From: Roseovarius amoyensis
Lineage (GTDB): Bacteria; Pseudomonadota; Alphaproteobacteria; Rhodobacterales; Rhodobacteraceae
Assembly (NCBI RefSeq): GCF_003260265.1
Contig: NZ_QITQ01000005.1
Location: 62,001 to 126,000 of the forward strand
DNA length: 64,000 nucleotides
Direction of reading: 5' to 3'
Part shown: positions 1 through 64,000 of the stretch, one piece after another
Position numbering within the stretch: position 1 is the first letter of the stretch
How the letters are laid out: every line of letters starts with the position of its first letter
The notes under the pieces: generated by a model
What the model saw: only the letters and a program-made list of their open reading frames with translations
Databases searched by the model: none
What the model was told of the DNA's origin: nothing
Made by a program: the position numbers and the translations under genes

Positions 1-329
1 ATGCGGTTTTGGACGAGCTGAAAAGCCGGAACATAGGCCTGTGCCTGCTGGCGCTCGGCGCGCCGAAACAGGAACGTCTGGCCGCGCGCGGCAAGGGCCA
101 AACGCCCGGTGTGGGCTTTGCGTCGATCGGCGCGGGGCTGGATTTCATCGCCGGGCGTCAGCGGCGCGCGCCCCTCTGGATGCGCCGCCTGGCGCTGGAA
201 TGGCTGTGGCGCGCGCTGGGCGATCTGCGCCGGCTGGGGCCGCGCTATGCCCGCTGCATCGCCATCCTGCCGGGGCTGATGCTGGCGTCGCTGCGTCTGC
301 GTCTGTCTGGGCGTGGCGATCATGGCTAG
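1..329 (+). CDS. WecG/TagA/CpsF-family glycosyltransferase, C-terminal part
   Basis: The gene enters from the left edge and only about its last 108 codons are present. The visible part has the family's C-terminal blocks: LGAPKQE, then VGFASIGAGLDFIAG, then RAPLWMRRLALEWLWR. Members transfer an N-acetylmannosamine-type or related sugar onto lipid-linked precursors of exopolysaccharide or enterobacterial common antigen at the cytoplasmic membrane face. Its stop codon overlaps the stop of the convergent GT2 gene by 4 nt. Two more glycosyltransferases follow, so this is probably the edge of an exopolysaccharide locus. The acceptor and donor are not readable. Confidence 0.85.
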   Translation, partial: AVLDELKSRNIGLCLLALGAPKQERLAARGKGQTPGVGFASIGAGLDFIAGRQRRAPLWMRRLALEWLWRALGDLRRLGPRYARCIAILPGLMLASLRLRLSGRGDHG

Positions 330-1309
330 CGATACTCGATCAGGTTTGCGCGCCGGTGCAACAGCCGGCGGGTGTTATAGCGCAGTACGCCCTGTGCCTC
401 GGCGAACTTGCCCAGAACGGTGAATGCCGCCCATTCCCACGAGATGCGCCGCGACGGCCCCTTGCGGGCGGCCAGCCGCAGCACCTGTGCCGGATAGACC
501 AGCACCAGTGCCAGCGCGGCCGGGTGCAGAAACCCCGTCAGCACGATCAGCATCGGCAGGCCCGCCCCCCAGATCAGCGCGCGGCGGGTCTCTGCCACCC
601 AGTGGCGTTCGGGCGGGGCGCCGTGCAGATGCGCGCCCTCGGCAAAGGCATGGCCCGCCCGCAGGCTGCGCCGCCACCACTGGCCAAACCGCGTCATGCG
701 CGCATCGTGCCGTGTCATCGCCGCATCAAGTCGCCAGATCAGCCATCCCGCCTGCCGCAGGCGCACGCAGAGTTCCGGCTCCTCGCCCGCGATCAGCGTG
801 GCGCGGTAGCCGTCCACCGCATCGAGTGCCGACAGCCGCATCAGGGCATCGCCGCCGCAGGCGCGGGTTTCTCCCGCCGGCCCCTGCCATTCCAGGTCGC
901 ACAGCCGGTTGTAGACCGAGGCGCCGGGGTGTTCCTCGCGCCGTTGGCCGCAGACCGCCGCCACCTGTGGGTGGTCCGCCAGAAAGCCGGCGGCGGTGCC
1001 GATCCAGCCGGGCACCACCGTGCAGTCACCATCGACGAACTGCACCAGGTCGCAAGCCTCGCGGTCGAGTTCGGCCAGCCCTGCATTGCGCGCCCGTGCG
1101 GCGGTAAAGGGTATGGCGGGGTCGAGTTCGACCATCCGCGCACCTGCCTCTTGCGCGCGCGCTACGCTGCCATCGGTCGAGCCGGAATCGACATAGACGA
1201 TATCGCCCACCGTGCCCCGCAGCGAGGCCAGGCAGGCATCCAGCCGCGCGCCTTCGTTCCGGCCGATGACGACGGCGGCGATGCGGGGATATGGGGCGGT
1301 CCGGTTCAT
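326..1309 (-). CDS. Glycosyltransferase family 2
   Basis: The 327-residue protein begins with a GT-A fold: VVIGRNEGARLDACLASL near residue 14 is the nucleotide-binding strand, and FVDGDC (D93-G-D95) is the DXD-type metal-binding motif. A hydrophobic stretch around residues 245-275 suggests membrane association near the C-terminus. GT2 enzymes move a sugar from a nucleotide donor to a growing polysaccharide or lipid acceptor. It lies 3 nt downstream of the CgeB-like gene on the same strand, so the two are probably co-transcribed. The acceptor and donor are unknown. Confidence 0.85.
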   Translation of the reverse strand: MNRTAPYPRIAAVVIGRNEGARLDACLASLRGTVGDIVYVDSGSTDGSVARAQEAGARMVELDPAIPFTAARARNAGLAELDREACDLVQFVDGDCTVVPGWIGTAAGFLADHPQVAAVCGQRREEHPGASVYNRLCDLEWQGPAGETRACGGDALMRLSALDAVDGYRATLIAGEEPELCVRLRQAGWLIWRLDAAMTRHDARMTRFGQWWRRSLRAGHAFAEGAHLHGAPPERHWVAETRRALIWGAGLPMLIVLTGFLHPAALALVLVYPAQVLRLAARKGPSRRISWEWAAFTVLGKFAEAQGVLRYNTRRLLHRRANLIEYR

Positions 1310-1312
1310 GGC

Positions 1313-2422
1313 CTAACCCAGCACCGGGGCCATCTGGGTGACGAAGCGTTCGCTGCTTGCGTAGTCTGCCAGTAGTTCAAAGGCCGCGCGCGCGATGCGC
1401 TGGCGGGCGGGGGCGTCGGCCACCAGCCAGCGGACCTTTTCGTCCATGTCGGACAGGTCCCATTGCACCGGCACATAGGTTTCGCCGGGGACAAAGATGT
1501 CGGGATCGGTGGCGACGTGGCTCATGTCCTGCTTGAGCAGCACCGCGCCCATCAGCACCGCCTCGTAATCGCGCCAGCAGACCTCGCCATAGCCGAAGGG
1601 GCTGAAACAGACCTTGGACCGTGCGAGTTCGCCCAGGAAACGCGGATGCCCGACACCGGTGTCGGTGATCCTGCGCAGCCCGTCCAGCGCGTCGACGGCG
1701 GTCGCGCATTCGCGGCGCATCGCCGCGTACCAGGGCGACCCCTCGGTCGCCAGCCGCGCATGCAGGTCGATGGGGCGCGCGCCGCTAGGTATCCGCCCGC
1801 CCGCGAATGCCGGCAGCATGAAATCGGCGGTCACGAAGGAGGGGCCAAGCAACACCTTGTCCCAGAACCCCGGCGGGATGGGGAACTGTGTGGTCTCGTG
1901 TTCCAGTCCGAAGCGGCGGCCATAGTGATCCATCAGCGTGGTGTCGCCATATACCGGCGCATCATAGCGGGCCCGGTCGCGCAAGAGGTGCTTGGTCACA
2001 TACACATCGACCTCGGGTCCGACCCTGTGCGCCAGCCGCAGGTCGGTCGGCGCGAACCAGTCCAGATAGACCAGCCGCGCGCCGGGGTTGCGGGCGCGGA
2101 TCGTGTCCAGCAACTGGCCAAGATCGGCGTCGGAAATGTCGAACGCTGTCTGGAATGCAACCGTCGTGGCGCCCGCCGGCAAGTCACCGCCCGCCAGCCA
2201 TGTCGCGGTATCGACCTCGCGGATCTCGGTGTCGTGGCGCGCGCGGATGGCGCGGGCATAGTGATGGAACGGAAAGATCTGGCTTTGCGGAATGCGGTGG
2301 TCGATCGACAGGATCAGCAGCCGACGCGCCGCATCACCGGAAAACGGCGCGCGCAGCGGGCCGCGGCGGCGGCTTTCGTGCTGCGCCACGGCAAGTTTGC
2401 GCCGGATGCGCCAGGCGATCAT
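1313..2422 (-). CDS. CgeB-like glycosyltransferase (Glyco_trans_1_2 type)
   Basis: The predicted 369-residue protein has, in its C-terminal half, the pattern RFLGELARSKVCFSPFGYGE followed by WRDYEAVLMGAVLLKQD, typical of the nucleotide-sugar-binding half of CgeB-like GT-B glycosyltransferases. I chose the ATG at 2422 because a purine-rich GGCGGGGG precedes it and the upstream in-frame extension reads like intergenic DNA. A start about 200 nt further upstream cannot be excluded. It precedes the GT2 gene by 3 nt. Family is fairly clear; substrate is not. Confidence 0.7.
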   Translation of the reverse strand: MIAWRIRRKLAVAQHESRRRGPLRAPFSGDAARRLLILSIDHRIPQSQIFPFHHYARAIRARHDTEIREVDTATWLAGGDLPAGATTVAFQTAFDISDADLGQLLDTIRARNPGARLVYLDWFAPTDLRLAHRVGPEVDVYVTKHLLRDRARYDAPVYGDTTLMDHYGRRFGLEHETTQFPIPPGFWDKVLLGPSFVTADFMLPAFAGGRIPSGARPIDLHARLATEGSPWYAAMRRECATAVDALDGLRRITDTGVGHPRFLGELARSKVCFSPFGYGEVCWRDYEAVLMGAVLLKQDMSHVATDPDIFVPGETYVPVQWDLSDMDEKVRWLVADAPARQRIARAAFELLADYASSERFVTQMAPVLG

Positions 2423-2751
2423 GCCATGCCCCCGCCGGGTCCGGATATGCCGGTTTGTGTCATCATTCGTCCCTGCTCGTTTGCGGGAAACAATACACGG
2501 CTCTCGGCCAGAATGATGACCAAATTCGGCCCATGCCGTGGCCCATTGGTGGGGCAGAGCAGGGTTGGCGCAGATTGACCCTTGCCGTGGCGGGCCGGAA
2601 TGCGTTCCTTGGGTCATGTCCATTCGGCCGGGCCATGAACGCTGGGGCGATCACGCCTCCAACAGCGGCTGTACCCGTACCGCCAACATCATGGGCTCAC
2701 CCGACTGGATGCGCGATAGCTCGCCGCCCGAGGCGTGCGGTGCCGGCTTGC
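2423..2751. other. Intergenic stretch of about 330 bp
   Basis: Between the stop of the patB-like gene and the start of the glycosyltransferase pair, both on the minus strand, I see no convincing gene, tRNA or strong terminator. An 11-nt palindrome ACAGCGGCTGT lies at 2662-2672. The segment must carry the promoter of the glycosyltransferase pair, but no -35/-10 pair stands out. Confidence 0.4.
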
Positions 2752-3924
2752 CTATTGCAGGTCGGAAAAGGCCTCCTGCAGCCGCGTGATCGCCTCCTGC
2801 AGGCGCGGGCGTGCTGTGCCAACATTGAAGCGCAGGCAAGTCTCGCCGCCGGTGCCGAAATCGACCCCGCGCGAGGGCGCGATGCGCGCCTGCCCGTCGA
2901 CCCTTTCCAGCACCTCGTCCATGCCCATGCCGGTGCCGGAAAAATCGACCCAGGCAAGATAGGTCGACTGCATCGGCATCGCGCGCAGACCCGGTATCTG
3001 CGCCATGCCGTCATTGAAAAGCTGCGCGTTGCCGGCCAGGTAGGCCACCAGCGTATCGACCCATTTCGCCCCGCGCGGGGAATAGGCGGCGCGGGTCAGC
3101 TCTATCCCCAGCAGGTTTGGCTGCACCTGGTGCGCAATCAGCGCGGTCTGAAACCGGCTGCGTTTTTCCGGGTCGGGGATGGTGACGGTGCCCAGCCGCG
3201 CCCCGGCGATGTTGAAGGTTTTTGACGCGGCGGTCAGCACCAGCGTTCCCGGCGCGGCCTCGGGCGCGGCCACGAGGAAGGGGGTAAAGTTCTGCCCCGG
3301 ATGGATGAGGTCGTGATGGATTTCGTCGGCGATGATCAGCAGGTTGTGACGCTCGCAGATAGCGGCCAGGCGACGCAGTTCATCTGGCGTCCAGATGCGC
3401 CCTGCCGGGTTGTGGGGCGAGGAAATGAGCATCGCTTTTTCCCGCCCGGTCAGCCCGGCCTCGAGCGCGTCGAAATCCATGTGATAGACGCCGTCGCGGA
3501 TGACCAGGGGTGATTCGTGCACGGTGCGCTCGCAAAGGCGGATCTTGTGCGAAAACTCGTGATAGACGGGTGAAAAGATGATGATCTCGTCGCCCGGATC
3601 GGTGAAGGTTTCCAGCACCTGCGCGATGGCGTGGCCCAGCCCGGCAGTGTTCGACATCCATTCTGGGTCGGCGTCCCATCCGTGGCGTTCGCGCATCCAC
3701 CAGGCCACGGCCTGCCGCGCCGGTTCGTCAGAGGCGAAATAGCCGTAATTGGCCTTGTCGAGCAGCCCCTGCACCGCCTCTTGCAGAAAGTCGGGCGCGC
3801 GAAAATCCATGTCCGCCACCCACATGGCGATGCCGTCATCGGGCGAAACACCGCTATAGGCCTGCATCCGGTCCCATTTGGCCGAATTGGTTCCGCGGCG
3901 GTCGATCACTTCGTCGAAATTCAT
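2752..3924 (-). CDS. MalY/PatB-type PLP C-S lyase (cystathionine beta-lyase-like aminotransferase)
   Basis: This 390-residue fold-type I PLP protein starts MNFDEVIDRRGTNS, as MalY/PatB proteins do, and carries MWVADMDF near residue 35, SSPHNPAGR near 169, the pyridine-nitrogen Asp in ADEIHHD (D200) and the Schiff-base lysine in TAASKTFNIAG (K235). Family members cleave cystathionine or S-alkyl cysteines to pyruvate, ammonia and a thiol in the cytoplasm. The ATG at 3924 follows a clean GGAGG; the frame stays open upstream across the divergent def gene, but that part is not coding-like. It is divergently arranged with def. Confidence 0.85.
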   Translation of the reverse strand: MNFDEVIDRRGTNSAKWDRMQAYSGVSPDDGIAMWVADMDFRAPDFLQEAVQGLLDKANYGYFASDEPARQAVAWWMRERHGWDADPEWMSNTAGLGHAIAQVLETFTDPGDEIIIFSPVYHEFSHKIRLCERTVHESPLVIRDGVYHMDFDALEAGLTGREKAMLISSPHNPAGRIWTPDELRRLAAICERHNLLIIADEIHHDLIHPGQNFTPFLVAAPEAAPGTLVLTAASKTFNIAGARLGTVTIPDPEKRSRFQTALIAHQVQPNLLGIELTRAAYSPRGAKWVDTLVAYLAGNAQLFNDGMAQIPGLRAMPMQSTYLAWVDFSGTGMGMDEVLERVDGQARIAPSRGVDFGTGGETCLRFNVGTARPRLQEAITRLQEAFSDLQ

Positions 3925-4020
3925 GTTGCCTCCGGTTTCGCCGATCTGCGGCACGCTATCGCATTGGCAGGCGGGCGCAAGGGCGTTGCGGATCGCGCGC
4001 CCATCACCTACATCAGCGCC

Positions 4021-4539
4021 ATGAAACGGCCCATCCTGATCCACCCCGACCCGCGGCTGAAAAAGGTCTGCGCGCCCGTCGACGACCTGTCGGACGAGCT
4101 GCGCCGCCTTGCCGATGACATGCTGGAAACGATGTATGACGCCCCCGGTATCGGGCTGGCGGCGCCCCAGGTTGGGGTGCTGAGCCGCCTGATCGTGATG
4201 GATTGCGTCAAGGACGAGAACGAAGCGCCCCGCCCGATGGTGATGTTCAACCCCGAGGTCGTCGCCGCCTCGGACGAGATGAACACCCATGAAGAGGGCT
4301 GCCTGTCGATCCCCGAGGAATACGCCCCGGTCACGCGCCCGAAAGAGGTCGAAATCCGCTGGATCGACCCCGACGGCAACGAGCGACAGCAAGCCTTTGA
4401 CGCATTGTGGGCAACCTGCGTGCAGCACGAGATCGACCATCTGAACGGCAAGCTGTTCATCGACTATCTGGGGCCGATGAAGCGCCAGTTGATCACCCGG
4501 CGAATGCAAAAGCTCAAGCGTGAAAAGGCGCGGGCGTGA
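4021..4539 (+). CDS. def: Peptide deformylase, catalytically complete copy
   Basis: The 172-residue protein removes the formyl group from the initiator methionine of nascent chains. All three family motifs are intact: GIGLAAPQ (residues 43-50), EGCLS with the metal ligand C94, and HEIDH with ligands H136 and H140 and catalytic E137. The length fits bacterial type 1 deformylases. The ATG was chosen because homology begins directly after it with KRPILIHPDPRL. It overlaps the next gene by 4 nt (GTGA) in an operon def, def-like, fmt. Confidence 0.97.
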   Translation: MKRPILIHPDPRLKKVCAPVDDLSDELRRLADDMLETMYDAPGIGLAAPQVGVLSRLIVMDCVKDENEAPRPMVMFNPEVVAASDEMNTHEEGCLSIPEEYAPVTRPKEVEIRWIDPDGNERQQAFDALWATCVQHEIDHLNGKLFIDYLGPMKRQLITRRMQKLKREKARA

Positions 4540-5030
4540 CGGTCAGGCGTTGCCTGCCCTGGCCCGACCGGCGGCTGCGGACCGCCGCCGCGCCAGTTGA
4601 CCGGATCACCGATGAGACGCGCGCCACCTGGCAGGACATGATCGACACGATGGAGGCGATGCCGGGCGTGGGCCTGGCGGCGCCGCAGATCGGGGTGATG
4701 CAGCGGCTGGCCGTGGTCGATGCCAGCACCGAGCGCGGTCAGGCGGTGCGCATGGCCAATCCCGAGGTGCTGCATGAAAGCGTCCAGTTGCGCGCCCATG
4801 AAGAGGCCAGCCCGAACCTGCCCGGCGTGTCGGCCACCATCGAGCGGCCCCGCGCCGTGACCGTGCGGTTCCTGAACGATGACGGAGAGACCGAAGAGCG
4901 CGATTTCGTCGGCCTATGGGCCACCTCCGTTCAGCACCAGATCGACCATCTGAACGGGCGGATGTATTTTGACCGTCTCAGCAAGGTCAAACGGGACATG
5001 CTGTTGAGAAAGGCAAGAAAGGCGGGCTGA
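4536..5030 (+). CDS. Deformylase paralogue lacking the metal cysteine and catalytic glutamate
   Basis: This 164-residue paralogue begins at a GTG overlapping the def stop. Motif 1 (GVGLAAPQ) is intact and the third-motif histidines remain (H134, H138), but motif 2 reads EEASPN where def has EEGCLS, so the metal-binding cysteine is serine (S92). Motif 3 reads HQIDH, so the catalytic glutamate is glutamine (Q135). From what is known of deformylase chemistry this protein should not deformylate. The frame is open and overlaps are kept, so it is probably expressed. It may bind formyl-Met peptides, ribosomes or Def itself; that is inference. Confidence 0.85.
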
Positions 5031-5050
5031 ACCCCGCTCGAAAGGGTGCG

Positions 5051-5956
5051 ATGCGCATAGTTTTCATGGGAACACCCGATTTCTCGGTTCCGGCGCTGGA
5101 GGCGTTGCTGGATGCCGGGCACGAGGTCGCGGCGGTCTATTGCCAGCCACCCCGCCCGGCGGGCCGGGGCAAGAAGCCCCGCCCCAGCCCGGTACAGGCG
5201 CGGGCCGAGGCGCTGGGCCTGCCCGTGCGCCATCCCGAAACCCTGCGGGACAAGGCCGCGCAGGCCGAATTTGCGGCATGGGACGCGGCCGTGGCGGTGG
5301 TTGTGGCCTATGGCCTGATCCTGCCGCAACCGGTGCTGGACGCGCCGCGCCTGGGCTGCCTGAACATCCACGCCTCGCTGTTGCCGCGCTGGCGCGGGGC
5401 GGCGCCCATCCAGCGCGCGATCATGGCCGGCGACGATGAGACGGGCGTATCCATCATGCAGATGGAGGCCGGGCTGGACACCGGGCCGGTGTTGCTGCAT
5501 GAGGCGGTGCCGATCGGGGCCGAGGACACCGCCGGGGACCTGCACGACCGGCTGTCGGCGCTGGGCGCGCGGCTGATCGTTCGGGCGCTGGCGGAGTTCG
5601 ATACGCTGACGCCCCAACCACAGCCTGACGCAGGCGTCACCTATGCCGGCAAGATCGACAAGGCCGAGGCGCGCATCGACTGGACCGCCACGGCGCAGGT
5701 GGTGGACGCACACATTCGCGGCCTTTCGCCCTTTCCCGGCGCCTGGACCGTGATCGGCGGTGAGCGGGTCAAGCTGCTGGCCTCGCGGCTGGCCGAGGGG
5801 CAGGGCGCGCCCGGCGAGGTGCTGGATGATGCGCTGACCGTGGCCTGCGGCGAGGCGGCGGTGCAAATTCTTCGCTTGCAACGGGCGGGCCGCGCGGCAC
5901 AGGATGCAGATGCGTTCCTGCGCGGCATGCCGCTGCCACCGGGCACGCGGATCTGA
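5051..5956 (+). CDS. fmt: Methionyl-tRNA formyltransferase
   Basis: The 301-residue protein formylates Met-tRNA(fMet) with 10-formyltetrahydrofolate. It starts [16 protein letters not shown], carries the catalytic segment [17 protein letters not shown] with the conserved Asn and His, and has [19 protein letters not shown] with the catalytic Asp region. A C-terminal tRNA-binding domain occupies roughly residues 205-300. It sits 20 nt after the degenerate deformylase, so formylation and deformylation genes form one operon. Start ATG and length match the family. Confidence 0.97.
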
Positions 5957-5966
5957 GGGAGAGGCC

Positions 5967-6209
5967 ATGTTCCTGCAGCTTTTCGGCACCGTCGTGATCG
6001 CGGGGATCGTCGGCTATGCCAGCGAACGCTCGGGCTTTACCCGCAACGGGTATATCCCCTCGATCATCATCTGCGTGGGCGGGGCTTTCCTGTTCTACTT
6101 CCTTCGCATCATGTTCGGGCTGGGGTTCGGTTCGCCGGGTGTGAATGCCATCATTTCCTCGATCGGTGCGTTGGTGATTGTGCCGACGCACTGGCGCAAA
6201 CGGCGATAG
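5967..6209 (+). CDS. Small membrane protein, YeaQ/YmgE-like
   Basis: An 80-residue protein starts at an ATG preceded by GAGGGAGAGG, 10 nt after fmt. It has three hydrophobic segments (about residues 3-17, 30-48 and 58-72) and ends in a basic tail HWRKRR. The layout resembles GlsB/YeaQ/YmgE (transglycosylase-associated) stress membrane proteins, though it is a divergent member. It is followed by a second small protein of the same type. No catalytic residues can be pointed to; a role in envelope stress is inferred from family resemblance only. Confidence 0.6.
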   Translation: MFLQLFGTVVIAGIVGYASERSGFTRNGYIPSIIICVGGAFLFYFLRIMFGLGFGSPGVNAIISSIGALVIVPTHWRKRR

Positions 6210-6221
6210 GAGACCCTTGTC

Positions 6222-6464
6222 ATGCTGGCTGTCTGGCTGATCATCATCGGTGCCGCGGCGGGGTTTCTGGCCACGCGGATGATGCGACTGGAAACCAATA
6301 TCGTCACCACCATCGCCATCGGCATCGCCGGTGCGCTGGTGGGCGGTCTGGTGCTGCGGGTGCTGTTGGCGATGATGGGGATGCTGGCCGGGCTGGTCGG
6401 CGCGGTGCTGGGCGCGCTGCTGCTGATCTGGGCCTGGCAGACCTGGATCGAAAAGCGAAAGTAG
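6222..6464 (+). CDS. GlsB/YeaQ/YmgE-family small membrane protein
   Basis: An 80-residue protein, almost entirely hydrophobic, has glycine-rich transmembrane helices (GAAAGFLATRMMRL, AIGIAGALVGGLVL, GMLAGLVGAVLGALLLIW) and a basic end WIEKRK. This is the usual build of YeaQ/YmgE proteins, often stress-induced inner-membrane proteins of unknown biochemical role. It is the last gene of the def-fmt run and meets the convergent small gene after 3 nt, with palindromic DNA just beyond. Confidence 0.7.
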   Translation: MLAVWLIIIGAAAGFLATRMMRLETNIVTTIAIGIAGALVGGLVLRVLLAMMGMLAGLVGAVLGALLLIWAWQTWIEKRK

Positions 6465-6467
6465 CCG

Positions 6468-6767
6468 TCATTCATATCCAAAATCTTGAAAAGATTTCGG
6501 GCCGCTTTCTTTCGAAGAAAGCGGTGCGTTGCGCTGGCGTGTCAGCCAGCGCACGGGGCTGCGGTTGCAGAAAATCACGATCTGGCCGGCGTTTTCCGCC
6601 ACCTGGTAACCGCGGCGGTCGATTTCCTGCATGAACCGGCCCATACCGGCGAAGCGTTCGATATCCCGGGCTTTGCGCCGGATCACGCCGCCCTGCTGGA
6701 CTGCCTTGCAGGCGAACAGGTCGTTCAGCCAGATTTCCGGCGACAGGGGCGAATTGCGGCTGTGCAT
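6468..6767 (-). CDS. Small conserved cytoplasmic protein, function unknown, with palindrome-encoded tail
   Basis: A predicted 99-residue protein contains a compact core SPEIWLNDLFACKAV ... AENAGQIVIFCN, which I recall from small Rhodobacterales proteins sometimes mislabelled phosphoribosylanthranilate isomerase; it has no TIM-barrel features and is far too short for that enzyme. The last 20 or so residues (from APLSSKESG onward) are encoded by two perfect DNA palindromes, so the native C-terminus may have been shorter. The ATG at 6767 lacks a clear ribosome site. It follows rnhA on the same strand. Function is unknown. Confidence 0.5.
   Translation of the reverse strand: MHSRNSPLSPEIWLNDLFACKAVQQGGVIRRKARDIERFAGMGRFMQEIDRRGYQVAENAGQIVIFCNRSPVRWLTRQRNAPLSSKESGPKSFQDFGYE
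6481..6524. repeat. Paired perfect palindromes inside a gene end
   Basis: Two hairpins lie back to back: AAATCTT-GAA-AAGATTT (7-bp stem, 6481-6497) and CCGCTTTCT-TTCGA-AGAAAGCGG (9-bp stem, 6502-6524). They sit at the junction of two convergent genes and could act as a bidirectional terminator or be a dispersed palindromic repeat. On the minus strand they are read through as the C-terminal codons of the small gene. Confidence 0.6.
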
Positions 6768-6819
6768 GCCGGCATGTTGCGGGAGGATGGTTAAGACAGG
6801 GTAAATCCGTGCCTGACAC

Positions 6820-7287
6820 TCAGCCCTTGGCACTTGCGCGTTTGAACGGTTTCATCCCTTCGCGCGCCAATTCGTCGGCGCGCTCGTTCTCGGGGTGGCC
6901 GTCGTGGCCCTTGACCCATTCCCAGCACACCTCGTGGCGGGCCTGTGCCGCGTCCAGCCGCTCCCACAGGTCGGCGTTCTTGACCGGCTTCTTCGCGGCG
7001 GTCTTCCACCCGTTCTTTTTCCAGCCGTGCATCCAGGCGGTAATACCGTTCTTCACATAGGCGGAGTCGGTGACGATGGTGATGCGGCTCGGGGTTTTCA
7101 GGGTTTCCAGCGTGGCGATCGCGGCCAGCAGCTCCATCCGGTTGTTGGTGGTCACCGCCTCGCCGCCCTTGAGCTCGCGTTCCTTGACGACGCGGCCGCC
7201 GTCGAGTGCCTGCAACAGCACGCCCCAGCCGCCGGGGCCGGGATTGCCAGAACAGGCGCCATCGGTATGGGCGACGATCTCAACCAT
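6820..7287 (-). CDS. rnhA: Ribonuclease HI
   Basis: The 155-residue protein cleaves RNA in RNA-DNA hybrids. The four carboxylates of the DEDD site are visible: D9 in [15 protein letters not shown]52 in NNRMEL, D74 in VTDSAYV and D138 in ENERAD, with the flexible-loop histidine in KGHDGHPEN. The basic protrusion [12 protein letters not shown] is also present, as in the E. coli enzyme. It sits in a minus-strand run ispH, lysE-like, DUF3429, rnhA. Confidence 0.96.
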
Positions 7288-7314
7288 GGGCGAAACGCAT
7301 GAACCGGCCGGACA

Positions 7315-7767
7315 TCACGCCAGTGCCACCCCGATGACAAGGCATGTCAGAACAACCGCCGTCAGCGTTAACCGTATCCCCATCCACCATTGGGGTGCCG
7401 CCCCGTGCCGCCAGAACCACCAATCGAAGGTCAGGATGACGGCAAAGCCCGCGATCAGCGACAACCCCGACGCCATCGCGCCACCGCCGATCATGAAAAA
7501 GGCCCACAGCATCGGCAGGACCGACAGGATATAACCCTGGGTCGCGTTTTCGTCCGGAAGACGAGAGACGAACCCCAGCAAGGCGCCCCCCATGAAGGAC
7601 AGAAGAACCGCGCCAAAATAGAGCATCACGTAAAGCCCGACAAAGCGGGGGCCGATCGTCTGCGCCGCCCAGAGGCCCAGATCGGGCAGGAGCACCGTCA
7701 GAGCCCCCCAGACAAAGGGGATAAGTCCGGCGAAATTCATGATCAGTGGCGTGCGGGGTATTCTCAT
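7315..7767 (-). CDS. DUF3429 membrane protein
   Basis: The 150-residue protein has about five hydrophobic helices and the DUF3429 pattern: MNFAGLIPFVWGAL near the start, GPRFVGLYVMLYFGAVLLSF in the middle and LTFDWWFWRHG near the end. The function of this inner-membrane family is unknown. Its start overlaps the LysE-family stop by 4 nt, so the two are translationally coupled. A second in-frame ATG nine codons in (MNFAGL) is an alternative start. Confidence 0.8.
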   Translation of the reverse strand: MRIPRTPLIMNFAGLIPFVWGALTVLLPDLGLWAAQTIGPRFVGLYVMLYFGAVLLSFMGGALLGFVSRLPDENATQGYILSVLPMLWAFFMIGGGAMASGLSLIAGFAVILTFDWWFWRHGAAPQWWMGIRLTLTAVVLTCLVIGVALA

Positions 7768-8378
7768 GCGGCCTTCTCCATCGCAAGCCGCGCGCCCAGC
7801 GTCGCAAAGACCGCCGCGAACCCGCGGTTGAGCCAGCGCATCGCGCGTTCAGAGGCCAGCAGCCGGTTGCGTGCGGCTGATGCAAAGTTGCCGTAAAGAA
7901 CGAAGACGACGAATGTCAGTCCCATGAAGACGGCTCCGAGGTTCAGCATTTCGATAGTTGCGGTGGACGCATCGCCGGACAGAAAAGGCGGCAGCAGCGC
8001 CAGGAAAAAGATCGAAAGTTTCGGGTTCAGGATGTTGATCAGCGCGCCGCGGCGGGCGATCCGCGGCGCGGGATCGGAGCGGCGGTTGGGGCGCACTGCC
8101 AGCGCGTCATCGGATTTCAGGGCCTGCCATGCAAGCCAGAGCAGATAGGCCACCCCCGCGAATTTCACCGCCTGAAACAGCAGCGCCGAGGTATGCAGCA
8201 ACGCCGCCAGTTCCAACATCGCCGCCAGCAGGTGCGGCACGATCCCCAGGGTGCAGCCCAGCGCCGCCCAAGTCGCGGCGCGCCGGCCCTGCCCCAGCCC
8301 GATGGCGAGGGTATAGATCACACCGGTGCCCGGCGCGACGACGACGACAAGCGCGGTGATGAGAAATTGCAGGGTCAT
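7764..8378 (-). CDS. LysE/RhtB-family amino-acid exporter
   Basis: A 204-residue membrane protein starts MTLQFLITALVVVVAPGTGV, with the family's N-terminal PG motif in the first helix, and has SIFFLALLPPFL in a later helix. Six hydrophobic segments fit LysE/RhtB exporters, which efflux amino acids or small metabolites by proton antiport. The ATG at 8378 was chosen over an in-frame start 42 nt upstream because AGGAA lies at proper distance and family homology begins there. Substrate is not predictable. Confidence 0.85.
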   Translation of the reverse strand: MTLQFLITALVVVVAPGTGVIYTLAIGLGQGRRAATWAALGCTLGIVPHLLAAMLELAALLHTSALLFQAVKFAGVAYLLWLAWQALKSDDALAVRPNRRSDPAPRIARRGALINILNPKLSIFFLALLPPFLSGDASTATIEMLNLGAVFMGLTFVVFVLYGNFASAARNRLLASERAMRWLNRGFAAVFATLGARLAMEKAA

Positions 8379-8460
8379 GACCGTGTTCCTGTTTGGCCGC
8401 GCCAGTGGGGCCACAGCCACGGCGGGGTGTCAACCCGGTCCGGGTCCGCCGGGGCCAGGG

Positions 8461-9411
8461 TCATGCCGGTTCCCGCACGGTGCGGGGCAGCTTGAACTCG
8501 ACATTTTCGGTGGCGGTCTCAACCGTCTCCAGCGTCACCTCATAGCGTGCCTTCACCGCGTCGATCACCTCGTTCACCAGCACCTCGGGGGCACTGGCCC
8601 CGGCGGTCAGCCCCAGCCTGCGCACGCCGTCAAGCGCGCGCCAGTCGATATCGGCGGCCCGCTGCACCAGCTGGGCATAACCACAGCCCGCCTTGCGACC
8701 GACCTCGACCAGCCGGCGTGAGTTCGATGAATTCGGCGCGCCCACCACCAGCATCGCCTCGGCGCGTGACGCGATGGTCTTTACCGCCTCCTGCCGGTTG
8801 GTGGTGGCATAGCAGATGTCTTTCTTGTGGGGCCCGACGATGGCGGGAAAGCGCGCCTTCAGCGCGGCGACGATTTCGGTGGTGTCATCGACCGACAGTG
8901 TCGTCTGGGTGACGAATGCCAGCCTGTCGGGGGCGCGCACGTCAAGGCCGGCCACATCGGCGGGGGTTTCCACCAGCAGCACCTCGCCCGGGGGCAGCTG
9001 GCCCATCGTGCCGATTGTCTCGGGGTGGCCTGCATGGCCGATCATCACGATCTGCATGCCCGCCTCGGCGTGGCGCTCGGCCTCGATGTGAACCTTGGAC
9101 ACCAGCGGGCAGGTGGCGTCGACATAGATCATCTCGCGGCGGGCGGCCTCGGCCGGCACCGCCTTGGGCACGCCGTGGGCGGAAAAGATCACCGGCCGGT
9201 CGTCGGGGCATTCGTCGAGTTCCTCGACAAAGATCGCGCCCTTGGCGCGCAGATCGTCGACCACATATTTGTTGTGCACGATCTCGTGGCGGACATAGAC
9301 GGGCGCGCCCCATTTTCCGAGCGCCATCTCGACGATCTTGATCGCCCGGTCGACCCCGGCGCAAAACCCGCGCGGGGCGGCAAGGTAAAGTGTCAGCGGC
9401 GATTTGGTCAT
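8461..9411 (-). CDS. ispH: 4-hydroxy-3-methylbut-2-enyl diphosphate reductase
   Basis: The 316-residue enzyme makes IPP and DMAPP in the last step of the MEP isoprenoid pathway. The three cysteines that hold the Fe-S cluster are visible at C17 ([11 protein letters not shown]), C101 (DATCPLVSK) and C200 ([10 protein letters not shown]). The conserved motifs [22 protein letters not shown] and LTAGASAP are also in place. The ATG at 9411 was chosen because the family starts just before [12 protein letters not shown]. It leads a likely minus-strand operon towards rnhA. Confidence 0.97.
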
Positions 9412-9517
9412 GCGGCCTCCGGTCTGCGGGCAACAGGTAAAGCCATGCGCCGCCCGCGTCCAGAGCAAGGGCGCGCATTGGCGTCACGGGCCGGTCGGCC
9501 CGCGATGGCGGCGGGCC

Positions 9518-10096
9518 TCATTCCTCGGTGGAAAAGCTGCTTTCGTGCTCGCCGTTGTGATGATGTTCGCGCGGCGGGCGGCCGATCACGTCCTTCAGGT
9601 CGTCCAGTTCGATGAAATTGTCGGCCTGCCGGCGCAGGTCATCGGCGATCATCGGTGGCTGGCTGCGAATGGTCGAGACGACCGAGACGCGAACGCCCTG
9701 GCGTTGCAGGCTTTCCACCAGCGGCCGAAAATCGCCATCGCCCGAGAACAGCACGATATGATCGCCCCTTGGCGCCAGTTCCATGGCATCGACCGCAAGC
9801 TCGATGTCCATGTTGCCCTTTATCTTTCGCCGTCCCTGGCTGTCGGTGTATTCCTTGGCCGGTTTGGTGACCATGGAAAAGCCGTTATAATGCAGCCAGT
9901 CGGCCAGCGGGCGGATCGGCGAATATTCGTCGTTTTCCAGCAACGCGGTATAGTAGAAAGCGCGCAGCAACTTGCCCCGGCGCATGAATTCTGCGCGCAA
10001 CAGCTTGTAGTCGATGTCGAACCCAAGTGCCTTTGCAGCCGCGTAAATGTTTGAGCCATCAATGAACAGCGCCAGCCGTTCGTCCTTGTAAAACAT
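9518..10096 (-). CDS. NYN-domain (LabA/DUF88) protein, putative RNase
   Basis: The 192-residue protein has the PIN-like NYN fold: an acidic LFIDGSNIY near residue 10, KGNMDIELAVDAM near residue 93 and LFSGDGDFRPLVESL near residue 116, giving the aspartates that bind metal in this family. Relatives are LabA/DUF88 proteins, thought to act on RNA. The C-terminus is a short low-complexity His/Glu/Ser tail. The ATG is preceded by AAAGGGAT. It is divergent from folK across a relatively A/T-rich 150-bp gap that probably holds both promoters. Confidence 0.88.
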   Translation of the reverse strand: MFYKDERLALFIDGSNIYAAAKALGFDIDYKLLRAEFMRRGKLLRAFYYTALLENDEYSPIRPLADWLHYNGFSMVTKPAKEYTDSQGRRKIKGNMDIELAVDAMELAPRGDHIVLFSGDGDFRPLVESLQRQGVRVSVVSTIRSQPPMIADDLRRQADNFIELDDLKDVIGRPPREHHHNGEHESSFSTEE

Positions 10097-10247
10097 CCAA
10101 ATCCCTTTCAGAATTCACGCCCGGTCCGGAATGAGTGGTAAGGAATTTATGCCGGAGAGGACGCTCGGAAATTAGGATTTTGAATGCCAATTCACAAGAG
10201 TTTTCGCCGGGACCAAGCGCCGCAAACCGCGAGGCGGGTGTTGCAAT

Positions 10248-10829
10248 TTGTCACACCATAACGATTTTGTGATTGCTTTGGGGGCAAATCTGCCCTCGCC
10301 AGCCGGGGCGCCAGAGGTGACGCTGCGCGCCGCGATTGACCGGCTCACACGGCGGGGCGCGCGGGGAATGCGCGTCAGCCGGTTCTTTCGGACCCCCTGT
10401 TTTCCGCCGGGCGCGGGGCCGGATTACGTTAACGCCGCCGCGGTCATGCGCCTTGACGGCGGGCCGGAGGAAGCACTGGATTGCCTGCACGCGACAGAGG
10501 CCGAATTCGGGCGTGAAAGAGCGCGCCGCTGGGGGCGGCGGACGCTTGACCTGGACCTGATCGCGCATGGCGAACAGGTGCTGCCCGATCGCGCCACCCA
10601 CGACCGCTGGCGCGGCCTGCCGCCCGAAAGCCAGATCGCGCATACCCCCGACCGGCTGATCCTGCCGCATCCGCGGCTGCAGGACCGCGCCTTCGTGCTG
10701 GTTCCGCTGGCCGATGTGGCCCCGGATTGGCGTCACCCGGTACTGGGAAAAACCGTGCGCGAGATGCTGTTGGCGCTGCCGCACGAGGCCCTTTCCGAGG
10801 TGGTGCCATTACCGGTGCAGGGGGCGTGA
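10248..10829 (+). CDS. folK: 6-hydroxymethyl-7,8-dihydropterin pyrophosphokinase
   Basis: The 193-residue protein catalyses the ATP-dependent pyrophosphorylation step of folate synthesis. It opens with FVIALGANLPSPAG and carries the HPPK signature RRWGRRTLDLDLIAHG, then LILPHPRLQDRAFVLVPLADV. The start is not ATG: a TTG at 10248, with GAGGCGGG upstream, is used here, but a GTG seven codons downstream (10269) is also possible. The product is about 30 residues longer than E. coli HPPK because of an insertion after the signature. Confidence 0.92.
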   Translation: MSHHNDFVIALGANLPSPAGAPEVTLRAAIDRLTRRGARGMRVSRFFRTPCFPPGAGPDYVNAAAVMRLDGGPEEALDCLHATEAEFGRERARRWGRRTLDLDLIAHGEQVLPDRATHDRWRGLPPESQIAHTPDRLILPHPRLQDRAFVLVPLADVAPDWRHPVLGKTVREMLLALPHEALSEVVPLPVQGA

Positions 10830-10837
10830 TTAGACGC

Positions 10838-10866
10838 TTGTAAACCCTGCGGAGAGGCTATAGATA
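10838..10866 (+). promoter_or_regulatory. Candidate promoter of rpoZ
   Basis: TTGTAA, a 17-nt spacer and TAGATA lie 40 nt upstream of the rpoZ ATG in the 77-nt gap after folK, giving a sigma-70-like arrangement with room for a leader and the GGAGG site. Confidence 0.45.
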
Positions 10867-10906
10867 CAGGTCTTCCCGCCGAATATGACAACCGCTTGGA
10901 GGTCTC

Positions 10907-11263
10907 ATGGCCCGCGTGACAACCGAAGACTGCGTCGACAAGGTTCCGAACCGGTTCGAGCTGGTGATGCTCGCCGCGCATCGCGCGCGCGAGATTGCTG
11001 CCGGCGCTCCGCTGACAGTGGACCGTGACAACGACAAGAACCCGGTAGTGGCACTGCGTGAAATCGCCGAAGAGACGCAATCGGCCGATGATCTGCGCGA
11101 ACGCCTGATCGAGTCGAACCAGACCCAGATCGAGGTTGACGAGCCGGAAGAGGATTCCATGGCCCTGCTGATGGGTGGTGAGCCCGACAAGCCGGCCGAG
11201 GACGATATGCCTGGCGAAGAGGATCTTCTCAGGCAACTCATGGCGGCGCAGGGGCAGGGCTGA
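10907..11263 (+). CDS. rpoZ: RNA polymerase omega subunit
   Basis: The 118-residue protein starts [20 protein letters not shown], the conserved omega N-terminus, followed by [11 protein letters not shown] and [13 protein letters not shown]. The acidic C-terminal extension after residue 85 is typical of alphaproteobacterial omega. Omega stabilises the beta-prime subunit of the core enzyme and in many bacteria helps bind ppGpp. The ppGpp synthetase gene follows 31 nt later. A GGAGG precedes the ATG. Confidence 0.97.
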
Positions 11264-11294
11264 AACCTGCCCCCGGTTCGGGGATTGGGCTAGG

Positions 11295-13430
11295 ATGATC
11301 GCGGTCGAGGACCTCATCGAGCTGGTCCGCACCTACAACCCCAGAACTGACGAAAAGCTGATCACCGCGGCCTATGACTTCGGCCGCGAGATGCATGAGG
11401 GTCAGTGCCGCCATTCCGGCGAACCCTATTTCAGCCACCCCGCCGCCGTCGCCGCGATTCTGGCCGAACAGCGGCTGGACGATGCCACGATCGTCACCGC
11501 GCTGCTGCACGACACCGTCGAAGACACGCGGGCATCCTATGCGATGGTGGCTGAGCGATTCGGCCCCGAGATCGCCGACCTGGTCGATGGTGTGACCAAG
11601 CTGACCAAGCTGCAGCTTTCCAGCACCGAGACCCAGCAGGCTGAGAATTTCCGCAAGCTGTTTATCGCCATGTCCAAGGATCTGCGCGTGATCCTGGTCA
11701 AGCTGGCCGACCGGCTGCACAACATGCGCACGATCAAGGCGATGCGCCCCGAAAAGCAGCTCAAGAAGGCGCGCGAGACGATGGATATCTTTGCGCCGCT
11801 GGCCGGGCGCATGGGCATGCAGTGGATGCGCGAAGAGCTGGAAGACCTGGCATTTCGGGTGATCAACCCCGAGGCGCGCGCCTCTATCATCCGCCGTTTC
11901 ATCACCTTGCAGAAAGAGGCCGGCGACGTCATCGAGCGCATCACCGGCGACATGCGTCTTGAGCTTGACCGCGCCGGGATCGAGGCTGACGTGCTGGGCC
12001 GGGCCAAGAAGCCCTATTCGATCTGGCGCAAGATGCAGGAAAAGGAGATGGGGTTTTCCCGCCTTTCCGACATCTACGGCTTTCGCGTCATCACCAGGTC
12101 GGAAGAGGATTGTTATCGCGTTCTGGGGGCGATCCACCGGCGCTGGCGGGCGGTGCCGGGGCGGTTCAAGGACTATATCAGTCAGCCCAAGTCGAACGGC
12201 TATCGTTCCATCCACACCACGGTGTCGGGGCGCGACGGCAAGCGAGTCGAGGTGCAGATCCGTACCCAGGCCATGCATGACGTGGCCGAAACCGGGGTTG
12301 CGGCGCACTGGTCCTATCGTGACGGCGTGCCGTCCGAGAACCCCTTTGCCGTCGATCCCGCGCGCTGGATCGCGACCCTGACCGAACAATTCGACAAGGA
12401 AGAAGATCACGAAGATTTCCTCGAGGCGGTCAAGCTGGAGATGTACACCGACAAGGTGTTCTGCTTTACCCCCAAGGGCGACGTGGTCAAGCTGCCCCGG
12501 GGTGCGACGCCGATCGACTTTGCCTATGCCATTCATACCCGCATCGGGCATGCCTGCGTCGGCGCCAAGATCGACGGCATGCGGGTGCCGCTGTGGACCC
12601 GCATCAAGAACGGTCAGTCGGTCGAGGTGATCACCGCCGACGGGCAGACGCCGCAGGCCACCTGGCTGGACATCGCCACCACCGGCAAGGCGCGCGCCGC
12701 CATCCGCCGCGCCCTGCGCGAACTGGACCGCGACCGCTATATCAAGCTGGGGCGCGAACTGGCGCGCTCGGCCTTTGAACATGTGCGTAAGCGGGCCACC
12801 GAAAAGGCGCTGACGACGGCGGCCAAGACATTGCGCCTGACCGATGCCAACGAGGTGCTGGCGCGGCTGGGCAGTGCCGAGCTGACCGCGCGGCAGGTGC
12901 TGAACGCGGTCTATCCCGACATCGTGCCGGACGACAGCAACGTCGTCGGCCGCGACCGGGCGGTGATCGGGCTGGGGCGCAACCAGAGCTTTGAGCGCGC
13001 GCGCTGCTGCCAGCCGCTGCCGGGCGAGCGCATCGTCGGCATCACGTTTCGCGGCAAGGGCGTGGTGGTGCATGCCATCGACTGTGCCTCGCTGTCCCAG
13101 TACGAGGATCAGCCGGCGCGCTGGCTGGACCTGCAATGGCACGCGGGCAAGCACCCGGCGGCCTATGATGTGACGCTTGACGTCACCATCGGCAATGACG
13201 CCGGTGTGCTTGGGCGCATTTGCACATTGATCGGCGAGCAGAAGGCCAATATCTCGGACCTGACGTTTGTCGACCGCAAGCCGGATTTCTATCGGCTGCT
13301 GATTGACGTGGAATTGCGTGATGCCGAACATCTGCATGGCATCATCTCGGCGCTGGACGCGGAAAGCGACGTGGCTTCGGTAGAACGCTACCGTGATCCG
13401 GCCCGCGCCGGTGGTGGCATGAAACACTAG
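11295..13430 (+). CDS. spoT: Bifunctional (p)ppGpp synthetase/hydrolase (RSH)
   Basis: The 711-residue protein has the full RSH layout. The HD hydrolase domain occupies about 20-170, with YFSHPAAVAAIL, ALLHDTVEDT and KLADRLHNMRT intact. The synthetase domain (about 230-340) carries KDYISQPKSNGYRSIHTTV. A TGS domain (about 390-450) starts FCFTPKGDVVKLPRGATP, and a C-terminal ACT domain covers about 640-705. Both catalytic domains look functional, as expected for the single RSH of alphaproteobacteria. The ATG at 11295 fits the family start IAVEDLIELVRTYNP. It sits between rpoZ and a DUF2062 gene. Confidence 0.95.
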   Translation: MIAVEDLIELVRTYNPRTDEKLITAAYDFGREMHEGQCRHSGEPYFSHPAAVAAILAEQRLDDATIVTALLHDTVEDTRASYAMVAERFGPEIADLVDGVTKLTKLQLSSTETQQAENFRKLFIAMSKDLRVILVKLADRLHNMRTIKAMRPEKQLKKARETMDIFAPLAGRMGMQWMREELEDLAFRVINPEARASIIRRFITLQKEAGDVIERITGDMRLELDRAGIEADVLGRAKKPYSIWRKMQEKEMGFSRLSDIYGFRVITRSEEDCYRVLGAIHRRWRAVPGRFKDYISQPKSNGYRSIHTTVSGRDGKRVEVQIRTQAMHDVAETGVAAHWSYRDGVPSENPFAVDPARWIATLTEQFDKEEDHEDFLEAVKLEMYTDKVFCFTPKGDVVKLPRGATPIDFAYAIHTRIGHACVGAKIDGMRVPLWTRIKNGQSVEVITADGQTPQATWLDIATTGKARAAIRRALRELDRDRYIKLGRELARSAFEHVRKRATEKALTTAAKTLRLTDANEVLARLGSAELTARQVLNAVYPDIVPDDSNVVGRDRAVIGLGRNQSFERARCCQPLPGERIVGITFRGKGVVVHAIDCASLSQYEDQPARWLDLQWHAGKHPAAYDVTLDVTIGNDAGVLGRICTLIGEQKANISDLTFVDRKPDFYRLLIDVELRDAEHLHGIISALDAESDVASVERYRDPARAGGGMKH

Positions 13431-13447
13431 GGTGGGGGTCGCGCGAC

Positions 13448-14179
13448 GTGGTGTTCAAGCGCCGGGACAAACGCCCCTTTTGGCGGGCCGTGTTAGAAAC
13501 CGTCTGGCCCCGGGGCGGCTGGACGCGGGCGTTCTATTACATCCGCCACCGCCTGCGCCGCCTGCCTGATCCGCCCCATCGCATCGCCCGCGGCGTCTTT
13601 GTCGGTATTCTCGTTACCTTCTCGCCGTTCTTCGGCATGCATTTCGTCCTAGCGGCGCTGCTGGCCAAGATTATGCGCGGCAACATCATCGCGTCCTTGC
13701 TGGCGACCTTTGTCGGCAACCCTCTGACGTTCCTTCCGATCGCGACGATCTCGTTTCAGACGGGGAATTTCCTGCTTGGGCGGACCTTTGACAGGGACTT
13801 TGGCGCGCATCGTTCCCTGGCCGGAAAATTTGCGGATGCCTGGGGGGACCTGACGCATAATTTCATGGCCATCTTCACAGACCAGACGGCCGACTGGCAT
13901 GGTCTTTACATATTCTACGACGAGGTGTTCTTTCCCTACATGATCGGCGGCGTTCTTCCCGGTCTCATCGCCGGGGTCGTGGGGTACTATGTCAGCCTGC
14001 CGGTCATCCAGGCCTATCAGAACCGGCGCAAGGGTCGGATCAAGGCCAAGCTGAAGGCACTGAGGGAAAAGGCCGCGGCCCGGGTCGAGGCGGGCGATAA
14101 GGGCGATGCGGCCGTGCCGGGCCGCGAGCGGAAAGACGAGCGGAGAGACAAGGGAGGACGACAAGATGCCGGCAACTGA
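13448..14179 (+). CDS. DUF2062 membrane protein
   Basis: This 243-residue protein starts at GTG 17 nt after the RSH stop. The DUF2062 core is visible: [20 protein letters not shown], then [20 protein letters not shown], then [22 protein letters not shown], with a further C-terminal membrane segment ([19 protein letters not shown]). The biochemical role is unknown; the family recurs next to RSH and pdxJ in Rhodobacterales. The last 40 residues are a charged Lys/Arg/Glu/Asp/Ala tail whose codons run into the ribosome site and start of pdxJ. Confidence 0.85.
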
Positions 14180-14915
14180 ACTGCGTCTCGGCGTTAACAT
14201 CGACCACGTTGCGACCGTGCGCAACGCGCGCGGCGGCAGCTATCCCGACCCCGTGCGCGCCGCCAAGCTGGCCGAAGAGGCCGGCGCCGATGGCATCACC
14301 GCGCATCTGCGCGAAGATCGCCGCCACATAGTGGACGCCGATATTGAGACGCTGGTGGCGGCGCTCTCGGTGCCGCTCAACTTCGAGATGGCGGCGACCG
14401 AAGAGATGCAGTCGATCGCACTGCGCCACCGCCCGCACGCGGTCTGCATCGTGCCCGAAAAGCGCGAGGAACGCACCACCGAGGGCGGGCTTGACGTCGC
14501 CCGCGAAGAGGACCGCCTGGCGCGGTTCATCGCCCCGCTGCGCGAGGCCGGCTGCCGGGTGTCGCTGTTTGTGGGCGCCGAGCGCACCCAGATCGATGCT
14601 GCCGCCCGTGTCGGCGCGCAGGTGATCGAGCTGCACACCGGCGCCTATTGCGATGCCCATGCCGAGGGCCGCATCGAGGCGCGCGACAGCGAATTCACTG
14701 CCCTGCGCGAGATGGCCGCCCACGCCCATTCGCTGGGGCTGGAGGTGCATGCCGGCCACGGGCTGACCTATGACACGGTCACGCCCATCGCCGCCTTTCC
14801 CGAGGTGAAGGAACTCAACATCGGTCACTTCCTGATCGGCGAGGCGATCTTTCGCGGCCTCAAGCCGGCCATCGCCGAGATGCGCCGCCTGATGGCCGCC
14901 GCCCGCGCGTCATGA
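14166..14915 (+). CDS. pdxJ: Pyridoxine 5'-phosphate synthase
   Basis: The 249-residue TIM-barrel enzyme condenses 3-amino-2-oxopropyl phosphate with deoxyxylulose 5-phosphate in vitamin B6 synthesis. Signature segments are [19 protein letters not shown] at the N-terminus, [60 protein letters not shown] and [14 protein letters not shown]. The ATG was chosen from AGGGAGG spacing and the family start; it lies inside the 3' end of the DUF2062 gene. It overlaps acpS by 4 nt. Confidence 0.97.
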
Positions 14916-15334
14916 TCCTGGGCATCGGCACCGACCTGGCCAATATCGACCGCATCGCCGGCACGCTGGAACGTTTCGGTGACCGCTTTCGCAACCGCGT
15001 CTTTACCGAGACCGAACAGCGCAAGGCCGACCGGCGGGCCGACACTGCCGGCACCTATGCCAAGCGCTGGGCCGCCAAGGAGGCCTGTTCAAAGGCGCTG
15101 GGCACCGGGCTGCGCATGGGCATCGCCTGGCGCGACATGGCAGTGCACAACATCGACACCGGCCAGCCGATGATGGTGGTCACGGGATGGGCCATCGAAC
15201 GGCTGGCCGGAATGACCCCGCCGGGGCACGAGGCGGTGATCCATGTGTCGCTGACCGATGACCATCCCTGGGCGCAGGCCTTTGTCGTGATCGAGGCGCG
15301 GCCGCTGGCCGGAACAGCCCAAGCTGTAACTTGA
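14912..15334 (+). CDS. acpS: Holo-[acyl-carrier-protein] synthase
   Basis: The 140-residue enzyme transfers 4'-phosphopantetheine from CoA to acyl carrier protein. The N-terminal [15 protein letters not shown] holds the metal-binding Asp, and [15 protein letters not shown] is the second signature with the catalytic Glu. It is translationally coupled to pdxJ (ATGA overlap) and precedes lepB by about 60 nt. The length is the usual one for AcpS. Confidence 0.96.
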
Positions 15335-15359
15335 CACCCCTGCCCCCAACGCCCAAGAA
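15331..15359 (+). promoter_or_regulatory. Possible promoter of lepB
   Basis: A perfect TTGACA -35 overlaps the acpS stop codon. A 17-nt spacer leads to CAAGAA, a poor -10, which is common in GC-rich alphaproteobacteria. It would start transcription about 30 nt before the lepB ATG. Confidence 0.3.
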
Positions 15360-15395
15360 GCGCGGGGCACGGGCAGGCGAAAGGCACCGACAGGC

Positions 15396-16232
15396 ATGGC
15401 TGAAGAAGGCAAGAAATCGGGCGCGATTTGGGAAACCGTCAAGACGGTCTTTTGGGCGCTGCTTATCGCGGGCATCTTTCGGACCCTCTTTTTTCAGCCC
15501 TTCTGGATCCCGTCGGGGTCGATGAAGGACACGCTGCTGATCGGTGATTTCCTGTTCGTCAACAAGATGGCCTATGGCTATTCCTACGCCTCCTGCCCGA
15601 CCATCCGCATCGCCAGCCTCGGCGTGGATATCGACGCGCAAAAGCTGTGCGGTTTTCTTGACGGCGACAACACCCGCCTGCTGGGGTCGGAACCCGAGCG
15701 CGGCGACATCATCGTGTTTCGCCATCCGGTTCACGGGACTGACTTTATCAAGCGCCTGATCGGCCTGCCGGGCGACCGTATCCAGATGCGCGACGGGGTG
15801 CTGCATATCAATGACGAGCCGGTGCAGTTGCAGCCCGACGGAAACTTTTCCGAGGTAAAGGAACGCCAGGGCCCGCTGCAGTCAACGCCGCGTTGTGAGA
15901 ACGACCCTGTCGGCCTGGGCGGCGAATGCCTGAAGTCGCGCCAGATCGAAACGCTGCCGGGCGGGCGCGCGCATGGCATCCTGAACATCACCCGCCAGTC
16001 GACCGACAATACCGGCGTCTATACCGTGCCGGAGGGTCATTATTTCTTTATGGGTGACAACCGCGACAACTCGACCGACAGCCGTGTGCCGCTGGCCGCC
16101 GGCGGAGTCGGGTTCGTGCCCTATGAAAACCTGATCGGGCGGGCGAACCGGGTGATCTTTTCCTCGGCCGGGCGGTCTATGCTGTTCTTCTGGACATGGC
16201 GCGGCGACCGCTTTTTCGAGCGGCTGGAATGA
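15396..16232 (+). CDS. lepB: Signal peptidase I
   Basis: The 278-residue protein has an N-terminal membrane helix (about 15-33), the catalytic serine in [16 protein letters not shown] and the catalytic lysine in [29 protein letters not shown] is the C-terminal conserved box. It cleaves Sec and Tat signal peptides on the periplasmic side. A cysteine-containing insertion between residues 60 and 180 (ASCPT, KLCGF, RCEND, GECLK) could form disulfides in the periplasmic domain. It overlaps rnc by 4 nt. Confidence 0.96.
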
Positions 16233-16918
16233 AACTGTCGGCCGAGATGAAAGCCTTTGAGGGCCGTCTCGGGCACCACTTCGCGCGGCCCGAACTGCTG
16301 GTTCGGGCGCTGACGCATCCGTCCATGTCATCGCCGGACCGCGATGATAACCAGCGGCTGGAGTTCCTTGGCGACAGGGTGCTGGGGCTGGTCATGGCCG
16401 AGGCCCTGCTGGAACGCGATAAAGAGGCTGAAGAGGGCCAGCTTGCGCCCCGTTTCAACGCGCTGGTCCGCAAGGAGGCCTGCGCCGATGTCGCCCGCGA
16501 AATCGACCTTGGCAAGGTGCTGCGGCTGGGGCGTTCGGAAATGCTGTCGGGCGGGCGGCGCAAGCAGGCGCTTTTGGGTGACGCGATGGAGGCGGTGATC
16601 GCGGCGGTCTATCGCGATGCCGGGTTCGAGGCCGCGCGCGACGTGGTGTTGCGGCTTTGGGGCGCGCGCATCGACACGGTCAAGGCGGATGCCCGCGACG
16701 CCAAGACGGCATTGCAGGAATGGGCGCAGGGCCGGGGCCTGCCGCCGCCCGACTATGTGCAGACCGCGCGCAGCGGGCCTGATCATGCGCCCCAATTCAC
16801 CATCGAGGCGCGGCTGAAAAACGGCGAGGCTGCGACGGCGACCGCCGGCTCCAAACGCCAGGCCGAACAGGCGGCGGCCAAGGCATTGCTGGATCGCATG
16901 GCGTCCGGGGACGGTTAA
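16229..16918 (+). CDS. rnc: Ribonuclease III
   Basis: The 229-residue endonuclease cleaves double-stranded RNA in rRNA and mRNA processing. The signature [18 protein letters not shown] lies near residue 45, and [14 protein letters not shown] holds the second acidic cluster. A dsRNA-binding domain follows from about residue 150 ([20 protein letters not shown]) to the end. The start overlaps the lepB stop (ATGA). In relatives era follows directly; here a transporter gene lies between. Confidence 0.96.
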
Positions 16919-16923
16919 GCGCC

Positions 16924-17814
16924 ATGGTCGGTGGCAACGGGCGCGGCGCCGTCTTCATGATCCTGGCGATGGCCGCCTTCAGTATCGAGGACGTTCTTTA
17001 CAAGTCGGCGGTGCAGACCTACCCGCCGGGTCAGGCGTTGATCCTGTTCGGCATCATGGGGCTGGGCCTGTTCGCGGCGCTGTCATGGGTGCGGGGCGAG
17101 GTGATCTGGCACCCCGCCATATCAACCCGCCCGATGATCCTGCGCTGCGTGTTCGAACTGGCCGGACGGCTTTTCTATGCGCTGGCGCTGGCCACCACGA
17201 CGCTCGCGGCGACCTCGGCCATCCTGCAGGCGACGCCGCTGGTGGTCAGCCTCGGCGCGGTGCTGTTCCTGGGCGAACGGGTCGGCTGGCGCCGCTGGGG
17301 CGCGATGATCGTCGGCTTTGTCGGGGTTCTGCTGGTTCTGCGCCCGACGCCCGGTGCGTTCGAACCGGCGGCGATCTTTGCCGTTCTGGGCATGATCGGG
17401 TTCGCCGGGCGCGACCTGGCGACACGGGCCAGCCCGCCGGCGATGTCGATGGCGCAACTGGGCAGCCTGGGCTTTGCGATGCTGCCGCTCGCGGGCGTGG
17501 TGCTGATGCTGGCCGGGGGCGAGGCACCGGAACTGCCGCCGGTGGCCATTTTCTGGCGGCTGGGTGCGGCGGCAGCTGTCGGGGTTCTGGCCTATGGCGC
17601 GCTGACCCAGGCGATGCGGTCGGGCGAGGTGGGGGTGGTGACACCCTTCCGTTATACAAGGCTGGCCTTTGCGCTGATCCTGGCGGTGCTGGTGTTCGGC
17701 GAGCGGCCCGACATGCTGACATTGCTGGGCGGCGCGGTGATCGTGGCAAGCGGGCTTTACACCCTGGTGCGGTCGCGCGGGCAAAGGCTGGCGCAGCCCA
17801 CTGATTTGGGCTAA
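16924..17814 (+). CDS. DMT-superfamily (EamA) transporter
   Basis: The 296-residue protein has about ten hydrophobic segments in two EamA halves. Typical motifs are AATSAILQATPLVVSLGAV with LGERVGWRRWGAM closing the first half, and VVTPFRYTRLAFALILAVL with GERPDMLTLLGGAVIV closing the second. Relatives export or import amino acids or metabolites; the substrate is unknown. It starts 5 nt after rnc and ends 31 nt before era, so it has been placed into the rnc-era operon on the same strand. Confidence 0.88.
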   Translation: MVGGNGRGAVFMILAMAAFSIEDVLYKSAVQTYPPGQALILFGIMGLGLFAALSWVRGEVIWHPAISTRPMILRCVFELAGRLFYALALATTTLAATSAILQATPLVVSLGAVLFLGERVGWRRWGAMIVGFVGVLLVLRPTPGAFEPAAIFAVLGMIGFAGRDLATRASPPAMSMAQLGSLGFAMLPLAGVVLMLAGGEAPELPPVAIFWRLGAAAAVGVLAYGALTQAMRSGEVGVVTPFRYTRLAFALILAVLVFGERPDMLTLLGGAVIVASGLYTLVRSRGQRLAQPTDLG

Positions 17815-17845
17815 TGGGCGTGTCTTGACAAAAGGAGAGGCGCCC

Positions 17846-18751
17846 ATGCCCACCCGCGCCGGTTTCATCGCCCTGATCGGAGAGCCCAACGCGGGCAAGT
17901 CGACACTGCTTAACCGCATGGTCGGGGCCAAGGTCTCGATCGTCACGCACAAGGTCCAGACCACGCGCGCGCGCATCCGCGGCGTGGCGATAGAGGGCGA
18001 CGCACAGCTTGTCTTTGTCGATACGCCGGGGCTGTTTCAGCCGCGCCGGCGGCTTGACCGCGCGATGGTTGCCGCTGCCTGGGGCGGGGCGGCGGATGCC
18101 GATATCGTGGTGCTGTTGGTCGAGGCCCATCGCGGCATCACCGAAGGGGTGGAGCGCATTCTCGAAAAGCTGGCCGAGATCGCCCGTGGCCGCCCGGTGG
18201 CGCTGGCCATCAACAAGATCGACCGCGTGCGCGCCGAAACCCTGCTGGGTCTGACGCGCGAATTGAACGACCGGTTCGAGTTCGTCCGCAGCTTCATGAT
18301 CTCGGCGGAAAAGGGCCACGGCGTTGACGATCTGCGCCACTGGCTGTCCGAGACCGTGCCCGAGGGGCCGTGGCTTTACCCCGAGGACCAGATCGCCGAT
18401 CTGCCCCTGCGCATGATCGCAGCCGAGATCACCCGCGAAAAGCTGACCCTGCGCCTGCACCAGGAACTGCCTTATCAACTGACCGTCGAAACCGAGAGCT
18501 GGCAGGACCGCGACGACGGGTCGGCCCGCATCGACCAGATCATCTATGTTGCCCGCGACGGTCACAAGGGCATCGTGCTGGGCAAGCGGGGCGAGACCAT
18601 CAAGGCCGTCAGCCAGGCTGCCCGCGCCGAGCTGGAAGAGTTCCTGGGCCGGAGGGTGCATCTTTTCACCCAGGTCAAGGTCCGGCCCGGCTGGCTGGAA
18701 GAGGCCGAGCGCTATTCCGAGATCGGTCTGGATTTCAAGGACGGGAACTGA
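17846..18751 (+). CDS. era: GTPase Era
   Basis: The 301-residue protein matures 16S rRNA and the 30S subunit. G motifs are clear: G1 GEPNAGKST, G2 VQTTRARI, G3 DTPGLF, G4 NKID and G5 SAEKGHG. A C-terminal KH domain (from about residue 210) contains IVLGKRGETIKAVSQAARAE. The ATG at 17846 follows AAGGAGAGG; a TTG seven codons upstream is less likely because it would overlap the ribosome site. Confidence 0.97.
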   Translation: MPTRAGFIALIGEPNAGKSTLLNRMVGAKVSIVTHKVQTTRARIRGVAIEGDAQLVFVDTPGLFQPRRRLDRAMVAAAWGGAADADIVVLLVEAHRGITEGVERILEKLAEIARGRPVALAINKIDRVRAETLLGLTRELNDRFEFVRSFMISAEKGHGVDDLRHWLSETVPEGPWLYPEDQIADLPLRMIAAEITREKLTLRLHQELPYQLTVETESWQDRDDGSARIDQIIYVARDGHKGIVLGKRGETIKAVSQAARAELEEFLGRRVHLFTQVKVRPGWLEEAERYSEIGLDFKDGN

Positions 18752-18920
18752 GCCAGGTGTCCGAGTTGGCCGAATATGCGACATCACGGCCGAGCCGCCG
18801 GCTCGCGCGGCTGGTTTCGGCGCGGTTGAGATCTGAAAAATGGCTCGTCAGTGGAATGACACCATGCCTTCCCCATCAGAGATTTCTTTGGACTGAGGTT
18901 TGTCTCTGGCAATGGTTTGG

Positions 18921-18969
18921 CCCGGCGGGAACCGCCGGGCAGCGCCCGCCCGCCCGCCAGGCGGGCGCT
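18921..18969. repeat. Intergenic double hairpin, copy 1
   Basis: In the 274-bp gap after era are two perfect hairpins: CCCGGCGG-GAA-CCGCCGGG (8-bp stem) and AGCGCCCGCC with GGCGGGCGCT around a 9-nt loop (10-bp stem). The same arrangement recurs at 31944-31996 with a different first stem and a related second stem, so this looks like a dispersed palindromic element. It may also end transcription of the era operon. Confidence 0.55.
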
Positions 18970-19025
18970 TTCGCGCCCACCTCAGGCGAGCGCTGCCCTC
19001 TGCTTACTCTGGCTGGCGACGACCA

Positions 19026-19358
19026 ATGACCCGGCTGACCGCCGAATTCTGGGTCAAGGCGTATCTTGCGCGCCTGCGCCTGCAGGGCATTCCCGCCTTT
19101 GTCACCGCCCATGGCGATGACACCGCCGGCACGGTTCTGGTCAAGCTCAACACGCTGGACGGTCAGGCGCGGGCCTATCAGCGCTCGTTCGACCTGATGA
19201 CCGGCGCCCGCGCCTGGGTGGTGCTGTCCGAGGGGGCTGAAACCCTGGTCGATGCCGCCATAGCCCGGCAGCGAAAATCCGACCCCGATCTGTGGGTGAT
19301 CGAGGTCGAAGACCGCGACGGGCGGCACCTGCTGGATGAACCGGGGCTTTCCGACTGA
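19026..19358 (+). CDS. DUF1491 protein
   Basis: The 110-residue protein matches the DUF1491 pattern: RLTAEFWVKAYLARLRLQGI at the start, GTVLVKLNTLDG near residue 36 and a C-terminal IARQRKSDPDLWVIEVEDR. No catalytic or metal site is evident and the function is unknown. The family commonly lies between era and recO in Rhodobacterales, which supports the call. The ATG was chosen because similarity starts there. Confidence 0.85.
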   Translation: MTRLTAEFWVKAYLARLRLQGIPAFVTAHGDDTAGTVLVKLNTLDGQARAYQRSFDLMTGARAWVVLSEGAETLVDAAIARQRKSDPDLWVIEVEDRDGRHLLDEPGLSD

Positions 19359-19380
19359 CCGCCCCGGCGTTACTGTCCGG

Positions 19381-22215
19381 CTATTCCACCGTGATCATCC
19401 GGCGTGCCAGCACCGCCTTGTTGCTGACGTCGAGCAGGCGCAGTTCATACGCGCCCGCCCCGTCTGGCAGCGCGATCTCGACCGGCGGGGCGCCGGCGAT
19501 CTTGACCGCCTCGATCCAGGTAAAGATCGCCTGATCCGGGGCCGCCACCGTGATGCGCCGGTCGGCGCTGTCGCTGTCGCTTTCCCAACTCACCTCGATC
19601 TTGCTGCCGGCGGCGGCCGTTTCAGGCGCACTGAGCGTCGCACCGGTGTTGAGCGCGGCATCCTCGGCCAGCACCTCGACCGGCTTGCGCGCCAGCACGC
19701 GCCCGCCCTCACGCAGGATATAGCGCAGCTCGTACAGCCCGGCCGCGGGCGGCGCGGTCATGTCATGCTCGGCGTTGTCGCGGACGGTGAAGTAGTTGGA
19801 AGAGTCGTCATCCGCACTGCCGATCGGTGCCAGCGCAACATAATCGCCTCGATCTACCGTGCCGGTCCATGTCACGCGCAGCTTGTCGGTCGCGCGCACC
19901 TGGTCTGGGCCGGATACGGTGACCTCGGGTTCGACGATCTCGATCATCGCGGTGGCCAGCGTCCTGGACCCCTCACGCAGGATGTAACGCACCTCGTAAA
20001 GCCCCGTTACCGCCGGCGCGCGCAGCTCCGCTTCAGCCTTGTCGCGAACGGTGATGTAGTTGCCGAACTCGCCCTCATCGGCACCGGCCGGCACGATGGC
20101 CATGTAGTCGCCGGCGGCAACCGTGCCGGTCCAGGAAACCGGGATCGCTGCGCCGGCCAGCGCGGTTTCCGGGGCGCTTACCGTGACCTCTGGCGCGACG
20201 ATTTCTATCGGCGTGCTGGCCAGCGTCTTGCCGCCCTCACGCAGGACATAGCGCACCTCGTACAGCCCGGTCTCGGCGGGGGCCTGCAACTCGTGGTCGG
20301 TCTTGCCGCGGACGACGAAATAGTTGCCGTACTCGCCCTCCTTGGTGCCCTGCGGGACGATGCCGATGTAGTCGTTGGCGTTCACCGTTCCGGTCCAGGA
20401 AACCGGGAACTTGGCGCCGGCGGCGGCGGTATCCGGGGCGCTGACGGTCACTTCGCCCTCGACGATCTCGATTGGCGTGCTGGCCAGCGTCTTGCCGCCC
20501 TCGCGCAGGACATAGCGCACCTCGTACAGCCCGGTCTCGGCGGGGGCCTGCAACTCGTGTTCGGTCTTGTCGCGAACGACGAAATAGTTGCCGTACTCGC
20601 CCTCTTTGGTGCCCTGCGGGACGATGGCGATGTAGTCGTTGCCATTCACCGTGCCGGTCCAGGAAACCTCGAACTTGGCGCCGGCGGTGGCGGTGTCGGG
20701 GGCGCTGACGGTTACCTCGCCCTCGGCGATCTCGATCGGGGCGCTGGCCATCGTCTTGCCGCCCTCGCGCAGGACATAGCGCACCTCGTACAGCCCGGTC
20801 TCGGCCGGGGCCTGCAACTCGTGCTCGGTCTTGTCACGCACGACGAAATAGTTGCCGTACTCGCCCTCTTTGGTGCCTTGCGGGACGATGGTGATATAGT
20901 CTTTGCCGTTGATCGTGCCGGTCCAGCCGACCGGGAACTTTGCACCAGCGAGCGCGCGCTCGGGCACGTTCAGTGTCACCTCGGGTTCGGCGACCTCGAT
21001 ACTGCGGCTTGCCACCGTGACCTGGTCGACATTGAGCACATAGCGCAGCTCGTAAAGGCCCGGCTCGGGCGGGGCGGTCAGCGTCGCCTCGCTGTTGCCC
21101 CTGACGGCGACATAGCTCAGATAGCTGCCCGGCTCGGCGCCGGCAGGCACGATGGTGACATAGTCGCGCGGATTGATCGTCGGGGTCCAGGACAGGGCGA
21201 ATTCGGCCCCCGTCAGCACCTTGTCGGGACCGTCAAGCGCCACCTCGGGCGGCGTGATTTCCAGCGTGTCGCGGCCCTGCGTGACATTGCCGTCACGATG
21301 CACATAGCGAATTTCATAAATGCCTTCGCGCGCCGGTGCATCCAGCCCCACGGTTACGCCGCTGCGCACCGCCTGGTAGGGGCCGAATACGCCCTCGTCC
21401 GCGCCCATCGGCACGATGGTGATATAGTCGTCCTCGTCAATGGTGGGGTCCCATGTCACCTCGACCATAGAACCGCCGACGGCGGTGCCGGGGCCGGTAA
21501 CCGCGACCTCGGGCAGGGCCGGTTGGGGCTCTGGCTCGGGCTCGGCGGCCGGTTCGGGTTCGGGTTCCGGCGCGGCTGCTGCGACAGCGGTGCTGACGCT
21601 CGACATTGCGGCCTTGAGCTCGTCCGCGTTTGAGGCCTGGATATAGGTGCCGCCAGTTTCCTCGGCGATGCAGGCAAGCGAGGTGTCGTCCTGGTCCGCG
21701 CCCAGCCCGAAGCCCACGACATGCGCGGTGAACCGCACGCCGCCCTGTTCCAGCGTGCGCGCCAGTGCGCAGGGGTCGCGGTCGCAGCTTTCCAGCCCGT
21801 CCGAGATCAGCACCACGGTGGCGGGCTGGTCGGTATAGGACAGATCCCGCGCCGCGCGTTCAACCGCGGCGGTCAGTGGCGTCTTGCCGGTGGGCTTGAC
21901 CTTTCTGACCTTGTCGAGGATCTCGGCCCGCGAACCCGCACCGGGCTGCACAAGGGTTTCGATGTCGCCGCAATCGCCGCGGCGGCGGTGGCCATAGGCC
22001 ATCAGCCCCACTGCGCGGTCATCCGTCCAGTCGCCCAGAAGGGTTTCCATCACGTCGCGGGCGATCTCGATCTTGGCGGTGCCGTCGATCTGCCCCCACA
22101 TCGAGTTGGAGCCGTCAAAGACCACCATCACGTTTTCCTGCGCCATCGCGGATGACGCCGCCAGCGTCAGACTGGCCGAGACCACGGCCCCCTTGATCAT
22201 GGACGACATCGACAC
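19381..22215 (-). CDS. Secreted VWA-domain protein with seven 88-residue tandem repeats
   Basis: The 944-residue protein has a signal peptide (cleavage after AMA, residue 25). A von Willebrand A domain (about 27-210) carries a complete MIDAS start DGSNS (D34, S36, S38). A Pro/Glu-rich linker covers 216-234. Seven consecutive 88-residue beta-rich units (235-850) and a degenerate eighth close it. Each unit follows the plan PEVxVxxP ... WTGTxxxxDYI.IVP ... GLYEVRYVLREG. Units 3-5 are almost identical. A metal-dependent adhesion or cell-surface scaffold role fits, but ligand and partners are unknown. AGGAGAGG precedes the ATG. It lies inverted between DUF1491 and recO. Confidence 0.9.
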   Translation of the reverse strand: MSMSSMIKGAVVSASLTLAASSAMAQENVMVVFDGSNSMWGQIDGTAKIEIARDVMETLLGDWTDDRAVGLMAYGHRRRGDCGDIETLVQPGAGSRAEILDKVRKVKPTGKTPLTAAVERAARDLSYTDQPATVVLISDGLESCDRDPCALARTLEQGGVRFTAHVVGFGLGADQDDTSLACIAEETGGTYIQASNADELKAAMSSVSTAVAAAAPEPEPEPAAEPEPEPQPALPEVAVTGPGTAVGGSMVEVTWDPTIDEDDYITIVPMGADEGVFGPYQAVRSGVTVGLDAPAREGIYEIRYVHRDGNVTQGRDTLEITPPEVALDGPDKVLTGAEFALSWTPTINPRDYVTIVPAGAEPGSYLSYVAVRGNSEATLTAPPEPGLYELRYVLNVDQVTVASRSIEVAEPEVTLNVPERALAGAKFPVGWTGTINGKDYITIVPQGTKEGEYGNYFVVRDKTEHELQAPAETGLYEVRYVLREGGKTMASAPIEIAEGEVTVSAPDTATAGAKFEVSWTGTVNGNDYIAIVPQGTKEGEYGNYFVVRDKTEHELQAPAETGLYEVRYVLREGGKTLASTPIEIVEGEVTVSAPDTAAAGAKFPVSWTGTVNANDYIGIVPQGTKEGEYGNYFVVRGKTDHELQAPAETGLYEVRYVLREGGKTLASTPIEIVAPEVTVSAPETALAGAAIPVSWTGTVAAGDYMAIVPAGADEGEFGNYITVRDKAEAELRAPAVTGLYEVRYILREGSRTLATAMIEIVEPEVTVSGPDQVRATDKLRVTWTGTVDRGDYVALAPIGSADDDSSNYFTVRDNAEHDMTAPPAAGLYELRYILREGGRVLARKPVEVLAEDAALNTGATLSAPETAAAGSKIEVSWESDSDSADRRITVAAPDQAIFTWIEAVKIAGAPPVEIALPDGAGAYELRLLDVSNKAVLARRMITVE
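19666..21513 (-). repeat. Seven 264-bp in-frame tandem repeats
   Basis: Seven units of exactly 264 bp encode the 88-residue repeats of the VWA protein. The three central units (19666 side excluded; 20194-20985) are nearly identical at DNA level, whereas the outer units have diverged, which points to recent expansion from the middle by unequal crossing-over or slippage. Confidence 0.9.
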
Positions 22216-22332
22216 CTCTCCTGATATCCCCTAGTTGAACGCACCTAACCACATAAGACGTTTCATTTCCATTGCCCTTGGCATGGCCGGTATTCTGGTG
22301 TCCCATACGGGCCGGTGAGATGAGGTGCGGGC

Positions 22333-23067
22333 ATGGAATGGCGCGATCAGGGTATCCTGCTGTCCAGCAGGCGGCACGGCGAAAGCGCGGCCATCATCGA
22401 GGTGTTCACGCCTGACCACGGGCGGCACGCCGGGGTGGTGCGCGGCGGCGCGTCGCGGCGACAGGCCCCGGTGCTGCAACCCGGCGCGCAACTGGACGTG
22501 ACCTGGCGCGCGCGACTGGAGGATCATATCGGCACGTTCACGGTCGAACCGCTGCGTTCGCGCGCCTGGGCGATGGGCGACAGGATGGCGCTGTCAGGGC
22601 TGGGCGCGGTGCTGGCGCTGCTGATGTTCTGCCTGCCAGAGCGCGAGCGCCATGAGCGGCTTTATCGCAAGACCGAGGCGCTGCTCGACCTGCTGGGGCA
22701 GGGGGATGTTTGGCCGCTGGCCTATCTGCAGTGGGAAATGGCGTTGCTAGACGACCTGGGTTTCGGGCTCGACCTGTCGGGCTGCGCGGTCATGGGGGCG
22801 CGGGCAAACGACCTCAGCTATATCTCACCCCGCACCGGGCGGGCGGTGTCGCGCAAGGGGGCGGGCGAGTGGGCCGACCGGCTGTTGCCGCTGCCGCCCT
22901 GCCTGCTGGGCGAGGGGCCCGCGCCCGACGCAGAGATCGCCGAGGGCTTGCAGGTGACTGGCCATTTCCTGAACACCCGCGTCGCGCCCGAGTTGGGCAA
23001 CAAACCCCTGCCAGATGCGCGCGCGCGATTCGTTCAGCGGTTCCTGGCAAAGGCAGAGGCCGAATAG
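22333..23067 (+). CDS. recO: DNA repair protein RecO
   Basis: The 244-residue protein starts [20 protein letters not shown], the conserved OB-fold N-terminus, then has [12 protein letters not shown] and a helical C-terminal half with LLDLLG and [20 protein letters not shown]. RecO works with RecR to load RecA onto SSB-coated single-stranded DNA. The zinc-type cysteines of some RecO proteins are reduced here to the single C in DLSGCAV. It is convergent with the TetR gene, 6 nt apart. Confidence 0.94.
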
Positions 23068-23073
23068 GGCGCG

Positions 23074-23619
23074 CTACCTGAGCGCCAGCACCAGATCGAC
23101 CAGAGACCCGATCGCCGCGCGCCGTGCGGCGGCGGTGTCATCCAGCAGCGTCATCCCCAGGGCAGCGGCATGGATGATCTGCGCCATCTCGGGGTTCGAG
23201 ATGCCGGTTTCCTGCAGCAATGCCTGCAACGCGGCGCGGCGTGCGGTGTCTATGCGCCCGACGGCATCGCGCGCGGCGGCGTCGGTGGCGGCCCAGGCGC
23301 GGATCGCGGCCTCGGTGACGCGCCCCGGGCCGGGATCGGCCAGCGCCTGAGCCAGCGCGCGCAGCCGCGCGGCGGCGCTGCCGGGCTCTGCGATGGCGGC
23401 CTCTGTCGCGGCGGTGGCTGCGGCCTCCCACCTTGTCAGAAGCTGGGCGTGCAGGTCCGGCACATCGCGGAAATGCCAGTAGAACGAGCCCTTGGTCGTC
23501 TGCATGTGCCGGGCCAGCGGCTCTGCCTTCAGCGCCTCGGCGCCATGTTCGGCAAGAACGGCCTCGGCGGCGGCAAGCCAGTCTTCGCGGCGCAATCGTT
23601 TCCTGGCGGGTTTTGTCAT
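23074..23619 (-). CDS. TetR-family transcriptional regulator
   Basis: The 181-residue protein has a TetR DNA-binding head: REDWLAAAEAVLAEHGAEAL, then the helix-turn-helix EPLARHMQTTKGSFYWHFRD. A helical ligand-binding part with no recognisable effector motif follows. The ATG at 23619 was chosen because the basic TKPARKRLRR leader directly precedes the first helix; a start 15 codons further upstream is possible. Its target is unknown; corA lies 255 nt away in the opposite direction. Confidence 0.88.
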   Translation of the reverse strand: MTKPARKRLRREDWLAAAEAVLAEHGAEALKAEPLARHMQTTKGSFYWHFRDVPDLHAQLLTRWEAAATAATEAAIAEPGSAAARLRALAQALADPGPGRVTEAAIRAWAATDAAARDAVGRIDTARRAALQALLQETGISNPEMAQIIHAAALGMTLLDDTAAARRAAIGSLVDLVLALR

Positions 23620-23874
23620 GGGGCCAGAATGCGCGGGCGTATTCGCCGGCGCAAGGAAAAGCATGACCCTGTTTCATGCCTGCGGCCTGTGTGGGGTCAA
23701 GGCTATCACCCGGATCGAAGAGGCGCCCCTGATCCGGCCTTGTCGCTCAGAGGAGGCAAAGGCCAGACCGCCCAGGTGCCGGGCAATCTGCGGCAAGACT
23801 GTAGACAGCTATTGGTGTCGGGCGTGCTGCGGGTCTAGACAACTGGGTGGGTGTCCAACACGGGGGGCGACGAA

Positions 23875-24831
23875 ATGATCAATTATGTCCAGGACGCGGG
23901 CGGGCTGCGGGCCGATACCTCTGCCGAGGCCGAGGAGGCGGCGATCTGGACCGACCTGGAGGAGCCCGAGGCCGAGGTTCTGGAGCGGCTTTCGGCGCGC
24001 CACGCGATCCAGTTGCCGACGCGCGAGGATCAGCAGGAGATCGAACAGTCCTCGCGGCTCTATATCGACAACGGGGTGCCGGTCATGACCGTTCTGCTGC
24101 CCTCGCGTACCGGCGAGGGCGAGATGCGGATCGAACCGGCCTCGTTCGTTCTGTTCGATGATCGTCTCGTCACCATCCGCCACCATGACCCGCGCCCTTT
24201 CACCACGTTTCCGGGCAAGGCGGGAAAGTCACCGCACGGGACGGTAACGCCGGACGCGGTGATGATCGGCCTGCTGGAAGAGATCATCGACCGCTTGGCC
24301 GACATTACCGAACAGTCGGGCCGCGAGATCGACCAGACCGCAAGGCGCATCTTCGGCCCCGAAACGATGCGGACCGAACAGTACCGCACCGCCCTGCGCG
24401 AGATCGGCCGCGCCGACGGGCAGGTGATGCAGCTGCGCGAAAGCCTGATGACGATCGAGCGGATGCTCAGCTTTCTCGGGCCGGTGCTGGAAGGGCGCAA
24501 GACCGGCAAGCCGCTGCGCGGCACGCTGAAAACGCAATACCGCGACGTGCGCACCATCGCCGAACAGGCCGGATACCTGCAGCAAAAGACATCCTTCATG
24601 CTGGATGCCGCGCTGGGCCTCATCAACATCGAGCAGAACGCCATCATCAAGATATTCTCGGTCGCGGCGGTGGCCTTTCTGCCGCCCACGCTGGTGGCGT
24701 CGATCTACGGGATGAACTTTGCCTACATGCCCGAACTGCAATCGCCGCTGGGCTATCCGATCGCGATCGGGGTGATGGTGCTTTCGTCGATCGTGCCGCT
24801 ATGGTTTTTCCGGCGGCGCGGCTGGCTATGA
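23875..24831 (+). CDS. corA: CorA-family magnesium/divalent-metal transporter
   Basis: The 318-residue protein has a long cytoplasmic alpha/beta N-terminal domain and two C-terminal transmembrane helices. The first helix ends with the selectivity motif YGMNF, followed by the periplasmic MPEL loop, and the protein finishes with the basic FFRRRGWL. It moves Mg2+ and sometimes Co2+ or Ni2+ through a homopentamer. The ATG follows GGGGGGCGAC; an in-frame GTG eight codons upstream is possible. It is followed closely by phnN. Confidence 0.92.
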   Translation: MINYVQDAGGLRADTSAEAEEAAIWTDLEEPEAEVLERLSARHAIQLPTREDQQEIEQSSRLYIDNGVPVMTVLLPSRTGEGEMRIEPASFVLFDDRLVTIRHHDPRPFTTFPGKAGKSPHGTVTPDAVMIGLLEEIIDRLADITEQSGREIDQTARRIFGPETMRTEQYRTALREIGRADGQVMQLRESLMTIERMLSFLGPVLEGRKTGKPLRGTLKTQYRDVRTIAEQAGYLQQKTSFMLDAALGLINIEQNAIIKIFSVAAVAFLPPTLVASIYGMNFAYMPELQSPLGYPIAIGVMVLSSIVPLWFFRRRGWL

Positions 24832-24848
24832 CAGGAGACAGGGGCAGC

Positions 24849-25397
24849 ATGACCGCCGGGGCGCTGGTCGGCGTGGTCGGGCCATCGGGCGTGGGCAAGG
24901 ACAGCGTGATGCAGGCCCTTGTCGCCGCGCGCCCCGACCTGCACCTGGTGCGGCGCGTGATCACCCGGCCCGAAACGGCGGGCGGCGAGGTTTTCGAGGG
25001 CGTGAGCGAGGCCGAATTCGCCCGCCGCCGCGCCGCGGGGGAATTTGCGCTGTGCTGGCCCGCGCATGGGCTGCAATACGGCGCGCCGGCCACATTGCGG
25101 GGGCAGTTGGCGGCGGGGCAGACCTGTCTTGTCAACCTGTCCCGCGCCGCGCTGGCCGAGGCCGAGCGCCTGTTCGACCCGTTCCTGACGCTGCACCTGA
25201 CCGCCCCGGTGGCAGTGCTGGCAGAGCGGCTTGCGGCACGGGGGCGAGAGGACGCAAATGCCATTGCGGCACGGCTGGCGCGGGCCGACACCTCCTTGCC
25301 GGCGGGGCTGTCGCGGGTCGTCGAGGTGGCCAATGACGGCCCGCTGGAGGCGACCGTGGCGCGCGTCCTGGCGGCGTTTCAGGCCGAGAGGATATGA
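24849..25397 (+). CDS. phnN: Ribose 1,5-bisphosphate phosphokinase
   Basis: The 182-residue kinase has the Walker A motif GPSGVGKDS at its start, RRVITRP as in guanylate-kinase-like folds, and LPAGLSRVVEVANDG near the end. PhnN makes PRPP from ribose 1,5-bisphosphate, the last step of C-P lyase phosphonate breakdown. The ATG at 24849 is preferred because AGGAG lies 11 nt upstream; an ATG at 24828 overlaps the corA stop and is an alternative. No other complete phn gene except the DUF1045 gene is near. Its 3' end overlaps the convergent DUF1045 gene by 19 nt. Confidence 0.85.
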   Translation: MTAGALVGVVGPSGVGKDSVMQALVAARPDLHLVRRVITRPETAGGEVFEGVSEAEFARRRAAGEFALCWPAHGLQYGAPATLRGQLAAGQTCLVNLSRAALAEAERLFDPFLTLHLTAPVAVLAERLAARGREDANAIAARLARADTSLPAGLSRVVEVANDGPLEATVARVLAAFQAERI

Positions 25398-26065
25398 CGA
25401 TGCAGCAGGTGAAAGCAGCCGTCAGAATCTTCGCCCACCAGGCTGAGCCCGTCGATGACAAAGGGCGCAGGCAGGATGCCGGCCAGCGCGTCACCCACCA
25501 CCGCCTGCACCGGCGCGATCTGCGCCTTGGGCAGCTTTCCGGTCAGTGTCATGTGAAAGCGGAACTCTTCCATGACATGGGGATAGCCCCAGCGCATGAG
25601 CAGCGCCTCTTGCGCTGGGGTCAGGCCCGCGCCGCGGCGGCGCTGCAATTCGGCGTCGTCGGGCGGGGCGCGAAAGGTGTCGAGCGTTTCCACCACCATC
25701 GCCGCCAGCCCGTTCAGCTGGGCCGTGTCGCCCAAGGGCTGCAACGCCAGAAACCGGCCCAGCCGGGACAGCGCCAGCCCCTCCAGCGTCACCGGCGGCA
25801 CCTGGTCGCACAGCGCCGCAAGCGCGGTGTTCAGCGCCTCGATGCTTTGCCCCTCGGCCAGCCTGAAGGGCGGCTTGATGGTGGCGTGAAAGCCATAACG
25901 GCGCGGGGTCCGGGTGATCTCGGCCAGCGGCGCCGGCAGGCTGGCCTGCTCCGGCTGATGCACCGCACGGCCCGCCGCGATGTCCCAGCCCAGCCACCTT
26001 GCGCCGAACCCGACCAGCGCCGGGTCGGACGGGGTGTAATAGACTGCGTAGCGGCGATAGTTCAT
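25379..26065 (-). CDS. DUF1045 protein, phosphonate-associated 2H-phosphoesterase-like
   Basis: The 228-residue protein starts MNYRRYAVYYTP and carries two HxT motifs, RYGFHATIKPPFRL near residue 58 and FRFHMTLTGKLP near residue 170, which are the paired catalytic boxes of 2H phosphoesterases. DUF1045 proteins are typical passengers of alphaproteobacterial C-P lyase operons and probably act on a cyclic phosphate intermediate; that role is inferred from family context. Here only phnN accompanies it. It is divergent from a short phnM-like fragment. Confidence 0.88.
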   Translation of the reverse strand: MNYRRYAVYYTPSDPALVGFGARWLGWDIAAGRAVHQPEQASLPAPLAEITRTPRRYGFHATIKPPFRLAEGQSIEALNTALAALCDQVPPVTLEGLALSRLGRFLALQPLGDTAQLNGLAAMVVETLDTFRAPPDDAELQRRRGAGLTPAQEALLMRWGYPHVMEEFRFHMTLTGKLPKAQIAPVQAVVGDALAGILPAPFVIDGLSLVGEDSDGCFHLLHRHILSA

Positions 26066-26113
26066 CGGCCTGTCTTTCGCATTTCATCGGTTCACGCGAG
26101 ATTGGCCCCCCAG

Positions 26114-26179
26114 ATGACACAGGAAACCGTTCTCGCCAATGCCGCCATTGTGTTGCCCGACAGGGTGAAAGCGTTTTGA
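26114..26179 (+). pseudogene. Possible 5' remnant of phnM
   Basis: A 22-codon frame reads MTQETVLANAAIVLPDR and ends after four more residues at a TGA. It resembles the N-terminus of PhnM amidohydrolases (alpha-D-ribose 1-methylphosphonate 5-triphosphate diphosphatase), which begin with a short strand ending in VLPD. It is divergent from the DUF1045 gene, a plausible phn arrangement. The match is short and from memory. If right, a deletion joined the start of phnM to the region upstream of the FAH gene. Confidence 0.4.
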
Positions 26180-26205
26180 CTTGGCGGGCCTGTGGGGCGG
26201 ATAAT
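26176..26205 (+). promoter_or_regulatory. Candidate promoter of the FAH-family gene
   Basis: TTGACT, an 18-nt spacer and GATAAT form a good sigma-70-like promoter. Transcription would begin near 26212, which places the ATG at 26230, with its AAAGGA, better than the ATG at 26215. The -35 overlaps the end of the phnM-like fragment. Confidence 0.55.
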
Positions 26206-26229
26206 GGGGCACTGATGAAAGGACCGCCG

Positions 26230-26931
26230 ATGCCCGCCAGCTATTTGTTTGACCCGCCCGCCGTTCCGGTCATTCCCGTCACGGGGGATGCGCGGCTTTT
26301 CCCGGTGCGCCGCATCTTTTGCGTCGGGCGCAACTATGCCGCCCATGCTGCCGAGATGGGCAACGAGGTCGACCGCGAGGCGCCGTTCTATTTCACCAAG
26401 TCGGCGCATGCGATTTGTCTGTCCGGCGCGGCGATCCCCTATCCGTCGGGCACGCAGGATTGCCATCACGAGATGGAGCTTGTCGTCGCGCTGGGGCAGG
26501 GCGGCGCCAGGGTGGACGAGGCGCAGGCGCTGGGGCTGGTTTTCGGCTATGCCTGCGGCATCGACCTGACCCGCCGTGACCTGCAGGCGGCGGCCAAGGA
26601 CAAGCGCCGCCCCTGGGACCTGGGCAAGGATTTCGACAACGCCGCCGTGATCGCGCCGATCACCCCCGCCGCCGCCCTGGGCAAAATCGGGGATCAGCGT
26701 ATATGGCTCGACCGTGACGGCGAGCGGGTGCAGGATGCGCGCCTGTCCGAGATGGTCTGGAACGTGGCCGAAATCATCGCCCACCTGTCGCGCTATTACC
26801 GGCTGGCCGCGGGCGATCTGATCTATACCGGCACCCCCGCCGGGGTGGGGCCGGTCGCGCCCGGCAGTGCGCTGGAGGGTGGCATCGACGGGCTGAAACC
26901 GGTGCGCCTGCGGATCGAGCCCGAGGGCTGA
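26230..26931 (+). CDS. Fumarylacetoacetate/fumarylpyruvate hydrolase family protein
   Basis: The 233-residue protein has the FAH fold signature: RIFCVGRNYAAHAAEMG, FYFTKSAHAI, the metal-binding HHEMELVVALG, GYACGIDLTRRDLQ and YTGTPAGVGPV. Its length and N-terminal YLFDPPAVPVIPV resemble fumarylpyruvate hydrolases of the gentisate route, but no other gentisate gene is present, so the substrate stays open. The ATG at 26230 follows AAAGGA. A TRAP transporter starts 135 nt downstream and could supply an organic acid to this hydrolase. Confidence 0.88.
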   Translation: MPASYLFDPPAVPVIPVTGDARLFPVRRIFCVGRNYAAHAAEMGNEVDREAPFYFTKSAHAICLSGAAIPYPSGTQDCHHEMELVVALGQGGARVDEAQALGLVFGYACGIDLTRRDLQAAAKDKRRPWDLGKDFDNAAVIAPITPAAALGKIGDQRIWLDRDGERVQDARLSEMVWNVAEIIAHLSRYYRLAAGDLIYTGTPAGVGPVAPGSALEGGIDGLKPVRLRIEPEG

Positions 26932-27066
26932 ATAACGGGCTTTCGTGGTGGCGCGGCGTCATTGCCGTTGCCAGGTGCCATGGGTGGGTGCGAAGATGCG
27001 CGAACGGAAAGCCCCGGAAAATGGGCTCCGTATGCGCCGGAAATCCGGATTGGGAGGATACGAACC

Positions 27067-28101
27067 ATGAAGATCGTCATGAAAGCAATGCAGGCGGCGC
27101 TGGCCGTCGCTGTGGCCGCGGGCCTGGGCACCGCCGCCCCGGCGCAGGAGGTGACACTGAAGATGCACCAGTTCCTGCCGCCGCAGGCCAGCGCCCCGAC
27201 CAAGGTGCTGATGCCCTGGGCCGAACGCATCGAAGCGGCCTCTGACGGGCGCATCAAGATCGACCACTACCCGGCCATGCAGCTGGGCGGCAAGCCGCCG
27301 GAACTGGCCAGCCAGGTGGTTGATGGCGTGGCCGACATCATCTGGACGGTGGCGGGCTATACCCCCGGCCGCTTTCCCCAGGCCGAGGTGTTCGAACTGC
27401 CCTTCATGATGACCAATGCCGAAGATACCTCGCGCGCGTTCTGGGAATACGCCGAGGCCAACATGATGGACAGCGATTTTGCCGACATGAAGATCCTCGG
27501 CGTCTGGGTGCACGGCCCCGGCCTGTTCCATTCCAGAAAGCCGATCGAACAGCTTTCCGATCTCAACGGGATGAAGGTGCGCGGCCCGACCCGGATCATC
27601 ACCGGGATGCTGGGCGAGTTGGGCGCGACGCCTGTGGGCATGCCGGTGCCGGCGCTGCCTGAATCGCTGTCCAAGGGCGTGATCGACGCGGCGGTGGTCC
27701 CTTGGGAGGTCACGCAGGCGCTGAAGATCGCCGAGCTGGTCGATTATCATACCGCCTTCGGCGATGAGGCGCTTTATACCACCGCCTTTATCTTTGCGAT
27801 GAACAAGCAGAAATTCGACAGTCTGCCGGACGATCTGAAGGCGGTCATCGACGCCAATTCCGGCGCCGACCTGTCGGCGCTGGCTGGCCGCATGATGGCC
27901 GAGGCTGATGGCCCCGCGCTCGAGATCGCGGTGGATCGCGGCAACACCATCTTTGATGTGCCGCCCGAACAGGTGGCCGAGTGGAAAGCCGCCGCTGCCA
28001 ATGTCGAGGCGAACTGGATCGCCGAGATGAACGAAAAGGGCTTTGACGGACAGGCGCTGGTCGATCAGGCCAGGGCGCTGATTGCAAAGCATAGCCAGTA
28101 A
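27067..28101 (+). CDS. TRAP transporter solute-binding protein (DctP family)
   Basis: The 344-residue periplasmic protein has a signal peptide (cleaved after APA, residue 26). The DctP fold then shows LKMHQFLPPQASAP, WAERIEAASDGRIKIDHYPA and GVADIIWTVAGYTPGRFPQA. Near residue 175, GMKVRGPT supplies the arginine that usually grips the ligand carboxylate. The ligand is probably an organic acid. GGGAGG precedes the ATG. It heads a complete TRAP operon followed by the small and large membrane subunits. Confidence 0.94.
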   Translation: MKIVMKAMQAALAVAVAAGLGTAAPAQEVTLKMHQFLPPQASAPTKVLMPWAERIEAASDGRIKIDHYPAMQLGGKPPELASQVVDGVADIIWTVAGYTPGRFPQAEVFELPFMMTNAEDTSRAFWEYAEANMMDSDFADMKILGVWVHGPGLFHSRKPIEQLSDLNGMKVRGPTRIITGMLGELGATPVGMPVPALPESLSKGVIDAAVVPWEVTQALKIAELVDYHTAFGDEALYTTAFIFAMNKQKFDSLPDDLKAVIDANSGADLSALAGRMMAEADGPALEIAVDRGNTIFDVPPEQVAEWKAAAANVEANWIAEMNEKGFDGQALVDQARALIAKHSQ

Positions 28102-28158
28102 ACGGCCCGTTTGCCCCGGCGCGCGCGGGCGTGCCAGGGCATCGGCAAGGCAGGGGGC

Positions 28159-28746
28159 ATGATGGGCAAGCTCTTTCTGGCGCTGGCGCGCGGCATGGCG
28201 GTGCTTGGCGGCATCGTGCTGGGCCTGCTGGTGCTGCTGACCTGCCTGTCGGTCGCCGGGCGGGTGCTGAACACCGCGCTGCATGGCGAGACGGCGCAAT
28301 CGCTGTTTCCGGGCCTTGCCGAACGGCTGCTGGACTGGGGCGTCGGACCGATCCTGGGCGATTTCGAACTGGTCGAGGCCGGCATGGCCTTTACCATCTT
28401 TGCCTTTCTGCCGCTGTGCCAGATCGCCGGGGCGCATGCCAGCGTCGACATTTTCACCGCCCGCCTGCCGGGGCGCGCGCGCCGGGCGCTTGAGGCGGTC
28501 ATCGAGTGGGTTTTTGCCGCGGTGCTGGTCCTGATTGCCTGGCAGCTGTGGCTGGGGCTGCTGGCCAAGATGCGTTATAATGAAACAACCTATCTGCTGC
28601 AGTTTCCCATCTGGTGGGCCTATGCGGCCAGCCTCTTCGCCGCGGTGGTGGCGGCACTGACGGGGGTCTGGGTGGCGCTGGCACGCCTTGTCGAAAGCGT
28701 CAGCGGGCGGGTCATCCTGCATAGCGATACGGGGCCGGAGGCGTGA
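28159..28746 (+). CDS. TRAP transporter small membrane subunit (DctQ family)
   Basis: The 195-residue protein has four transmembrane helices, with the DctQ-type segment LPLCQIAGAHASVDIFTARL between helices two and three. It pairs with DctM to form the sodium-driven permease. Two adjacent ATG codons (28159 and 28162) are possible starts. It overlaps the large-subunit gene by 4 nt. Confidence 0.88.
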   Translation: MMGKLFLALARGMAVLGGIVLGLLVLLTCLSVAGRVLNTALHGETAQSLFPGLAERLLDWGVGPILGDFELVEAGMAFTIFAFLPLCQIAGAHASVDIFTARLPGRARRALEAVIEWVFAAVLVLIAWQLWLGLLAKMRYNETTYLLQFPIWWAYAASLFAAVVAALTGVWVALARLVESVSGRVILHSDTGPEA

Positions 28747-30065
28747 GCGATCTTGCCATCGGCCTGGTCTCGTTCCCGGTTCTGCTGGGGCTCATCTTTC
28801 TGCGGGTGCCGATCGGGCTGGCGATGTTCGTGATGGCGCTGGGCGGGCTTTATGCCATCACCGACGGCACGGCCATGGCGCTGTCGCGGCTCAAGAACGA
28901 ACCCTTTTCGACCTTTTCCAGCTATTCCCTGTCGATCGTGCCGATGTTCCTGCTGATGGGCCATTTCGCCACGCTGGGGGGCATGTCGCAAGCGCTGTTC
29001 AAGGCGGCCGAGGCATGGCTGGGTCACCGCAAGGGCGGTGTCGCGATGGCGGCGGTGGGGGCCTGCGCGGGGTTCGGCGCGATCTGCGGATCGTCGCTGG
29101 CGACGGCGGCGACGATGGGGCAGGTTGCGCTGCCCGAGCTGCGCCGGCAGGGCTATGCGGGCGGCTTTTCCACCGCCACGCTGGCGGCAGGCGGGACGCT
29201 GGGCATCCTGATCCCGCCATCGGTGATCCTGGTCATCTATGCGATCCTGACCGAACAGAACATCGCCAAACTGTTCCTGTCGGCGGTGGTGCCGGGGGTG
29301 CTGGCTGCGGTCGGGTACATGATCACCATCGCCATCTATGTGCGACTCAACCCCGGCGCCGCACAACACCGAGAGGCCCTGCCGCTGCGCCTGCGGATGC
29401 GCGCGCTGGCCGATGTCTGGCCGGTGCTGCTGGTCTTTCTGCTGGTGGTGGGGGGCATCTACATGGGCTGGTTCACCCCGACCGAGGGCGCGGCGGTGGG
29501 CGCGTTCGGCACCGGGGTGATTGCGCTGCTGAACGGGGGGCTGACGCGGGTGCGGCTGATGCAGGCCTTTTACGCCACGGCTCGCAATTCGGCGATGATC
29601 TTTTTCATCGTGCTGGGCGCGGCGCTTTATAACGGGTTTCTCGCACTCAGCCAGGTCCCGCAGGAACTGTCGGCCTGGGTCGTAGGCCAAGGCATGTCGC
29701 CCTGGGCGGTGTTGGCCTGTATCCTGGCGCTGTACCTGGTTTTTGGCTGCCTGATGGACAGCCTTTCGATGATCCTGCTGACGATTCCGATCTTCTTTCC
29801 CATCATCTCGGTGCTTGATTTCGGGCTGACGGCCGAGGAAACGGCGATCTGGTTCGGCATCCTGGTGCTGATCGTGGTCGAGGTCGGGCTGATCACCCCG
29901 CCGGTGGGGATGAACCTGTTCGTCATCAATTCGATGGACCCCCAAACGCGGATACTGGATACCTACAAGGCGGTGTTGCCCTTTGTCATTTCGGATATCG
30001 TGCGGGTGATGATCCTGGTGGCGGCGCCGGGGATCACGCTGTTCCTGATGCGGCTGATGCACTGA
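28743..30065 (+). CDS. TRAP transporter large membrane subunit (DctM family)
   Basis: The 440-residue protein starts at GTG overlapping the DctQ stop. About twelve hydrophobic segments carry DctM signatures such as FLLMGHFATLGGMSQALFKA, CAGFGAICGSSLATAATMGQ, GGTLGILIPPSVILVIYAI and GLITPPVGMNLFVI. It is the ion-coupled translocation subunit. With the binding protein and DctQ just upstream it completes one TRAP system; no regulator gene is attached. Confidence 0.94.
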   Translation: MSDLAIGLVSFPVLLGLIFLRVPIGLAMFVMALGGLYAITDGTAMALSRLKNEPFSTFSSYSLSIVPMFLLMGHFATLGGMSQALFKAAEAWLGHRKGGVAMAAVGACAGFGAICGSSLATAATMGQVALPELRRQGYAGGFSTATLAAGGTLGILIPPSVILVIYAILTEQNIAKLFLSAVVPGVLAAVGYMITIAIYVRLNPGAAQHREALPLRLRMRALADVWPVLLVFLLVVGGIYMGWFTPTEGAAVGAFGTGVIALLNGGLTRVRLMQAFYATARNSAMIFFIVLGAALYNGFLALSQVPQELSAWVVGQGMSPWAVLACILALYLVFGCLMDSLSMILLTIPIFFPIISVLDFGLTAEETAIWFGILVLIVVEVGLITPPVGMNLFVINSMDPQTRILDTYKAVLPFVISDIVRVMILVAAPGITLFLMRLMH

Positions 30066-30089
30066 ACAGACGATTTGAGCTGGCGCAAC

Positions 30090-30143
30090 ATGCGCAACGC
30101 AATTATATGCGATATTTCGAATGTATTAATCGAGGGCGCCACG
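30090..30143 (+). promoter_or_regulatory. A/T-rich control region before the SLAC1-type gene
   Basis: The 78-nt gap after the TRAP operon is unusually A/T-rich, including CGCAATTATATGCG (CGCA/TGCG arms) and ATATTTCGAATGTATTAAT with a TTCGAA core. The dyads and -10-like hexamers suggest a promoter with an operator, but I cannot assign a regulator. Confidence 0.35.
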
Positions 30144-31115
30144 ATGACAACGATTGTAGAGACCCCGGCCAGTCGGCTGGCAATGTTCCCGGTCACGTTC
30201 TTTGCGGTGGTAATGGGGCTTGGCGGGCTGGCGCTGGCGCTGCACGCGGCGGCCGCGCCGCTGGGCCTTGGCCCGGCGCTGTCGGGAATCGCTTTCGCCG
30301 TGGCGGCGGTGGTTTTTGTGCTGATCTCGGTGATCTACCTGACCAAGGCGGTGCGCCACCCGGGTGCCGTAGCGGCGGAATGGCATCACCCCGTCAAGCT
30401 GGCGTTCTTTCCGGCGATCTCTATCTCGCTGCTGTTGCTGGCCACGTCGGCGCTGACCCACGCGCCGGGGCTGGCGCTGCCGCTGTGGCTGGCGGGCGCG
30501 GCGCTGCATGCGGTGCTGACCGTCACCGTCGTTTCGGGCTGGATCGGCACCCGCGCCTTTCAACACGGGCACCTGTCGCCGGCTTGGTTCATTCCGGCGG
30601 TGGGCAATGTCATCGTGCCGATCGCCGGCGTGCCGCTGGGGTTTGTCGAGCTCAGCTGGTATTTCATGGCGGTGGGGCTGGTGTTCTGGAGCGTGCTGTT
30701 GACGCTGGTCTTCAACCGGCTGGTGTTCCATGATCCCCTGCCCGGGCGGTTGCAGCCGACACTGGTGATCCTGATCGCGCCGCCGGCGGTGGCCTATCTG
30801 GCCTGGATGCGGCTGACGGCAGAGACCGGGCCGTTTGCGCTGATCCTGCTCAACAGCGCCTATTTCTTTGCTCTCGTGGTGGCGGTGCAGTTGCCGCGCA
30901 TCCTGCGTCTGCCCTTCGCCATGTCGTTCTGGGCGCTCAGCTTTCCCATTGCGGCAATCGCCATTGCCAGCTTTGCCCATGCCGGCAATACCGGCTCGGA
31001 CGTCCACCGCCTGATCGGGGCAGGGCTGCTCGCGGTGTTGGTCATCGTCATCGCCGGGCTGAGCATTCGCACGCTGCGGGCGGTGGCGCGCGGGGAAATC
31101 TGCCAGCCGGATTAG
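30144..31115 (+). CDS. SLAC1/TDT-family anion transporter
   Basis: The 323-residue protein has ten hydrophobic helices, the usual number for TehA/SLAC1-type channels. It starts near FPVTFFAVVMGLGGLALAL and has the family patterns HLSPAWFIPAVGNVIVP and GFVELSWYFMAVGL. Relatives pass chloride, malate, sulfite or tellurite-related anions; the substrate here is unknown. The ATG follows GAGGG after the A/T-rich leader. It stands alone between the TRAP operon and rpe. Confidence 0.85.
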   Translation: MTTIVETPASRLAMFPVTFFAVVMGLGGLALALHAAAAPLGLGPALSGIAFAVAAVVFVLISVIYLTKAVRHPGAVAAEWHHPVKLAFFPAISISLLLLATSALTHAPGLALPLWLAGAALHAVLTVTVVSGWIGTRAFQHGHLSPAWFIPAVGNVIVPIAGVPLGFVELSWYFMAVGLVFWSVLLTLVFNRLVFHDPLPGRLQPTLVILIAPPAVAYLAWMRLTAETGPFALILLNSAYFFALVVAVQLPRILRLPFAMSFWALSFPIAAIAIASFAHAGNTGSDVHRLIGAGLLAVLVIVIAGLSIRTLRAVARGEICQPD

Positions 31116-31220
31116 GCCGCCAGCCGCCGCGCCGCGCGCGCATGACAATGGCGGGCGGGGCTTGACCTCGGGCCGGGGGCGGCGCAAGTGCTGCGGCAGA
31201 CGCTGCCCGAGGAGACCGAC

Positions 31221-31910
31221 ATGACCGCCGACCGTTCGATCCTGATCGCCCCGTCCATCCTGTCCGCCGATTTTGCCGATTTCGGCCGCGAGATCCGCGC
31301 GATCGAGGACCAGGGCGCTGACTGGGTGCATGTCGACGTGATGGACAACCACTTCGTGCCCAACCTCACCTTTGGTCCCCAGGCGGTAAAGGCGTTCCGT
31401 CCGCATGTGAAAACCTTCATGGACGTGCATCTGATGATCTCGCCGGTCGATCCGTCCATCGAGTCCTATGCCGAGGCGGGCGCCGACATGATCACCGCCC
31501 ATGTCGAGGCCGAAAGCCATATCCACCGCACCGTGCAGGCGATCCGCGCCACCGGCTGCAAGGTGGGCATATCGCTCAACCCCGCCACGCCGCTGGATCA
31601 AGTCGAATACCTGCTGGATGACGTCGACATGGTGCTGCTGATGACGGTCAACCCCGGCTATGGCGGGCAGAAGTTCATCACCAGCGGTGTCGAAAAGACC
31701 CGCCGGCTGAAGCAGATGATCGGCGACAGGCCGGTACTGATCCAGGTCGATGGCGGTGTAACGACCGAGACCGCGCCGGCGGTGGTGGCTGCCGGGGCCG
31801 ATGTGCTGGTGGCCGGATCGGCCGTGTTCCGCGGCGGGTCGGTCGACAAGCCCGACGTTTATGGCGCCAACATCCGCGCCCTGCGCGAGGCGGCACAGGC
31901 GGCGATTTAG
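31221..31910 (+). CDS. rpe: Ribulose-phosphate 3-epimerase
   Basis: The 229-residue TIM-barrel enzyme interconverts ribulose 5-phosphate and xylulose 5-phosphate. Motifs are IAPSILSADFADFG, WVHVDVMDNHFVPNLTFGP with metal-binding His and Asp, MDVHLMISPV, LLMTVNPGYGGQKFI and VDGGVTTETAPAVVAAGAD. The ATG follows GAGGAGACCGAC. It is a single-gene unit here; no Calvin-cycle genes are nearby. Confidence 0.97.
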   Translation: MTADRSILIAPSILSADFADFGREIRAIEDQGADWVHVDVMDNHFVPNLTFGPQAVKAFRPHVKTFMDVHLMISPVDPSIESYAEAGADMITAHVEAESHIHRTVQAIRATGCKVGISLNPATPLDQVEYLLDDVDMVLLMTVNPGYGGQKFITSGVEKTRRLKQMIGDRPVLIQVDGGVTTETAPAVVAAGADVLVAGSAVFRGGSVDKPDVYGANIRALREAAQAAI

Positions 31911-31943
31911 GCTGTTCGTGGCTGGAGCCATGCCCGGAACCAA

Positions 31944-31996
31944 GCCGCGCGTTGCGCGGCGCCAGGCAGCGCCCGACCGCGCCCCGGGCGGGCGCT
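31944..31996. repeat. Intergenic double hairpin, copy 2
   Basis: Downstream of rpe are GCCGCGC-GTT-GCGCGGC (7-bp stem) and AGCGCCCG with CGGGCGCT around a 13-nt loop (8-bp stem). The layout and the second stem match the element at 18921-18969, while the first stem has changed on both arms and still pairs. The 269-bp gap around it holds no other recognisable feature apart from the ribosome site of the next gene. Confidence 0.5.
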
Positions 31997-32179
31997 TCTG
32001 CTGCGTCTGGTCACCGATCCAACCTGCGATGTGGCGGCGCCATAAAGTGACAGCCTCTTAGCGTTGTCAGCGCCCACCCGCGGACGGTCGCCGCCCGGCG
32101 CCGCGCCTTGCTTTCCCAAGCCGGCCTTTCGTTCCGGGCCTGACCGGTGCTACGGTGCCGCCAGGAAACGGAGCGAACC

Positions 32180-33463
32180 ATGACCACCGCGGACAGGCTG
32201 ACATCGGAAATCGAGGCGCGGCGCGATGACCTGGTGGCGCTGTGCCAGTCTCTGGTGCGCATCCCCACCGTCAACCCGCCGGGCCTGAACTACCGCGAAA
32301 TCTGCGACCTGCTGGACCAGCGGCTGAGCGGATCGGGCTTCCAGACGGAACTGATCCGCGCGACCGGCGCGCCCGGTGACAGCGACAGCCAGCCGCGCTG
32401 GAACATCGTCGCCCGGCGCGAGGGGCGCCATCCCGGCCCCTGCGTGCATTTCAATTCGCATATCGACGTGGTCGAGCCCGGCCACGGCTGGACCACCGAT
32501 CCATTTGGTGCGGAACTGCGCGACGGGCGCGTCTATGGCCGTGGCACCTGCGACATGAAGGGGGGGCTTGCCGCCAGCATCATCGCCGCCGAGGCCTTTA
32601 TCGCCGCCTGCCCCGATTTCGCTGGCGCGGTCGAGATTTCCGGCACGGCGGACGAGGAATCAGGCGGCTATGGCGGCGTTGCCTACCTGGCCGAACAGGG
32701 CCGGTTCAGCCCCGGGCGGGTGGATCATGTGATCATCCCCGAGCCGCTGAACAAGGATCGTATCTGCTTGGGCCATCGAGGCGTCTGGTGGGCCGAGATC
32801 GAGACAAAGGGCGAGATCGCCCACGGGTCCATGCCCTTTCTTGGCGACTGCGCGGTGCGCCACATGGGGGCCGTCATCGCCGAGATGGAGACGAGCCTTT
32901 TCCCCGCGCTGGCCGAAAAGCGCACGGACATGCCGGTGGTGCCCGAAGGCGCGCGCCAGTCGACCCTGAACATCAACTCGATCCACGGCGGCGCAGCCGA
33001 ACCGGAAGAGGGCTATACCGGCCTGCCCGCCCCTTGCGTGCCCGACCGCTGCCGCATGGTGATCGACCGCCGTTTCCTGATCGAAGAGGACATAGCCGAG
33101 GTGCAGGCCGAAATCCGCGCCGTGATGGAGCGGGTGCGCAAGGGCCGGTCAGGGCTGGATTATGAGATAACGGAGCTTTTCCGCGTCCTGCCCAGCATGA
33201 CAGATGCCGACGCCCCGGTGGTGACCGCCGTCGACCGCGCCATCGCACAGGTATTTGGCCGTCCGGCGACCCATGTCGTCAGCCCCGGCACCTATGATCA
33301 GAAACATATCGACCGGATTGGCAAGCTGAAGAACTGCATCGCCTACGGCCCCGGCATTCTGGATCTGGCGCACAAGCCCGACGAATATGTTGGGGTCGAG
33401 GACATGGTGCAGTCGGCCCGGGTGATGGCGCTGGCGCTGGCGGATCTGCTGGGCGCGGACTGA
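32180..33463 (+). CDS. M20-family metallohydrolase (ArgE/DapE type)
   Basis: The 427-residue protein matches the acetylornithine deacetylase/succinyl-diaminopimelate desuccinylase family. Zinc-site motifs are in order: HFNSHIDVVEPG, CDMKGGLAAS with the bridging Asp, ADEESGGYGG with the catalytic Glu pair, and a C-terminal His in GPGILDLAHKPDEYV. The dimerisation domain spans roughly residues 200-320. A GGAG precedes the ATG. It is not next to arginine or lysine genes, so a role in deacylating another N-acyl amino acid is possible. Confidence 0.87.
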   Translation: MTTADRLTSEIEARRDDLVALCQSLVRIPTVNPPGLNYREICDLLDQRLSGSGFQTELIRATGAPGDSDSQPRWNIVARREGRHPGPCVHFNSHIDVVEPGHGWTTDPFGAELRDGRVYGRGTCDMKGGLAASIIAAEAFIAACPDFAGAVEISGTADEESGGYGGVAYLAEQGRFSPGRVDHVIIPEPLNKDRICLGHRGVWWAEIETKGEIAHGSMPFLGDCAVRHMGAVIAEMETSLFPALAEKRTDMPVVPEGARQSTLNINSIHGGAAEPEEGYTGLPAPCVPDRCRMVIDRRFLIEEDIAEVQAEIRAVMERVRKGRSGLDYEITELFRVLPSMTDADAPVVTAVDRAIAQVFGRPATHVVSPGTYDQKHIDRIGKLKNCIAYGPGILDLAHKPDEYVGVEDMVQSARVMALALADLLGAD

Positions 33464-33467
33464 GCCT

Positions 33468-33482
33468 GCCCCGGCTCGGGGC
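33468..33482. terminator. Hairpin between convergent genes
   Basis: GCCCCG-GCT-CGGGGC forms a 6-bp all-G/C stem just after the M20 stop and before the convergent panC stop. There is no T-run, so if it ends transcription it would be weak or Rho-assisted. Confidence 0.4.
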
Positions 33483-33518
33483 GGGGCGTGAAACGGGTCC
33501 GACCTGGCGAAACAGCCC

Positions 33519-34364
33519 TCAGACGGCGATATTGTCGATCAGGCGAACCCCGGCCAGCCAAGCGGCCGCGAACAGCCGCGCGGGCCGTGTGGGCGTGTCG
33601 AGCTGCGACAGGTCGTCAGCCGCGCGCAGGTCCAGGTAATCAACGCCGGTAAATCCCGCACGTTCCAGCCGTGCGATGGCGGCGCGCTGCAATTCCTCGA
33701 ATGCCTGCCCCTTGGCCAGCCCCTCGGCAATGCCTTCCATCTCTTCGAACAGGCGCGGCGCGATGGTGCGGGCGCGATCCGACAACAGCAGGTTGCGCGA
33801 ACTCAGCGCCAGCCCGTCGATGTCGCGGATGGTGGGGCAGCCGTGGATGGTGATCGGCAGGTCGAGGTCGCGCGCCAGCCGGGTGACCACCTGCAACTGC
33901 TGAAAGTCCTTATCCCCGAAAAACGCGTCCGTCGCGCTGGTCTGGGTGAAAAGCTTGGTACAGACCGTCGCCACGCCGTCGAAATGGCCGGGGCGGTGGG
34001 CGCCCTCCATCACGTCGGTCAGCCCGCTGACCGAAACCGTGGTGGCAAAGCCGTCGGGATATATCTGTTCGGCCCCGGGGGCATAGAGCGCGTCGATCGA
34101 AAAGCGCGCCAGCTTGGCGGCGTCGTCCTCTTCCGTGCGGGGATAGCGGGCCAGGTCGTCGGGGTTGTTGAACTGCTTGGGGTTGACGAAGATCGTCACG
34201 ATAACCCGGTCGCAGCGCGCCTTGGCCGCCTCGACCAGCGACAGGTGGCCGTCATGCAGCGCGCCCATCGTGGGCACCACGCCGATGGTTTCGCCCTGTC
34301 GGTGCCAGCCGCGTGTCAGCGCGCGCAGGTCGGGCAGGGTGCGCAGGATCGGTGGCGGGGTCAT
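33519..34364 (-). CDS. panC: Pantoate--beta-alanine ligase
   Basis: The 281-residue enzyme joins pantoate and beta-alanine with ATP to make pantothenate. The HIGH-like motif [49 protein letters not shown] and the KMSKS-like LSSRN are all visible. It overlaps the panB stop by 4 nt, so the two act as one operon. No panD or panE is in the window. Confidence 0.97.
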
Positions 34365-35191
34365 GACGCGGGGGCCTCGTCGGCGAAGACGTGTTCAGGC
34401 GCGGGAAAGCGGCGCGCGCGCACCTCCTCGGCATAGGCATGAATCGCGGCCTCGGCATCCTCGCCCAGCGTGGCGTAGCGCTTGACGAATTTCGGCTTGA
34501 AGGCGGTGAAGAGCCCCAGCATGTCGTCCACCACCAGAACCTGCCCGTCGCAGCCCGCGGATGCGCCGATGCCGATGGTGGGAATGCCGATGTCTGCAGT
34601 GATGCGGTCGGCCAGTGACGCCGGCACCTTTTCCAGCACCAGCGCAAAGGCGCCCGCATCGGCGAGCGCATGCGCGTCGGCCAAAAGTGCGTCACCGGCG
34701 GCGCCGCGACCTTGGACCTTGTAACCGCCCAGCGTGTTGATCGATTGCGGCGTCAGCCCGATATGGGCCATCACCGGCACGCCCCGGGCAGTGAGAAAGG
34801 CGATGGTTTCGGCCATATGCGCGCCGCCCTCCAGCTTGACCGCTGCCGCGCCGGTGGTGCGCATCAGGCGGGATGCGTTGCGGAATGCCTGTGCAGGACC
34901 TTCCTCGTAGCTGCCGAAGGGCATGTCGATGACCAGCATCGAGCGCGTCAACCCACGGGCGACGGCCTGTCCGTGCAGCTCCATCATTTCCATCGTGACG
35001 CCGAGGGTAGAGCTAAGCCCGTGCAGCACCATGCCCACACTGTCGCCCACCAGGACGAAATCGCAAATTCCGTCCATCAGCCGCGCCATTGGCGTCGTGT
35101 AGGCGGTCAGGCTGACGATGGGGGCGGCGGTTCCCTTCATCGCGCGGATATCGTCCGGCAGCGGGGCTGTCTTGCGGGTGGTGGCGCTCAT
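34361..35191 (-). CDS. panB: 3-methyl-2-oxobutanoate hydroxymethyltransferase
   Basis: The 276-residue enzyme makes ketopantoate from 2-oxoisovalerate and methylene-tetrahydrofolate. It has the family blocks [26 protein letters not shown] with the metal-binding Asp, [32 protein letters not shown] and [16 protein letters not shown]. It is upstream of and coupled to panC. It is divergent from the Dpp-type ABC operon across 277 nt. Confidence 0.96.
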
Positions 35192-35275
35192 GCGGGGTCT
35201 CGTATTGTTGCAATGCGGCGTTCCCTAGCAGGAGTGATGCCGAAAATCCACGTCTCTTTCTGCCCCCCGTTTCTG

Positions 35276-35291
35276 CCCCCGTTCGCGGGGG
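35276..35291. other. UUCG-loop hairpin in the panB/ABC divergent region
   Basis: CCCCCG-TTCG-CGGGGG gives a 6-bp stem with a UUCG-type loop. Just to its left, TTTCTGCCCCCCG and TTTCTGCCCCCG form a short direct repeat. It would lie in the 5' leader if panB transcription starts further right. Its function is not evident; nothing else is recognisable in the 277-nt gap apart from the AAGGAGGAG ribosome site of the ABC binding protein. Confidence 0.3.
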
Positions 35292-35468
35292 GAGGCGGAA
35301 TGCACAACCTGCGCGGTTTCCGGCGCGTCTCGCCCTTGCCGGGTGGGCGAAGGCATGAGGGTCGGTATTCGTGAAAGCATCCGGGAAAGGTTGAACGTTT
35401 GCCGGTTTACTGTGACACTCACCCGCGCAACGCAGGGATGCGCGACGCGCGCAAGGAGGAGAGCCGGG

Positions 35469-36944
35469 ATGAAACCTTTTCGCATGGCCATGCTGGCGGG
35501 CGTGATGACGATGGCGGCGATGGCCGCGCATGCAAAATCCAGCCTTGTGGTCGGTCTGCAACTGGAACCGCCGCACCTCGACCCCACCAGCGCCGCCGCC
35601 GGCGCGATAGACCAGGTGCTTTATGCCAATGTCTTCGAGGGGCTGACACGGTTCGGCGCCGACGGGTCGGTTGGCCCCGGCCTGGCCGAAAGCTGGGACA
35701 TATCCGAGGATGGCCTGATCTATACCTTTCACCTGCGCGCCGGCGTCAGCTTTCACGATGGCACGACATTCGACGCGCGTGACGTGAAATTCAGTCTGGA
35801 CCGCGCCCGCGACGAGAACAGCCAGAACGCGCAAAAGGCGCTCTTTTCCGGCATCGAAAGTGTCGAGGTCGTGGATGATCTTACCGTGCGGGTCACGCTG
35901 TCGGCGCCCGATGGCGGTTTCCTGTTCAACATGGCCTGGGGCGATGCGGTGATCGTGGCGTCCGAAAGCATCACCGAGATCAAGCAAAAGCCTGTCGGCA
36001 CCGGCGCCTTCCGGTTTGAAGACTGGGTGCAGGGTGACCGCATCACGCTGGTGCGCAACCCCGATTACTGGGGCACGCCCGCGCAGCTGGAGGAGGCGAC
36101 GTTCAAGTTCATCTCCGATCCCACCGCCGCCTTTGCCGCCGTGATGGCCGAAGATGTGGACGCTTTCCCGGGCTTTCCGGCGCCGGAGAACCTGCCGCAG
36201 TTCGAGGCCGATCCACGATTCCAGGTGCTGGTCGGGTCAACGGAGGGCGAGACGGTTCTGGCCATGAACAACAAGCTGAAGCCGCTGGATGACGTGCGGG
36301 TGCGCAAGGCCATCGTTCACGCCATCGACCGGCAGGCGATCATTGACGGGGCGATGTTCGGCCTCGGCACCCCCATCGGCACCCATTTCGCGCCGCACCA
36401 TCCCGATTATGTCGATCTGCTGGACCAGTCTGCATACGACCCCGAGCTGTCGAAAAAGCTGCTGGCAGAGGCAGGGTATGCGGACGGGTTCACCACCACG
36501 CTGAAATTGCCGCCGCCGTCCTATGCCCGCCGGGGCGGAGAGATCATCGCGGCACAGCTGCGGGCGGTCGGGATCGAGACCGAAATCACCAACCTGGAAT
36601 GGGCGCAATGGCTCGAAGAGGTGTTTCGCGGCAGGGATTTCGGCCTGACCATCGTCAGCCATACCGAACCCCTCGACATCGGCATCTATGCGCGCCCCGA
36701 CTACTATTTCCAGTATGACAGCGCCGAATTCCAAGAGATGTATGCCGCGCTGACCGGCGAAACCGACCCGGCGAAACGGTCGGATCTGCTGGCGTCGATG
36801 CAGCGCCGGATCGCGGAGGATTACGTCAACGGCTACCTGTTCCAGCTTGCCACGCCGACGGTGGCGAACGCCAAACTTCGCGGGCTGTGGATAGACATGC
36901 CGACGCAGGCCATCGACCTGACCGGGGTCTACTGGACAGAATGA
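35469..36944 (+). CDS. ABC transporter peptide-type substrate-binding protein (family 5)
   Basis: The 491-residue periplasmic protein has a signal peptide ending AHA (residue 22) and the Dpp/Opp fold: LVVGLQLEPPHLDPTSAA, GLAESWDISEDGLIYTFHLR, VSFHDGTTFDARDVKFSLDR and VGTGAFRFEDWVQGDRI. Family 5 proteins bind di- or oligopeptides, opines or sugars; the ligand is unknown. The ATG follows AAGGAGGAG. A stem-loop sits at the stop codon, then two permeases and a fused ATPase follow. Confidence 0.93.
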   Translation: MKPFRMAMLAGVMTMAAMAAHAKSSLVVGLQLEPPHLDPTSAAAGAIDQVLYANVFEGLTRFGADGSVGPGLAESWDISEDGLIYTFHLRAGVSFHDGTTFDARDVKFSLDRARDENSQNAQKALFSGIESVEVVDDLTVRVTLSAPDGGFLFNMAWGDAVIVASESITEIKQKPVGTGAFRFEDWVQGDRITLVRNPDYWGTPAQLEEATFKFISDPTAAFAAVMAEDVDAFPGFPAPENLPQFEADPRFQVLVGSTEGETVLAMNNKLKPLDDVRVRKAIVHAIDRQAIIDGAMFGLGTPIGTHFAPHHPDYVDLLDQSAYDPELSKKLLAEAGYADGFTTTLKLPPPSYARRGGEIIAAQLRAVGIETEITNLEWAQWLEEVFRGRDFGLTIVSHTEPLDIGIYARPDYYFQYDSAEFQEMYAALTGETDPAKRSDLLASMQRRIAEDYVNGYLFQLATPTVANAKLRGLWIDMPTQAIDLTGVYWTE

Positions 36945-36964
36945 CCGGCCATCGCCGGGCCGGT
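36944..36964 (+). terminator. Stem-loop at the end of the binding-protein gene
   Basis: ACCGGCC-ATCGCCG-GGCCGGT (7-bp stem, 7-nt loop) begins at the stop codon of the ABC binding protein, 30 nt before the first permease. Such hairpins in importer operons usually stabilise the 3' end of, or partly stop transcription after, the more abundant binding-protein message. Confidence 0.5.
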
Positions 36965-36993
36965 TCGGGACCGAAGCAACAGCAGGGGCGTGG

Positions 36994-37941
36994 ATGCTGC
37001 GCTATGCACTCAGACGCCTGATCTCGCTGGGCGTGACGCTGCTGGTGGCATCGCTCGTGATCTTCCTGGCGCTCGAGGTGGTGCCGGGCGACCCGGCGGC
37101 CTACATGCTGGGCGTCAACGCGCGGCCCGATACGCTGGCGGCGCTGCGGGCCGAACTGGGGCTGGATCAGACGCCACCCGCGCGTTACGCGGCCTGGGTG
37201 GCGGGGATGCTGACCGGCGATCTGGGCCTGTCCTATACCTATCGCACGCCGGTGGTGGACATGATCGTCGAGCGATTGCAGGTCAGCCTGCCGCTGGCGG
37301 TCTATGCGCTGGCGCTGTCCACCCTCATCGCCTTTCCCGCCGGCATATGGGCGGCTGCGCGGCGCGGATCGGTCGTCGACGTGGTGGTGATGGGGGTGAC
37401 GCAGCTGGGCGTGGCGATCCCGAATTTCTGGTTCGCCATGCTGATGGTGCTGGTCTTTTCCATCAACCTGCGCTGGTTTTCCGCCGGCGGCTTTCCGGGG
37501 TGGGAGGCCGGCGTTGGCCCGGGACTGAAGGCGCTGACGCTGCCCGCCGTGGCGTTGGCGCTGCCGCAGGCCAGCATCCTGGCGCGGATCATGCGCTCGG
37601 CGCTGATCGAGACCCTGTCGGAGGATTATATCCGCACTGCCCGCGCCAAGGGGCTGAGCCGGGGGCAGGCGCTGTGGCGACATGCGTTGCGCAACGCCAT
37701 GATCCCGGTTCTGACCATCATCGGGCTGCAGTTTTCGTTCCTGCTGGCCGGGGTGATCATCATCGAGAACGTCTTTTTCCTGCCCGGCCTGGGGCGGCTG
37801 GTGTTCCAGGCGATCGCGGCGCGTGACCTGATCGCGGTCGAATCGGTGGTGATGTTTCTGGTCTTTGCCGTGGTGGTGGTGAATTTCGCGGTCGATCTGG
37901 CCTATGCCTGGGTCGACCCCCGGTTGCGGGGGCGGCGATGA
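36994..37941 (+). CDS. ABC transporter permease, DppB type
   Basis: The 315-residue protein has an N-terminal membrane helix (YALRRLISLGVTLLVASLVI), VVPGDPAAYMLG and GLDQTPPARYAAWV as in DppB/OppB, and the coupling loop EDYIRTARAKGLSRGQALWR. Six transmembrane segments are predicted. It overlaps the DppC-type gene by 4 nt and forms the channel with it. Confidence 0.93.
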   Translation: MLRYALRRLISLGVTLLVASLVIFLALEVVPGDPAAYMLGVNARPDTLAALRAELGLDQTPPARYAAWVAGMLTGDLGLSYTYRTPVVDMIVERLQVSLPLAVYALALSTLIAFPAGIWAAARRGSVVDVVVMGVTQLGVAIPNFWFAMLMVLVFSINLRWFSAGGFPGWEAGVGPGLKALTLPAVALALPQASILARIMRSALIETLSEDYIRTARAKGLSRGQALWRHALRNAMIPVLTIIGLQFSFLLAGVIIIENVFFLPGLGRLVFQAIAARDLIAVESVVMFLVFAVVVVNFAVDLAYAWVDPRLRGRR

Positions 37942-38749
37942 AGGCGGGCCTGATCCTGGGCGCCGGGCTGGCCGGTGTCTTTGTCGCGGCGGCACTGGTG
38001 TCATTCGCCTGGGTGCCCCATGACATCGGCGGGGTCGACATCGCCGCCCGGCTGCGCCCGCCCGGTGCCGGGCACCTGCTGGGCACCGATCATTTCGGGC
38101 GCGACATCCTGTCGATGATCATGGTCGGCGCGCGCACCTCGATCGCAGTGGCGCTGGTCGCCGTGGGCATTGGCATCGGCGTGGGCGTGCCGCTGGGGCT
38201 GTGGGCGGCGGCGCGGCGCGGCAGCTGGGCGGACGAGGTGATCAGCCGCGCGGGCGACCTGATATTTGCCTTTCCCAGCCTGCTGATCGCGGTGATGATC
38301 ACCGCCGTCTTCGGCCCCAGCGCGGTGAACGCGATCATCGCCATCGGCATCTTCAATATCCCGGTCTTTGCCCGTCTCGCCCGCGGTGCGGCGATGAGCC
38401 TTTGGACCCGCGACTATGTCCTGGCGGCGCGGGTCGCGGGCAAGGGGGGCTTTCGCATCAGCGCCGAACACATCCTGCCCAACATCGCCAACCTGCTGAT
38501 CGTGCAGGGCACGATCCAGTTCAGCCTGGGCATCCTGGCCGAGGCAGGGCTCAGCTATGTGGGGCTTGGCGCGCAGCCGCCGGTGCCCAGTTGGGGGCGG
38601 ATGCTGGCGGACAGCCAGACCATGATCGCCATCGCCCCGCACATGGCGCTGTTCCCGGGGCTGGCGATCCTGCTGACGGTGCTGGGGCTGAACCTGTTGG
38701 GCGACGGGCTGCGCGACCTGCTGGACCCCCGGCTGCGCAGGCGGCGGAC

Positions 38750-38753
<4 letters not shown>
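37938..38753 (+). CDS. ABC transporter permease, DppC type
   Basis: The 271-residue protein carries LGTDHFGRDILSMIMVGART, the DppC signature, and the coupling segment RDYVLAARVAGKGG, with five to six transmembrane helices. It ends DPRLRRRRT and overlaps the ATPase gene by 4 nt. It is the second permease subunit of the importer. Confidence 0.93.
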
Positions 38754-40324
<1,571 letters not shown>

Positions 40325-40385
40325 GGTTTTCATGCCGCCGTGCATATGCTGGCGGCAACGCGAGTATTTGACAGGAGGACAGGCC

Positions 40386-41126
40386 ATGCGGCTGAAGGAC
40401 AAGACTGCAATCGTGACCGGCGGCGCCAGCGGTTTCGGCGAAGGAATTGTTCGTCGGTTCCTGGAAGAGGGCGCGCAGGTGATGATCGCCGACATCAACG
40501 GCGATGGCGCGGCGCGGCTGGCCGAGGAACTGAACGCCTTTTCCTGCGCCGTCGACGTGTCCGACCCCGCCAGCGTGGCCGGTATGGCGCAGGCGGCGGA
40601 CAAGACATTCGGCATGCCCGACATCTTCGTCAACAACGCCGGCGTCACCCACCTGCCGCAACCGATGGAAGAGGTGACCGAGGCCGATTTCGACCGCGTG
40701 ATCGCGGTCAACTGCAAGTCGGTCTACCTGACCGCGCGCGCTTTCGTTCCGGCGATGAAGGAGCGCGGCAGTGGCGCGATCCTGAACGTCGCCTCGACCG
40801 CCGGAGTCAGTCCGCGCCCATGGCTGAACTGGTACAACGCGTCGAAGGGCTGGATGATCACCGCCACCAGGACGATGGCGGTCGAGCTGGCATCGGTCGG
40901 CATCCGCGTCAATGCGCTTAATCCGGTGGCGGGCGATACCCCCCTGCTGAAAAGCTTCATGGGCGAGGACACGCCTGAAATGCGGGCGAAATTCCTGTCC
41001 ACGATCCCGCTGGGGCGGTTCTCGACCCCGCAGGACATGGGCAACGCGGCGGCGTTCCTGTGCTCGGACGAGGCCAGCATGATCACCGGCGTCTGCATGG
41101 AGGTCGATGGCGGTCGCTGCATCTGA
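40386..41126 (+). CDS. SDR-family oxidoreductase
   Basis: The 246-residue protein is a classical short-chain dehydrogenase: the NAD(P)-binding TGGASGFGEGI lies at residues 12-22, FVNNAGVTHLP follows, a catalytic Ser lies in LNVASTAGVS and the active-site YNASK in WYNASKGW. The acidic residue at the end of beta-2 (MIADINGDG) suggests NAD+ preference. The substrate is unknown. The ATG follows AGGAGGACAGG. It lies 61 nt after the ABC ATPase and could belong to that operon; a hairpin separates it from gmd. Confidence 0.87.
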   Translation: MRLKDKTAIVTGGASGFGEGIVRRFLEEGAQVMIADINGDGAARLAEELNAFSCAVDVSDPASVAGMAQAADKTFGMPDIFVNNAGVTHLPQPMEEVTEADFDRVIAVNCKSVYLTARAFVPAMKERGSGAILNVASTAGVSPRPWLNWYNASKGWMITATRTMAVELASVGIRVNALNPVAGDTPLLKSFMGEDTPEMRAKFLSTIPLGRFSTPQDMGNAAAFLCSDEASMITGVCMEVDGGRCI

Positions 41127-41140
41127 TCGCCCCCGCGCCG

Positions 41141-41160
41141 GGCCTGTTCATTCACAGGCC
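41141..41160 (+). terminator. Terminator-like hairpin after the SDR gene
   Basis: GGCCTGT-TCATTC-ACAGGCC is a perfect 7-bp stem with a 6-nt loop, followed by A/T-richer sequence. It separates the SDR gene from gmd and suggests the sugar-nucleotide genes are a distinct unit. Confidence 0.45.
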
Positions 41161-41204
41161 GAGCGATTATTGGGGTGGATGAGTTGAGCGTGAGGACAAG
41201 CGAC

Positions 41205-42263
41205 GTGAAAACAGCATTGATCACCGGGGTCACCGGACAGGATGGCGCCTATCTGGCCGAATACCTGCTGGACAAGGGGTACGAGGTGCACGGCATCAAG
41301 CGGCGCACGTCGCTCTTCAACACCGCACGCATCGACCACCTGTTCGAGGGCGAGCCGGGCAAGACTGGCCAGTTCCAGCTGCATCACGGCGACATGACCG
41401 ACAGCTCTTCGCTGACCCATATCCTGCAGGTGGTAAAGCCCGACGAGGTTTATAACCTTGCGGCGCAAAGCCATGTCGCCGTCAGCTTTGAGGAACCGGA
41501 ATACACCGCCAATTCCGACGCCATGGGCGCGCTGCGCCTGCTGGAGGCGATCCGCTTTCTGGGGCTGGGCGACAAGACCCGGTTTTACCAGGCGTCCACG
41601 TCCGAGCTGTATGGCCTGGTGCAGGAAACGCCCCAGCGCGAGACGACGCCGTTTCACCCGCGTTCGCCCTATGCGGTGGCCAAGCTCTATGCCTACTGGA
41701 TTACCGTGAACTATCGCGAGGCGTATGGGCTTTATGCCTGCAACGGTATCCTCTTCAACCACGAAAGCCCGATCCGCGGCGAGACTTTTGTTACCCGCAA
41801 GATCACCCGTGCGCTGGCCCGCATCAAGCTGGGCACGCAGGATGAACTGCGGCTGGGCAACATGGATGCCAAGCGCGACTGGGGCCATGCGCGCGACTAT
41901 GTGCGGATGATGTGGCTGATGCTGCAACAGGACCGGCCCGAGGACTATGTCATCGCCACCGGTCAGCAGTATTCGGTGCGCGAATTCGTGGCCCGCGCGG
42001 CCGAGGTGCTGGGCATGACCGTCACCTTCGAGGGCGAGGGAGTGAACGAGGTCGGCCGCGATGCCGATGGCCGCGTGATCGTGCGCGTCGATCCGCAGTA
42101 TTTCCGCCCGGCCGAGGTCGAAACGCTGCTCGGCGACGCCAGCAAGGCGCGTCAGCAACTCGGATGGGAACCCGAAACCGATTTCGACACGCTAGTGCGT
42201 GAAATGGCGCTGTCCGACATGGCAGAGGCCGAAGCGGAGATGCGCGCGCAGGCACGGAAATGA
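41205..42263 (+). CDS. gmd: GDP-mannose 4,6-dehydratase
   Basis: The 352-residue enzyme turns GDP-D-mannose into GDP-4-keto-6-deoxy-D-mannose. It has the Rossmann start [35 protein letters not shown] with the catalytic Thr/Ser and Glu, and [13 protein letters not shown] with the Tyr-Lys pair; [19 protein letters not shown] is a Gmd hallmark. No ATG is available: the GTG at 41205, preceded by GAGGAC, best matches family starts (KTALITG), with GTG codons at 41190 and 41175 as alternatives. It overlaps the next gene by 4 nt. Confidence 0.95.
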
Positions 42264-43192
42264 AGGTTTTCCTGACCGGCGGGCGCGGCATGGTTGGCCG
42301 CGCGATCCGCGAACATGCGGGCGCGCGCGGGCACCAGATCGTGGCCCCGACCAGTGACGAGCTTGACCTGACCGACCGCCCGGCGGTGATGGCGGCGCTG
42401 GCCGCCGAGCGGCCTGACCTGGTGATCCATGCCGCCGGCCGGGTGGGGGGCATCCAGGCCAATATCGCCCATCCCGCGGCCTTTCTGACCGAGAACATGG
42501 ATATGGGACTGAACGTGGTGATGGGCGCGCGGGCAGCGGGGGTGACGCAACTGCTCAACCTCGGCTCGTCCTGCATGTATCCCCACGACGCGCCCAACCC
42601 GCTTGCCGAGGAAAGCCTCGGCCATGGCGCGCTGGAACCCACCAACGAGGGCTATGGCCTGGCCAAGCTGGCGGTGGCGCGGCTGTGCAGCTTTGTCGCC
42701 CGTGAACAGCCGGAGCTGGTCTATCGCACGCTCATTCCCTGCAACCTTTACGGGCTGCATGACAAGTTCGACCCGAAGGTGTCGCACCTGCTGCCCGCGA
42801 TCATCCGCAAGATCCACGAGGCCAATACCCGTGGCGACGACACGGTCGAGATATGGGGCGACGGTACCGCCCGGCGCGAGTTCATGTTTGCCGCCGACCT
42901 TGCCGATGCCGTCTGGTACATGGCGGCGCGCATCGGCACTCTGCCCGATTGCCTGAACATCGGGCCCGGGCACGATCATTCGATCAACGACTACTATGCC
43001 GAGGCCGCGCGCGTGATCGGCTGGGAGGGTACGTTCACCCATGACCTTTCCCGCCCCGCCGGCATGCGGCGGAAACTGATGTCGGTCGAACGGCAAAAGG
43101 CGCTGGGCTGGGCGCCCGCGACCAGCCTGGCCGACGGCATCGCGCAGACCTATGCGCATTTTCTCGACCGTGTCGAAAGGGGCGAGGCATGA
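42260..43192 (+). CDS. GDP-L-colitose synthase / GDP-L-fucose synthase-like epimerase-reductase
   Basis: The 310-residue SDR protein has [13 protein letters not shown] at the start, NLGSSCMYP with the catalytic Ser and Cys, YGLAK as the Tyr-Lys pair and [15 protein letters not shown] with the conserved acid/base His. All residues known to be needed for the C5-epimerase and C4-reductase of GDP-fucose synthase are therefore present. Followed directly by a ColD-like gene, ColC (same chemistry on the 3-deoxy intermediate) is the likelier role. Sequence alone does not separate ColC from Fcl. It overlaps both neighbours by 4 nt. Confidence 0.85.
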
Positions 43193-44376
43193 GTGACGAC
43201 ATCCGATTTCCGCTGGCGACCTCCAGCTGGGACGAACGCGAATATGCCGCCATTGATCGGGTGGTGAAATCGGGCATGTTCTCGATGGGGCCCGAAGTGG
43301 CGCGGTTCGAGGAAATGTTCGCCACTGCCATGGGCAGCGCCCATGCGGTGATGGTCAATTCCGGCTCGTCCGCCAACCTGCTGATGGTGGCGGCGCTGAG
43401 GTATCACTCAAACCACCGGCTGGAAGAGGGGGCAGAGGTGATCGTGCCGGCGGTCAGCTGGTCGACCACCTATTTCCCGCTGCACCAGTACGGGCTGCGG
43501 CTGGTCTTTGTCGATATCGACCCGCACACGCTGAATTTCGATCTCGACGCGCTGGCATCGGCAATCGGGCCGAAAACCCGCGCGATCATGGCGGTGAACC
43601 TGCTGGGCAATCCCAACGACTTCGACCGCATCAAGGCGCTGATCGACGGGCGCGACATCCTGCTGCTCGAGGACAACTGCGAATCGCTGGGCGCCGTCTA
43701 TGGCAGCCGGCAGGCGGGCACGTTCGGCATCGCCGGCAGTTATTCGTCGTTCTTCTCGCACCACATCGCAACGATGGAGGGCGGGCTGGTCGTCACCGAC
43801 GACGAAGAGCTTTACCACATCATGCTTTCCTTGCGTTCGCACGGATGGACCCGGCCTTTGCCAAAGGAAAACCTGGTTACCGGCACCAAGAGCGACGATC
43901 CGTTCGAGGAAAGCTTTCGCTTCGTGCTGCCGGGCTACAACCTGCGCCCGGTCGAGATGAGCGGCGCCATCGGGCAGGAACAGATCGCCAAGCTGCCGAT
44001 GATCGTGACCGAAAGACGGCGCAATGCCGAAGCGTTCCGCGCGCTGATGCAGGGTTATCCGCAGTTGCGCATCCAGCAGGAAATCGGCCAGTCCAGCTGG
44101 TTTGGCTTTTCGATGGTGGTCGAGCCGGGCGCGCCCTTTTCCCGCGCCGATCTGATCGCCGCGCTGGGGCGGCACGGGGTCGAATGCCGGCCCATCGTGG
44201 CGGGTAACTTTGCCCGCAACAGCGTGGTCTCGCGCTATATCGACCATGCCATTCACGGCGAGTTGCGCAACGCCGACGATATCGACCGCAACGGGCTGTT
44301 TATCGGCAACCATCACTATCCGCTCGACGACCGCTGGCTGCTGTTGCAGGCCGCGCTGGACGAGGTGACCGGCTAG
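43189..44376 (+). CDS. colD: GDP-4-keto-6-deoxy-D-mannose 3-dehydratase-like (ColD type)
   Basis: This 395-residue DegT/DnrJ/EryC1/StrS-fold protein has the PLP-binding blocks MVNSGSSANLLMVAAL and LLLEDNCESLGAVYG with the cofactor Asp. Where aminotransferases have the Schiff-base lysine, it reads SFFSHHIATMEGG: S190-H191 replace the usual residue pair ending in Lys. ColD of E. coli carries the same Ser-His pair (S187-H188), the His being the base for C3 dehydration, and works with glutamate as amino donor. It should make GDP-4-keto-3,6-dideoxy-D-mannose for colitose. It is coupled to its neighbours. Confidence 0.85.
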   Translation: MSDDIRFPLATSSWDEREYAAIDRVVKSGMFSMGPEVARFEEMFATAMGSAHAVMVNSGSSANLLMVAALRYHSNHRLEEGAEVIVPAVSWSTTYFPLHQYGLRLVFVDIDPHTLNFDLDALASAIGPKTRAIMAVNLLGNPNDFDRIKALIDGRDILLLEDNCESLGAVYGSRQAGTFGIAGSYSSFFSHHIATMEGGLVVTDDEELYHIMLSLRSHGWTRPLPKENLVTGTKSDDPFEESFRFVLPGYNLRPVEMSGAIGQEQIAKLPMIVTERRRNAEAFRALMQGYPQLRIQQEIGQSSWFGFSMVVEPGAPFSRADLIAALGRHGVECRPIVAGNFARNSVVSRYIDHAIHGELRNADDIDRNGLFIGNHHYPLDDRWLLLQAALDEVTG

Positions 44377-44377
44377 C

Positions 44378-44390
44378 GGGGCAGCGCCCC
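44378..44390. terminator. Small G/C hairpin between colD and kdsD
   Basis: GGGGC-AGC-GCCCC lies in the 18-nt gap between two convergent genes. With only five base pairs and no T-run it is at best a weak bidirectional stop. Confidence 0.3.
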
Positions 44391-44394
44391 CTGA

Positions 44395-45354
44395 TCAGGC
44401 CACGCCGGCGCGCAGCGCGTCGTGGATATGCACCAGCCCCTGCAGGCGGCCATCGGCATCGACGGCAAAGAGCAGGCTGATCTTGCTGGCGTTCATGATG
44501 CCCAGCGCCTCTGTCAGCAGGGCGTCAGGGGCGATGGTGCGGGGGTTGCGGGTCGCCACCTCGCCGGCGGTGCGGCCCAGCAGGTTGTCGAGATTGCGCC
44601 GCAGGTCGCCATCGGTGATCACGCCCAGCAGGCGGCCACCCTCGACCACCGCCGCGACGCCGAATCCCTTGGCGGTCATTTCCAGCAGGGTGTCGCCCAT
44701 CGGGGTCGACTCGGCCACCACGGGCAGATCGTCGCCCTTGTGCATCACTGCCGAGACGCGCAGCAATTGCGCGCCCAGCGTGCCGCCGGGATGGAAGGCG
44801 AGATAGCTGTCGCGGTCAAAGCCCCTGAGCCGCATCAGCGCCACCGCCAGCGCGTCGCCCAGCGCCATCGTGCAGGTGGTCGACGTTGTCGGCGCCATGC
44901 CGATGGCGCAGGCCTCGGGCGCGTCGGGCAGCGGCAGGACGTGATCGGCCTGGCGCGCCAGCGTGCTGTCGGGCTTGCGGGTGATCGCCACCATCGGGAT
45001 GGCAAAGCGGCGGGTGTGGCCGATGATGTCGGCCAATTCGCGTGTCTCGCCGGAATTCGAGATCAGGATCACCGCGTCGACGGCGGTGATCATGCCAAGG
45101 TCGCCGTGGCTGGCCTCGCCGGGGTGGACGTACTGCGCCGGCGTGCCGGTGCTGGCCATGGTGGCGGCGATCTTGGCGGCGACATGGCCCGACTTGCCCA
45201 TACCCGAGACAATCACCCGCCCCGAAACGCCCAGCAGCAAGTGAACGACCGCATCGAAATCGGCCGGCAATTCGTCATGCAGGCGGGTCAGGGCCGCGCT
45301 TTCGATGGCCAGCACGTCGCGGGCGATCTCGGTCGGGCGTTGCGTGGCGGTCAT
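44395..45354 (-). CDS. kdsD: KpsF/GutQ-family arabinose-5-phosphate isomerase
   Basis: The 319-residue protein has a SIS domain (about 30-180: SGMGKSGHVAAKIAATMAS, YVHPGEASHGDLGMI, ISNSGETREL) followed by two CBS domains (about 200-319, including VITDGDLRRNL). This is the KdsD/KpsF layout; the enzyme makes D-arabinose 5-phosphate for Kdo. Kdo goes to lipopolysaccharide or capsule, which fits its neighbourhood with surface-sugar genes. It is convergent with colD. Confidence 0.92.
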   Translation of the reverse strand: MTATQRPTEIARDVLAIESAALTRLHDELPADFDAVVHLLLGVSGRVIVSGMGKSGHVAAKIAATMASTGTPAQYVHPGEASHGDLGMITAVDAVILISNSGETRELADIIGHTRRFAIPMVAITRKPDSTLARQADHVLPLPDAPEACAIGMAPTTSTTCTMALGDALAVALMRLRGFDRDSYLAFHPGGTLGAQLLRVSAVMHKGDDLPVVAESTPMGDTLLEMTAKGFGVAAVVEGGRLLGVITDGDLRRNLDNLLGRTAGEVATRNPRTIAPDALLTEALGIMNASKISLLFAVDADGRLQGLVHIHDALRAGVA

Positions 45355-45467
45355 GGCGTGGCTCCGGCTGTTGGGCCAGTGCAGCCATACCGCGCCGCCG
45401 CGCCAAGGCCAAGCCCGGGCGATTTTCGCTATGGAACCCGCCGCGGCGGCGTCCTAACGTCGCGCCC

Positions 45468-46691
45468 ATGACCGGGGCCGATATTCTTGACAGCCGTTAT
45501 GCCTGGGCGCGTCTTGCCATTTCGCTGGCCATAGCGATGGTGGGCAATGTCGGCATGTGGGCGATCATCGTGGTGATGCCGGCGGTGCAGGCCGATTTCG
45601 GTGTCGACCGCGCGGATGCGTCCCTGCCCTATACCTTTGCCATGCTGGGGTTCGCGCTGGGCAACCTGGTCGTCGGGCGGGTCGTCGACCGTTTCGGCGT
45701 TACAGTGGCGCTGACCCTGGCGGCGCTGGTCATCGCCGCGGGCATGGGGATGTCGGCGCTCAGCCCCTCGGTATTGGTCCTGTCGGTGGCGCAGTTCATT
45801 GTCGGGCTTGGAACGGCGGCCAGCTTTGGCCCGCTGATCGCGGATGTCTCGCTGTGGTTCCTGCGCAGGCGGGGCATCGCGGTGGCGATTGCGGCCAGTG
45901 GCAATTATCTGTCGGGCGCGATCTGGCCGGTGCTGCTGGCCGGCATTTTGGCCGGGCAGGGCTGGCGCGCGGTCTATGTCGTGCTGGCGGCGGTGACGCT
46001 GACGGTGGTGGTGCCGCTGGCGCTGTTCCTGCGCAGACGCCTGCCGCTGGAGGCGCGGACCCATGCCGACAACCTGTCGCGGTTGCGTGCGCAGGCGGCG
46101 GGTTTTCCGCCGCGCCTGCTGGCGTTGATGCTGGGGGTCGCAGGGATAGGCTGTTGCGTGGCGATGTCGATGCCGCAGGTTCACATTGTCAGCTTTTGCG
46201 TCGATCTGGGCTATGGCCCGGCGGTGGGCGGGCAGATGCTGTCGCTGATGCTGCTGGGCGGGGTCGTGTCGCGCCTGATCTCGGGGCTGGTCGCCGACCA
46301 GCTGGGCGGGGTGCGGACACTTCTGGTCGGCTCATTGCTGCAATGTCTTGCGCTGTTCCTGTACCTGCCTTTTGACGGCATGGTGTCGCTCTATGTCATC
46401 AGCGCGATATTCGGCCTGTCGCAGGGCGGCATCGTTCCCAGTTATGCGCTGGTGGTGCGCGAATACATGCCCAGCGCCGAGGCCGGGCGACGCGTGGGGT
46501 TCGTGATGATGATGACGATCCTGGGCATGGCGCTGGGCGGCTGGATGACCGGCTGGATCTATGACGTGACCGGCAGCTACCAGATGGCGTTCATCAACGG
46601 GATCGTGTGGAACTTCCTGAACATCGGGATCATGGTGGCGATCCTGATGCGCACCCGGCCGCGGCGCCCCTCTGGCGCGGTGGCGGCCTGA
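45468..46691 (+). CDS. MFS transporter
   Basis: The 407-residue protein has twelve hydrophobic segments and MFS loop motifs, with VVGRVVDRFGVTVAL between helices two and three and LRRRGIAVAIAASGNYLSG later. The VTGSYQMAFINGIVWNFLNI end recalls oxalate/formate-type and monocarboxylate-type MFS members. The substrate is unknown. It is divergent from kdsD and convergent with trhO, whose stop is 4 nt away. Confidence 0.87.
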   Translation: MTGADILDSRYAWARLAISLAIAMVGNVGMWAIIVVMPAVQADFGVDRADASLPYTFAMLGFALGNLVVGRVVDRFGVTVALTLAALVIAAGMGMSALSPSVLVLSVAQFIVGLGTAASFGPLIADVSLWFLRRRGIAVAIAASGNYLSGAIWPVLLAGILAGQGWRAVYVVLAAVTLTVVVPLALFLRRRLPLEARTHADNLSRLRAQAAGFPPRLLALMLGVAGIGCCVAMSMPQVHIVSFCVDLGYGPAVGGQMLSLMLLGGVVSRLISGLVADQLGGVRTLLVGSLLQCLALFLYLPFDGMVSLYVISAIFGLSQGGIVPSYALVVREYMPSAEAGRRVGFVMMMTILGMALGGWMTGWIYDVTGSYQMAFINGIVWNFLNIGIMVAILMRTRPRRPSGAVAA

Positions 46692-46695
46692 GCTA

Positions 46696-47610
46696 TCAGC
46701 CCTCGGGCGTGGCGCCCAGGTGGCGCTGGCCGCGCGCGGCGGCCAGGCGGATCTGGCGCTGGCGCTGGCGAAAGCGGGCCTTGTCCTCTGCCGTCGTCTG
46801 GTTGATGCACCGGTGGCAGGAAACGCCCTCTTCGAACTCGGGGCGGTGGGTGTCCGCCGGCTCAAGCGGCCGGCGGCAGGCGTGGCACAGCCGGTGCGGG
46901 CCGGGTTTCAGCCCGTGTTCCACCGACACGCGTTCGTCAAAGACAAAGCACGCCCCGCGCCAGAGGCTTTGTTCCTCGGGTACCTTTTCGAGATAGTTCA
47001 GGATGCCGCCCTTGAGGTGGTAGACCTTGTTGAGCCCCTGCCCCAGCAGGTAGTTGGTGGATTTCTCGCAACGAATGCCGCCGGTGCAGAACATGGCGAT
47101 GCTCTTGCCGGCAAAGCGGTCTCTGTTTTCCGCCCACCAGTCGGGAAATTCGCGAAATGACTCGGTGCCGGGGTCCATGGCGCCCTCGAAAGTGCCGATG
47201 GCGACCTCGTAATCGTTGCGGGTGTCGATCACGGCCACGTCGGGGCTGGTGATCAATTCGTTCCAGTCGGCCGGGTCGACATAGTGGCCCACGCGGGCGA
47301 GCGGGTCGACATCGGGCTGTCCCAGCGTCACGATCTCGCGCTTGAGCCGTACCTTGAGACGGGCGAATGGCGCGATTTCGGCGGTGCTTTCCTTCCATTC
47401 CAGGTCGGCGCAGCCGGGCAGGGTACGGATATGGGCAAGTCCGGCGTCGATGCCTTCACGCGGACCGGCGATGGTGCCGTTGATGCCCTCATGCGCCAGC
47501 AGCAAGGTGCCTTTGACCCCCGCCTGCCGGCAGATGTCGATCAGGGGCGGGCGCAGGGCCGCCGGGTCGTCGAAACGGGTAAAGCGATAGAGTGCGGCAA
47601 CGATGTACAT
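46696..47610 (-). CDS. trhO: tRNA uridine(34) hydroxylase, rhodanese-like
   Basis: The 304-residue protein has an N-terminal ferredoxin-like domain with [12 protein letters not shown] and a central rhodanese domain with [17 protein letters not shown], whose first Cys is the active site. A C-terminal zinc-binding-type tail carries several Cys pairs ([17 protein letters not shown]). Members (formerly YceA/UPF0176) hydroxylate U34 of certain tRNAs using prephenate-independent oxygen chemistry. It is the first reading frame downstream of the tiny secreted-protein gene on the same strand. Confidence 0.92.
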
Positions 47611-47695
47611 GGGCGCGCGGTCTACGCCGCCGGGGCGGAGTCGGCAAGGGTGGTGTCAGCCCGCGGCTATTGACCCCAAAACCATGCTGCGATGT

Positions 47696-47887
47696 TCAGT
47701 GGCAGTGGTAAGGCTTGGACCCGGCGTGACAGCATTTCCCCCGGGGTGAACTCTTGCGGCAGCCCCCGCTATGTTCGACTGCCTCGGATGAAACCGTGAC
47801 GGCGGGCGTTGACGTGCTGTACCCTGCAAGGGCGTGCTGGTTGCCAAGCGGCATTACGAATGCCGCGGCTACGACAAGGGCCTTCAT
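47696..47887 (-). CDS. Small secreted Cys/His-rich protein
   Basis: A 63-residue product has a signal peptide (MKALVVAAAF start, cleavage after ALA at residue 21). The mature part is about 42 residues, with its conserved-looking end GCRKSSPRGKCCHAGSKPYH and then CH. Four cysteines (43, 52, 53, 62) and three histidines sit in the last 21 residues, suggesting disulfides or a small metal site. A strong AAGGAG precedes the ATG by 7 nt, which together with the signal peptide makes it a real gene despite its size. I do not recognise the family. Confidence 0.65.
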   Translation of the reverse strand: MKALVVAAAFVMPLGNQHALAGYSTSTPAVTVSSEAVEHSGGCRKSSPRGKCCHAGSKPYHCH

Positions 47888-47947
47888 GCTATTCTCCTTT
47901 TGCGTGGAACGTACCCGAGATCGGGGTGCAAAAACGTGGCACTCGCA

Positions 47948-47970
47948 AAGGTGCAATGGTGATACACCTT
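47948..47970. promoter_or_regulatory. Operator-like dyad between divergent genes
   Basis: AAGGTG and CACCTT lie as a perfect 6-bp inverted repeat with an 11-nt spacer in the 197-nt gap between the secreted-protein gene and pncA. It could bind a dimeric regulator of either gene; there is no other support. Confidence 0.25.
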
Positions 47971-48084
47971 AGCATTAACCTTTCCAGGGACCAAAAGATA
48001 TCCGTCCGCCAGCCGCGGCACAGGCGACGTTGACGGCGCGGCGGCGGCGGCATACCTCTGAACCGCAAGCGGAGGAACCTGCCG

Positions 48085-48681
48085 ATGACCCATGCCCTGA
48101 TCGTGATCGACATGCAGAACGATTTCTGCCCCGGCGGTGCGCTGGCCGTGGCCGGCGGGGACGAGATCGTTACCGGCATCAATGCCCTGATGGGCGATTT
48201 CGATGCGGTGATCCTGACCCAGGACTGGCACCCGGCGGGGCATTCCTCGTTTGCGTCCTCGCACCCCGGCAAGGCCCCGTTCGAGACGGTCGAGATGGCC
48301 TATGGCACACAGGTACTGTGGCCCGATCACTGCGTGCAGGGCAGCGCCGGCGCGGCGTTTCACGACGCGCTGGACGCCACGCGCGCCGACCTGATCCTGC
48401 GCAAGGGCATGAACCCGGCGATCGACAGTTATTCGGCGTTTTTCGAAAATGACCACGAAACCCCCACAGGCCTGCACGGTTATCTGCAGACCCGTGGCAT
48501 CGACCGCCTGACGATGGTCGGGCTGGCGACCGACTTCTGCGTCAACTTCTCGGCCGTGGATGCGGCAAGGCTGGGCTATGCGGTGACGGTGAACGAGGCG
48601 CTGTGCCGCGCCATCGACCTGGACGGATCATTGGCGGCGGCGCGAAAGGGGATGGCAGATGCGGGGGTCACGGTGGCCTGA
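48085..48681 (+). CDS. pncA: Nicotinamidase
   Basis: The 198-residue hydrolase converts nicotinamide to nicotinate in NAD salvage. It has the catalytic Asp in IVIDMQNDFCPGGAL, metal ligands in LTQDWHPAGHSSF, the catalytic Lys in LRKGMNPAIDSYSAF and the nucleophilic Cys in LATDFCVNFSA. GGAGG precedes the ATG. It is the first gene of a tight run with a uracil-DNA glycosylase and SseB. Its product, nicotinate, is of interest given the 6-hydroxynicotinate-reductase-like gene 9 kb downstream. Confidence 0.96.
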   Translation: MTHALIVIDMQNDFCPGGALAVAGGDEIVTGINALMGDFDAVILTQDWHPAGHSSFASSHPGKAPFETVEMAYGTQVLWPDHCVQGSAGAAFHDALDATRADLILRKGMNPAIDSYSAFFENDHETPTGLHGYLQTRGIDRLTMVGLATDFCVNFSAVDAARLGYAVTVNEALCRAIDLDGSLAAARKGMADAGVTVA

Positions 48682-49269
48682 ATGGCCCCGCTTGCAGACG
48701 AAATCGCCGCATGCCGGCTGTGCGCCGGGCGTTTCGCGGCGACAAAGACCGCGCATGAACCCCGCCCGGTGATCTGGTTTCGCCCCGGTGCGCGCCTGCT
48801 GATCGCGGGGCAGGCGCCGGGGATGCGGGTGCACAAGTCGGGCAAGCCGTTCGACGACCCGTCGGGCCAGCGGCTGCGCGACTGGCTGGGGATGATTTCG
48901 GAAGAGTTCTATGACCTGTCCCGCGTCGCGGTGGTGCCGATGGCGTTCTGCTTTCCCGGCTATGACGCGGGCGGAAGCGATCTGCCGCCGCCGCCGCTGT
49001 GCGGGCGGACATGGCATGATCGGGTGATGGCGGCGCTTGAGAGCGTCGAGTTGACTGTGCTGGTGGGCGGTTACGCGCAGAAGTATCATTTGGGGGTCAG
49101 GACCGGCGTGACCGAGACGGTGCGCGACTGGCGCGCGCGTGCGCCGGGCGTGTTCGCGTTGCCGCACCCGTCCTGGCGCAATACCGCGTGGCTGAAACGG
49201 AACCCCTGGTTCGAGGTCGAGTTGCTGCCGGCGCTGCGGGCGCGGGTCAAGGAGGTGATGGATGGCTGA
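48682..49269 (+). CDS. Uracil-DNA glycosylase family protein
   Basis: The 195-residue protein has the UDG-superfamily motif 1 IAGQAPGMRVHKSGKPFDD and motif 2 LPHPSWRN near the C-terminus. An N-terminal CRLC pair (ACRLCAGRF) suggests Fe-S or zinc binding of the type 4/5 sort, though the other pair is not obvious. It should remove uracil or related damaged bases. It directly follows pncA and overlaps the SseB gene by 8 nt. Confidence 0.87.
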   Translation: MAPLADEIAACRLCAGRFAATKTAHEPRPVIWFRPGARLLIAGQAPGMRVHKSGKPFDDPSGQRLRDWLGMISEEFYDLSRVAVVPMAFCFPGYDAGGSDLPPPPLCGRTWHDRVMAALESVELTVLVGGYAQKYHLGVRTGVTETVRDWRARAPGVFALPHPSWRNTAWLKRNPWFEVELLPALRARVKEVMDG

Positions 49270-50053
49270 GACGACAAGGCTGGACGCCGCGCACGAGGCG
49301 ATGGAGGCCGCCCCCGGGGACGAGGCCGCGCGCCGCGCCTTTTATGCCGAACTGGCAGCGACAGAGCTGTTTCTGCTGCTGGAAGAAGAGGCGACAGCCG
49401 ACAGCGTGTCGCCCAGGACACTGCCGGTGGAGGGGGCGGAGTATGTTCTTGCCTTTGACCTTGAGGAACGGCTGGCGCGGTTTGCCGGCGGTCCCGCGCC
49501 GCTTGCGGCGCTGTCGGGCAGGGCGCTGGCCGGCATGCTGGCGGGGCAGGGGCTGGGGCTGGCGCTGAACCTCGACGTGGCGCCTTCGGCGATCTTGCTG
49601 CCGACTGATGCCGTGGCGTGGATGGCCGAGATGTTGGCCCCTGAGCCGGATCAGCAAGAGGCGCGGATACGGGCCTTTCATGCGCCCGACGGGGTGGCGG
49701 AAAGCCTGTTGTCGGCGCTGGATGCGCGGCTGGCGGGTGCGGCGGGGCTGGCCGAATGTGTGTGGCTGGCCAGGGCCGAACACGAGGATGGCGGTGCGGG
49801 GCATCTGCTGGCGGTGATCGGCGCGGTGCCAGAGGCCGCGCCGGCGCTGGCGCGGGCGGTGTCGGACCTGTGGCGGCTGTCGCGGCCGGAGGCGGACGCG
49901 TTCGATGTGGTGTTCCTGGATGCGGACGACCCGGCGGTGGCGCGACTGGCCCGTGTCGGGCTGCGCTTTGACCTGCCCCGGCCCGAGCCGCTAGCGCAGG
50001 TGCCGGGTGCTGCGCCGGGCATGGACCCCGACGCGCCGCCGCGGTTGCGGTAA
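49262..50053 (+). CDS. SseB-family protein
   Basis: The 263-residue protein matches the SseB fold: an N-terminal helix region, FYAELAATELFLLLEEE near residue 27, EYVLAFDLEERLARF near 59 and LALNLDVAPSAILLPTDAVAWM near 100. The second half (from about 150) is a divergent repeat of the same layout. No catalytic residues are known for the family. It is translationally coupled to the glycosylase. The role is unknown. Confidence 0.8.
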   Translation: MAETTRLDAAHEAMEAAPGDEAARRAFYAELAATELFLLLEEEATADSVSPRTLPVEGAEYVLAFDLEERLARFAGGPAPLAALSGRALAGMLAGQGLGLALNLDVAPSAILLPTDAVAWMAEMLAPEPDQQEARIRAFHAPDGVAESLLSALDARLAGAAGLAECVWLARAEHEDGGAGHLLAVIGAVPEAAPALARAVSDLWRLSRPEADAFDVVFLDADDPAVARLARVGLRFDLPRPEPLAQVPGAAPGMDPDAPPRLR

Positions 50054-50260
50054 GGGCATAGCGCGCCGGATCGAAGCCAGCCATTTGTGACCAGAGGGCA
50101 TGAGGCCGCCCTGGCGGGCGCATGCCCGGCCCACGGCGGGCCAGGAGGATCAAGCTGATACGCGCCAAGTCCCTCGGCAGACTGCCGTACCCACCAATCC
50201 TGGCACTCCGGCCGTATTTCTCTTGCCCAAGGCCGCTGTCCCGGGCATTCCTTGGGAAAC
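50054..50260. other. Leader before the Liv-type operon
   Basis: This 207-nt gap holds no convincing gene. It contains a small hairpin GGCCC-ACGGC-GGGCC (50128-50142) and, right after it, a strong ribosome-site-like AGGAGGATCAAG with no start codon at proper distance. A binding-protein gene would be expected here; none is present. Confidence 0.4.
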
Positions 50261-51187
50261 ATGGAACTGGGTCCGTATATCCTTTTAGCCTCGATCGAAG
50301 GCGCGGTGATGGCGGCGGTGCTCGCGCTGACGGCGGTGGGGCTCAGCCTCGTCTTCGGGGTGATGCGGGTGGTCAACATCGCGCATGGCGAATTCTTCAT
50401 GCTGGGCGCGGTTATTGCCTGGTATGTGGCGCAGACCGTGGGCGGGCATCCGGCCATCGGGTTCGTCGCGGCACTGGTCATCGCGCCGCTGGTGGTGGGG
50501 GCGATCGCGGCGGCGGCCGACATGACCATCCTCAAGCGCATCGCCTATGATCCAGAGCGCACCATCGTCGCCACCATCGGGCTGCTCTACATCATCCAGC
50601 AATTGACGCTGATGACCTATGGCCCCGACGCGCGCCCGGTGGAGGCGCCCTTTAACCAGCGCATCGCGCTGCCGTGGGTGGAATGGGGCGAGGACGGGCT
50701 GTCGTTCTTCCATCCCTGGGGGCTGGCCACCACCAGCTACAAGCTGTTCGTGATCGTGGCGGCGGCGGTGGTCCTGACCGGGGTGCGCATGATGATGACG
50801 CGCACCCGCATCGGCCTGCTGATGCGCGCCACCCAGGCCGACAGCGACATGGCGCTGGCCTTTGGCATCCCGGTGGAACGGGTCTATGCGATGGTATTCG
50901 GCATCGGCGCCGGGCTGGCGGCGCTCGCGGCGGTGCTGATCGTGCCAATCAGCCAGGCGCATTACCTGATGGGGGCCGATCCGCTGCTGTTGTCCTTTAT
51001 CGTCGTCATCATCGGCGGCCTCGGCAGCCTGCCGGGCACGGTGGTTGCGGCGGTTCTGATCGGGCTGTCGGACGGGATCATATCGGTCTTCTTCTCGCCC
51101 ACCCTGGCCAAGATCCTGGCGACGCTGCTGGTCGGGCTGGTGCTGGTGTTCCGCCCGCAGGGCCTGTTCGGGACCCGCGCCCCATGA
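50261..51187 (+). CDS. Branched-chain amino-acid-type ABC permease (LivH family)
   Basis: The 308-residue protein has eight hydrophobic helices and LivH signatures: AVGLSLVFGVMRVVNIAHGE near residue 28, RTIVATIGLLYIIQQL near 93 and a coupling helix in MRATQADSDMALAFGIPVERV. It forms one half of the channel. The ATG at 50261 is used; a TTG three codons upstream is possible. Liv-type importers take amino acids, ureides or aromatic acids. Here it opens a ten-gene run ending in N-heterocycle-type enzymes, so a heterocyclic substrate is likely. Confidence 0.93.
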   Translation: MELGPYILLASIEGAVMAAVLALTAVGLSLVFGVMRVVNIAHGEFFMLGAVIAWYVAQTVGGHPAIGFVAALVIAPLVVGAIAAAADMTILKRIAYDPERTIVATIGLLYIIQQLTLMTYGPDARPVEAPFNQRIALPWVEWGEDGLSFFHPWGLATTSYKLFVIVAAAVVLTGVRMMMTRTRIGLLMRATQADSDMALAFGIPVERVYAMVFGIGAGLAALAAVLIVPISQAHYLMGADPLLLSFIVVIIGGLGSLPGTVVAAVLIGLSDGIISVFFSPTLAKILATLLVGLVLVFRPQGLFGTRAP

Positions 51188-52128
51188 ACGGGTGGGTGCG
51201 CGTGCTGGCGCTGCATGGCGGGCTGTTGGCGGTACTGTTCGCGGCGCAGTTCCTGCTGCCGGCCTATCACCACGGCAACCTGGCGCGGATCATGGTGCTG
51301 GCCAGCTATGCCATCGGCTATAACATCCTGTTCGGCTATACCGGGTTGCTCAGCCTCGGGCATGCGCTGTTCTTTGCCGCCGGGATGTACGGCATGGGGC
51401 TGGGGGTGCAGCACCTTGGCCTGACGCCCGCACCGGCGCTGCTGGCCGGGATCGCGGCGGGCGCGGTGGTGGCGCTGGCGCTGGGGCTGCTGGCGCTCAG
51501 GACCGTCGGTGTCGCCTTCATGATCGTGACACTGATGTTCGCGCAGGCGGGCTATTTCACCATCCTCTATTTCAGCGAGATCACGCGCGGCGACGAAGGC
51601 TTTGTCATCGCCCAGGCGCAGCGGGTGCTGTGGGGGATCGACCTGAGCGCATCGGCGAACCGTTATTTCGCTGCCTGGGCGCTCTTTTCGGCCTGCCTGC
51701 TGGCCTGCCTGTGGCTGGTGCGCATGCCATTCGGCAAGACGCTGGTGGCGATCCGCGAGAACGAGGAACGCGTGCGCATGCTGGGCTATGACACCTTCGC
51801 GCACAAGCTGGGGGCGATGGTGATTTCGGGCGCCATCTCCGCCGCGGCGGGGGCGTCCTATGGTCTGCTCTTCGGCAGTGCCGGGGCCAGTTTCGCCGGG
51901 GTTCAGTATTCGATCCTGCCGCTGTTGTGGGTGCTGCTGGGCGGGGCCGGCACCGTGCTGGGGCCGTTCGTCGGCACGCTGTTCATGTTCTACCTGATCG
52001 ACCTGAGTTCGGGCATCACCACCGCCTACATGCTGATCGCGGGGGTGGTCCTGGTGGTGCTGACGCTCTTTGCGCCGCAGGGCCTGATGGGCGAGCTGCG
52101 CCGCAGGTTCTGGCGGGGGTTGCCATGA
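51184..52128 (+). CDS. Branched-chain amino-acid-type ABC permease (LivM family)
   Basis: The 314-residue protein has LivM features: ASYAIGYNILFGYTGLLSLG near residue 38, FFAAGMYGMGLG, and the coupling loop AIRENEERVRMLGYDTFAHK. About nine membrane helices are predicted. It overlaps LivH and LivG neighbours by 4 nt each. It is the second channel subunit. Confidence 0.93.
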   Translation: MNGWVRVLALHGGLLAVLFAAQFLLPAYHHGNLARIMVLASYAIGYNILFGYTGLLSLGHALFFAAGMYGMGLGVQHLGLTPAPALLAGIAAGAVVALALGLLALRTVGVAFMIVTLMFAQAGYFTILYFSEITRGDEGFVIAQAQRVLWGIDLSASANRYFAAWALFSACLLACLWLVRMPFGKTLVAIRENEERVRMLGYDTFAHKLGAMVISGAISAAAGASYGLLFGSAGASFAGVQYSILPLLWVLLGGAGTVLGPFVGTLFMFYLIDLSSGITTAYMLIAGVVLVVLTLFAPQGLMGELRRRFWRGLP

Positions 52129-52832
52129 CGCTGTTGTCGACACGCGGGCTGTCAAAGCACTTTGACGGGCTGCAGGCCGTCGACGGGGTCGATTTCGACC
52201 TGCCGGAGGGCGAAGTGCGCGCGCTGATCGGCCCCAACGGCGCGGGCAAGACGACATTCGTGGGCATGATCTGCGGCCGCATCGCGCCCAGCTCTGGCAG
52301 CGTGGTCTTTGACGGTGCCGACATCACCGCGCTGCCCGCGCACAAGCGCATCCTGCGCGGCATGGCCTATACGTTTCAGATCACCTCGGTCTTTCCCCGG
52401 CTCGACGTGGCCGAAAACGTGGCGCTGGCGGCCCGCCGGCGGCTGAAGGGGCGCGAGATGACGCGCGCGGTCGATGAGGTGCTGGCGCGGGTGGGCCTGC
52501 TGGAGCGCAGGGACGAGGAGGCGGGCAACCTCAGCTATGGTCATCAGCGGCTGCTGGAAATCGCCATGGGGCTTGTGCAAAAGCCCAGGCTGCTGATCCT
52601 TGACGAACCCACGCAGGGTTTGTCCGAGGGCGAGATCGCCAGCTTCAAGGAACTGCTGCGAGAGGTCGCCGGCCAGACCACCATCCTGCTGATCGAGCAC
52701 AACATGAGCGTGGTGATGGAAACCGCCGACCGGGTCAGCGTGCTGGATTTCGGCCGCCTGCTGGCCGAGGGCACGCCGCAGGAGATCCACGAAAACGCCG
52801 CCGTGCAGGCGGCCTATCTGGGGACGGGATGA
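52125..52832 (+). CDS. ABC ATPase, LivG family
   Basis: The 235-residue ATPase has Walker A GPNGAGKTTF, a Q-loop in YTFQITSVFPRLDVAEN, signature LSYGHQRLLEIAM and Walker B LLILDEPTQGLS. The LSYGHQR form and SVFPRLDVAEN stretch are LivG-like. It overlaps LivM and LivF genes and energises the importer together with LivF. Confidence 0.94.
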   Translation: MTLLSTRGLSKHFDGLQAVDGVDFDLPEGEVRALIGPNGAGKTTFVGMICGRIAPSSGSVVFDGADITALPAHKRILRGMAYTFQITSVFPRLDVAENVALAARRRLKGREMTRAVDEVLARVGLLERRDEEAGNLSYGHQRLLEIAMGLVQKPRLLILDEPTQGLSEGEIASFKELLREVAGQTTILLIEHNMSVVMETADRVSVLDFGRLLAEGTPQEIHENAAVQAAYLGTG

Positions 52833-53527
52833 TGCTGGAACTGCAGGCGATCAGCGCCGGTTACGGCCGTGCCCAGGTGCTGCGGGAACTGTCGCTGACG
52901 GTGGCCTCGGGCGAGATCCTGTGCCTGCTGGGCCGCAACGGCGCTGGCAAGACCACGACGATGCAGGCGATCATGGGGCTGTTGCCGCTGATGGGGGGGC
53001 AGGTCCTGCTGGATGGTGTGCCGATCAGCGGACGCCCCGCGCATGAGGTGCCCAAGGCGGGCATCGGGTACATCCCGCAGGGGCGGCGGCTGTTTGCCGG
53101 GCTGACGGTGGCCGAGCACTTGGAAATCGGGCTGCGGGCACGCGATGCGGGACCCGAGGTGCGCGACGAGGTGCTGGCGCTCTTTCCTCGTCTGGGCGAA
53201 CGGCTGGACCAGCGGGCGGAAACGCTGTCAGGGGGCGAGCAGCAGATGCTGGCCACTGCCCGCGCGCTGTGCCTGCGGCCCAAGGCGCTGTTGCTGGACG
53301 AGCCGACCGAGGGGCTGCAACCCTCGATGATCGAGGCCATCCGCCAGGTGATCGTCAAGATGCGTGCGGCTGGCGTGGCGATCTTGCTGGTGGAACAGCG
53401 GGTCGATGCGGTGCTGTCGGTGGCCGACCGGGTGGCGTTCATCGAAAACGGTCGCGGCGGCGAGGTGATGCCGGCCGAACGCCTGCGCCAGGATCACGGC
53501 ATCGTCGAACGCTACGTGGGCGTCTGA
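52829..53527 (+). CDS. ABC ATPase, LivF family
   Basis: The 232-residue ATPase has Walker A GRNGAGKTTT, the LivF hallmark IGYIPQGRRLFAGLTVAEHL, signature LSGGEQQMLATARALC and Walker B LLLDEPTEGLQPSMI. An ATG pair (52829, 52832) gives two possible starts. It ends the transporter part; a 94-nt gap with a promoter-like -35 separates it from the oxidoreductase genes. Confidence 0.94.
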   Translation: MMLELQAISAGYGRAQVLRELSLTVASGEILCLLGRNGAGKTTTMQAIMGLLPLMGGQVLLDGVPISGRPAHEVPKAGIGYIPQGRRLFAGLTVAEHLEIGLRARDAGPEVRDEVLALFPRLGERLDQRAETLSGGEQQMLATARALCLRPKALLLDEPTEGLQPSMIEAIRQVIVKMRAAGVAILLVEQRVDAVLSVADRVAFIENGRGGEVMPAERLRQDHGIVERYVGV

Positions 53528-53544
53528 TCGCGGCGCGCCGCCCG

Positions 53545-53573
53545 TTGACAGGGCGCAGACGCTGCCGCACCAT
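53545..53573 (+). promoter_or_regulatory. Possible internal promoter before the molybdenum hydroxylase genes
   Basis: A perfect TTGACA, a 17-nt spacer and CACCAT (3 of 6 to the -10 consensus) lie in the gap after the LivF gene. It could give the catabolic genes separate transcription from the importer. Confidence 0.3.
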
Positions 53574-53621
53574 CTCCCTGACCGGCTTGCCGGGATAACT
53601 ACAACAACAGGGGGATCGCCA

Positions 53622-54473
53622 TTGGCCGCATATCATCGGCCCGAAACCCTGGAGGCGGCGCTTGACTTGCTGGCGGCGGCGCCGGTGACCATTGCCGCCG
53701 GCTGTACCGACCTTTTCGCCGCGACCCCGGCAAGGGCTCTGCCGGGCGAGGTGCTGGATATCACGGGGATTGCCGAGCTGCGCGGGATCGGACGCACCGA
53801 CACCGGCCTGCGGATCGGCGCCGCGATGACGTGGTCTGACGTGGTGCGTGCCGACCTGCCGCCCGCCTTCGACATGCTGAAACAGGCCGCGCGCGAGGTG
53901 GGATCGGTGCAGATCCAGAACGCCGGGACGATGGCCGGAAACATCTGCAACGCCTCACCCGCCGCCGATGGAATGCCCTGCCTGCTGGCGCTCGATGCCG
54001 AGGTTGAACTGGCCTCAAGCGCGGGCCGGCGCCGGATGCCTCTGGCGGATTTCGTCACCGGCCCGCGCAAGACCGCGCTGGGCAAGGGCGAGATGGTGAT
54101 CGCGGTGCATGTGCCTGACGCGGCGACGCGCGGGCAGTCGCGGTTTGAAAAGCTCGGGGCGCGGAAATATTTGGTGATCTCCATCGCCATGGTGGCCGCG
54201 CGGCTGGAACTGGACGGCGAAACGGTTGAACGCGCGTCCATCGCCGTGGGGTCCTGCGGGCCGGTGGCGGTGCGGCTTGGCGCGCTCGAGGTGGCGCTGA
54301 CCGGCGCGCCGCTGGCAGGGCTTGGCGCGCGGGTCACGCCGGAGTTGGTGGCGCGGCACCTGTCGCCCATTGACGACATTCGCGCCGATGGCGGCTATCG
54401 CGCGCAGGCGGCGACGGAGCTGGTGCGCCGCGTGCTGGACAGCCTTGCCGGCGGATGCGAGGCGGCGGCATGA
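53622..54473 (+). CDS. Molybdenum hydroxylase FAD-binding subunit (CoxM/XdhB-like)
   Basis: The 283-residue protein has the PCMH-type FAD sites: TIAAGCTDLFAATPA near residue 24 and QIQNAGTMAGNICNASPAAD near residue 98. The CO-dehydrogenase-type C-terminal domain follows from about residue 175. It passes electrons from the 2Fe-2S centres to FAD. The start is TTG, with GGGGGATCG upstream and the family start AAYHRPETLEAAL right after it. It overlaps the fused subunit gene by 4 nt. Confidence 0.9.
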   Translation: MAAYHRPETLEAALDLLAAAPVTIAAGCTDLFAATPARALPGEVLDITGIAELRGIGRTDTGLRIGAAMTWSDVVRADLPPAFDMLKQAAREVGSVQIQNAGTMAGNICNASPAADGMPCLLALDAEVELASSAGRRRMPLADFVTGPRKTALGKGEMVIAVHVPDAATRGQSRFEKLGARKYLVISIAMVAARLELDGETVERASIAVGSCGPVAVRLGALEVALTGAPLAGLGARVTPELVARHLSPIDDIRADGGYRAQAATELVRRVLDSLAGGCEAAA

Positions 54474-57157
54474 ACAGGGGCTTTGATTCATTCGCGCTGA
54501 GCGTCAACGGCGACCCCGTTCGCGTGCCGGCCGAGCCCGGTCGCCGGTTGTCGGAGGTGCTGCGCGAACGGCTGGGCCTGTTCGGCACCAAGGTGGGCTG
54601 CGACGCCGGCGATTGCGGCGCCTGCACGGTGCTGGTCGATGGCGCGCCGGTCTGTGCCTGCCTGACGCCGCTGGCGCAGGTTGCGGGGCGCGCGGTGACG
54701 ACGGTCGAGGGGTTGGATGACAGCCCGCTGCAACGCGCCTTTCTGCGCCGCGGGGCGGCGCAATGCGGCATCTGCACGCCGGGGATGCTGATGGCGGCAA
54801 CGGCGCTGTTGCGCGACACCCCTGCGCCGGACCGGGAACAGGTCGAGGCGGCGCTGGGCGGGGTGCTGTGCCGCTGCACCGGCTATGCCAAGATCGTCGA
54901 GGCGGTGCTGGACACCGCGCCGGGGGCGGGGCCCGGCCTGCCCGACGCGGGCGCGGCCGTGGGCGCGCGGGTCGAGCGTCTGGATGGCGGCCCCAAGGTG
55001 GCCGGGAGCGAGGTTTACGGTGCCGACGCCTGCCCCGAGGGGCTGCTGCTGGTGCGCGCGGTGCGGGCGCCATACGCACCAGTATTGTTCAGTTTCGGTG
55101 ATATCCATGCATTTGCCGCGCATCACGGTGTCGAGGTCTTTACCGCCGCTGACATTCCCGGTGTGAACGCCTTTGGCACCATCCCCGCCTTTGCCGACCA
55201 GCCGGCGCTGGCCGAACGCCACGCCCGGATGCGGGGCGAGGCGGTGGCGCTGGTCGCGGGTGATCCGGCGGTGATCGAGGCGCTCGATCTCGAGACCTTT
55301 CCGGTGACGTGGCAGACGGGAGACGATGCGGCGCTGGTGCATGACACGCGTCCCGACAACACGCTGATCACCGGGCTGGTGCGCCGGGGCGATGCCGAGG
55401 CGGCGCTGGCGGGGGCGGTGCATGTGGCCGCGGCCGGGATGGAAACCCCCTATGTCGAGCACGCCTATATAGAGCCGGAGGCCGGCATCGCCTGGATGGA
55501 GGGCGACACGCTGGTCATCCAGGCTTGCACCCAGGCGCCGGTGATGGACCGCGACGACATCGCACGTGTTCTCGGGCTGGCGCCGGAAAAGGTGCGCATC
55601 GTGCCCTCGGCCGCCGGAGGCGGTTTCGGCTCCAAGCTCGACCTTTCGGTGCAGCCGCTGATCGGGCTGGTGGCGCTGAAAACCGGGCGACCGGCACGGA
55701 TGATCCTCAGCCGTGCCGAATCGATGATGTCGACGACCAAGCGCCACCCGGCGCGCATGAGCGCGCGCATCGGGGCGGATGCGGATGGGCGCATTGCCGG
55801 TTTCGTCTTCGATGGCGAATTCAACACCGGCGCCTATGCCAGCTGGGGGCCGACGGTGGCCGGGCGGGTGCCGGTTCACGCCTCGGGCCCCTATCATACG
55901 CCGGCCTACCTGGCCCGGTCGCGCGCCTATCACAGCTACGAGCCGGTTTCGGGCGCCTTTCGTGGCTTTGGCGTGCCGCAGGCGGCGATCTTGCAGGAGA
56001 CGCTGTATGATGAGCTGGCGGACAAGGCGGGGATCGACCGGCTGGAATTTCGCCGTCTCAACGCGCTGCGCGACGGTCAGGCCACGGTTTGCGGGCAGGT
56101 GCTGCAGGGCGTGGGCATATCCGCCTGTCTGGATGCGTTGCAGGGGCCGTGGCGGGCGGCGCTGGAACGGGCCGAGGCCCGGAACGCGCGTGGCGGGTGC
56201 ATCCGCCATGGCGTCGGGGTTGCGTCGTGCTGGTATGGCTGTGGCAATACCGGGCTGCCCAACCCCTCGACCGTGCGCGCCGGGATCACCGCTGACGGCG
56301 CGCTGCGCCTGCATCAGGGCGCGACCGATATCGGCCAAGGGTCGAACACAGTCATTTCGCAGATATTCGCCGATGCGGTGGGGCTGCCGCTGTCGCACTT
56401 GCGGCTGATCGGGCCCGACACCGCGCTGACGCCCGACTGCGGCAAGACCTCGGCCTCGCGCCAGACCTATGTCACCGGCAAGGCGGCGCTGCTGGCGGGG
56501 CAGGCGCTGCGCGCGCGCATATTGATGCTGACCAACACGGGCGAGGATGCACGATTGTCGCTGGATGGTGGCGTGCTGAGCGCGACGGACGGGCGCGGCA
56601 GCCGCCGGATCACGCTGTCGGAGATGCCGGCGGATGCGAACGGCTATGTTTTGGCGGCAGAGGAAACCTATGACCCGCCGACCGTGCCGCTGGACGAGAA
56701 CGGGCAGGGTGCGCCCTATGCCGTCTACGGGTTCGGCGCGCAGATGGCCGAGGTGGCGGTGGATTGCACGCTGGGCACGGTCCGGGTGACGCGGATCACC
56801 GCCGCGCATGACCTGGGGCGGGTGATCAACCCGCTGCTGGCCGAGGGGCAGGTCGAGGGTGGCATCGCGCAGGGGCTGGGCATGGCGCTGATGGAGGAAT
56901 ACGTGCCCGGCCGCACCGAGAACCTGCACGACTACCTGATCCCCACCACCGGCGACATGCCCGAGATCGAGACGATATTCGTCGAGGTGCCCGACCCCGA
57001 GGGCCCGCTGGGCGCCAAGGGGCTGGGCGAGCATGTGCTGATCCCGACCGCGCCGGCGATCCTGAACGCGATCCGGCACGCCACGGGTGCCCGCATCACC
57101 CGGCTGCCGGCGCTGCCGCACCGGGTACTGGCGGCGATGGCGGAGGCGTGGAAATGA
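54470..57157 (+). CDS. Fused 2Fe-2S and molybdopterin subunit of a xanthine-dehydrogenase-family hydroxylase
   Basis: The 895-residue protein joins two subunits. Residues 1-150 carry both 2Fe-2S sites: C44, C49, C52, C64 (plant type) and C99, C102, C134, C136. Residues from about 160 form the molybdopterin domain, with AAGGGFGSKLDL, GAFRGFGVPQA as in xanthine dehydrogenases (not the CODH cysteine loop) and the catalytic Glu in AKGLGEHVLIP. Such enzymes hydroxylate N-heterocycles next to nitrogen, using water. The substrate cannot be read. A short A/T-richer, rare-codon patch lies at 55066-55112. It is coupled to both neighbours. Confidence 0.92.
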   Translation: MNRGFDSFALSVNGDPVRVPAEPGRRLSEVLRERLGLFGTKVGCDAGDCGACTVLVDGAPVCACLTPLAQVAGRAVTTVEGLDDSPLQRAFLRRGAAQCGICTPGMLMAATALLRDTPAPDREQVEAALGGVLCRCTGYAKIVEAVLDTAPGAGPGLPDAGAAVGARVERLDGGPKVAGSEVYGADACPEGLLLVRAVRAPYAPVLFSFGDIHAFAAHHGVEVFTAADIPGVNAFGTIPAFADQPALAERHARMRGEAVALVAGDPAVIEALDLETFPVTWQTGDDAALVHDTRPDNTLITGLVRRGDAEAALAGAVHVAAAGMETPYVEHAYIEPEAGIAWMEGDTLVIQACTQAPVMDRDDIARVLGLAPEKVRIVPSAAGGGFGSKLDLSVQPLIGLVALKTGRPARMILSRAESMMSTTKRHPARMSARIGADADGRIAGFVFDGEFNTGAYASWGPTVAGRVPVHASGPYHTPAYLARSRAYHSYEPVSGAFRGFGVPQAAILQETLYDELADKAGIDRLEFRRLNALRDGQATVCGQVLQGVGISACLDALQGPWRAALERAEARNARGGCIRHGVGVASCWYGCGNTGLPNPSTVRAGITADGALRLHQGATDIGQGSNTVISQIFADAVGLPLSHLRLIGPDTALTPDCGKTSASRQTYVTGKAALLAGQALRARILMLTNTGEDARLSLDGGVLSATDGRGSRRITLSEMPADANGYVLAAEETYDPPTVPLDENGQGAPYAVYGFGAQMAEVAVDCTLGTVRVTRITAAHDLGRVINPLLAEGQVEGGIAQGLGMALMEEYVPGRTENLHDYLIPTTGDMPEIETIFVEVPDPEGPLGAKGLGEHVLIPTAPAILNAIRHATGARITRLPALPHRVLAAMAEAWK

Positions 57158-58626
57158 CAGAAAAGCGGCGCGTGAAAGAGGAAAAGATCCGCTGCGACGC
57201 CTGCCCGGTGATGTGCTACATCGCCGATGGCAAGGTAGGCGCCTGCGACCGCTACGCCAACCGTGGCGGCAAGATCGTGCGTTGCGATCCGCTGACCATC
57301 CTTGACCGCACGTTGGAGGCCGGAGGCGAGGTTCGCCCCTTCCTGGCCCGCGACTGGGACGGACGGATGCTGGAGGGCGACGACCTGTTCGTTTCCGGCG
57401 TGGGGGCGGGCACCACCTATCCCGACTACAAGCCCGCGCCGTTCATCGTCAGCCGGGACGTGGAAGGCGCCGATTTCATCACCGTGGTGACCGAGGCGAT
57501 CTTTTCCTATTGCGGCGTCAAGGTGAAGATCGACACCGACCGCCACCTGGGCGCCGAGGCCGCCACCGTGCGCTGCGCGGGCGAACCGGTCGGCCATGTC
57601 ACCACCGCGGAATACGGCAGCCAGATGCTGTCGCTGGGCGGGGTGGCGCATTTGACCGGCGGCAGCAAGGCCGAGGGGCGGGTGACCTGCGATGCCCTGC
57701 TGAGGCTGTGCAACCGCGAGGCGGTGGAACTGACCATCGACGACGGCGCCAGCGTGGTGGTTCAGGCGGGGCAGCCCCCGATCGTCGATGGTCACCGCGA
57801 GGAACGGATGCGGGTTGGCTGCGGGTCGGCCACCATCGGGATGTTTGCCTCGCAATGGCACGGGCTGGTGGACGAGGTGGTCGTGGTCGACGATCACATC
57901 ACCGGCGTCGTCAGCGAACACCAGGCGGGTAAGGTGCTGGGATGGCCCGATACCGGCATCCGCATTCGTGGCCGGCGCTCCACGCCCGGGCGCTATTTCC
58001 AGGTGGCGCAGCCGGGTCGGGGCTGGGGCGGCACCGACATTGAGGACCCGCTGACCATTCTTGACCCCTGGCAGGAACGGAAGGGCGCGCGCCCCGGTCT
58101 GACGTTGCTGATGGTGTCGACCACGGGTGAGCAATACGCCTATTATGTGCTGGACGATGATCTGCGCCCGCAAGAGGCCCCCCTGCCCGAGGCGCTGAAA
58201 CCCTCGGTGGATCTCATTGCCGAGAACTGCGAACCGGCGCTGTGCACGGTGATGTTCCAGGCCGGGGCGGGTGGCTCGTTACGCTCTGGCGTCACGAAAA
58301 ACCCGGTGCGGCTGACGCAATCGGTGCATGCACTCAGAACGCGGGTGACTTGCGGCGGCGTGCCTACCTATGTCTGGCCGGGCGGTGGCATCACGCTGTT
58401 GGTGGATGTCTCGAAGATGCCGCAGGGGTCGTTCGGTTATGTGCCCACCCCGGCGCTGGTGGCGCCGCTTGAATTCACCTTGTCGCGCGAGGATTACACC
58501 GCGCTGGGCGGGCATGGCGAACAGGTGCGCAGCGTTGCCGACGTGCTGGAAAAGGGCGGCGAATACGGCGCCGAGCTGCGCGCGGTGGGCGACACCCGCC
58601 CTGCTGGCGGGGTGCAGGGGGCATGA
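57154..58626 (+). CDS. 6-hydroxynicotinate reductase-like Fe-S protein
   Basis: The 490-residue protein starts with a ferredoxin-like cluster RCDACPVMCYIADGKVGACD (C14, C17, C21, C31), likely a 4Fe-4S site. It continues with glycine-rich segments such as FVSGVGAGTTYPDYKP and TAEYGSQMLSLGGVAHLTGG that I associate with 6-hydroxynicotinate reductase. That enzyme reduces the 6-oxo pyridine ring to a tetrahydro product with reduced ferredoxin. Coupling to the molybdenum hydroxylase supports a hydroxylate-then-reduce route. The ATG overlaps the upstream stop. The exact ring system is not known. Confidence 0.8.
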   Translation: MTEKRRVKEEKIRCDACPVMCYIADGKVGACDRYANRGGKIVRCDPLTILDRTLEAGGEVRPFLARDWDGRMLEGDDLFVSGVGAGTTYPDYKPAPFIVSRDVEGADFITVVTEAIFSYCGVKVKIDTDRHLGAEAATVRCAGEPVGHVTTAEYGSQMLSLGGVAHLTGGSKAEGRVTCDALLRLCNREAVELTIDDGASVVVQAGQPPIVDGHREERMRVGCGSATIGMFASQWHGLVDEVVVVDDHITGVVSEHQAGKVLGWPDTGIRIRGRRSTPGRYFQVAQPGRGWGGTDIEDPLTILDPWQERKGARPGLTLLMVSTTGEQYAYYVLDDDLRPQEAPLPEALKPSVDLIAENCEPALCTVMFQAGAGGSLRSGVTKNPVRLTQSVHALRTRVTCGGVPTYVWPGGGITLLVDVSKMPQGSFGYVPTPALVAPLEFTLSREDYTALGGHGEQVRSVADVLEKGGEYGAELRAVGDTRPAGGVQGA

Positions 58627-59471
58627 GCGGCCAGGCACAGGCGGCGTGGCTGCCCGACGGGCGGCGGCTGCACCTGCATCACGGCCCCATAGACATGATC
58701 GTTGACGCCACCGGGCCGGGACGCGCGGCGGCGCTGGAACGGGCGGTGGCGCGCTTCGACACCCTGCTGGATGAGCTGGTGGCCGAGCTGCCGCGCTTGC
58801 GCGCGCCGACCGGCCCCGAGTCGAAGGGAGAGACCGCGAAACGCATGGTTGCGGCGGTCGCCCCCTTTGCCCCCGTTTTCGTCACGCCGATGGCGGCGGT
58901 GGCCGGGGCCGGGGCGGAAACCGTTCTGGCGGCGGTTTGCGACGGGCCGGGGGTGGACAAGGCCCATGTCAACAACGGCGGTGACGTTGCCTTTCATCTT
59001 GGTTCGGGACAACAGATGAGGGCGGCCATTGCCGCGCCTGGCGCCGGGACGATCCGTATCCAATCTGATGACCCCGTGCGCGGGGTGGCGACATCGGGGC
59101 GCGGCGGGCGCAGCCTGTCGCTGGGCATCGCAGACAGCGTGACCGTGCTGGCGCGCGGCGCGGCGCTGGCCGATGCGGCGGCGACGCTGATCGCCAATGC
59201 CGTCGATCTGCCGGGTCATCCCGCCATTACCCGCACTCCGGCCTGCGAAATCTCGCCCGACAGTGACATGGGCGAACGCCTTGTGACCGTCGACGTGGGG
59301 CCGCTGACGCGGGCCGAGGTCGAGACGGCGCTGGATGCCGGGCTGGCGCTGGCCGAGAACTGGCGCCGTCGCGGGTTGATCTGCGGCGCATGGCTGACCC
59401 TTGGCGGCCTTTGGCGGGCAACCGGCGCGCTGGCCTTATCTCAACAAAAGAAAGATCCTGTTCATGCCTGA
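58623..59471 (+). CDS. UPF0280 family protein (ApbE-like fold)
   Basis: The 282-residue protein matches UPF0280: an N-terminal HHGPIDMIVDATGPGRAAAL, then MVAAVAPFAPVFVTPMAAVA, KAHVNNGGDVAFHL and a long glycine/alanine region GVATSGRGGRSLSLGIADSV. The HVNNGGDVAFHL and ATSG segments recall ApbE flavin transferases. In cofactor terms it might attach or insert a flavin or act on the redox partner of its neighbours; that is inference. It is translationally coupled on both sides. Confidence 0.8.
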   Translation: MSGQAQAAWLPDGRRLHLHHGPIDMIVDATGPGRAAALERAVARFDTLLDELVAELPRLRAPTGPESKGETAKRMVAAVAPFAPVFVTPMAAVAGAGAETVLAAVCDGPGVDKAHVNNGGDVAFHLGSGQQMRAAIAAPGAGTIRIQSDDPVRGVATSGRGGRSLSLGIADSVTVLARGAALADAAATLIANAVDLPGHPAITRTPACEISPDSDMGERLVTVDVGPLTRAEVETALDAGLALAENWRRRGLICGAWLTLGGLWRATGALALSQQKKDPVHA

Positions 59472-60045
59472 GTTTCCCCTGCGCAAGACCGCGCTTTTCA
59501 TCGAGGATATCCACCATGACGGCGGCCCCGCGCCCAAGATGCCGCGCCGGCGCGCGGCCATAGCGGCGCTGGTCGGCAACCCGTTTGCCGGCGGCTATAC
59601 GGCCGAGTTGCAGCCGGCGATGGAGGATTTGAAGCCGCTGGGCCTGATGCTGACCGACCGGCTGGTCGAGGCGATGGGCGGGATAGAGGGCATCGACGGG
59701 TACGGCAAGGCGGCGATGGCCGGCGAGGCGGGCGAGCTGGAACACACCGCGCTGTGGCATGTGCCCGGCGGCTATGCCATGCGCGCCCGGCTGGGCGAGG
59801 CCCGCGCGATTGTGCCCTCGGCGATGAAACAGGGCGGCCCCGGCACCCGCATCGACGTGCCGCTCGGGCATATCAACGCCGCCTATGTGCGCAGCCATTT
59901 CGACGCGATGGAGGTGGGGCTGCCCGATGGCCCGCGCGCCAATGAGCTGCTGTTCGTCCTGGCGATGAGCCGCGGCGGCCGCATCCATGACCGCATGGGC
60001 GGGCTGAGCGTGGACGAGGTCAAGGGCGAGGACGGGCTGAGATAG
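59464..60045 (+). CDS. DUF1185 (amino acid synthesis family) protein
   Basis: The 193-residue protein has the PF06684 (AA_synth/DUF1185) features: FPLRKTALFIEDIHHDGG near the start, ALVGNPFAGGYTAELQPAME near 35, GELEHTALWHVPGGYAMR near 90, and DVPLGHINAAYVRSHFD near 135. Structures of this family show a chorismate-mutase-like fold and its chemistry is unproven. As the last gene of the run it may process the reduced ring product. The ATG overlaps the UPF0280 stop by 8 nt. Confidence 0.82.
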   Translation: MPEFPLRKTALFIEDIHHDGGPAPKMPRRRAAIAALVGNPFAGGYTAELQPAMEDLKPLGLMLTDRLVEAMGGIEGIDGYGKAAMAGEAGELEHTALWHVPGGYAMRARLGEARAIVPSAMKQGGPGTRIDVPLGHINAAYVRSHFDAMEVGLPDGPRANELLFVLAMSRGGRIHDRMGGLSVDEVKGEDGLR

Positions 60046-60068
60046 CCCCCGAACGCGCAAATCATGGG

Positions 60069-60097
60069 CTGACCTTTGCGCCCGAACCCACTATAGG
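60069..60097 (+). promoter_or_regulatory. Candidate promoter of the ABC exporter gene
   Basis: CTGACC, a 17-nt spacer and TATAGG lie 28 nt before the ATG of the exporter. This separates the exporter from the preceding catabolic run. Confidence 0.5.
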
Positions 60098-60124
60098 CAG
60101 GCGAAGTCTTGTAACGGGCCCCCC

Positions 60125-61909
60125 ATGACCGACACAGCCAAGCCAAAACGCCAGCCGCTCTTTTCCGGACAGGACCGCGCCAACCTGCGCTGGCTGTGGC
60201 GCCGATACCTGAAAAAGCGCGCGGGCTGGCTGGCGCTGGCGCTGGGCATGATCCTGGTGCAGGGGGTGATCTATCAGCAGTTTCTGTCGATGACCGAAAG
60301 CGGCTTGCGGGTGATCTTTGACAGCGGCGCGATGAGCGACCTGGTGCTGGTCTGCGCGGTGGTGTTCGGCCTTTTTGCCGTGCGCGGGGCGATGTCCTAT
60401 CTGGTGCCGCTGATCACGGTGCGGATTTCCAACGCGGCCGTCAGCGAGATGCGCCGCGACCTGATCGAGCACATGATGTCGCTCGACCTGGCCTATTTCG
60501 AGCGCACCAAGTCCGGCGAGATCATTCACCGGCTGGTCACGCAGACCCAGCAACTGGGCGTTTTCTTTGGCCTGGCCACGGCAGGTGCGGTGCGCGATGC
60601 GGTGACGGTGGTGATCGTGTCGGGCTACCTGATCTGGAAAAACCCGTTACTGTTCACCGCAGCGGTTGTGGTGCTGCCCTTCATCATCTGGGTGATGAAT
60701 TATGTCTCGGACCGGGTGAAGCACGGCCAGCGGCAGGCAGAGAGCGCGCTGGGCGACTACATGACCAATATCGAGGAAACGGTCAGCGGCATGCGCACCG
60801 TCAAGATCGCCAGCCAGGAACGGATGGAGGAAAGCCGCCTGATGCAGGGCACCAGCGCCATTCGCGGGCTGATGACGCGGGTGCAGTCCACCCAGGCGCT
60901 GGTGATGCCGTCGATCGACCTCAGCTCGGCCTTTGTCTATGTGCTGGTCATCGGCGGTGGCGGCTACATGGTGCTGAGCCCCGATTTCGACGTCGATGGT
61001 GCCGGCATCATCACCTTCCTGCTGGGCATGGTGATGGTCTTCGACCCGGCCCGCCTGCTGGCGCAGTTCTTCGGGTCGCTTCAGACGAACATGGTGCTGC
61101 TTGACCGGGTGCGCAGCCTTTACGATGAACAGCCCACGATCAAGGACGCGCCCGATGCGATAGAGGCGTTCGACACCAGGGGCGACATCGTGCTTGAGGA
61201 TGTGCGCTTTTCCTACAGCGACGAACAGCCGCTCTTCGACGGGCTCAGCATGACGTTTCGCGGCGGGCAGGTGTCGGCCATCGTCGGCGCCACCGGATCG
61301 GGCAAGACCACGATCCTTTCGTTGCTGACGCGGCTTTACGACGTCAAGGGCGGGCGGATCACCATCGGCGGCGTGCCGGTCGAGCGGCTGAAGGTCGCGG
61401 CGCTGCGCGGGGCGTTCTCGGTGGTGGCGCAGGACATCGTGATCTTCAACGCCTCGATCCTGGACAACATCCGATATGTGCGCCCCGACGCCAGCGAAGA
61501 AGAGGTCTGGCGCGCCGCCGAGGATGCCGAAATCGCGGCGCTGATCCGCCAGCGGGGGGATGCGCCCGTGGGGCCCAAGGGCGCGCAGCTTTCGGGCGGG
61601 CAGAAACAGCGCATCGCCATCGCTCGTGCCTTTCTGCGCGACGCGCCAATCCTGCTGCTGGACGAAGCGACAAGCGCGCTGGACCAGGCAACAGAGGAAC
61701 GCATCCGCGCGGCCTTGTCGCGCCTGACCAAGGGGAAAACGACCATCGTCGTCGCGCACCGGCTGTCATCGGTGGCCGATGCCGACCGGATTTTCGTGCT
61801 GGAATCCGGGCGACTGGTCGAAGAGGGGCGCCATGCCGACCTGCTCGATCATGGTGGGCTTTATGCCCAGCTCTATCAGGCGCAGAAAAAGGGGTATGAC
61901 GGGCGCTGA
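60125..61909 (+). CDS. MsbA-like ABC exporter (fused membrane and ATPase domains)
   Basis: The 594-residue half-transporter has six membrane helices (about 35-330) and a C-terminal ATPase. The Walker A motif is GATGSGKTT, the signature LSGGQKQRIAIARAFL, Walker B ILLLDEATSALD and the H-loop AHRLS. The segment EMRRDLIEHMMSLDLAYFER is an exporter coupling helix. Homologues export lipids, polysaccharide precursors or drugs. It acts as a homodimer. Substrate is not predictable. Confidence 0.93.
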   Translation: MTDTAKPKRQPLFSGQDRANLRWLWRRYLKKRAGWLALALGMILVQGVIYQQFLSMTESGLRVIFDSGAMSDLVLVCAVVFGLFAVRGAMSYLVPLITVRISNAAVSEMRRDLIEHMMSLDLAYFERTKSGEIIHRLVTQTQQLGVFFGLATAGAVRDAVTVVIVSGYLIWKNPLLFTAAVVVLPFIIWVMNYVSDRVKHGQRQAESALGDYMTNIEETVSGMRTVKIASQERMEESRLMQGTSAIRGLMTRVQSTQALVMPSIDLSSAFVYVLVIGGGGYMVLSPDFDVDGAGIITFLLGMVMVFDPARLLAQFFGSLQTNMVLLDRVRSLYDEQPTIKDAPDAIEAFDTRGDIVLEDVRFSYSDEQPLFDGLSMTFRGGQVSAIVGATGSGKTTILSLLTRLYDVKGGRITIGGVPVERLKVAALRGAFSVVAQDIVIFNASILDNIRYVRPDASEEEVWRAAEDAEIAALIRQRGDAPVGPKGAQLSGGQKQRIAIARAFLRDAPILLLDEATSALDQATEERIRAALSRLTKGKTTIVVAHRLSSVADADRIFVLESGRLVEEGRHADLLDHGGLYAQLYQAQKKGYDGR

Positions 61910-61997
61910 CAGGCCCGCCATGCTGGTGCGGCGTTGCCTTGCCCTTGGTCCTGCTTGGCTGTAGGTGAATGGCGCACGGAATTTCCCGGGGGGCGAC

Positions 61998-62855
61998 ATG
62001 ACGCAGGACGATCCCAAGACTCTGGTTTCGACGGGCTGGCTGGCCGACCATTTGCAAGACCCGGACCTGCGCGTGCTGGACGCGACATGGTACCTGCCGC
62101 CCGAAACCCGCGACCCGCGCGCCGATTATGACGAGGCCCATATTCCGGGCGCGCGGTTCTTTGACATCGACGATGTCTGCGACCAGCGATCCGACCTGCC
62201 GCACATGGCGCCGCCGGTGGAAAAGTTCATGTCGCGCCTGCGGGCGATGGGCGTGGGTGACGGCCACCAGGTGGTTGTCTATGACGCGCAGGGGCTGTTT
62301 TCGGCGGCGCGGGTGTGGTGGCTTTTCCGCCTGATGGGGCAGGACAATATCGCCGTGCTCGACGGTGGGCTGCCGAAATGGCTGGCCGAGGGGCGCCCGA
62401 CCGAAGATATCGAGCCGGTGATCCGCGACCGCCACATGACCGGGCGGCGCCAGAACCACCTTGTGCGCGATGTCACCCAGGTCGCGGCGGCGGCCAAGCT
62501 GGGCGATCACGAGATCCTTGATGCGCGTTCTCCCGGCCGGTTTCGGGGCGAAGAGCCGGAACCGCGGCCAGGCCTGCGCAGTGGCCATATTCCGGGCTCG
62601 AAGAACGTCCATTACCGGACGCTTCTGAAAGAGGACGGCACGATGAAGACGATCGAAGACCTGCGCGCGGTGCTGGCCGCGGCCGGGGTCGACCTGGCCA
62701 AGCCCGCGATTACCACCTGCGGGTCGGGTGTCACGGCGGCGATCATCAACCTGGCGCTGGAACGCATCGGCAAGACCGACCACGCGCTTTATGACGGGTC
62801 ATGGACGGAATGGGGCGCCTTTCCGACCGTGCCCGTTGCAACCGGAGACGAATAA
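61998..62855 (+). CDS. sseA: 3-mercaptopyruvate sulfurtransferase (two-domain rhodanese)
   Basis: The 285-residue protein has two rhodanese domains: the first carries DATWYLPPETRDPRADYDEA and VVVYDAQGLFSAARVWWLF, with no cysteine at the loop, and the second the catalytic loop TTCGSGVTAAI. The CGSGVT loop is that of 3-mercaptopyruvate sulfurtransferases rather than thiosulfate enzymes. The ATG at 61998 fits with GGGGGGCG upstream. It sits 1 nt before the aminotransferase gene, which could make 3-mercaptopyruvate from cysteine. Confidence 0.92.
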   Translation: MTQDDPKTLVSTGWLADHLQDPDLRVLDATWYLPPETRDPRADYDEAHIPGARFFDIDDVCDQRSDLPHMAPPVEKFMSRLRAMGVGDGHQVVVYDAQGLFSAARVWWLFRLMGQDNIAVLDGGLPKWLAEGRPTEDIEPVIRDRHMTGRRQNHLVRDVTQVAAAAKLGDHEILDARSPGRFRGEEPEPRPGLRSGHIPGSKNVHYRTLLKEDGTMKTIEDLRAVLAAAGVDLAKPAITTCGSGVTAAIINLALERIGKTDHALYDGSWTEWGAFPTVPVATGDE

Positions 62856-62856
62856 C

Positions 62857-64000
62857 ATGTTCGAGAACCTGCACGAACAGCCCGCCGACAAGATCCTGCA
62901 GCTGATGCAGGCGTTCCGCGAAGACCCGCGCAAGGACAAGATCGACCTTGGTGTCGGGGTCTACCGCAACGCCGAAGGGGTCACCCCGGTGATGCGCGCC
63001 GTCAAGGCGGCAGAGCGCAAATGGTGGGAAGAGGAAACCACCAAGGTCTATACCGCGCTGGCCGGTGAGCCCGCTTTTTGCGACGCGATGATCGGTCTGG
63101 TCCTGGGCGACGCGGTCGAACGTGATGCGGTGGCCGCCGCCGCCGCCCCCGGCGGCACGGGGGCGGTCCGGCAGGGTTTTGAACTGATGCGCATGGCCAA
63201 CCCGAAGGCGCGGGTCTTTGTCTCCAGCCCAACCTGGCCCAACCATCTGAGCATGCTCGATCACCTCGGCATCGAGGCGGTGCCGTACCGCTATTTCGAC
63301 GCCGACACCTGCGCGGTGGATTTCGCCGGCATGCTGGAAGACCTGGAAACCGTGCACGCGGGCGACGTGGTGCTGCTGCATGGCTGCTGTCATAACCCCA
63401 CCGGTGCAAACCTGAACCTCACCCAGTTCAAGGCGGTGATCGAACTGTTGAACGCCAAGCGCGCCACGCCGATGATCGACATTGCCTATCAGGGCTTCGG
63501 TGACGGCCTGACCGCCGACGCGCTGGCGACGCGGGCGGTGGCGGCGGGCTGCCCCGAGACGCTGATCGCGGCGAGCTGTTCCAAGAATTTTGGTATCTAC
63601 CGCGAACGCACCGGCATCCTGATGGCCGTCAGCCACGATATCGGACGCCGGGCTGTGGTGCAGGGCAACCTGGCCCACCTTAACCGGCAGAACTTTTCCT
63701 TTCCGCCGGATCACGGCGCGCGGATGGTCACGCTGGTGTTGTCCGACCCCGAGCTGCGCGCCGACTGGGAGGCCGAGCTGGAAGAGGTCCGCGAGGGCAT
63801 GATCGCCCTGCGCGAACAACTGGCGGCCGAGCTGCAGCGGCTGACCGGGTCCGACCGTTTCGGATTTGTGGCCGAGCATCGCGGCATGTTCTCGCGGCTG
63901 GGGCTGGCACCCGAGGTCGTCGAGACGCTGCGCGTTGATCACGGCATCTACATGCTGGGCGATTCGCGCATCAACATCGCCGGGCTGAACAGCCAGACCG
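62857..64000 (+). CDS. Aromatic/aspartate-type aminotransferase, 3' end missing
   Basis: The reading frame is open from ATG 62857 to the right edge, giving 381 codons and no stop. The start is FENLHEQPADKILQLMQAF; the fold-type I motifs KIDLGVGVYRNAEGVTPV, HGCCHNPTGANLN, DIAYQGFGDG and the PLP lysine in AASCSKNFGIYRERTG are present. It belongs to the AspC/TyrB group, which transaminates aspartate and aromatic amino acids. It follows sseA by 1 nt and may be coupled to it. Confidence 0.93.
   Translation, partial: MFENLHEQPADKILQLMQAFREDPRKDKIDLGVGVYRNAEGVTPVMRAVKAAERKWWEEETTKVYTALAGEPAFCDAMIGLVLGDAVERDAVAAAAAPGGTGAVRQGFELMRMANPKARVFVSSPTWPNHLSMLDHLGIEAVPYRYFDADTCAVDFAGMLEDLETVHAGDVVLLHGCCHNPTGANLNLTQFKAVIELLNAKRATPMIDIAYQGFGDGLTADALATRAVAAGCPETLIAASCSKNFGIYRERTGILMAVSHDIGRRAVVQGNLAHLNRQNFSFPPDHGARMVTLVLSDPELRADWEAELEEVREGMIALREQLAAELQRLTGSDRFGFVAEHRGMFSRLGLAPEVVETLRVDHGIYMLGDSRINIAGLNSQT

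Follow-up and report, generated by a model that had tools for sequence, protein, structure and literature searches.

A probable nicotinate-degradation cluster of Roseovarius amoyensis with a constant UPF0280 companion of its reductase and a likely alternative ring opener

Which compound is degraded by the products of a tightly packed gene cluster of Roseovarius amoyensis, and how might its ring be opened? The cluster lies in a 64,000-nucleotide stretch of DNA (the window; contig NZ_QITQ01000005.1, positions 62,001 to 126,000). An ORF check of the window places all nine of its genes on the + strand with intact frames (Table 1), arranged in two compact runs: livHMGF, and then the FAD subunit, Mo subunit, hnr, UPF0280 and DUF1185. 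Neighbouring genes overlap by 4 nt, and UPF0280 and DUF1185 by 8 nt. With the exception of hnr, the gene names are backed by Pfam and NCBIfam profile searches. Coordinates and family searches agree with the earlier note, which had described nine overlapping genes on one strand with a single 94-nt gap; its proposal of a catabolic module combining uptake, a Mo-hydroxylase and a ring reductase is likewise borne out by the Pfam and NCBIfam families and by the recurrence of the same arrangement in many genomes. No substrate-binding protein gene adjoins the permeases of the window, and no ring-opening hydrolase gene was found within its cluster.

Table 1. Features of the cluster and its surroundings, in window positions
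Feature	Position	Strand	Basis
livH permease	50261-51187	+	PF02653 (BPD_transp_2), 5.9e-34; frame intact
livM permease	51184-52128	+	PF02653 (BPD_transp_2), 9.5e-39; 4-nt overlap with livH
livG ATPase	52125-52832	+	PF00005 (ABC_tran), PF12399
livF ATPase	52829-53527	+	PF00005 (ABC_tran)
Gap between livF and FAD subunit	53528-53621	no strand	94 nt
Mo-hydroxylase FAD subunit, probable nicotinate 6-hydroxylase	53622-54473	+	TTG start; PF00941 (FAD_binding_5), PF03450 (CO_deh_flav_C)
Fused 2Fe-2S and molybdopterin subunit	54470-57157	+	PF00111 (Fer2), PF01799 (Fer2_2), PF02738 and PF20256 (MoCoBD_1/2)
hnr, 6-hydroxynicotinate reductase	57154-58626	+	identity to annotated plasmid genes
UPF0280 / COG2122, ApbE superfamily	58623-59471	+	NF003322
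DUF1185, clade A	59464-60045	+	PF06684 (AA_synth), 1e-63; tree
pncA, nicotinamidase	48085-48681	+	NF008623 above cut-off

The solved relatives of the two Mo-hydroxylase subunits are mixed. The FAD subunit matches xanthine dehydrogenase (1jro, 101.5 bits), CO dehydrogenase (1ffv, 94.2) and nicotinate dehydrogenase (3hrd_C, 90.5). Along the fused subunit, chains A, B and D of nicotinate dehydrogenase 3hrd align with 205, 217 and 122 bits, and chains A and C of 4-hydroxybenzoyl-CoA reductase 1rm6 with 284 and 137 bits; the highest-scoring single PDB chain belongs to aldehyde oxidoreductase (1dgj, 368 bits). Nicotinate dehydrogenase is not the sole nearest relative, which counts against the explanation that we favour. 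The expected company of hydroxylase and reductase holds for most loci but is not universal, FAD/Mo-type genes lying near hnr in 68 of the 77 loci sampled, a count that includes loci truncated by contig ends.

The reductase, Hnr, shares 61-73% identity with genes from 26 plasmid records; in 17 of these the gene is annotated as 6-hydroxynicotinate reductase. It occurs in 77 of 387 alphaproteobacterial genomes and, in a sample reaching beyond the class, in 18 of 199 genomes of the phylum, one of the 18 outside Alphaproteobacteria. No Pfam or NCBIfam model scored above its cut-off, and a search of PDB sequences with an Hnr profile returned nothing credible (E 0.27). The conserved cysteines C16-x2-C19-x3-C23-x9-C33 (P0001 numbering) have a spacing that would suit a 4Fe-4S cluster. 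A first structure prediction was poor (pLDDT 61.8); a second, built from 86 sequences, reached pLDDT 79.6, and Foldseek gave no match for the Hnr model at E 0.001. Structure comparison of the model showed a weak resemblance of residues ~122-209 to glycine-cleavage T-protein barrels (Z at most 3.8), and Pfam GCV_T_C matched Hnr below its cut-off (E 0.0017). The lack of a Foldseek match together with this weak similarity does not demonstrate a new fold.

The closest companion of Hnr is the UPF0280 protein (347.6 bits against NF003322, cut-off 290). The UPF0280 and Hnr genome sets are identical: both proteins occur in 77 of the 387 genomes of Alphaproteobacteria, and UPF0280 is absent from all 310 without Hnr (Fisher p about 3e-83, a value that treats genomes as independent although they are related). 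Its gene lies downstream of hnr on the same strand in 76 of the 77, the remaining one being a contig break. UPF0280 had been proposed as part of the module, and this distribution agrees; the further expectation that both small proteins constantly accompany the reductase holds for UPF0280 and fails for DUF1185: 67 of the 77 Hnr genomes have it, as do 27 genomes without Hnr. A solved relative of UPF0280 is 2o34 (E 4e-7), and the ApbE flavin transferase model PF02424 matched it over 63 residues only, below the gathering score (17.3 against 25.6 bits). From these patterns we infer that UPF0280 may be a maturation factor for the Hnr cofactor or a subunit of Hnr. The strict pairing offers a clean system for learning what UPF0280 does.

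As to the substrate, the earlier note had named an unidentified N-heterocycle. This is too open, since the enamidase, nicotinamidase, NicB and BpsR-like regulator found in sister clusters point to nicotinate, as does a closely similar cluster described in 2012 as the one for nicotinate (accessible text of PMC3511419). The substrate of the window's cluster is very probably nicotinate, and most likely the cluster imports this compound (vitamin B3) and dearomatises it as food. The note had also offered nicotinate as a candidate from the nicotinamidase gene upstream; nicotinate stands, and pncA, 1.6 kb upstream, is weak evidence on its own in this genome because two other genes separate it from the operon. 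Among 80 near relatives, 33 have a gene at least 50% identical to the window's pncA at ~10 kb or less from hnr; by the same criterion only three loci of the 77-locus sample do, the locus described here among them.

Transport and regulatory genes vary around this core. In near relatives livHMGF is kept upstream of the FAD gene (livH up to 89% identity), and in many relatives the slot between livF and the FAD gene is occupied by a divergent marR and/or pncA. One representative cluster MarR has 2nnn and the BpsR structures 6pcp and 6pco as its nearest PDB matches (105, 83 and 82 bits; next 46); BpsR is a sensor of 6-hydroxynicotinate. Three of the four 6-hydroxynicotinate contacts of BpsR (Y, R and H) recur with the same spacing in 77 of 100 cluster MarR sequences; Y and R were required by the search pattern, so that H alone is informative. 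A single query, run without a positive control, found no BpsR-like regulator in the R. amoyensis genome. In some relatives, ferredoxin-NADP reductase (fpr) or 2-oxoacid:ferredoxin oxidoreductase genes adjoin hnr.

The step after ring reduction divides these genomes. The enamidase marker sequence, which corresponds to the solved enamidase 2vun (E 1.5e-111), finds nothing at E 1e-5 in the contigs of this genome; at E 1e-30 the same query has matches in 34 of the 77 Hnr genomes, with at least 71% identity in 32 of them. Those 77 comprise 32 genomes with enamidase, 44 with a caprolactamase-like HyuA, none with both and one (G349) with neither. HyuA was scored from three candidates per genome only, at a threshold of 55% chosen post hoc, where the Hnr genomes show a gap from 55% to 49%. 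Enamidase was found in two of 80 hand-picked genomes without Hnr. The hyuA gene lies ~10 kb or less from hnr in 26 of 44 genomes, and that of enamidase in 20 of 32, some loci being truncated by contig ends.

The HyuAB proteins of R. amoyensis carry the domains PF01968, PF05378 and PF02538, with HyuA scoring 293.9 bits against PF01968 (gathering 22.9) and HyuB 521.6 against PF02538 (gathering 26.8). Their top NCBIfam models are CapA (488.4 bits) and CapB (293.9, full HyuB), both so far under the cut-offs of 1000 that HyuAB is not the same enzyme as caprolactamase. Opening of delta-valerolactam with ATP by the related OplAB is described in the available text of PMC11033972. A HyuAB-type opener would probably be ATP-driven. 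On plasmids, hnr, UPF0280, DUF1185 and hyuAB occur together in Fuscovulum and Pleomorphomonas; those of Comamonadaceae and Sulfitobacter carry enamidase (70-71% identity) and ferredoxin-NADP reductase. It is likely, judging from these gene distributions, that HyuAB replaces enamidase in a variant of the reductive nicotinate pathway, and in more than half of the surveyed cluster-bearing relatives the reduced ring seems to be cleaved by this different opener. No report of HyuAB or an oxoprolinase in nicotinate breakdown was found among the literature matches listed, a search that mostly could not reach subscription papers. This exclusive distribution leads us to predict a new reaction in an enzyme family that is large and poorly annotated.

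As enzymes, enamidase and HyuAB are not related to each other, and HyuAB-type clusters might instead act on another N-heterocycle, such as another pyridine carboxylate, with HyuAB belonging to that pathway. The absence of one DUF1185 clade (B) from most genomes lacking enamidase would fit, as would the position of hyuAB in this genome, on a different contig at least about 90 kb from hnr and 0.7 kb after hutU; so placed, it could serve another lactam. We nevertheless consider this unlikely. On the tree of Hnr, whose 75 rows include one without an opener label, the two states are intermixed, with nine changes, at least four of them forced by starred branches, and same-family sisters differ in their opener (G373 from G245 and G165; G088 from G178, G254 and G319); such repeated exchange suits one common substrate. 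Moreover, 15 of 80 near loci have both pncA and hyuA in the vicinity of hnr, and a Neorhizobium plasmid (L189) holds, in one stretch, annotated nicB and fpr with livKHMGF, marR, hnr, UPF0280, two DUF1185 genes, hyuA and hyuB.

The DUF1185 protein (214.4 bits against PF06684, gathering score 27; PDB relatives 3byq and 2qtp) belongs to a family for which two crystal structures exist (PMC2954203). A tree separates two clades in these clusters: clade A mostly follows UPF0280, and clade B mostly accompanies enamidase. Clade B is not exclusive to enamidase clusters, the exceptions being G088 on the tree and L189, where hyuAB occurs with a second DUF1185 nearest clade B; the other four plasmid clusters fit the pattern. 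DUF1185 thereby gains a context open to testing, in which one clade goes with Hnr and the other mostly with enamidase. It also adjoins amidohydrolases resembling enamidase, whether or not the genome has Hnr (at most 1.5 kb from nine of 17 distant enamidase-like genes), which would favour a reading in which HyuAB is a bystander and, without enamidase, the ring opens spontaneously or through an unrecognised hydrolase such as DUF1185. This is doubtful in view of the distribution of hyuA, present in 44 of the 45 enamidase-less Hnr genomes, none of the 32 with enamidase and six of the 310 without Hnr; furthermore, ten Hnr genomes have no DUF1185 at all, and as all ten are hyu genomes, DUF1185 cannot be a general replacement for enamidase. 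Finally, Mo-hydroxylases and transporters of the branched-chain type belong to families of wide substrate range, but a module for a pyrimidine, as the earlier note had allowed, or for an unidentified N-heterocycle is very improbable: no support for a pyrimidine was found, and the recurring neighbour families whose representatives were inspected held no recognisable pyrimidine-pathway gene, while enamidase, nicotinamidase, NicB-like enzymes and a BpsR-like regulator were encountered.

We therefore hold, with reasonable confidence, that the window encodes uptake and the upper steps of an aerobic pathway that breaks nicotinate down reductively, with UPF0280 as a constant partner of Hnr and HyuAB, encoded on another contig, opening the ring in place of enamidase. 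LivHMGF would import nicotinate or nicotinamide, the likely binding protein being an orphan LivK encoded on another contig, and PncA, by its family function, would convert nicotinamide to nicotinate. The FAD and 2Fe-2S/Mo enzyme, judged by family and neighbours, would form 6-hydroxynicotinate, whose ring Hnr would reduce to 1,4,5,6-tetrahydro-6-oxonicotinate. 6-Hydroxynicotinate reductase is ferredoxin-dependent, and Hnr is probably supplied with reduced ferredoxin from fpr or 2-oxoacid:ferredoxin oxidoreductase. UPF0280, the observed constant partner of Hnr, would act in cofactor maturation or as a subunit; the caprolactamase-like HyuA/HyuB, observed to exclude enamidase, would open the ring lactam; and DUF1185, given its clade associations, may be an accessory.

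A bolder version can be put forward only tentatively. The HyuAB branch might be a distinct, ATP-spending pathway acting on a six-membered lactam, possibly 6-oxopiperidine-3-carboxylate after reduction beyond the tetrahydro stage, with several reciprocal replacements of enamidase and HyuAB, mostly accompanied by gain or loss of DUF1185-B, and with UPF0280 as a dedicated cofactor installer or subunit of Hnr, a role like the one it would play for the DUF39 homocysteine system. Hnr occurs in about one fifth of the alphaproteobacterial genomes sampled, so the cluster is a widespread candidate route of vitamin B3 breakdown.

Several known systems resemble parts of this scheme. COG2122 of Desulfovibrio and methanogens, which we take to be the UPF0280 family (a name not used in the accessible text of the paper cited next), is here partnered with Hnr. 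In those organisms COG2122 is described, in the available part of PMC5764234, as genetically needed for homocysteine formation together with DUF39 and NIL/ferredoxin proteins; as UPF0280/COG2122 accompanies both, the possibility that Hnr and the DUF39 protein are homologous was considered. TgnF (trigonelline) and HcdD (7-hydroxycoumarin), likened here by their descriptions, resemble the window's DUF1185 by family and degradation-operon setting only. The accessible text of PMC7913881 cites TgnF as stimulating TgnE-dependent succinate-semialdehyde oxidation, the sole reported stimulatory effect of a DUF1185 protein that we met, and states that a similar effect could not be shown for HcdD. Caprolactamase CapAB and oxoprolinase OplAB share the HyuA/HyuB family pair with the HyuAB of this genome, as far as the available texts go (PMC8453981, PMC6061476, PMC11033972).

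The pathway of Eubacterium barkeri and the scheme proposed here are alike in reducing 6-hydroxynicotinate to the tetrahydro-6-oxo compound, a reaction described for E. barkeri and Azorhizobium in the part of PMC3511419 available. E. barkeri is an anaerobe, whereas the window's pathway would be aerobic; its hydroxylase consists of four separate chains in 3hrd, whereas here the 2Fe-2S and Mo parts form one fused subunit; and it opens the ring by enamidase (2vun), a step that differs here. Closely similar, on the accessible description, is the 2012 cluster of Bradyrhizobiaceae SG-6C (which degrades nicotinate and 6-hydroxynicotinate), Azorhizobium caulinodans, Bradyrhizobium USDA110 and Rhodopseudomonas HaA2 (PMC3511419). 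Since its genes cover the first three steps, that cluster presumably includes enamidase, whereas here none was found in the genome and hyuAB lies elsewhere; we infer that the two unnamed proteins of the published cluster are UPF0280 and DUF1185. The cluster type is already known, and what is added to PMC3511419 is the co-occurrence of Hnr with UPF0280 and the split between enamidase and HyuA.

The nine-gene cluster proposed in the earlier note is real: livHMGF, the FAD and 2Fe-2S/Mo subunit genes, hnr, UPF0280 and DUF1185 occupy frames free of internal stops, with starts and stops overlapping by 4 nt (8 nt for UPF0280/DUF1185) and with a single gap, of 94 nt, between livF and the FAD subunit, a slot that in many relatives is occupied by a divergent marR, a nicotinamidase gene or both. 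The gene names are backed by Pfam and NCBIfam domain models, with the exception of Hnr, for which no model of either collection scored above cut-off; Hnr shares 61-73% identity with genes from 26 plasmid records, of which 17 carry the annotation 6-hydroxynicotinate reductase. These PLSDB plasmids (H1-H26) belong mostly to Sulfitobacter and rhizobia. Modelled with AlphaFold2 from 86 sequences (pLDDT 79.6), Hnr gave no significant Foldseek match, and a second structure comparison returned weak partial matches only. An ABC exporter-type gene follows the cluster; it lies within about 170 nt of DUF1185 in the Roseovarius relatives L078 and L100, 1.2 kb further on in L079, and in reversed orientation in L082. 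In genome G023, hnr is broken into overlapping pieces in different frames, by a frameshift or an assembly error.

Positions of the features discussed, with the loci that carry korA/korB
Feature	Record	Coordinates	Strand	Remark
Nine-gene cluster	window	50261-60045	+	
ABC exporter-type gene	window	60125-61909		79 nt after DUF1185
livK-type gene (PF13458)	L182 (own genome G000, contig 44)	12246-13532		
hyuAB	L183 (own genome, contig 6)	9968-13758		0.7 kb after hutG and hutU
hnr in two pieces	G023, contig 1	2969814-2971219		
Nicotinate-dehydrogenase-like pair	L186 (Comamonadaceae plasmid)	23658-27912		also in L009
korA/korB (2-oxoacid:ferredoxin oxidoreductase) near hnr	L013, L015, L016, L036, L039, L047, L060, L062			

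Several observations count as evidence for nicotinate as the substrate. Enamidase relatives (2vun, E 1.5e-111) are present in sister clusters, and an enamidase gene at least 71% identical to the query is found in 32 of the 77 Hnr genomes, the query's own genome counted. Nicotinamidase genes at least 50% identical to that of the window are found no more than about 10 kb from hnr in 33 of the 80 nearest relatives (the best 80 of at least 592), where they often occupy the slot between the livF and FAD-subunit genes. The association is lineage-bound, extending to only 3 of 77 loci class-wide, window included. A MarR gene is near hnr in 45 of the 77 sampled loci, and the nearest PDB entries to one representative (L069) are 2nnn and BpsR, a Bordetella repressor described in PMC6837509 as having its structure solved with 6-hydroxynicotinate; a search of the window genome with a relative's MarR, run without a positive control, gave no match. 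Furthermore, a Neorhizobium plasmid carries an annotated nicB (nicotinate dehydrogenase) together with hnr, UPF0280 and hyuAB, and the Mo subunit is covered jointly by the nicotinate dehydrogenase chains 3hrd A, B and D (205 + 217 + 122 bits). Its top single PDB chain is aldehyde oxidoreductase (368 bits), and the FAD subunit scores higher with xanthine dehydrogenase (101.5 bits) than with nicotinate dehydrogenase (90.5 bits).

Other oxidoreductases were also seen at hnr loci. A Rieske/VanA-type oxygenase gene, named from its L023 representative, occurs in 14 of the 77 sampled loci (L043, L053, L059, L063, L070 and others). The SAR116 loci L118, L120 and L121 have one more Mo-hydroxylase, a distant one at 39-43% identity, located behind their transporter genes. 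The plasmid locus L186 and L009 have a different nicotinate-dehydrogenase-like pair in place of the FAD/Mo type, made up of a 2Fe-2S subunit and a 1267-residue Mo subunit bearing three CxxCH motifs; a similar gene is present in one of the 77 sampled loci.

The earlier note had supposed that UPF0280 and DUF1185 are both parts of the module; the reductase is always accompanied by the former (77/77 genomes) but not by the latter (67/77). Hnr and UPF0280 each occur in 77 of the 387 alphaproteobacterial genomes, the two sets are identical, and UPF0280 has no match at E 1e-8 in the 310 genomes without Hnr. UPF0280 lies downstream of hnr on the same strand in 76 genomes, including G330, where the distance is 1.6 kb, and G072, where a fragment shares the hnr contig and the remainder is on a second contig; in the remaining genome, G194, hnr is cut by the end of a contig and UPF0280 opens another contig. 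UPF0280 is thus a constant partner of Hnr within Alphaproteobacteria. It is a member of the ApbE superfamily, with a score below the cut-off of the ApbE model itself, and we infer that it serves as a maturation factor or subunit of Hnr. PMC5764234 reports that a Desulfovibrio COG2122 protein is required for homocysteine formation and that, according to its authors, COG2122-ApbE homology seems not to extend into the flavin-binding region.

Enamidase, the known ring opener, has no match at E 1e-5 in the window's own genome, which carries a pair for a caprolactamase-like candidate opener, hyuA/hyuB, whose distance from the cluster (contig 55), judged by the lengths of the contigs, is about 90 kb or more; given its hut neighbours, a second role in opening another lactam is possible. 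Enamidase is present in 32 of the 77 Hnr genomes and hyuA (at least 55% identical to the own-genome copy, itself counted) in 44; the two never occur together, and a single genome, G349, assembled in 770 contigs, lacks both (Fisher p 7e-21 when kinship is ignored). With three candidates scored per genome, the highest hyuA identity among the matches listed for the enamidase genomes is 49%. Among genomes without Hnr, hyuA reaches 55% in 6 of 310, and enamidase reaches 68% in 2 of 80 hand-picked ones (G067 and G340). G067 holds enamidase (74%) and DUF1185 without Hnr or UPF0280, and all four are present in its genus relatives G165 and G245. On an Hnr tree of 75 sequences (two partial ones excluded, one row unlabelled), the opener label needs 9 changes, at least 4 of them forced by starred branches, against an average of 23.9 for shuffled labels; G373 (hyu) differs from its sisters G245 and G165 (enamidase), and G088 (hyu) sits beside three enamidase genomes of the same family. 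Repeated swapping of the opener while the reductase backbone stays is in keeping with both enzymes serving one pathway. The top NCBIfam models for the own-genome HyuAB are caprolactamase alpha and beta, with scores below cut-off, and the related OplAB hydrolyses delta-valerolactam using ATP, as stated in PMC11033972. Hence, from the exchange, these models and the OplAB analogy, it is plausible that HyuAB would open the reduced nicotinate ring.

DUF1185 is present in 94 of the 387 genomes, the 67 with Hnr included, and a quick tree of 74 sequences divides the copies of these clusters into two clades. Clade A (44 rows, window copy included) occurs with both opener types and lies just downstream of hnr, save for L012, which forms a long branch and is located on the upstream side. 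In clade B (30 rows), 28 rows come from enamidase genomes; of the other two, G088 seems to have had its enamidase replaced, and G349 may have lost it to assembly gaps. The Neorhizobium plasmid is a further exception, combining hyuAB with a second DUF1185 that falls closest to clade B. DUF1185 is missing altogether from ten Hnr genomes, all of them hyu genomes. By distance, 16 of 34 enamidases have a DUF1185 no more than 1.5 kb away, as do 9 of the 17 more distant enamidase-like genes. From clade membership, exceptions and distance counts, clade B DUF1185 looks like a frequent, non-strict companion of enamidase-type amidohydrolases. In four genomes without Hnr (G049, G170, G259, G386), DUF1185 adjoins distant enamidase-like amidohydrolases; this pair may also serve other pathways that open enamides or lactams. 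Operons for trigonelline and 7-hydroxycoumarin are reported to include DUF1185 proteins (PMC7913881). A report of DUF1185 structures (PMC2954203) had already pointed out that transporter genes of the branched-chain type adjoin S. pomeroyi SPO0826, and interpreted them as amino-acid metabolism.

The window cluster contains no binding-protein gene. The livK-type gene elsewhere in the genome is 76% identical to a Maritimibacter cluster livK, of the kind that stands upstream of livH in relatives, and no other transporter gene was recognised around it within the fetched stretch. A ferredoxin-NADP reductase gene (NCBIfam score below cut-off) is near hnr in 17 of the 80 near and 3 of the 77 sampled loci, and korA/korB in 8 of the latter; either enzyme suits a ferredoxin-dependent Hnr in aerobes, the korA/korB product being a likely electron source for it.

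Three features may be new, none having been found in the open-access literature among the matches listed: the variant with HyuAB, the complete pairing of Hnr with UPF0280 in this class, and the division of DUF1185 into one clade on the Hnr side and another mostly on the enamidase side. The cluster type itself is already known: PMC3511419 describes a comparable nicotinate cluster in Bradyrhizobiaceae strain SG-6C, which breaks down nicotinate and 6-hydroxynicotinate, and two proteins left unnamed there are probably UPF0280 and DUF1185. The observation is thus confirmed and for the most part accounted for, the cluster being very probably a reductive nicotinate module of this published type.
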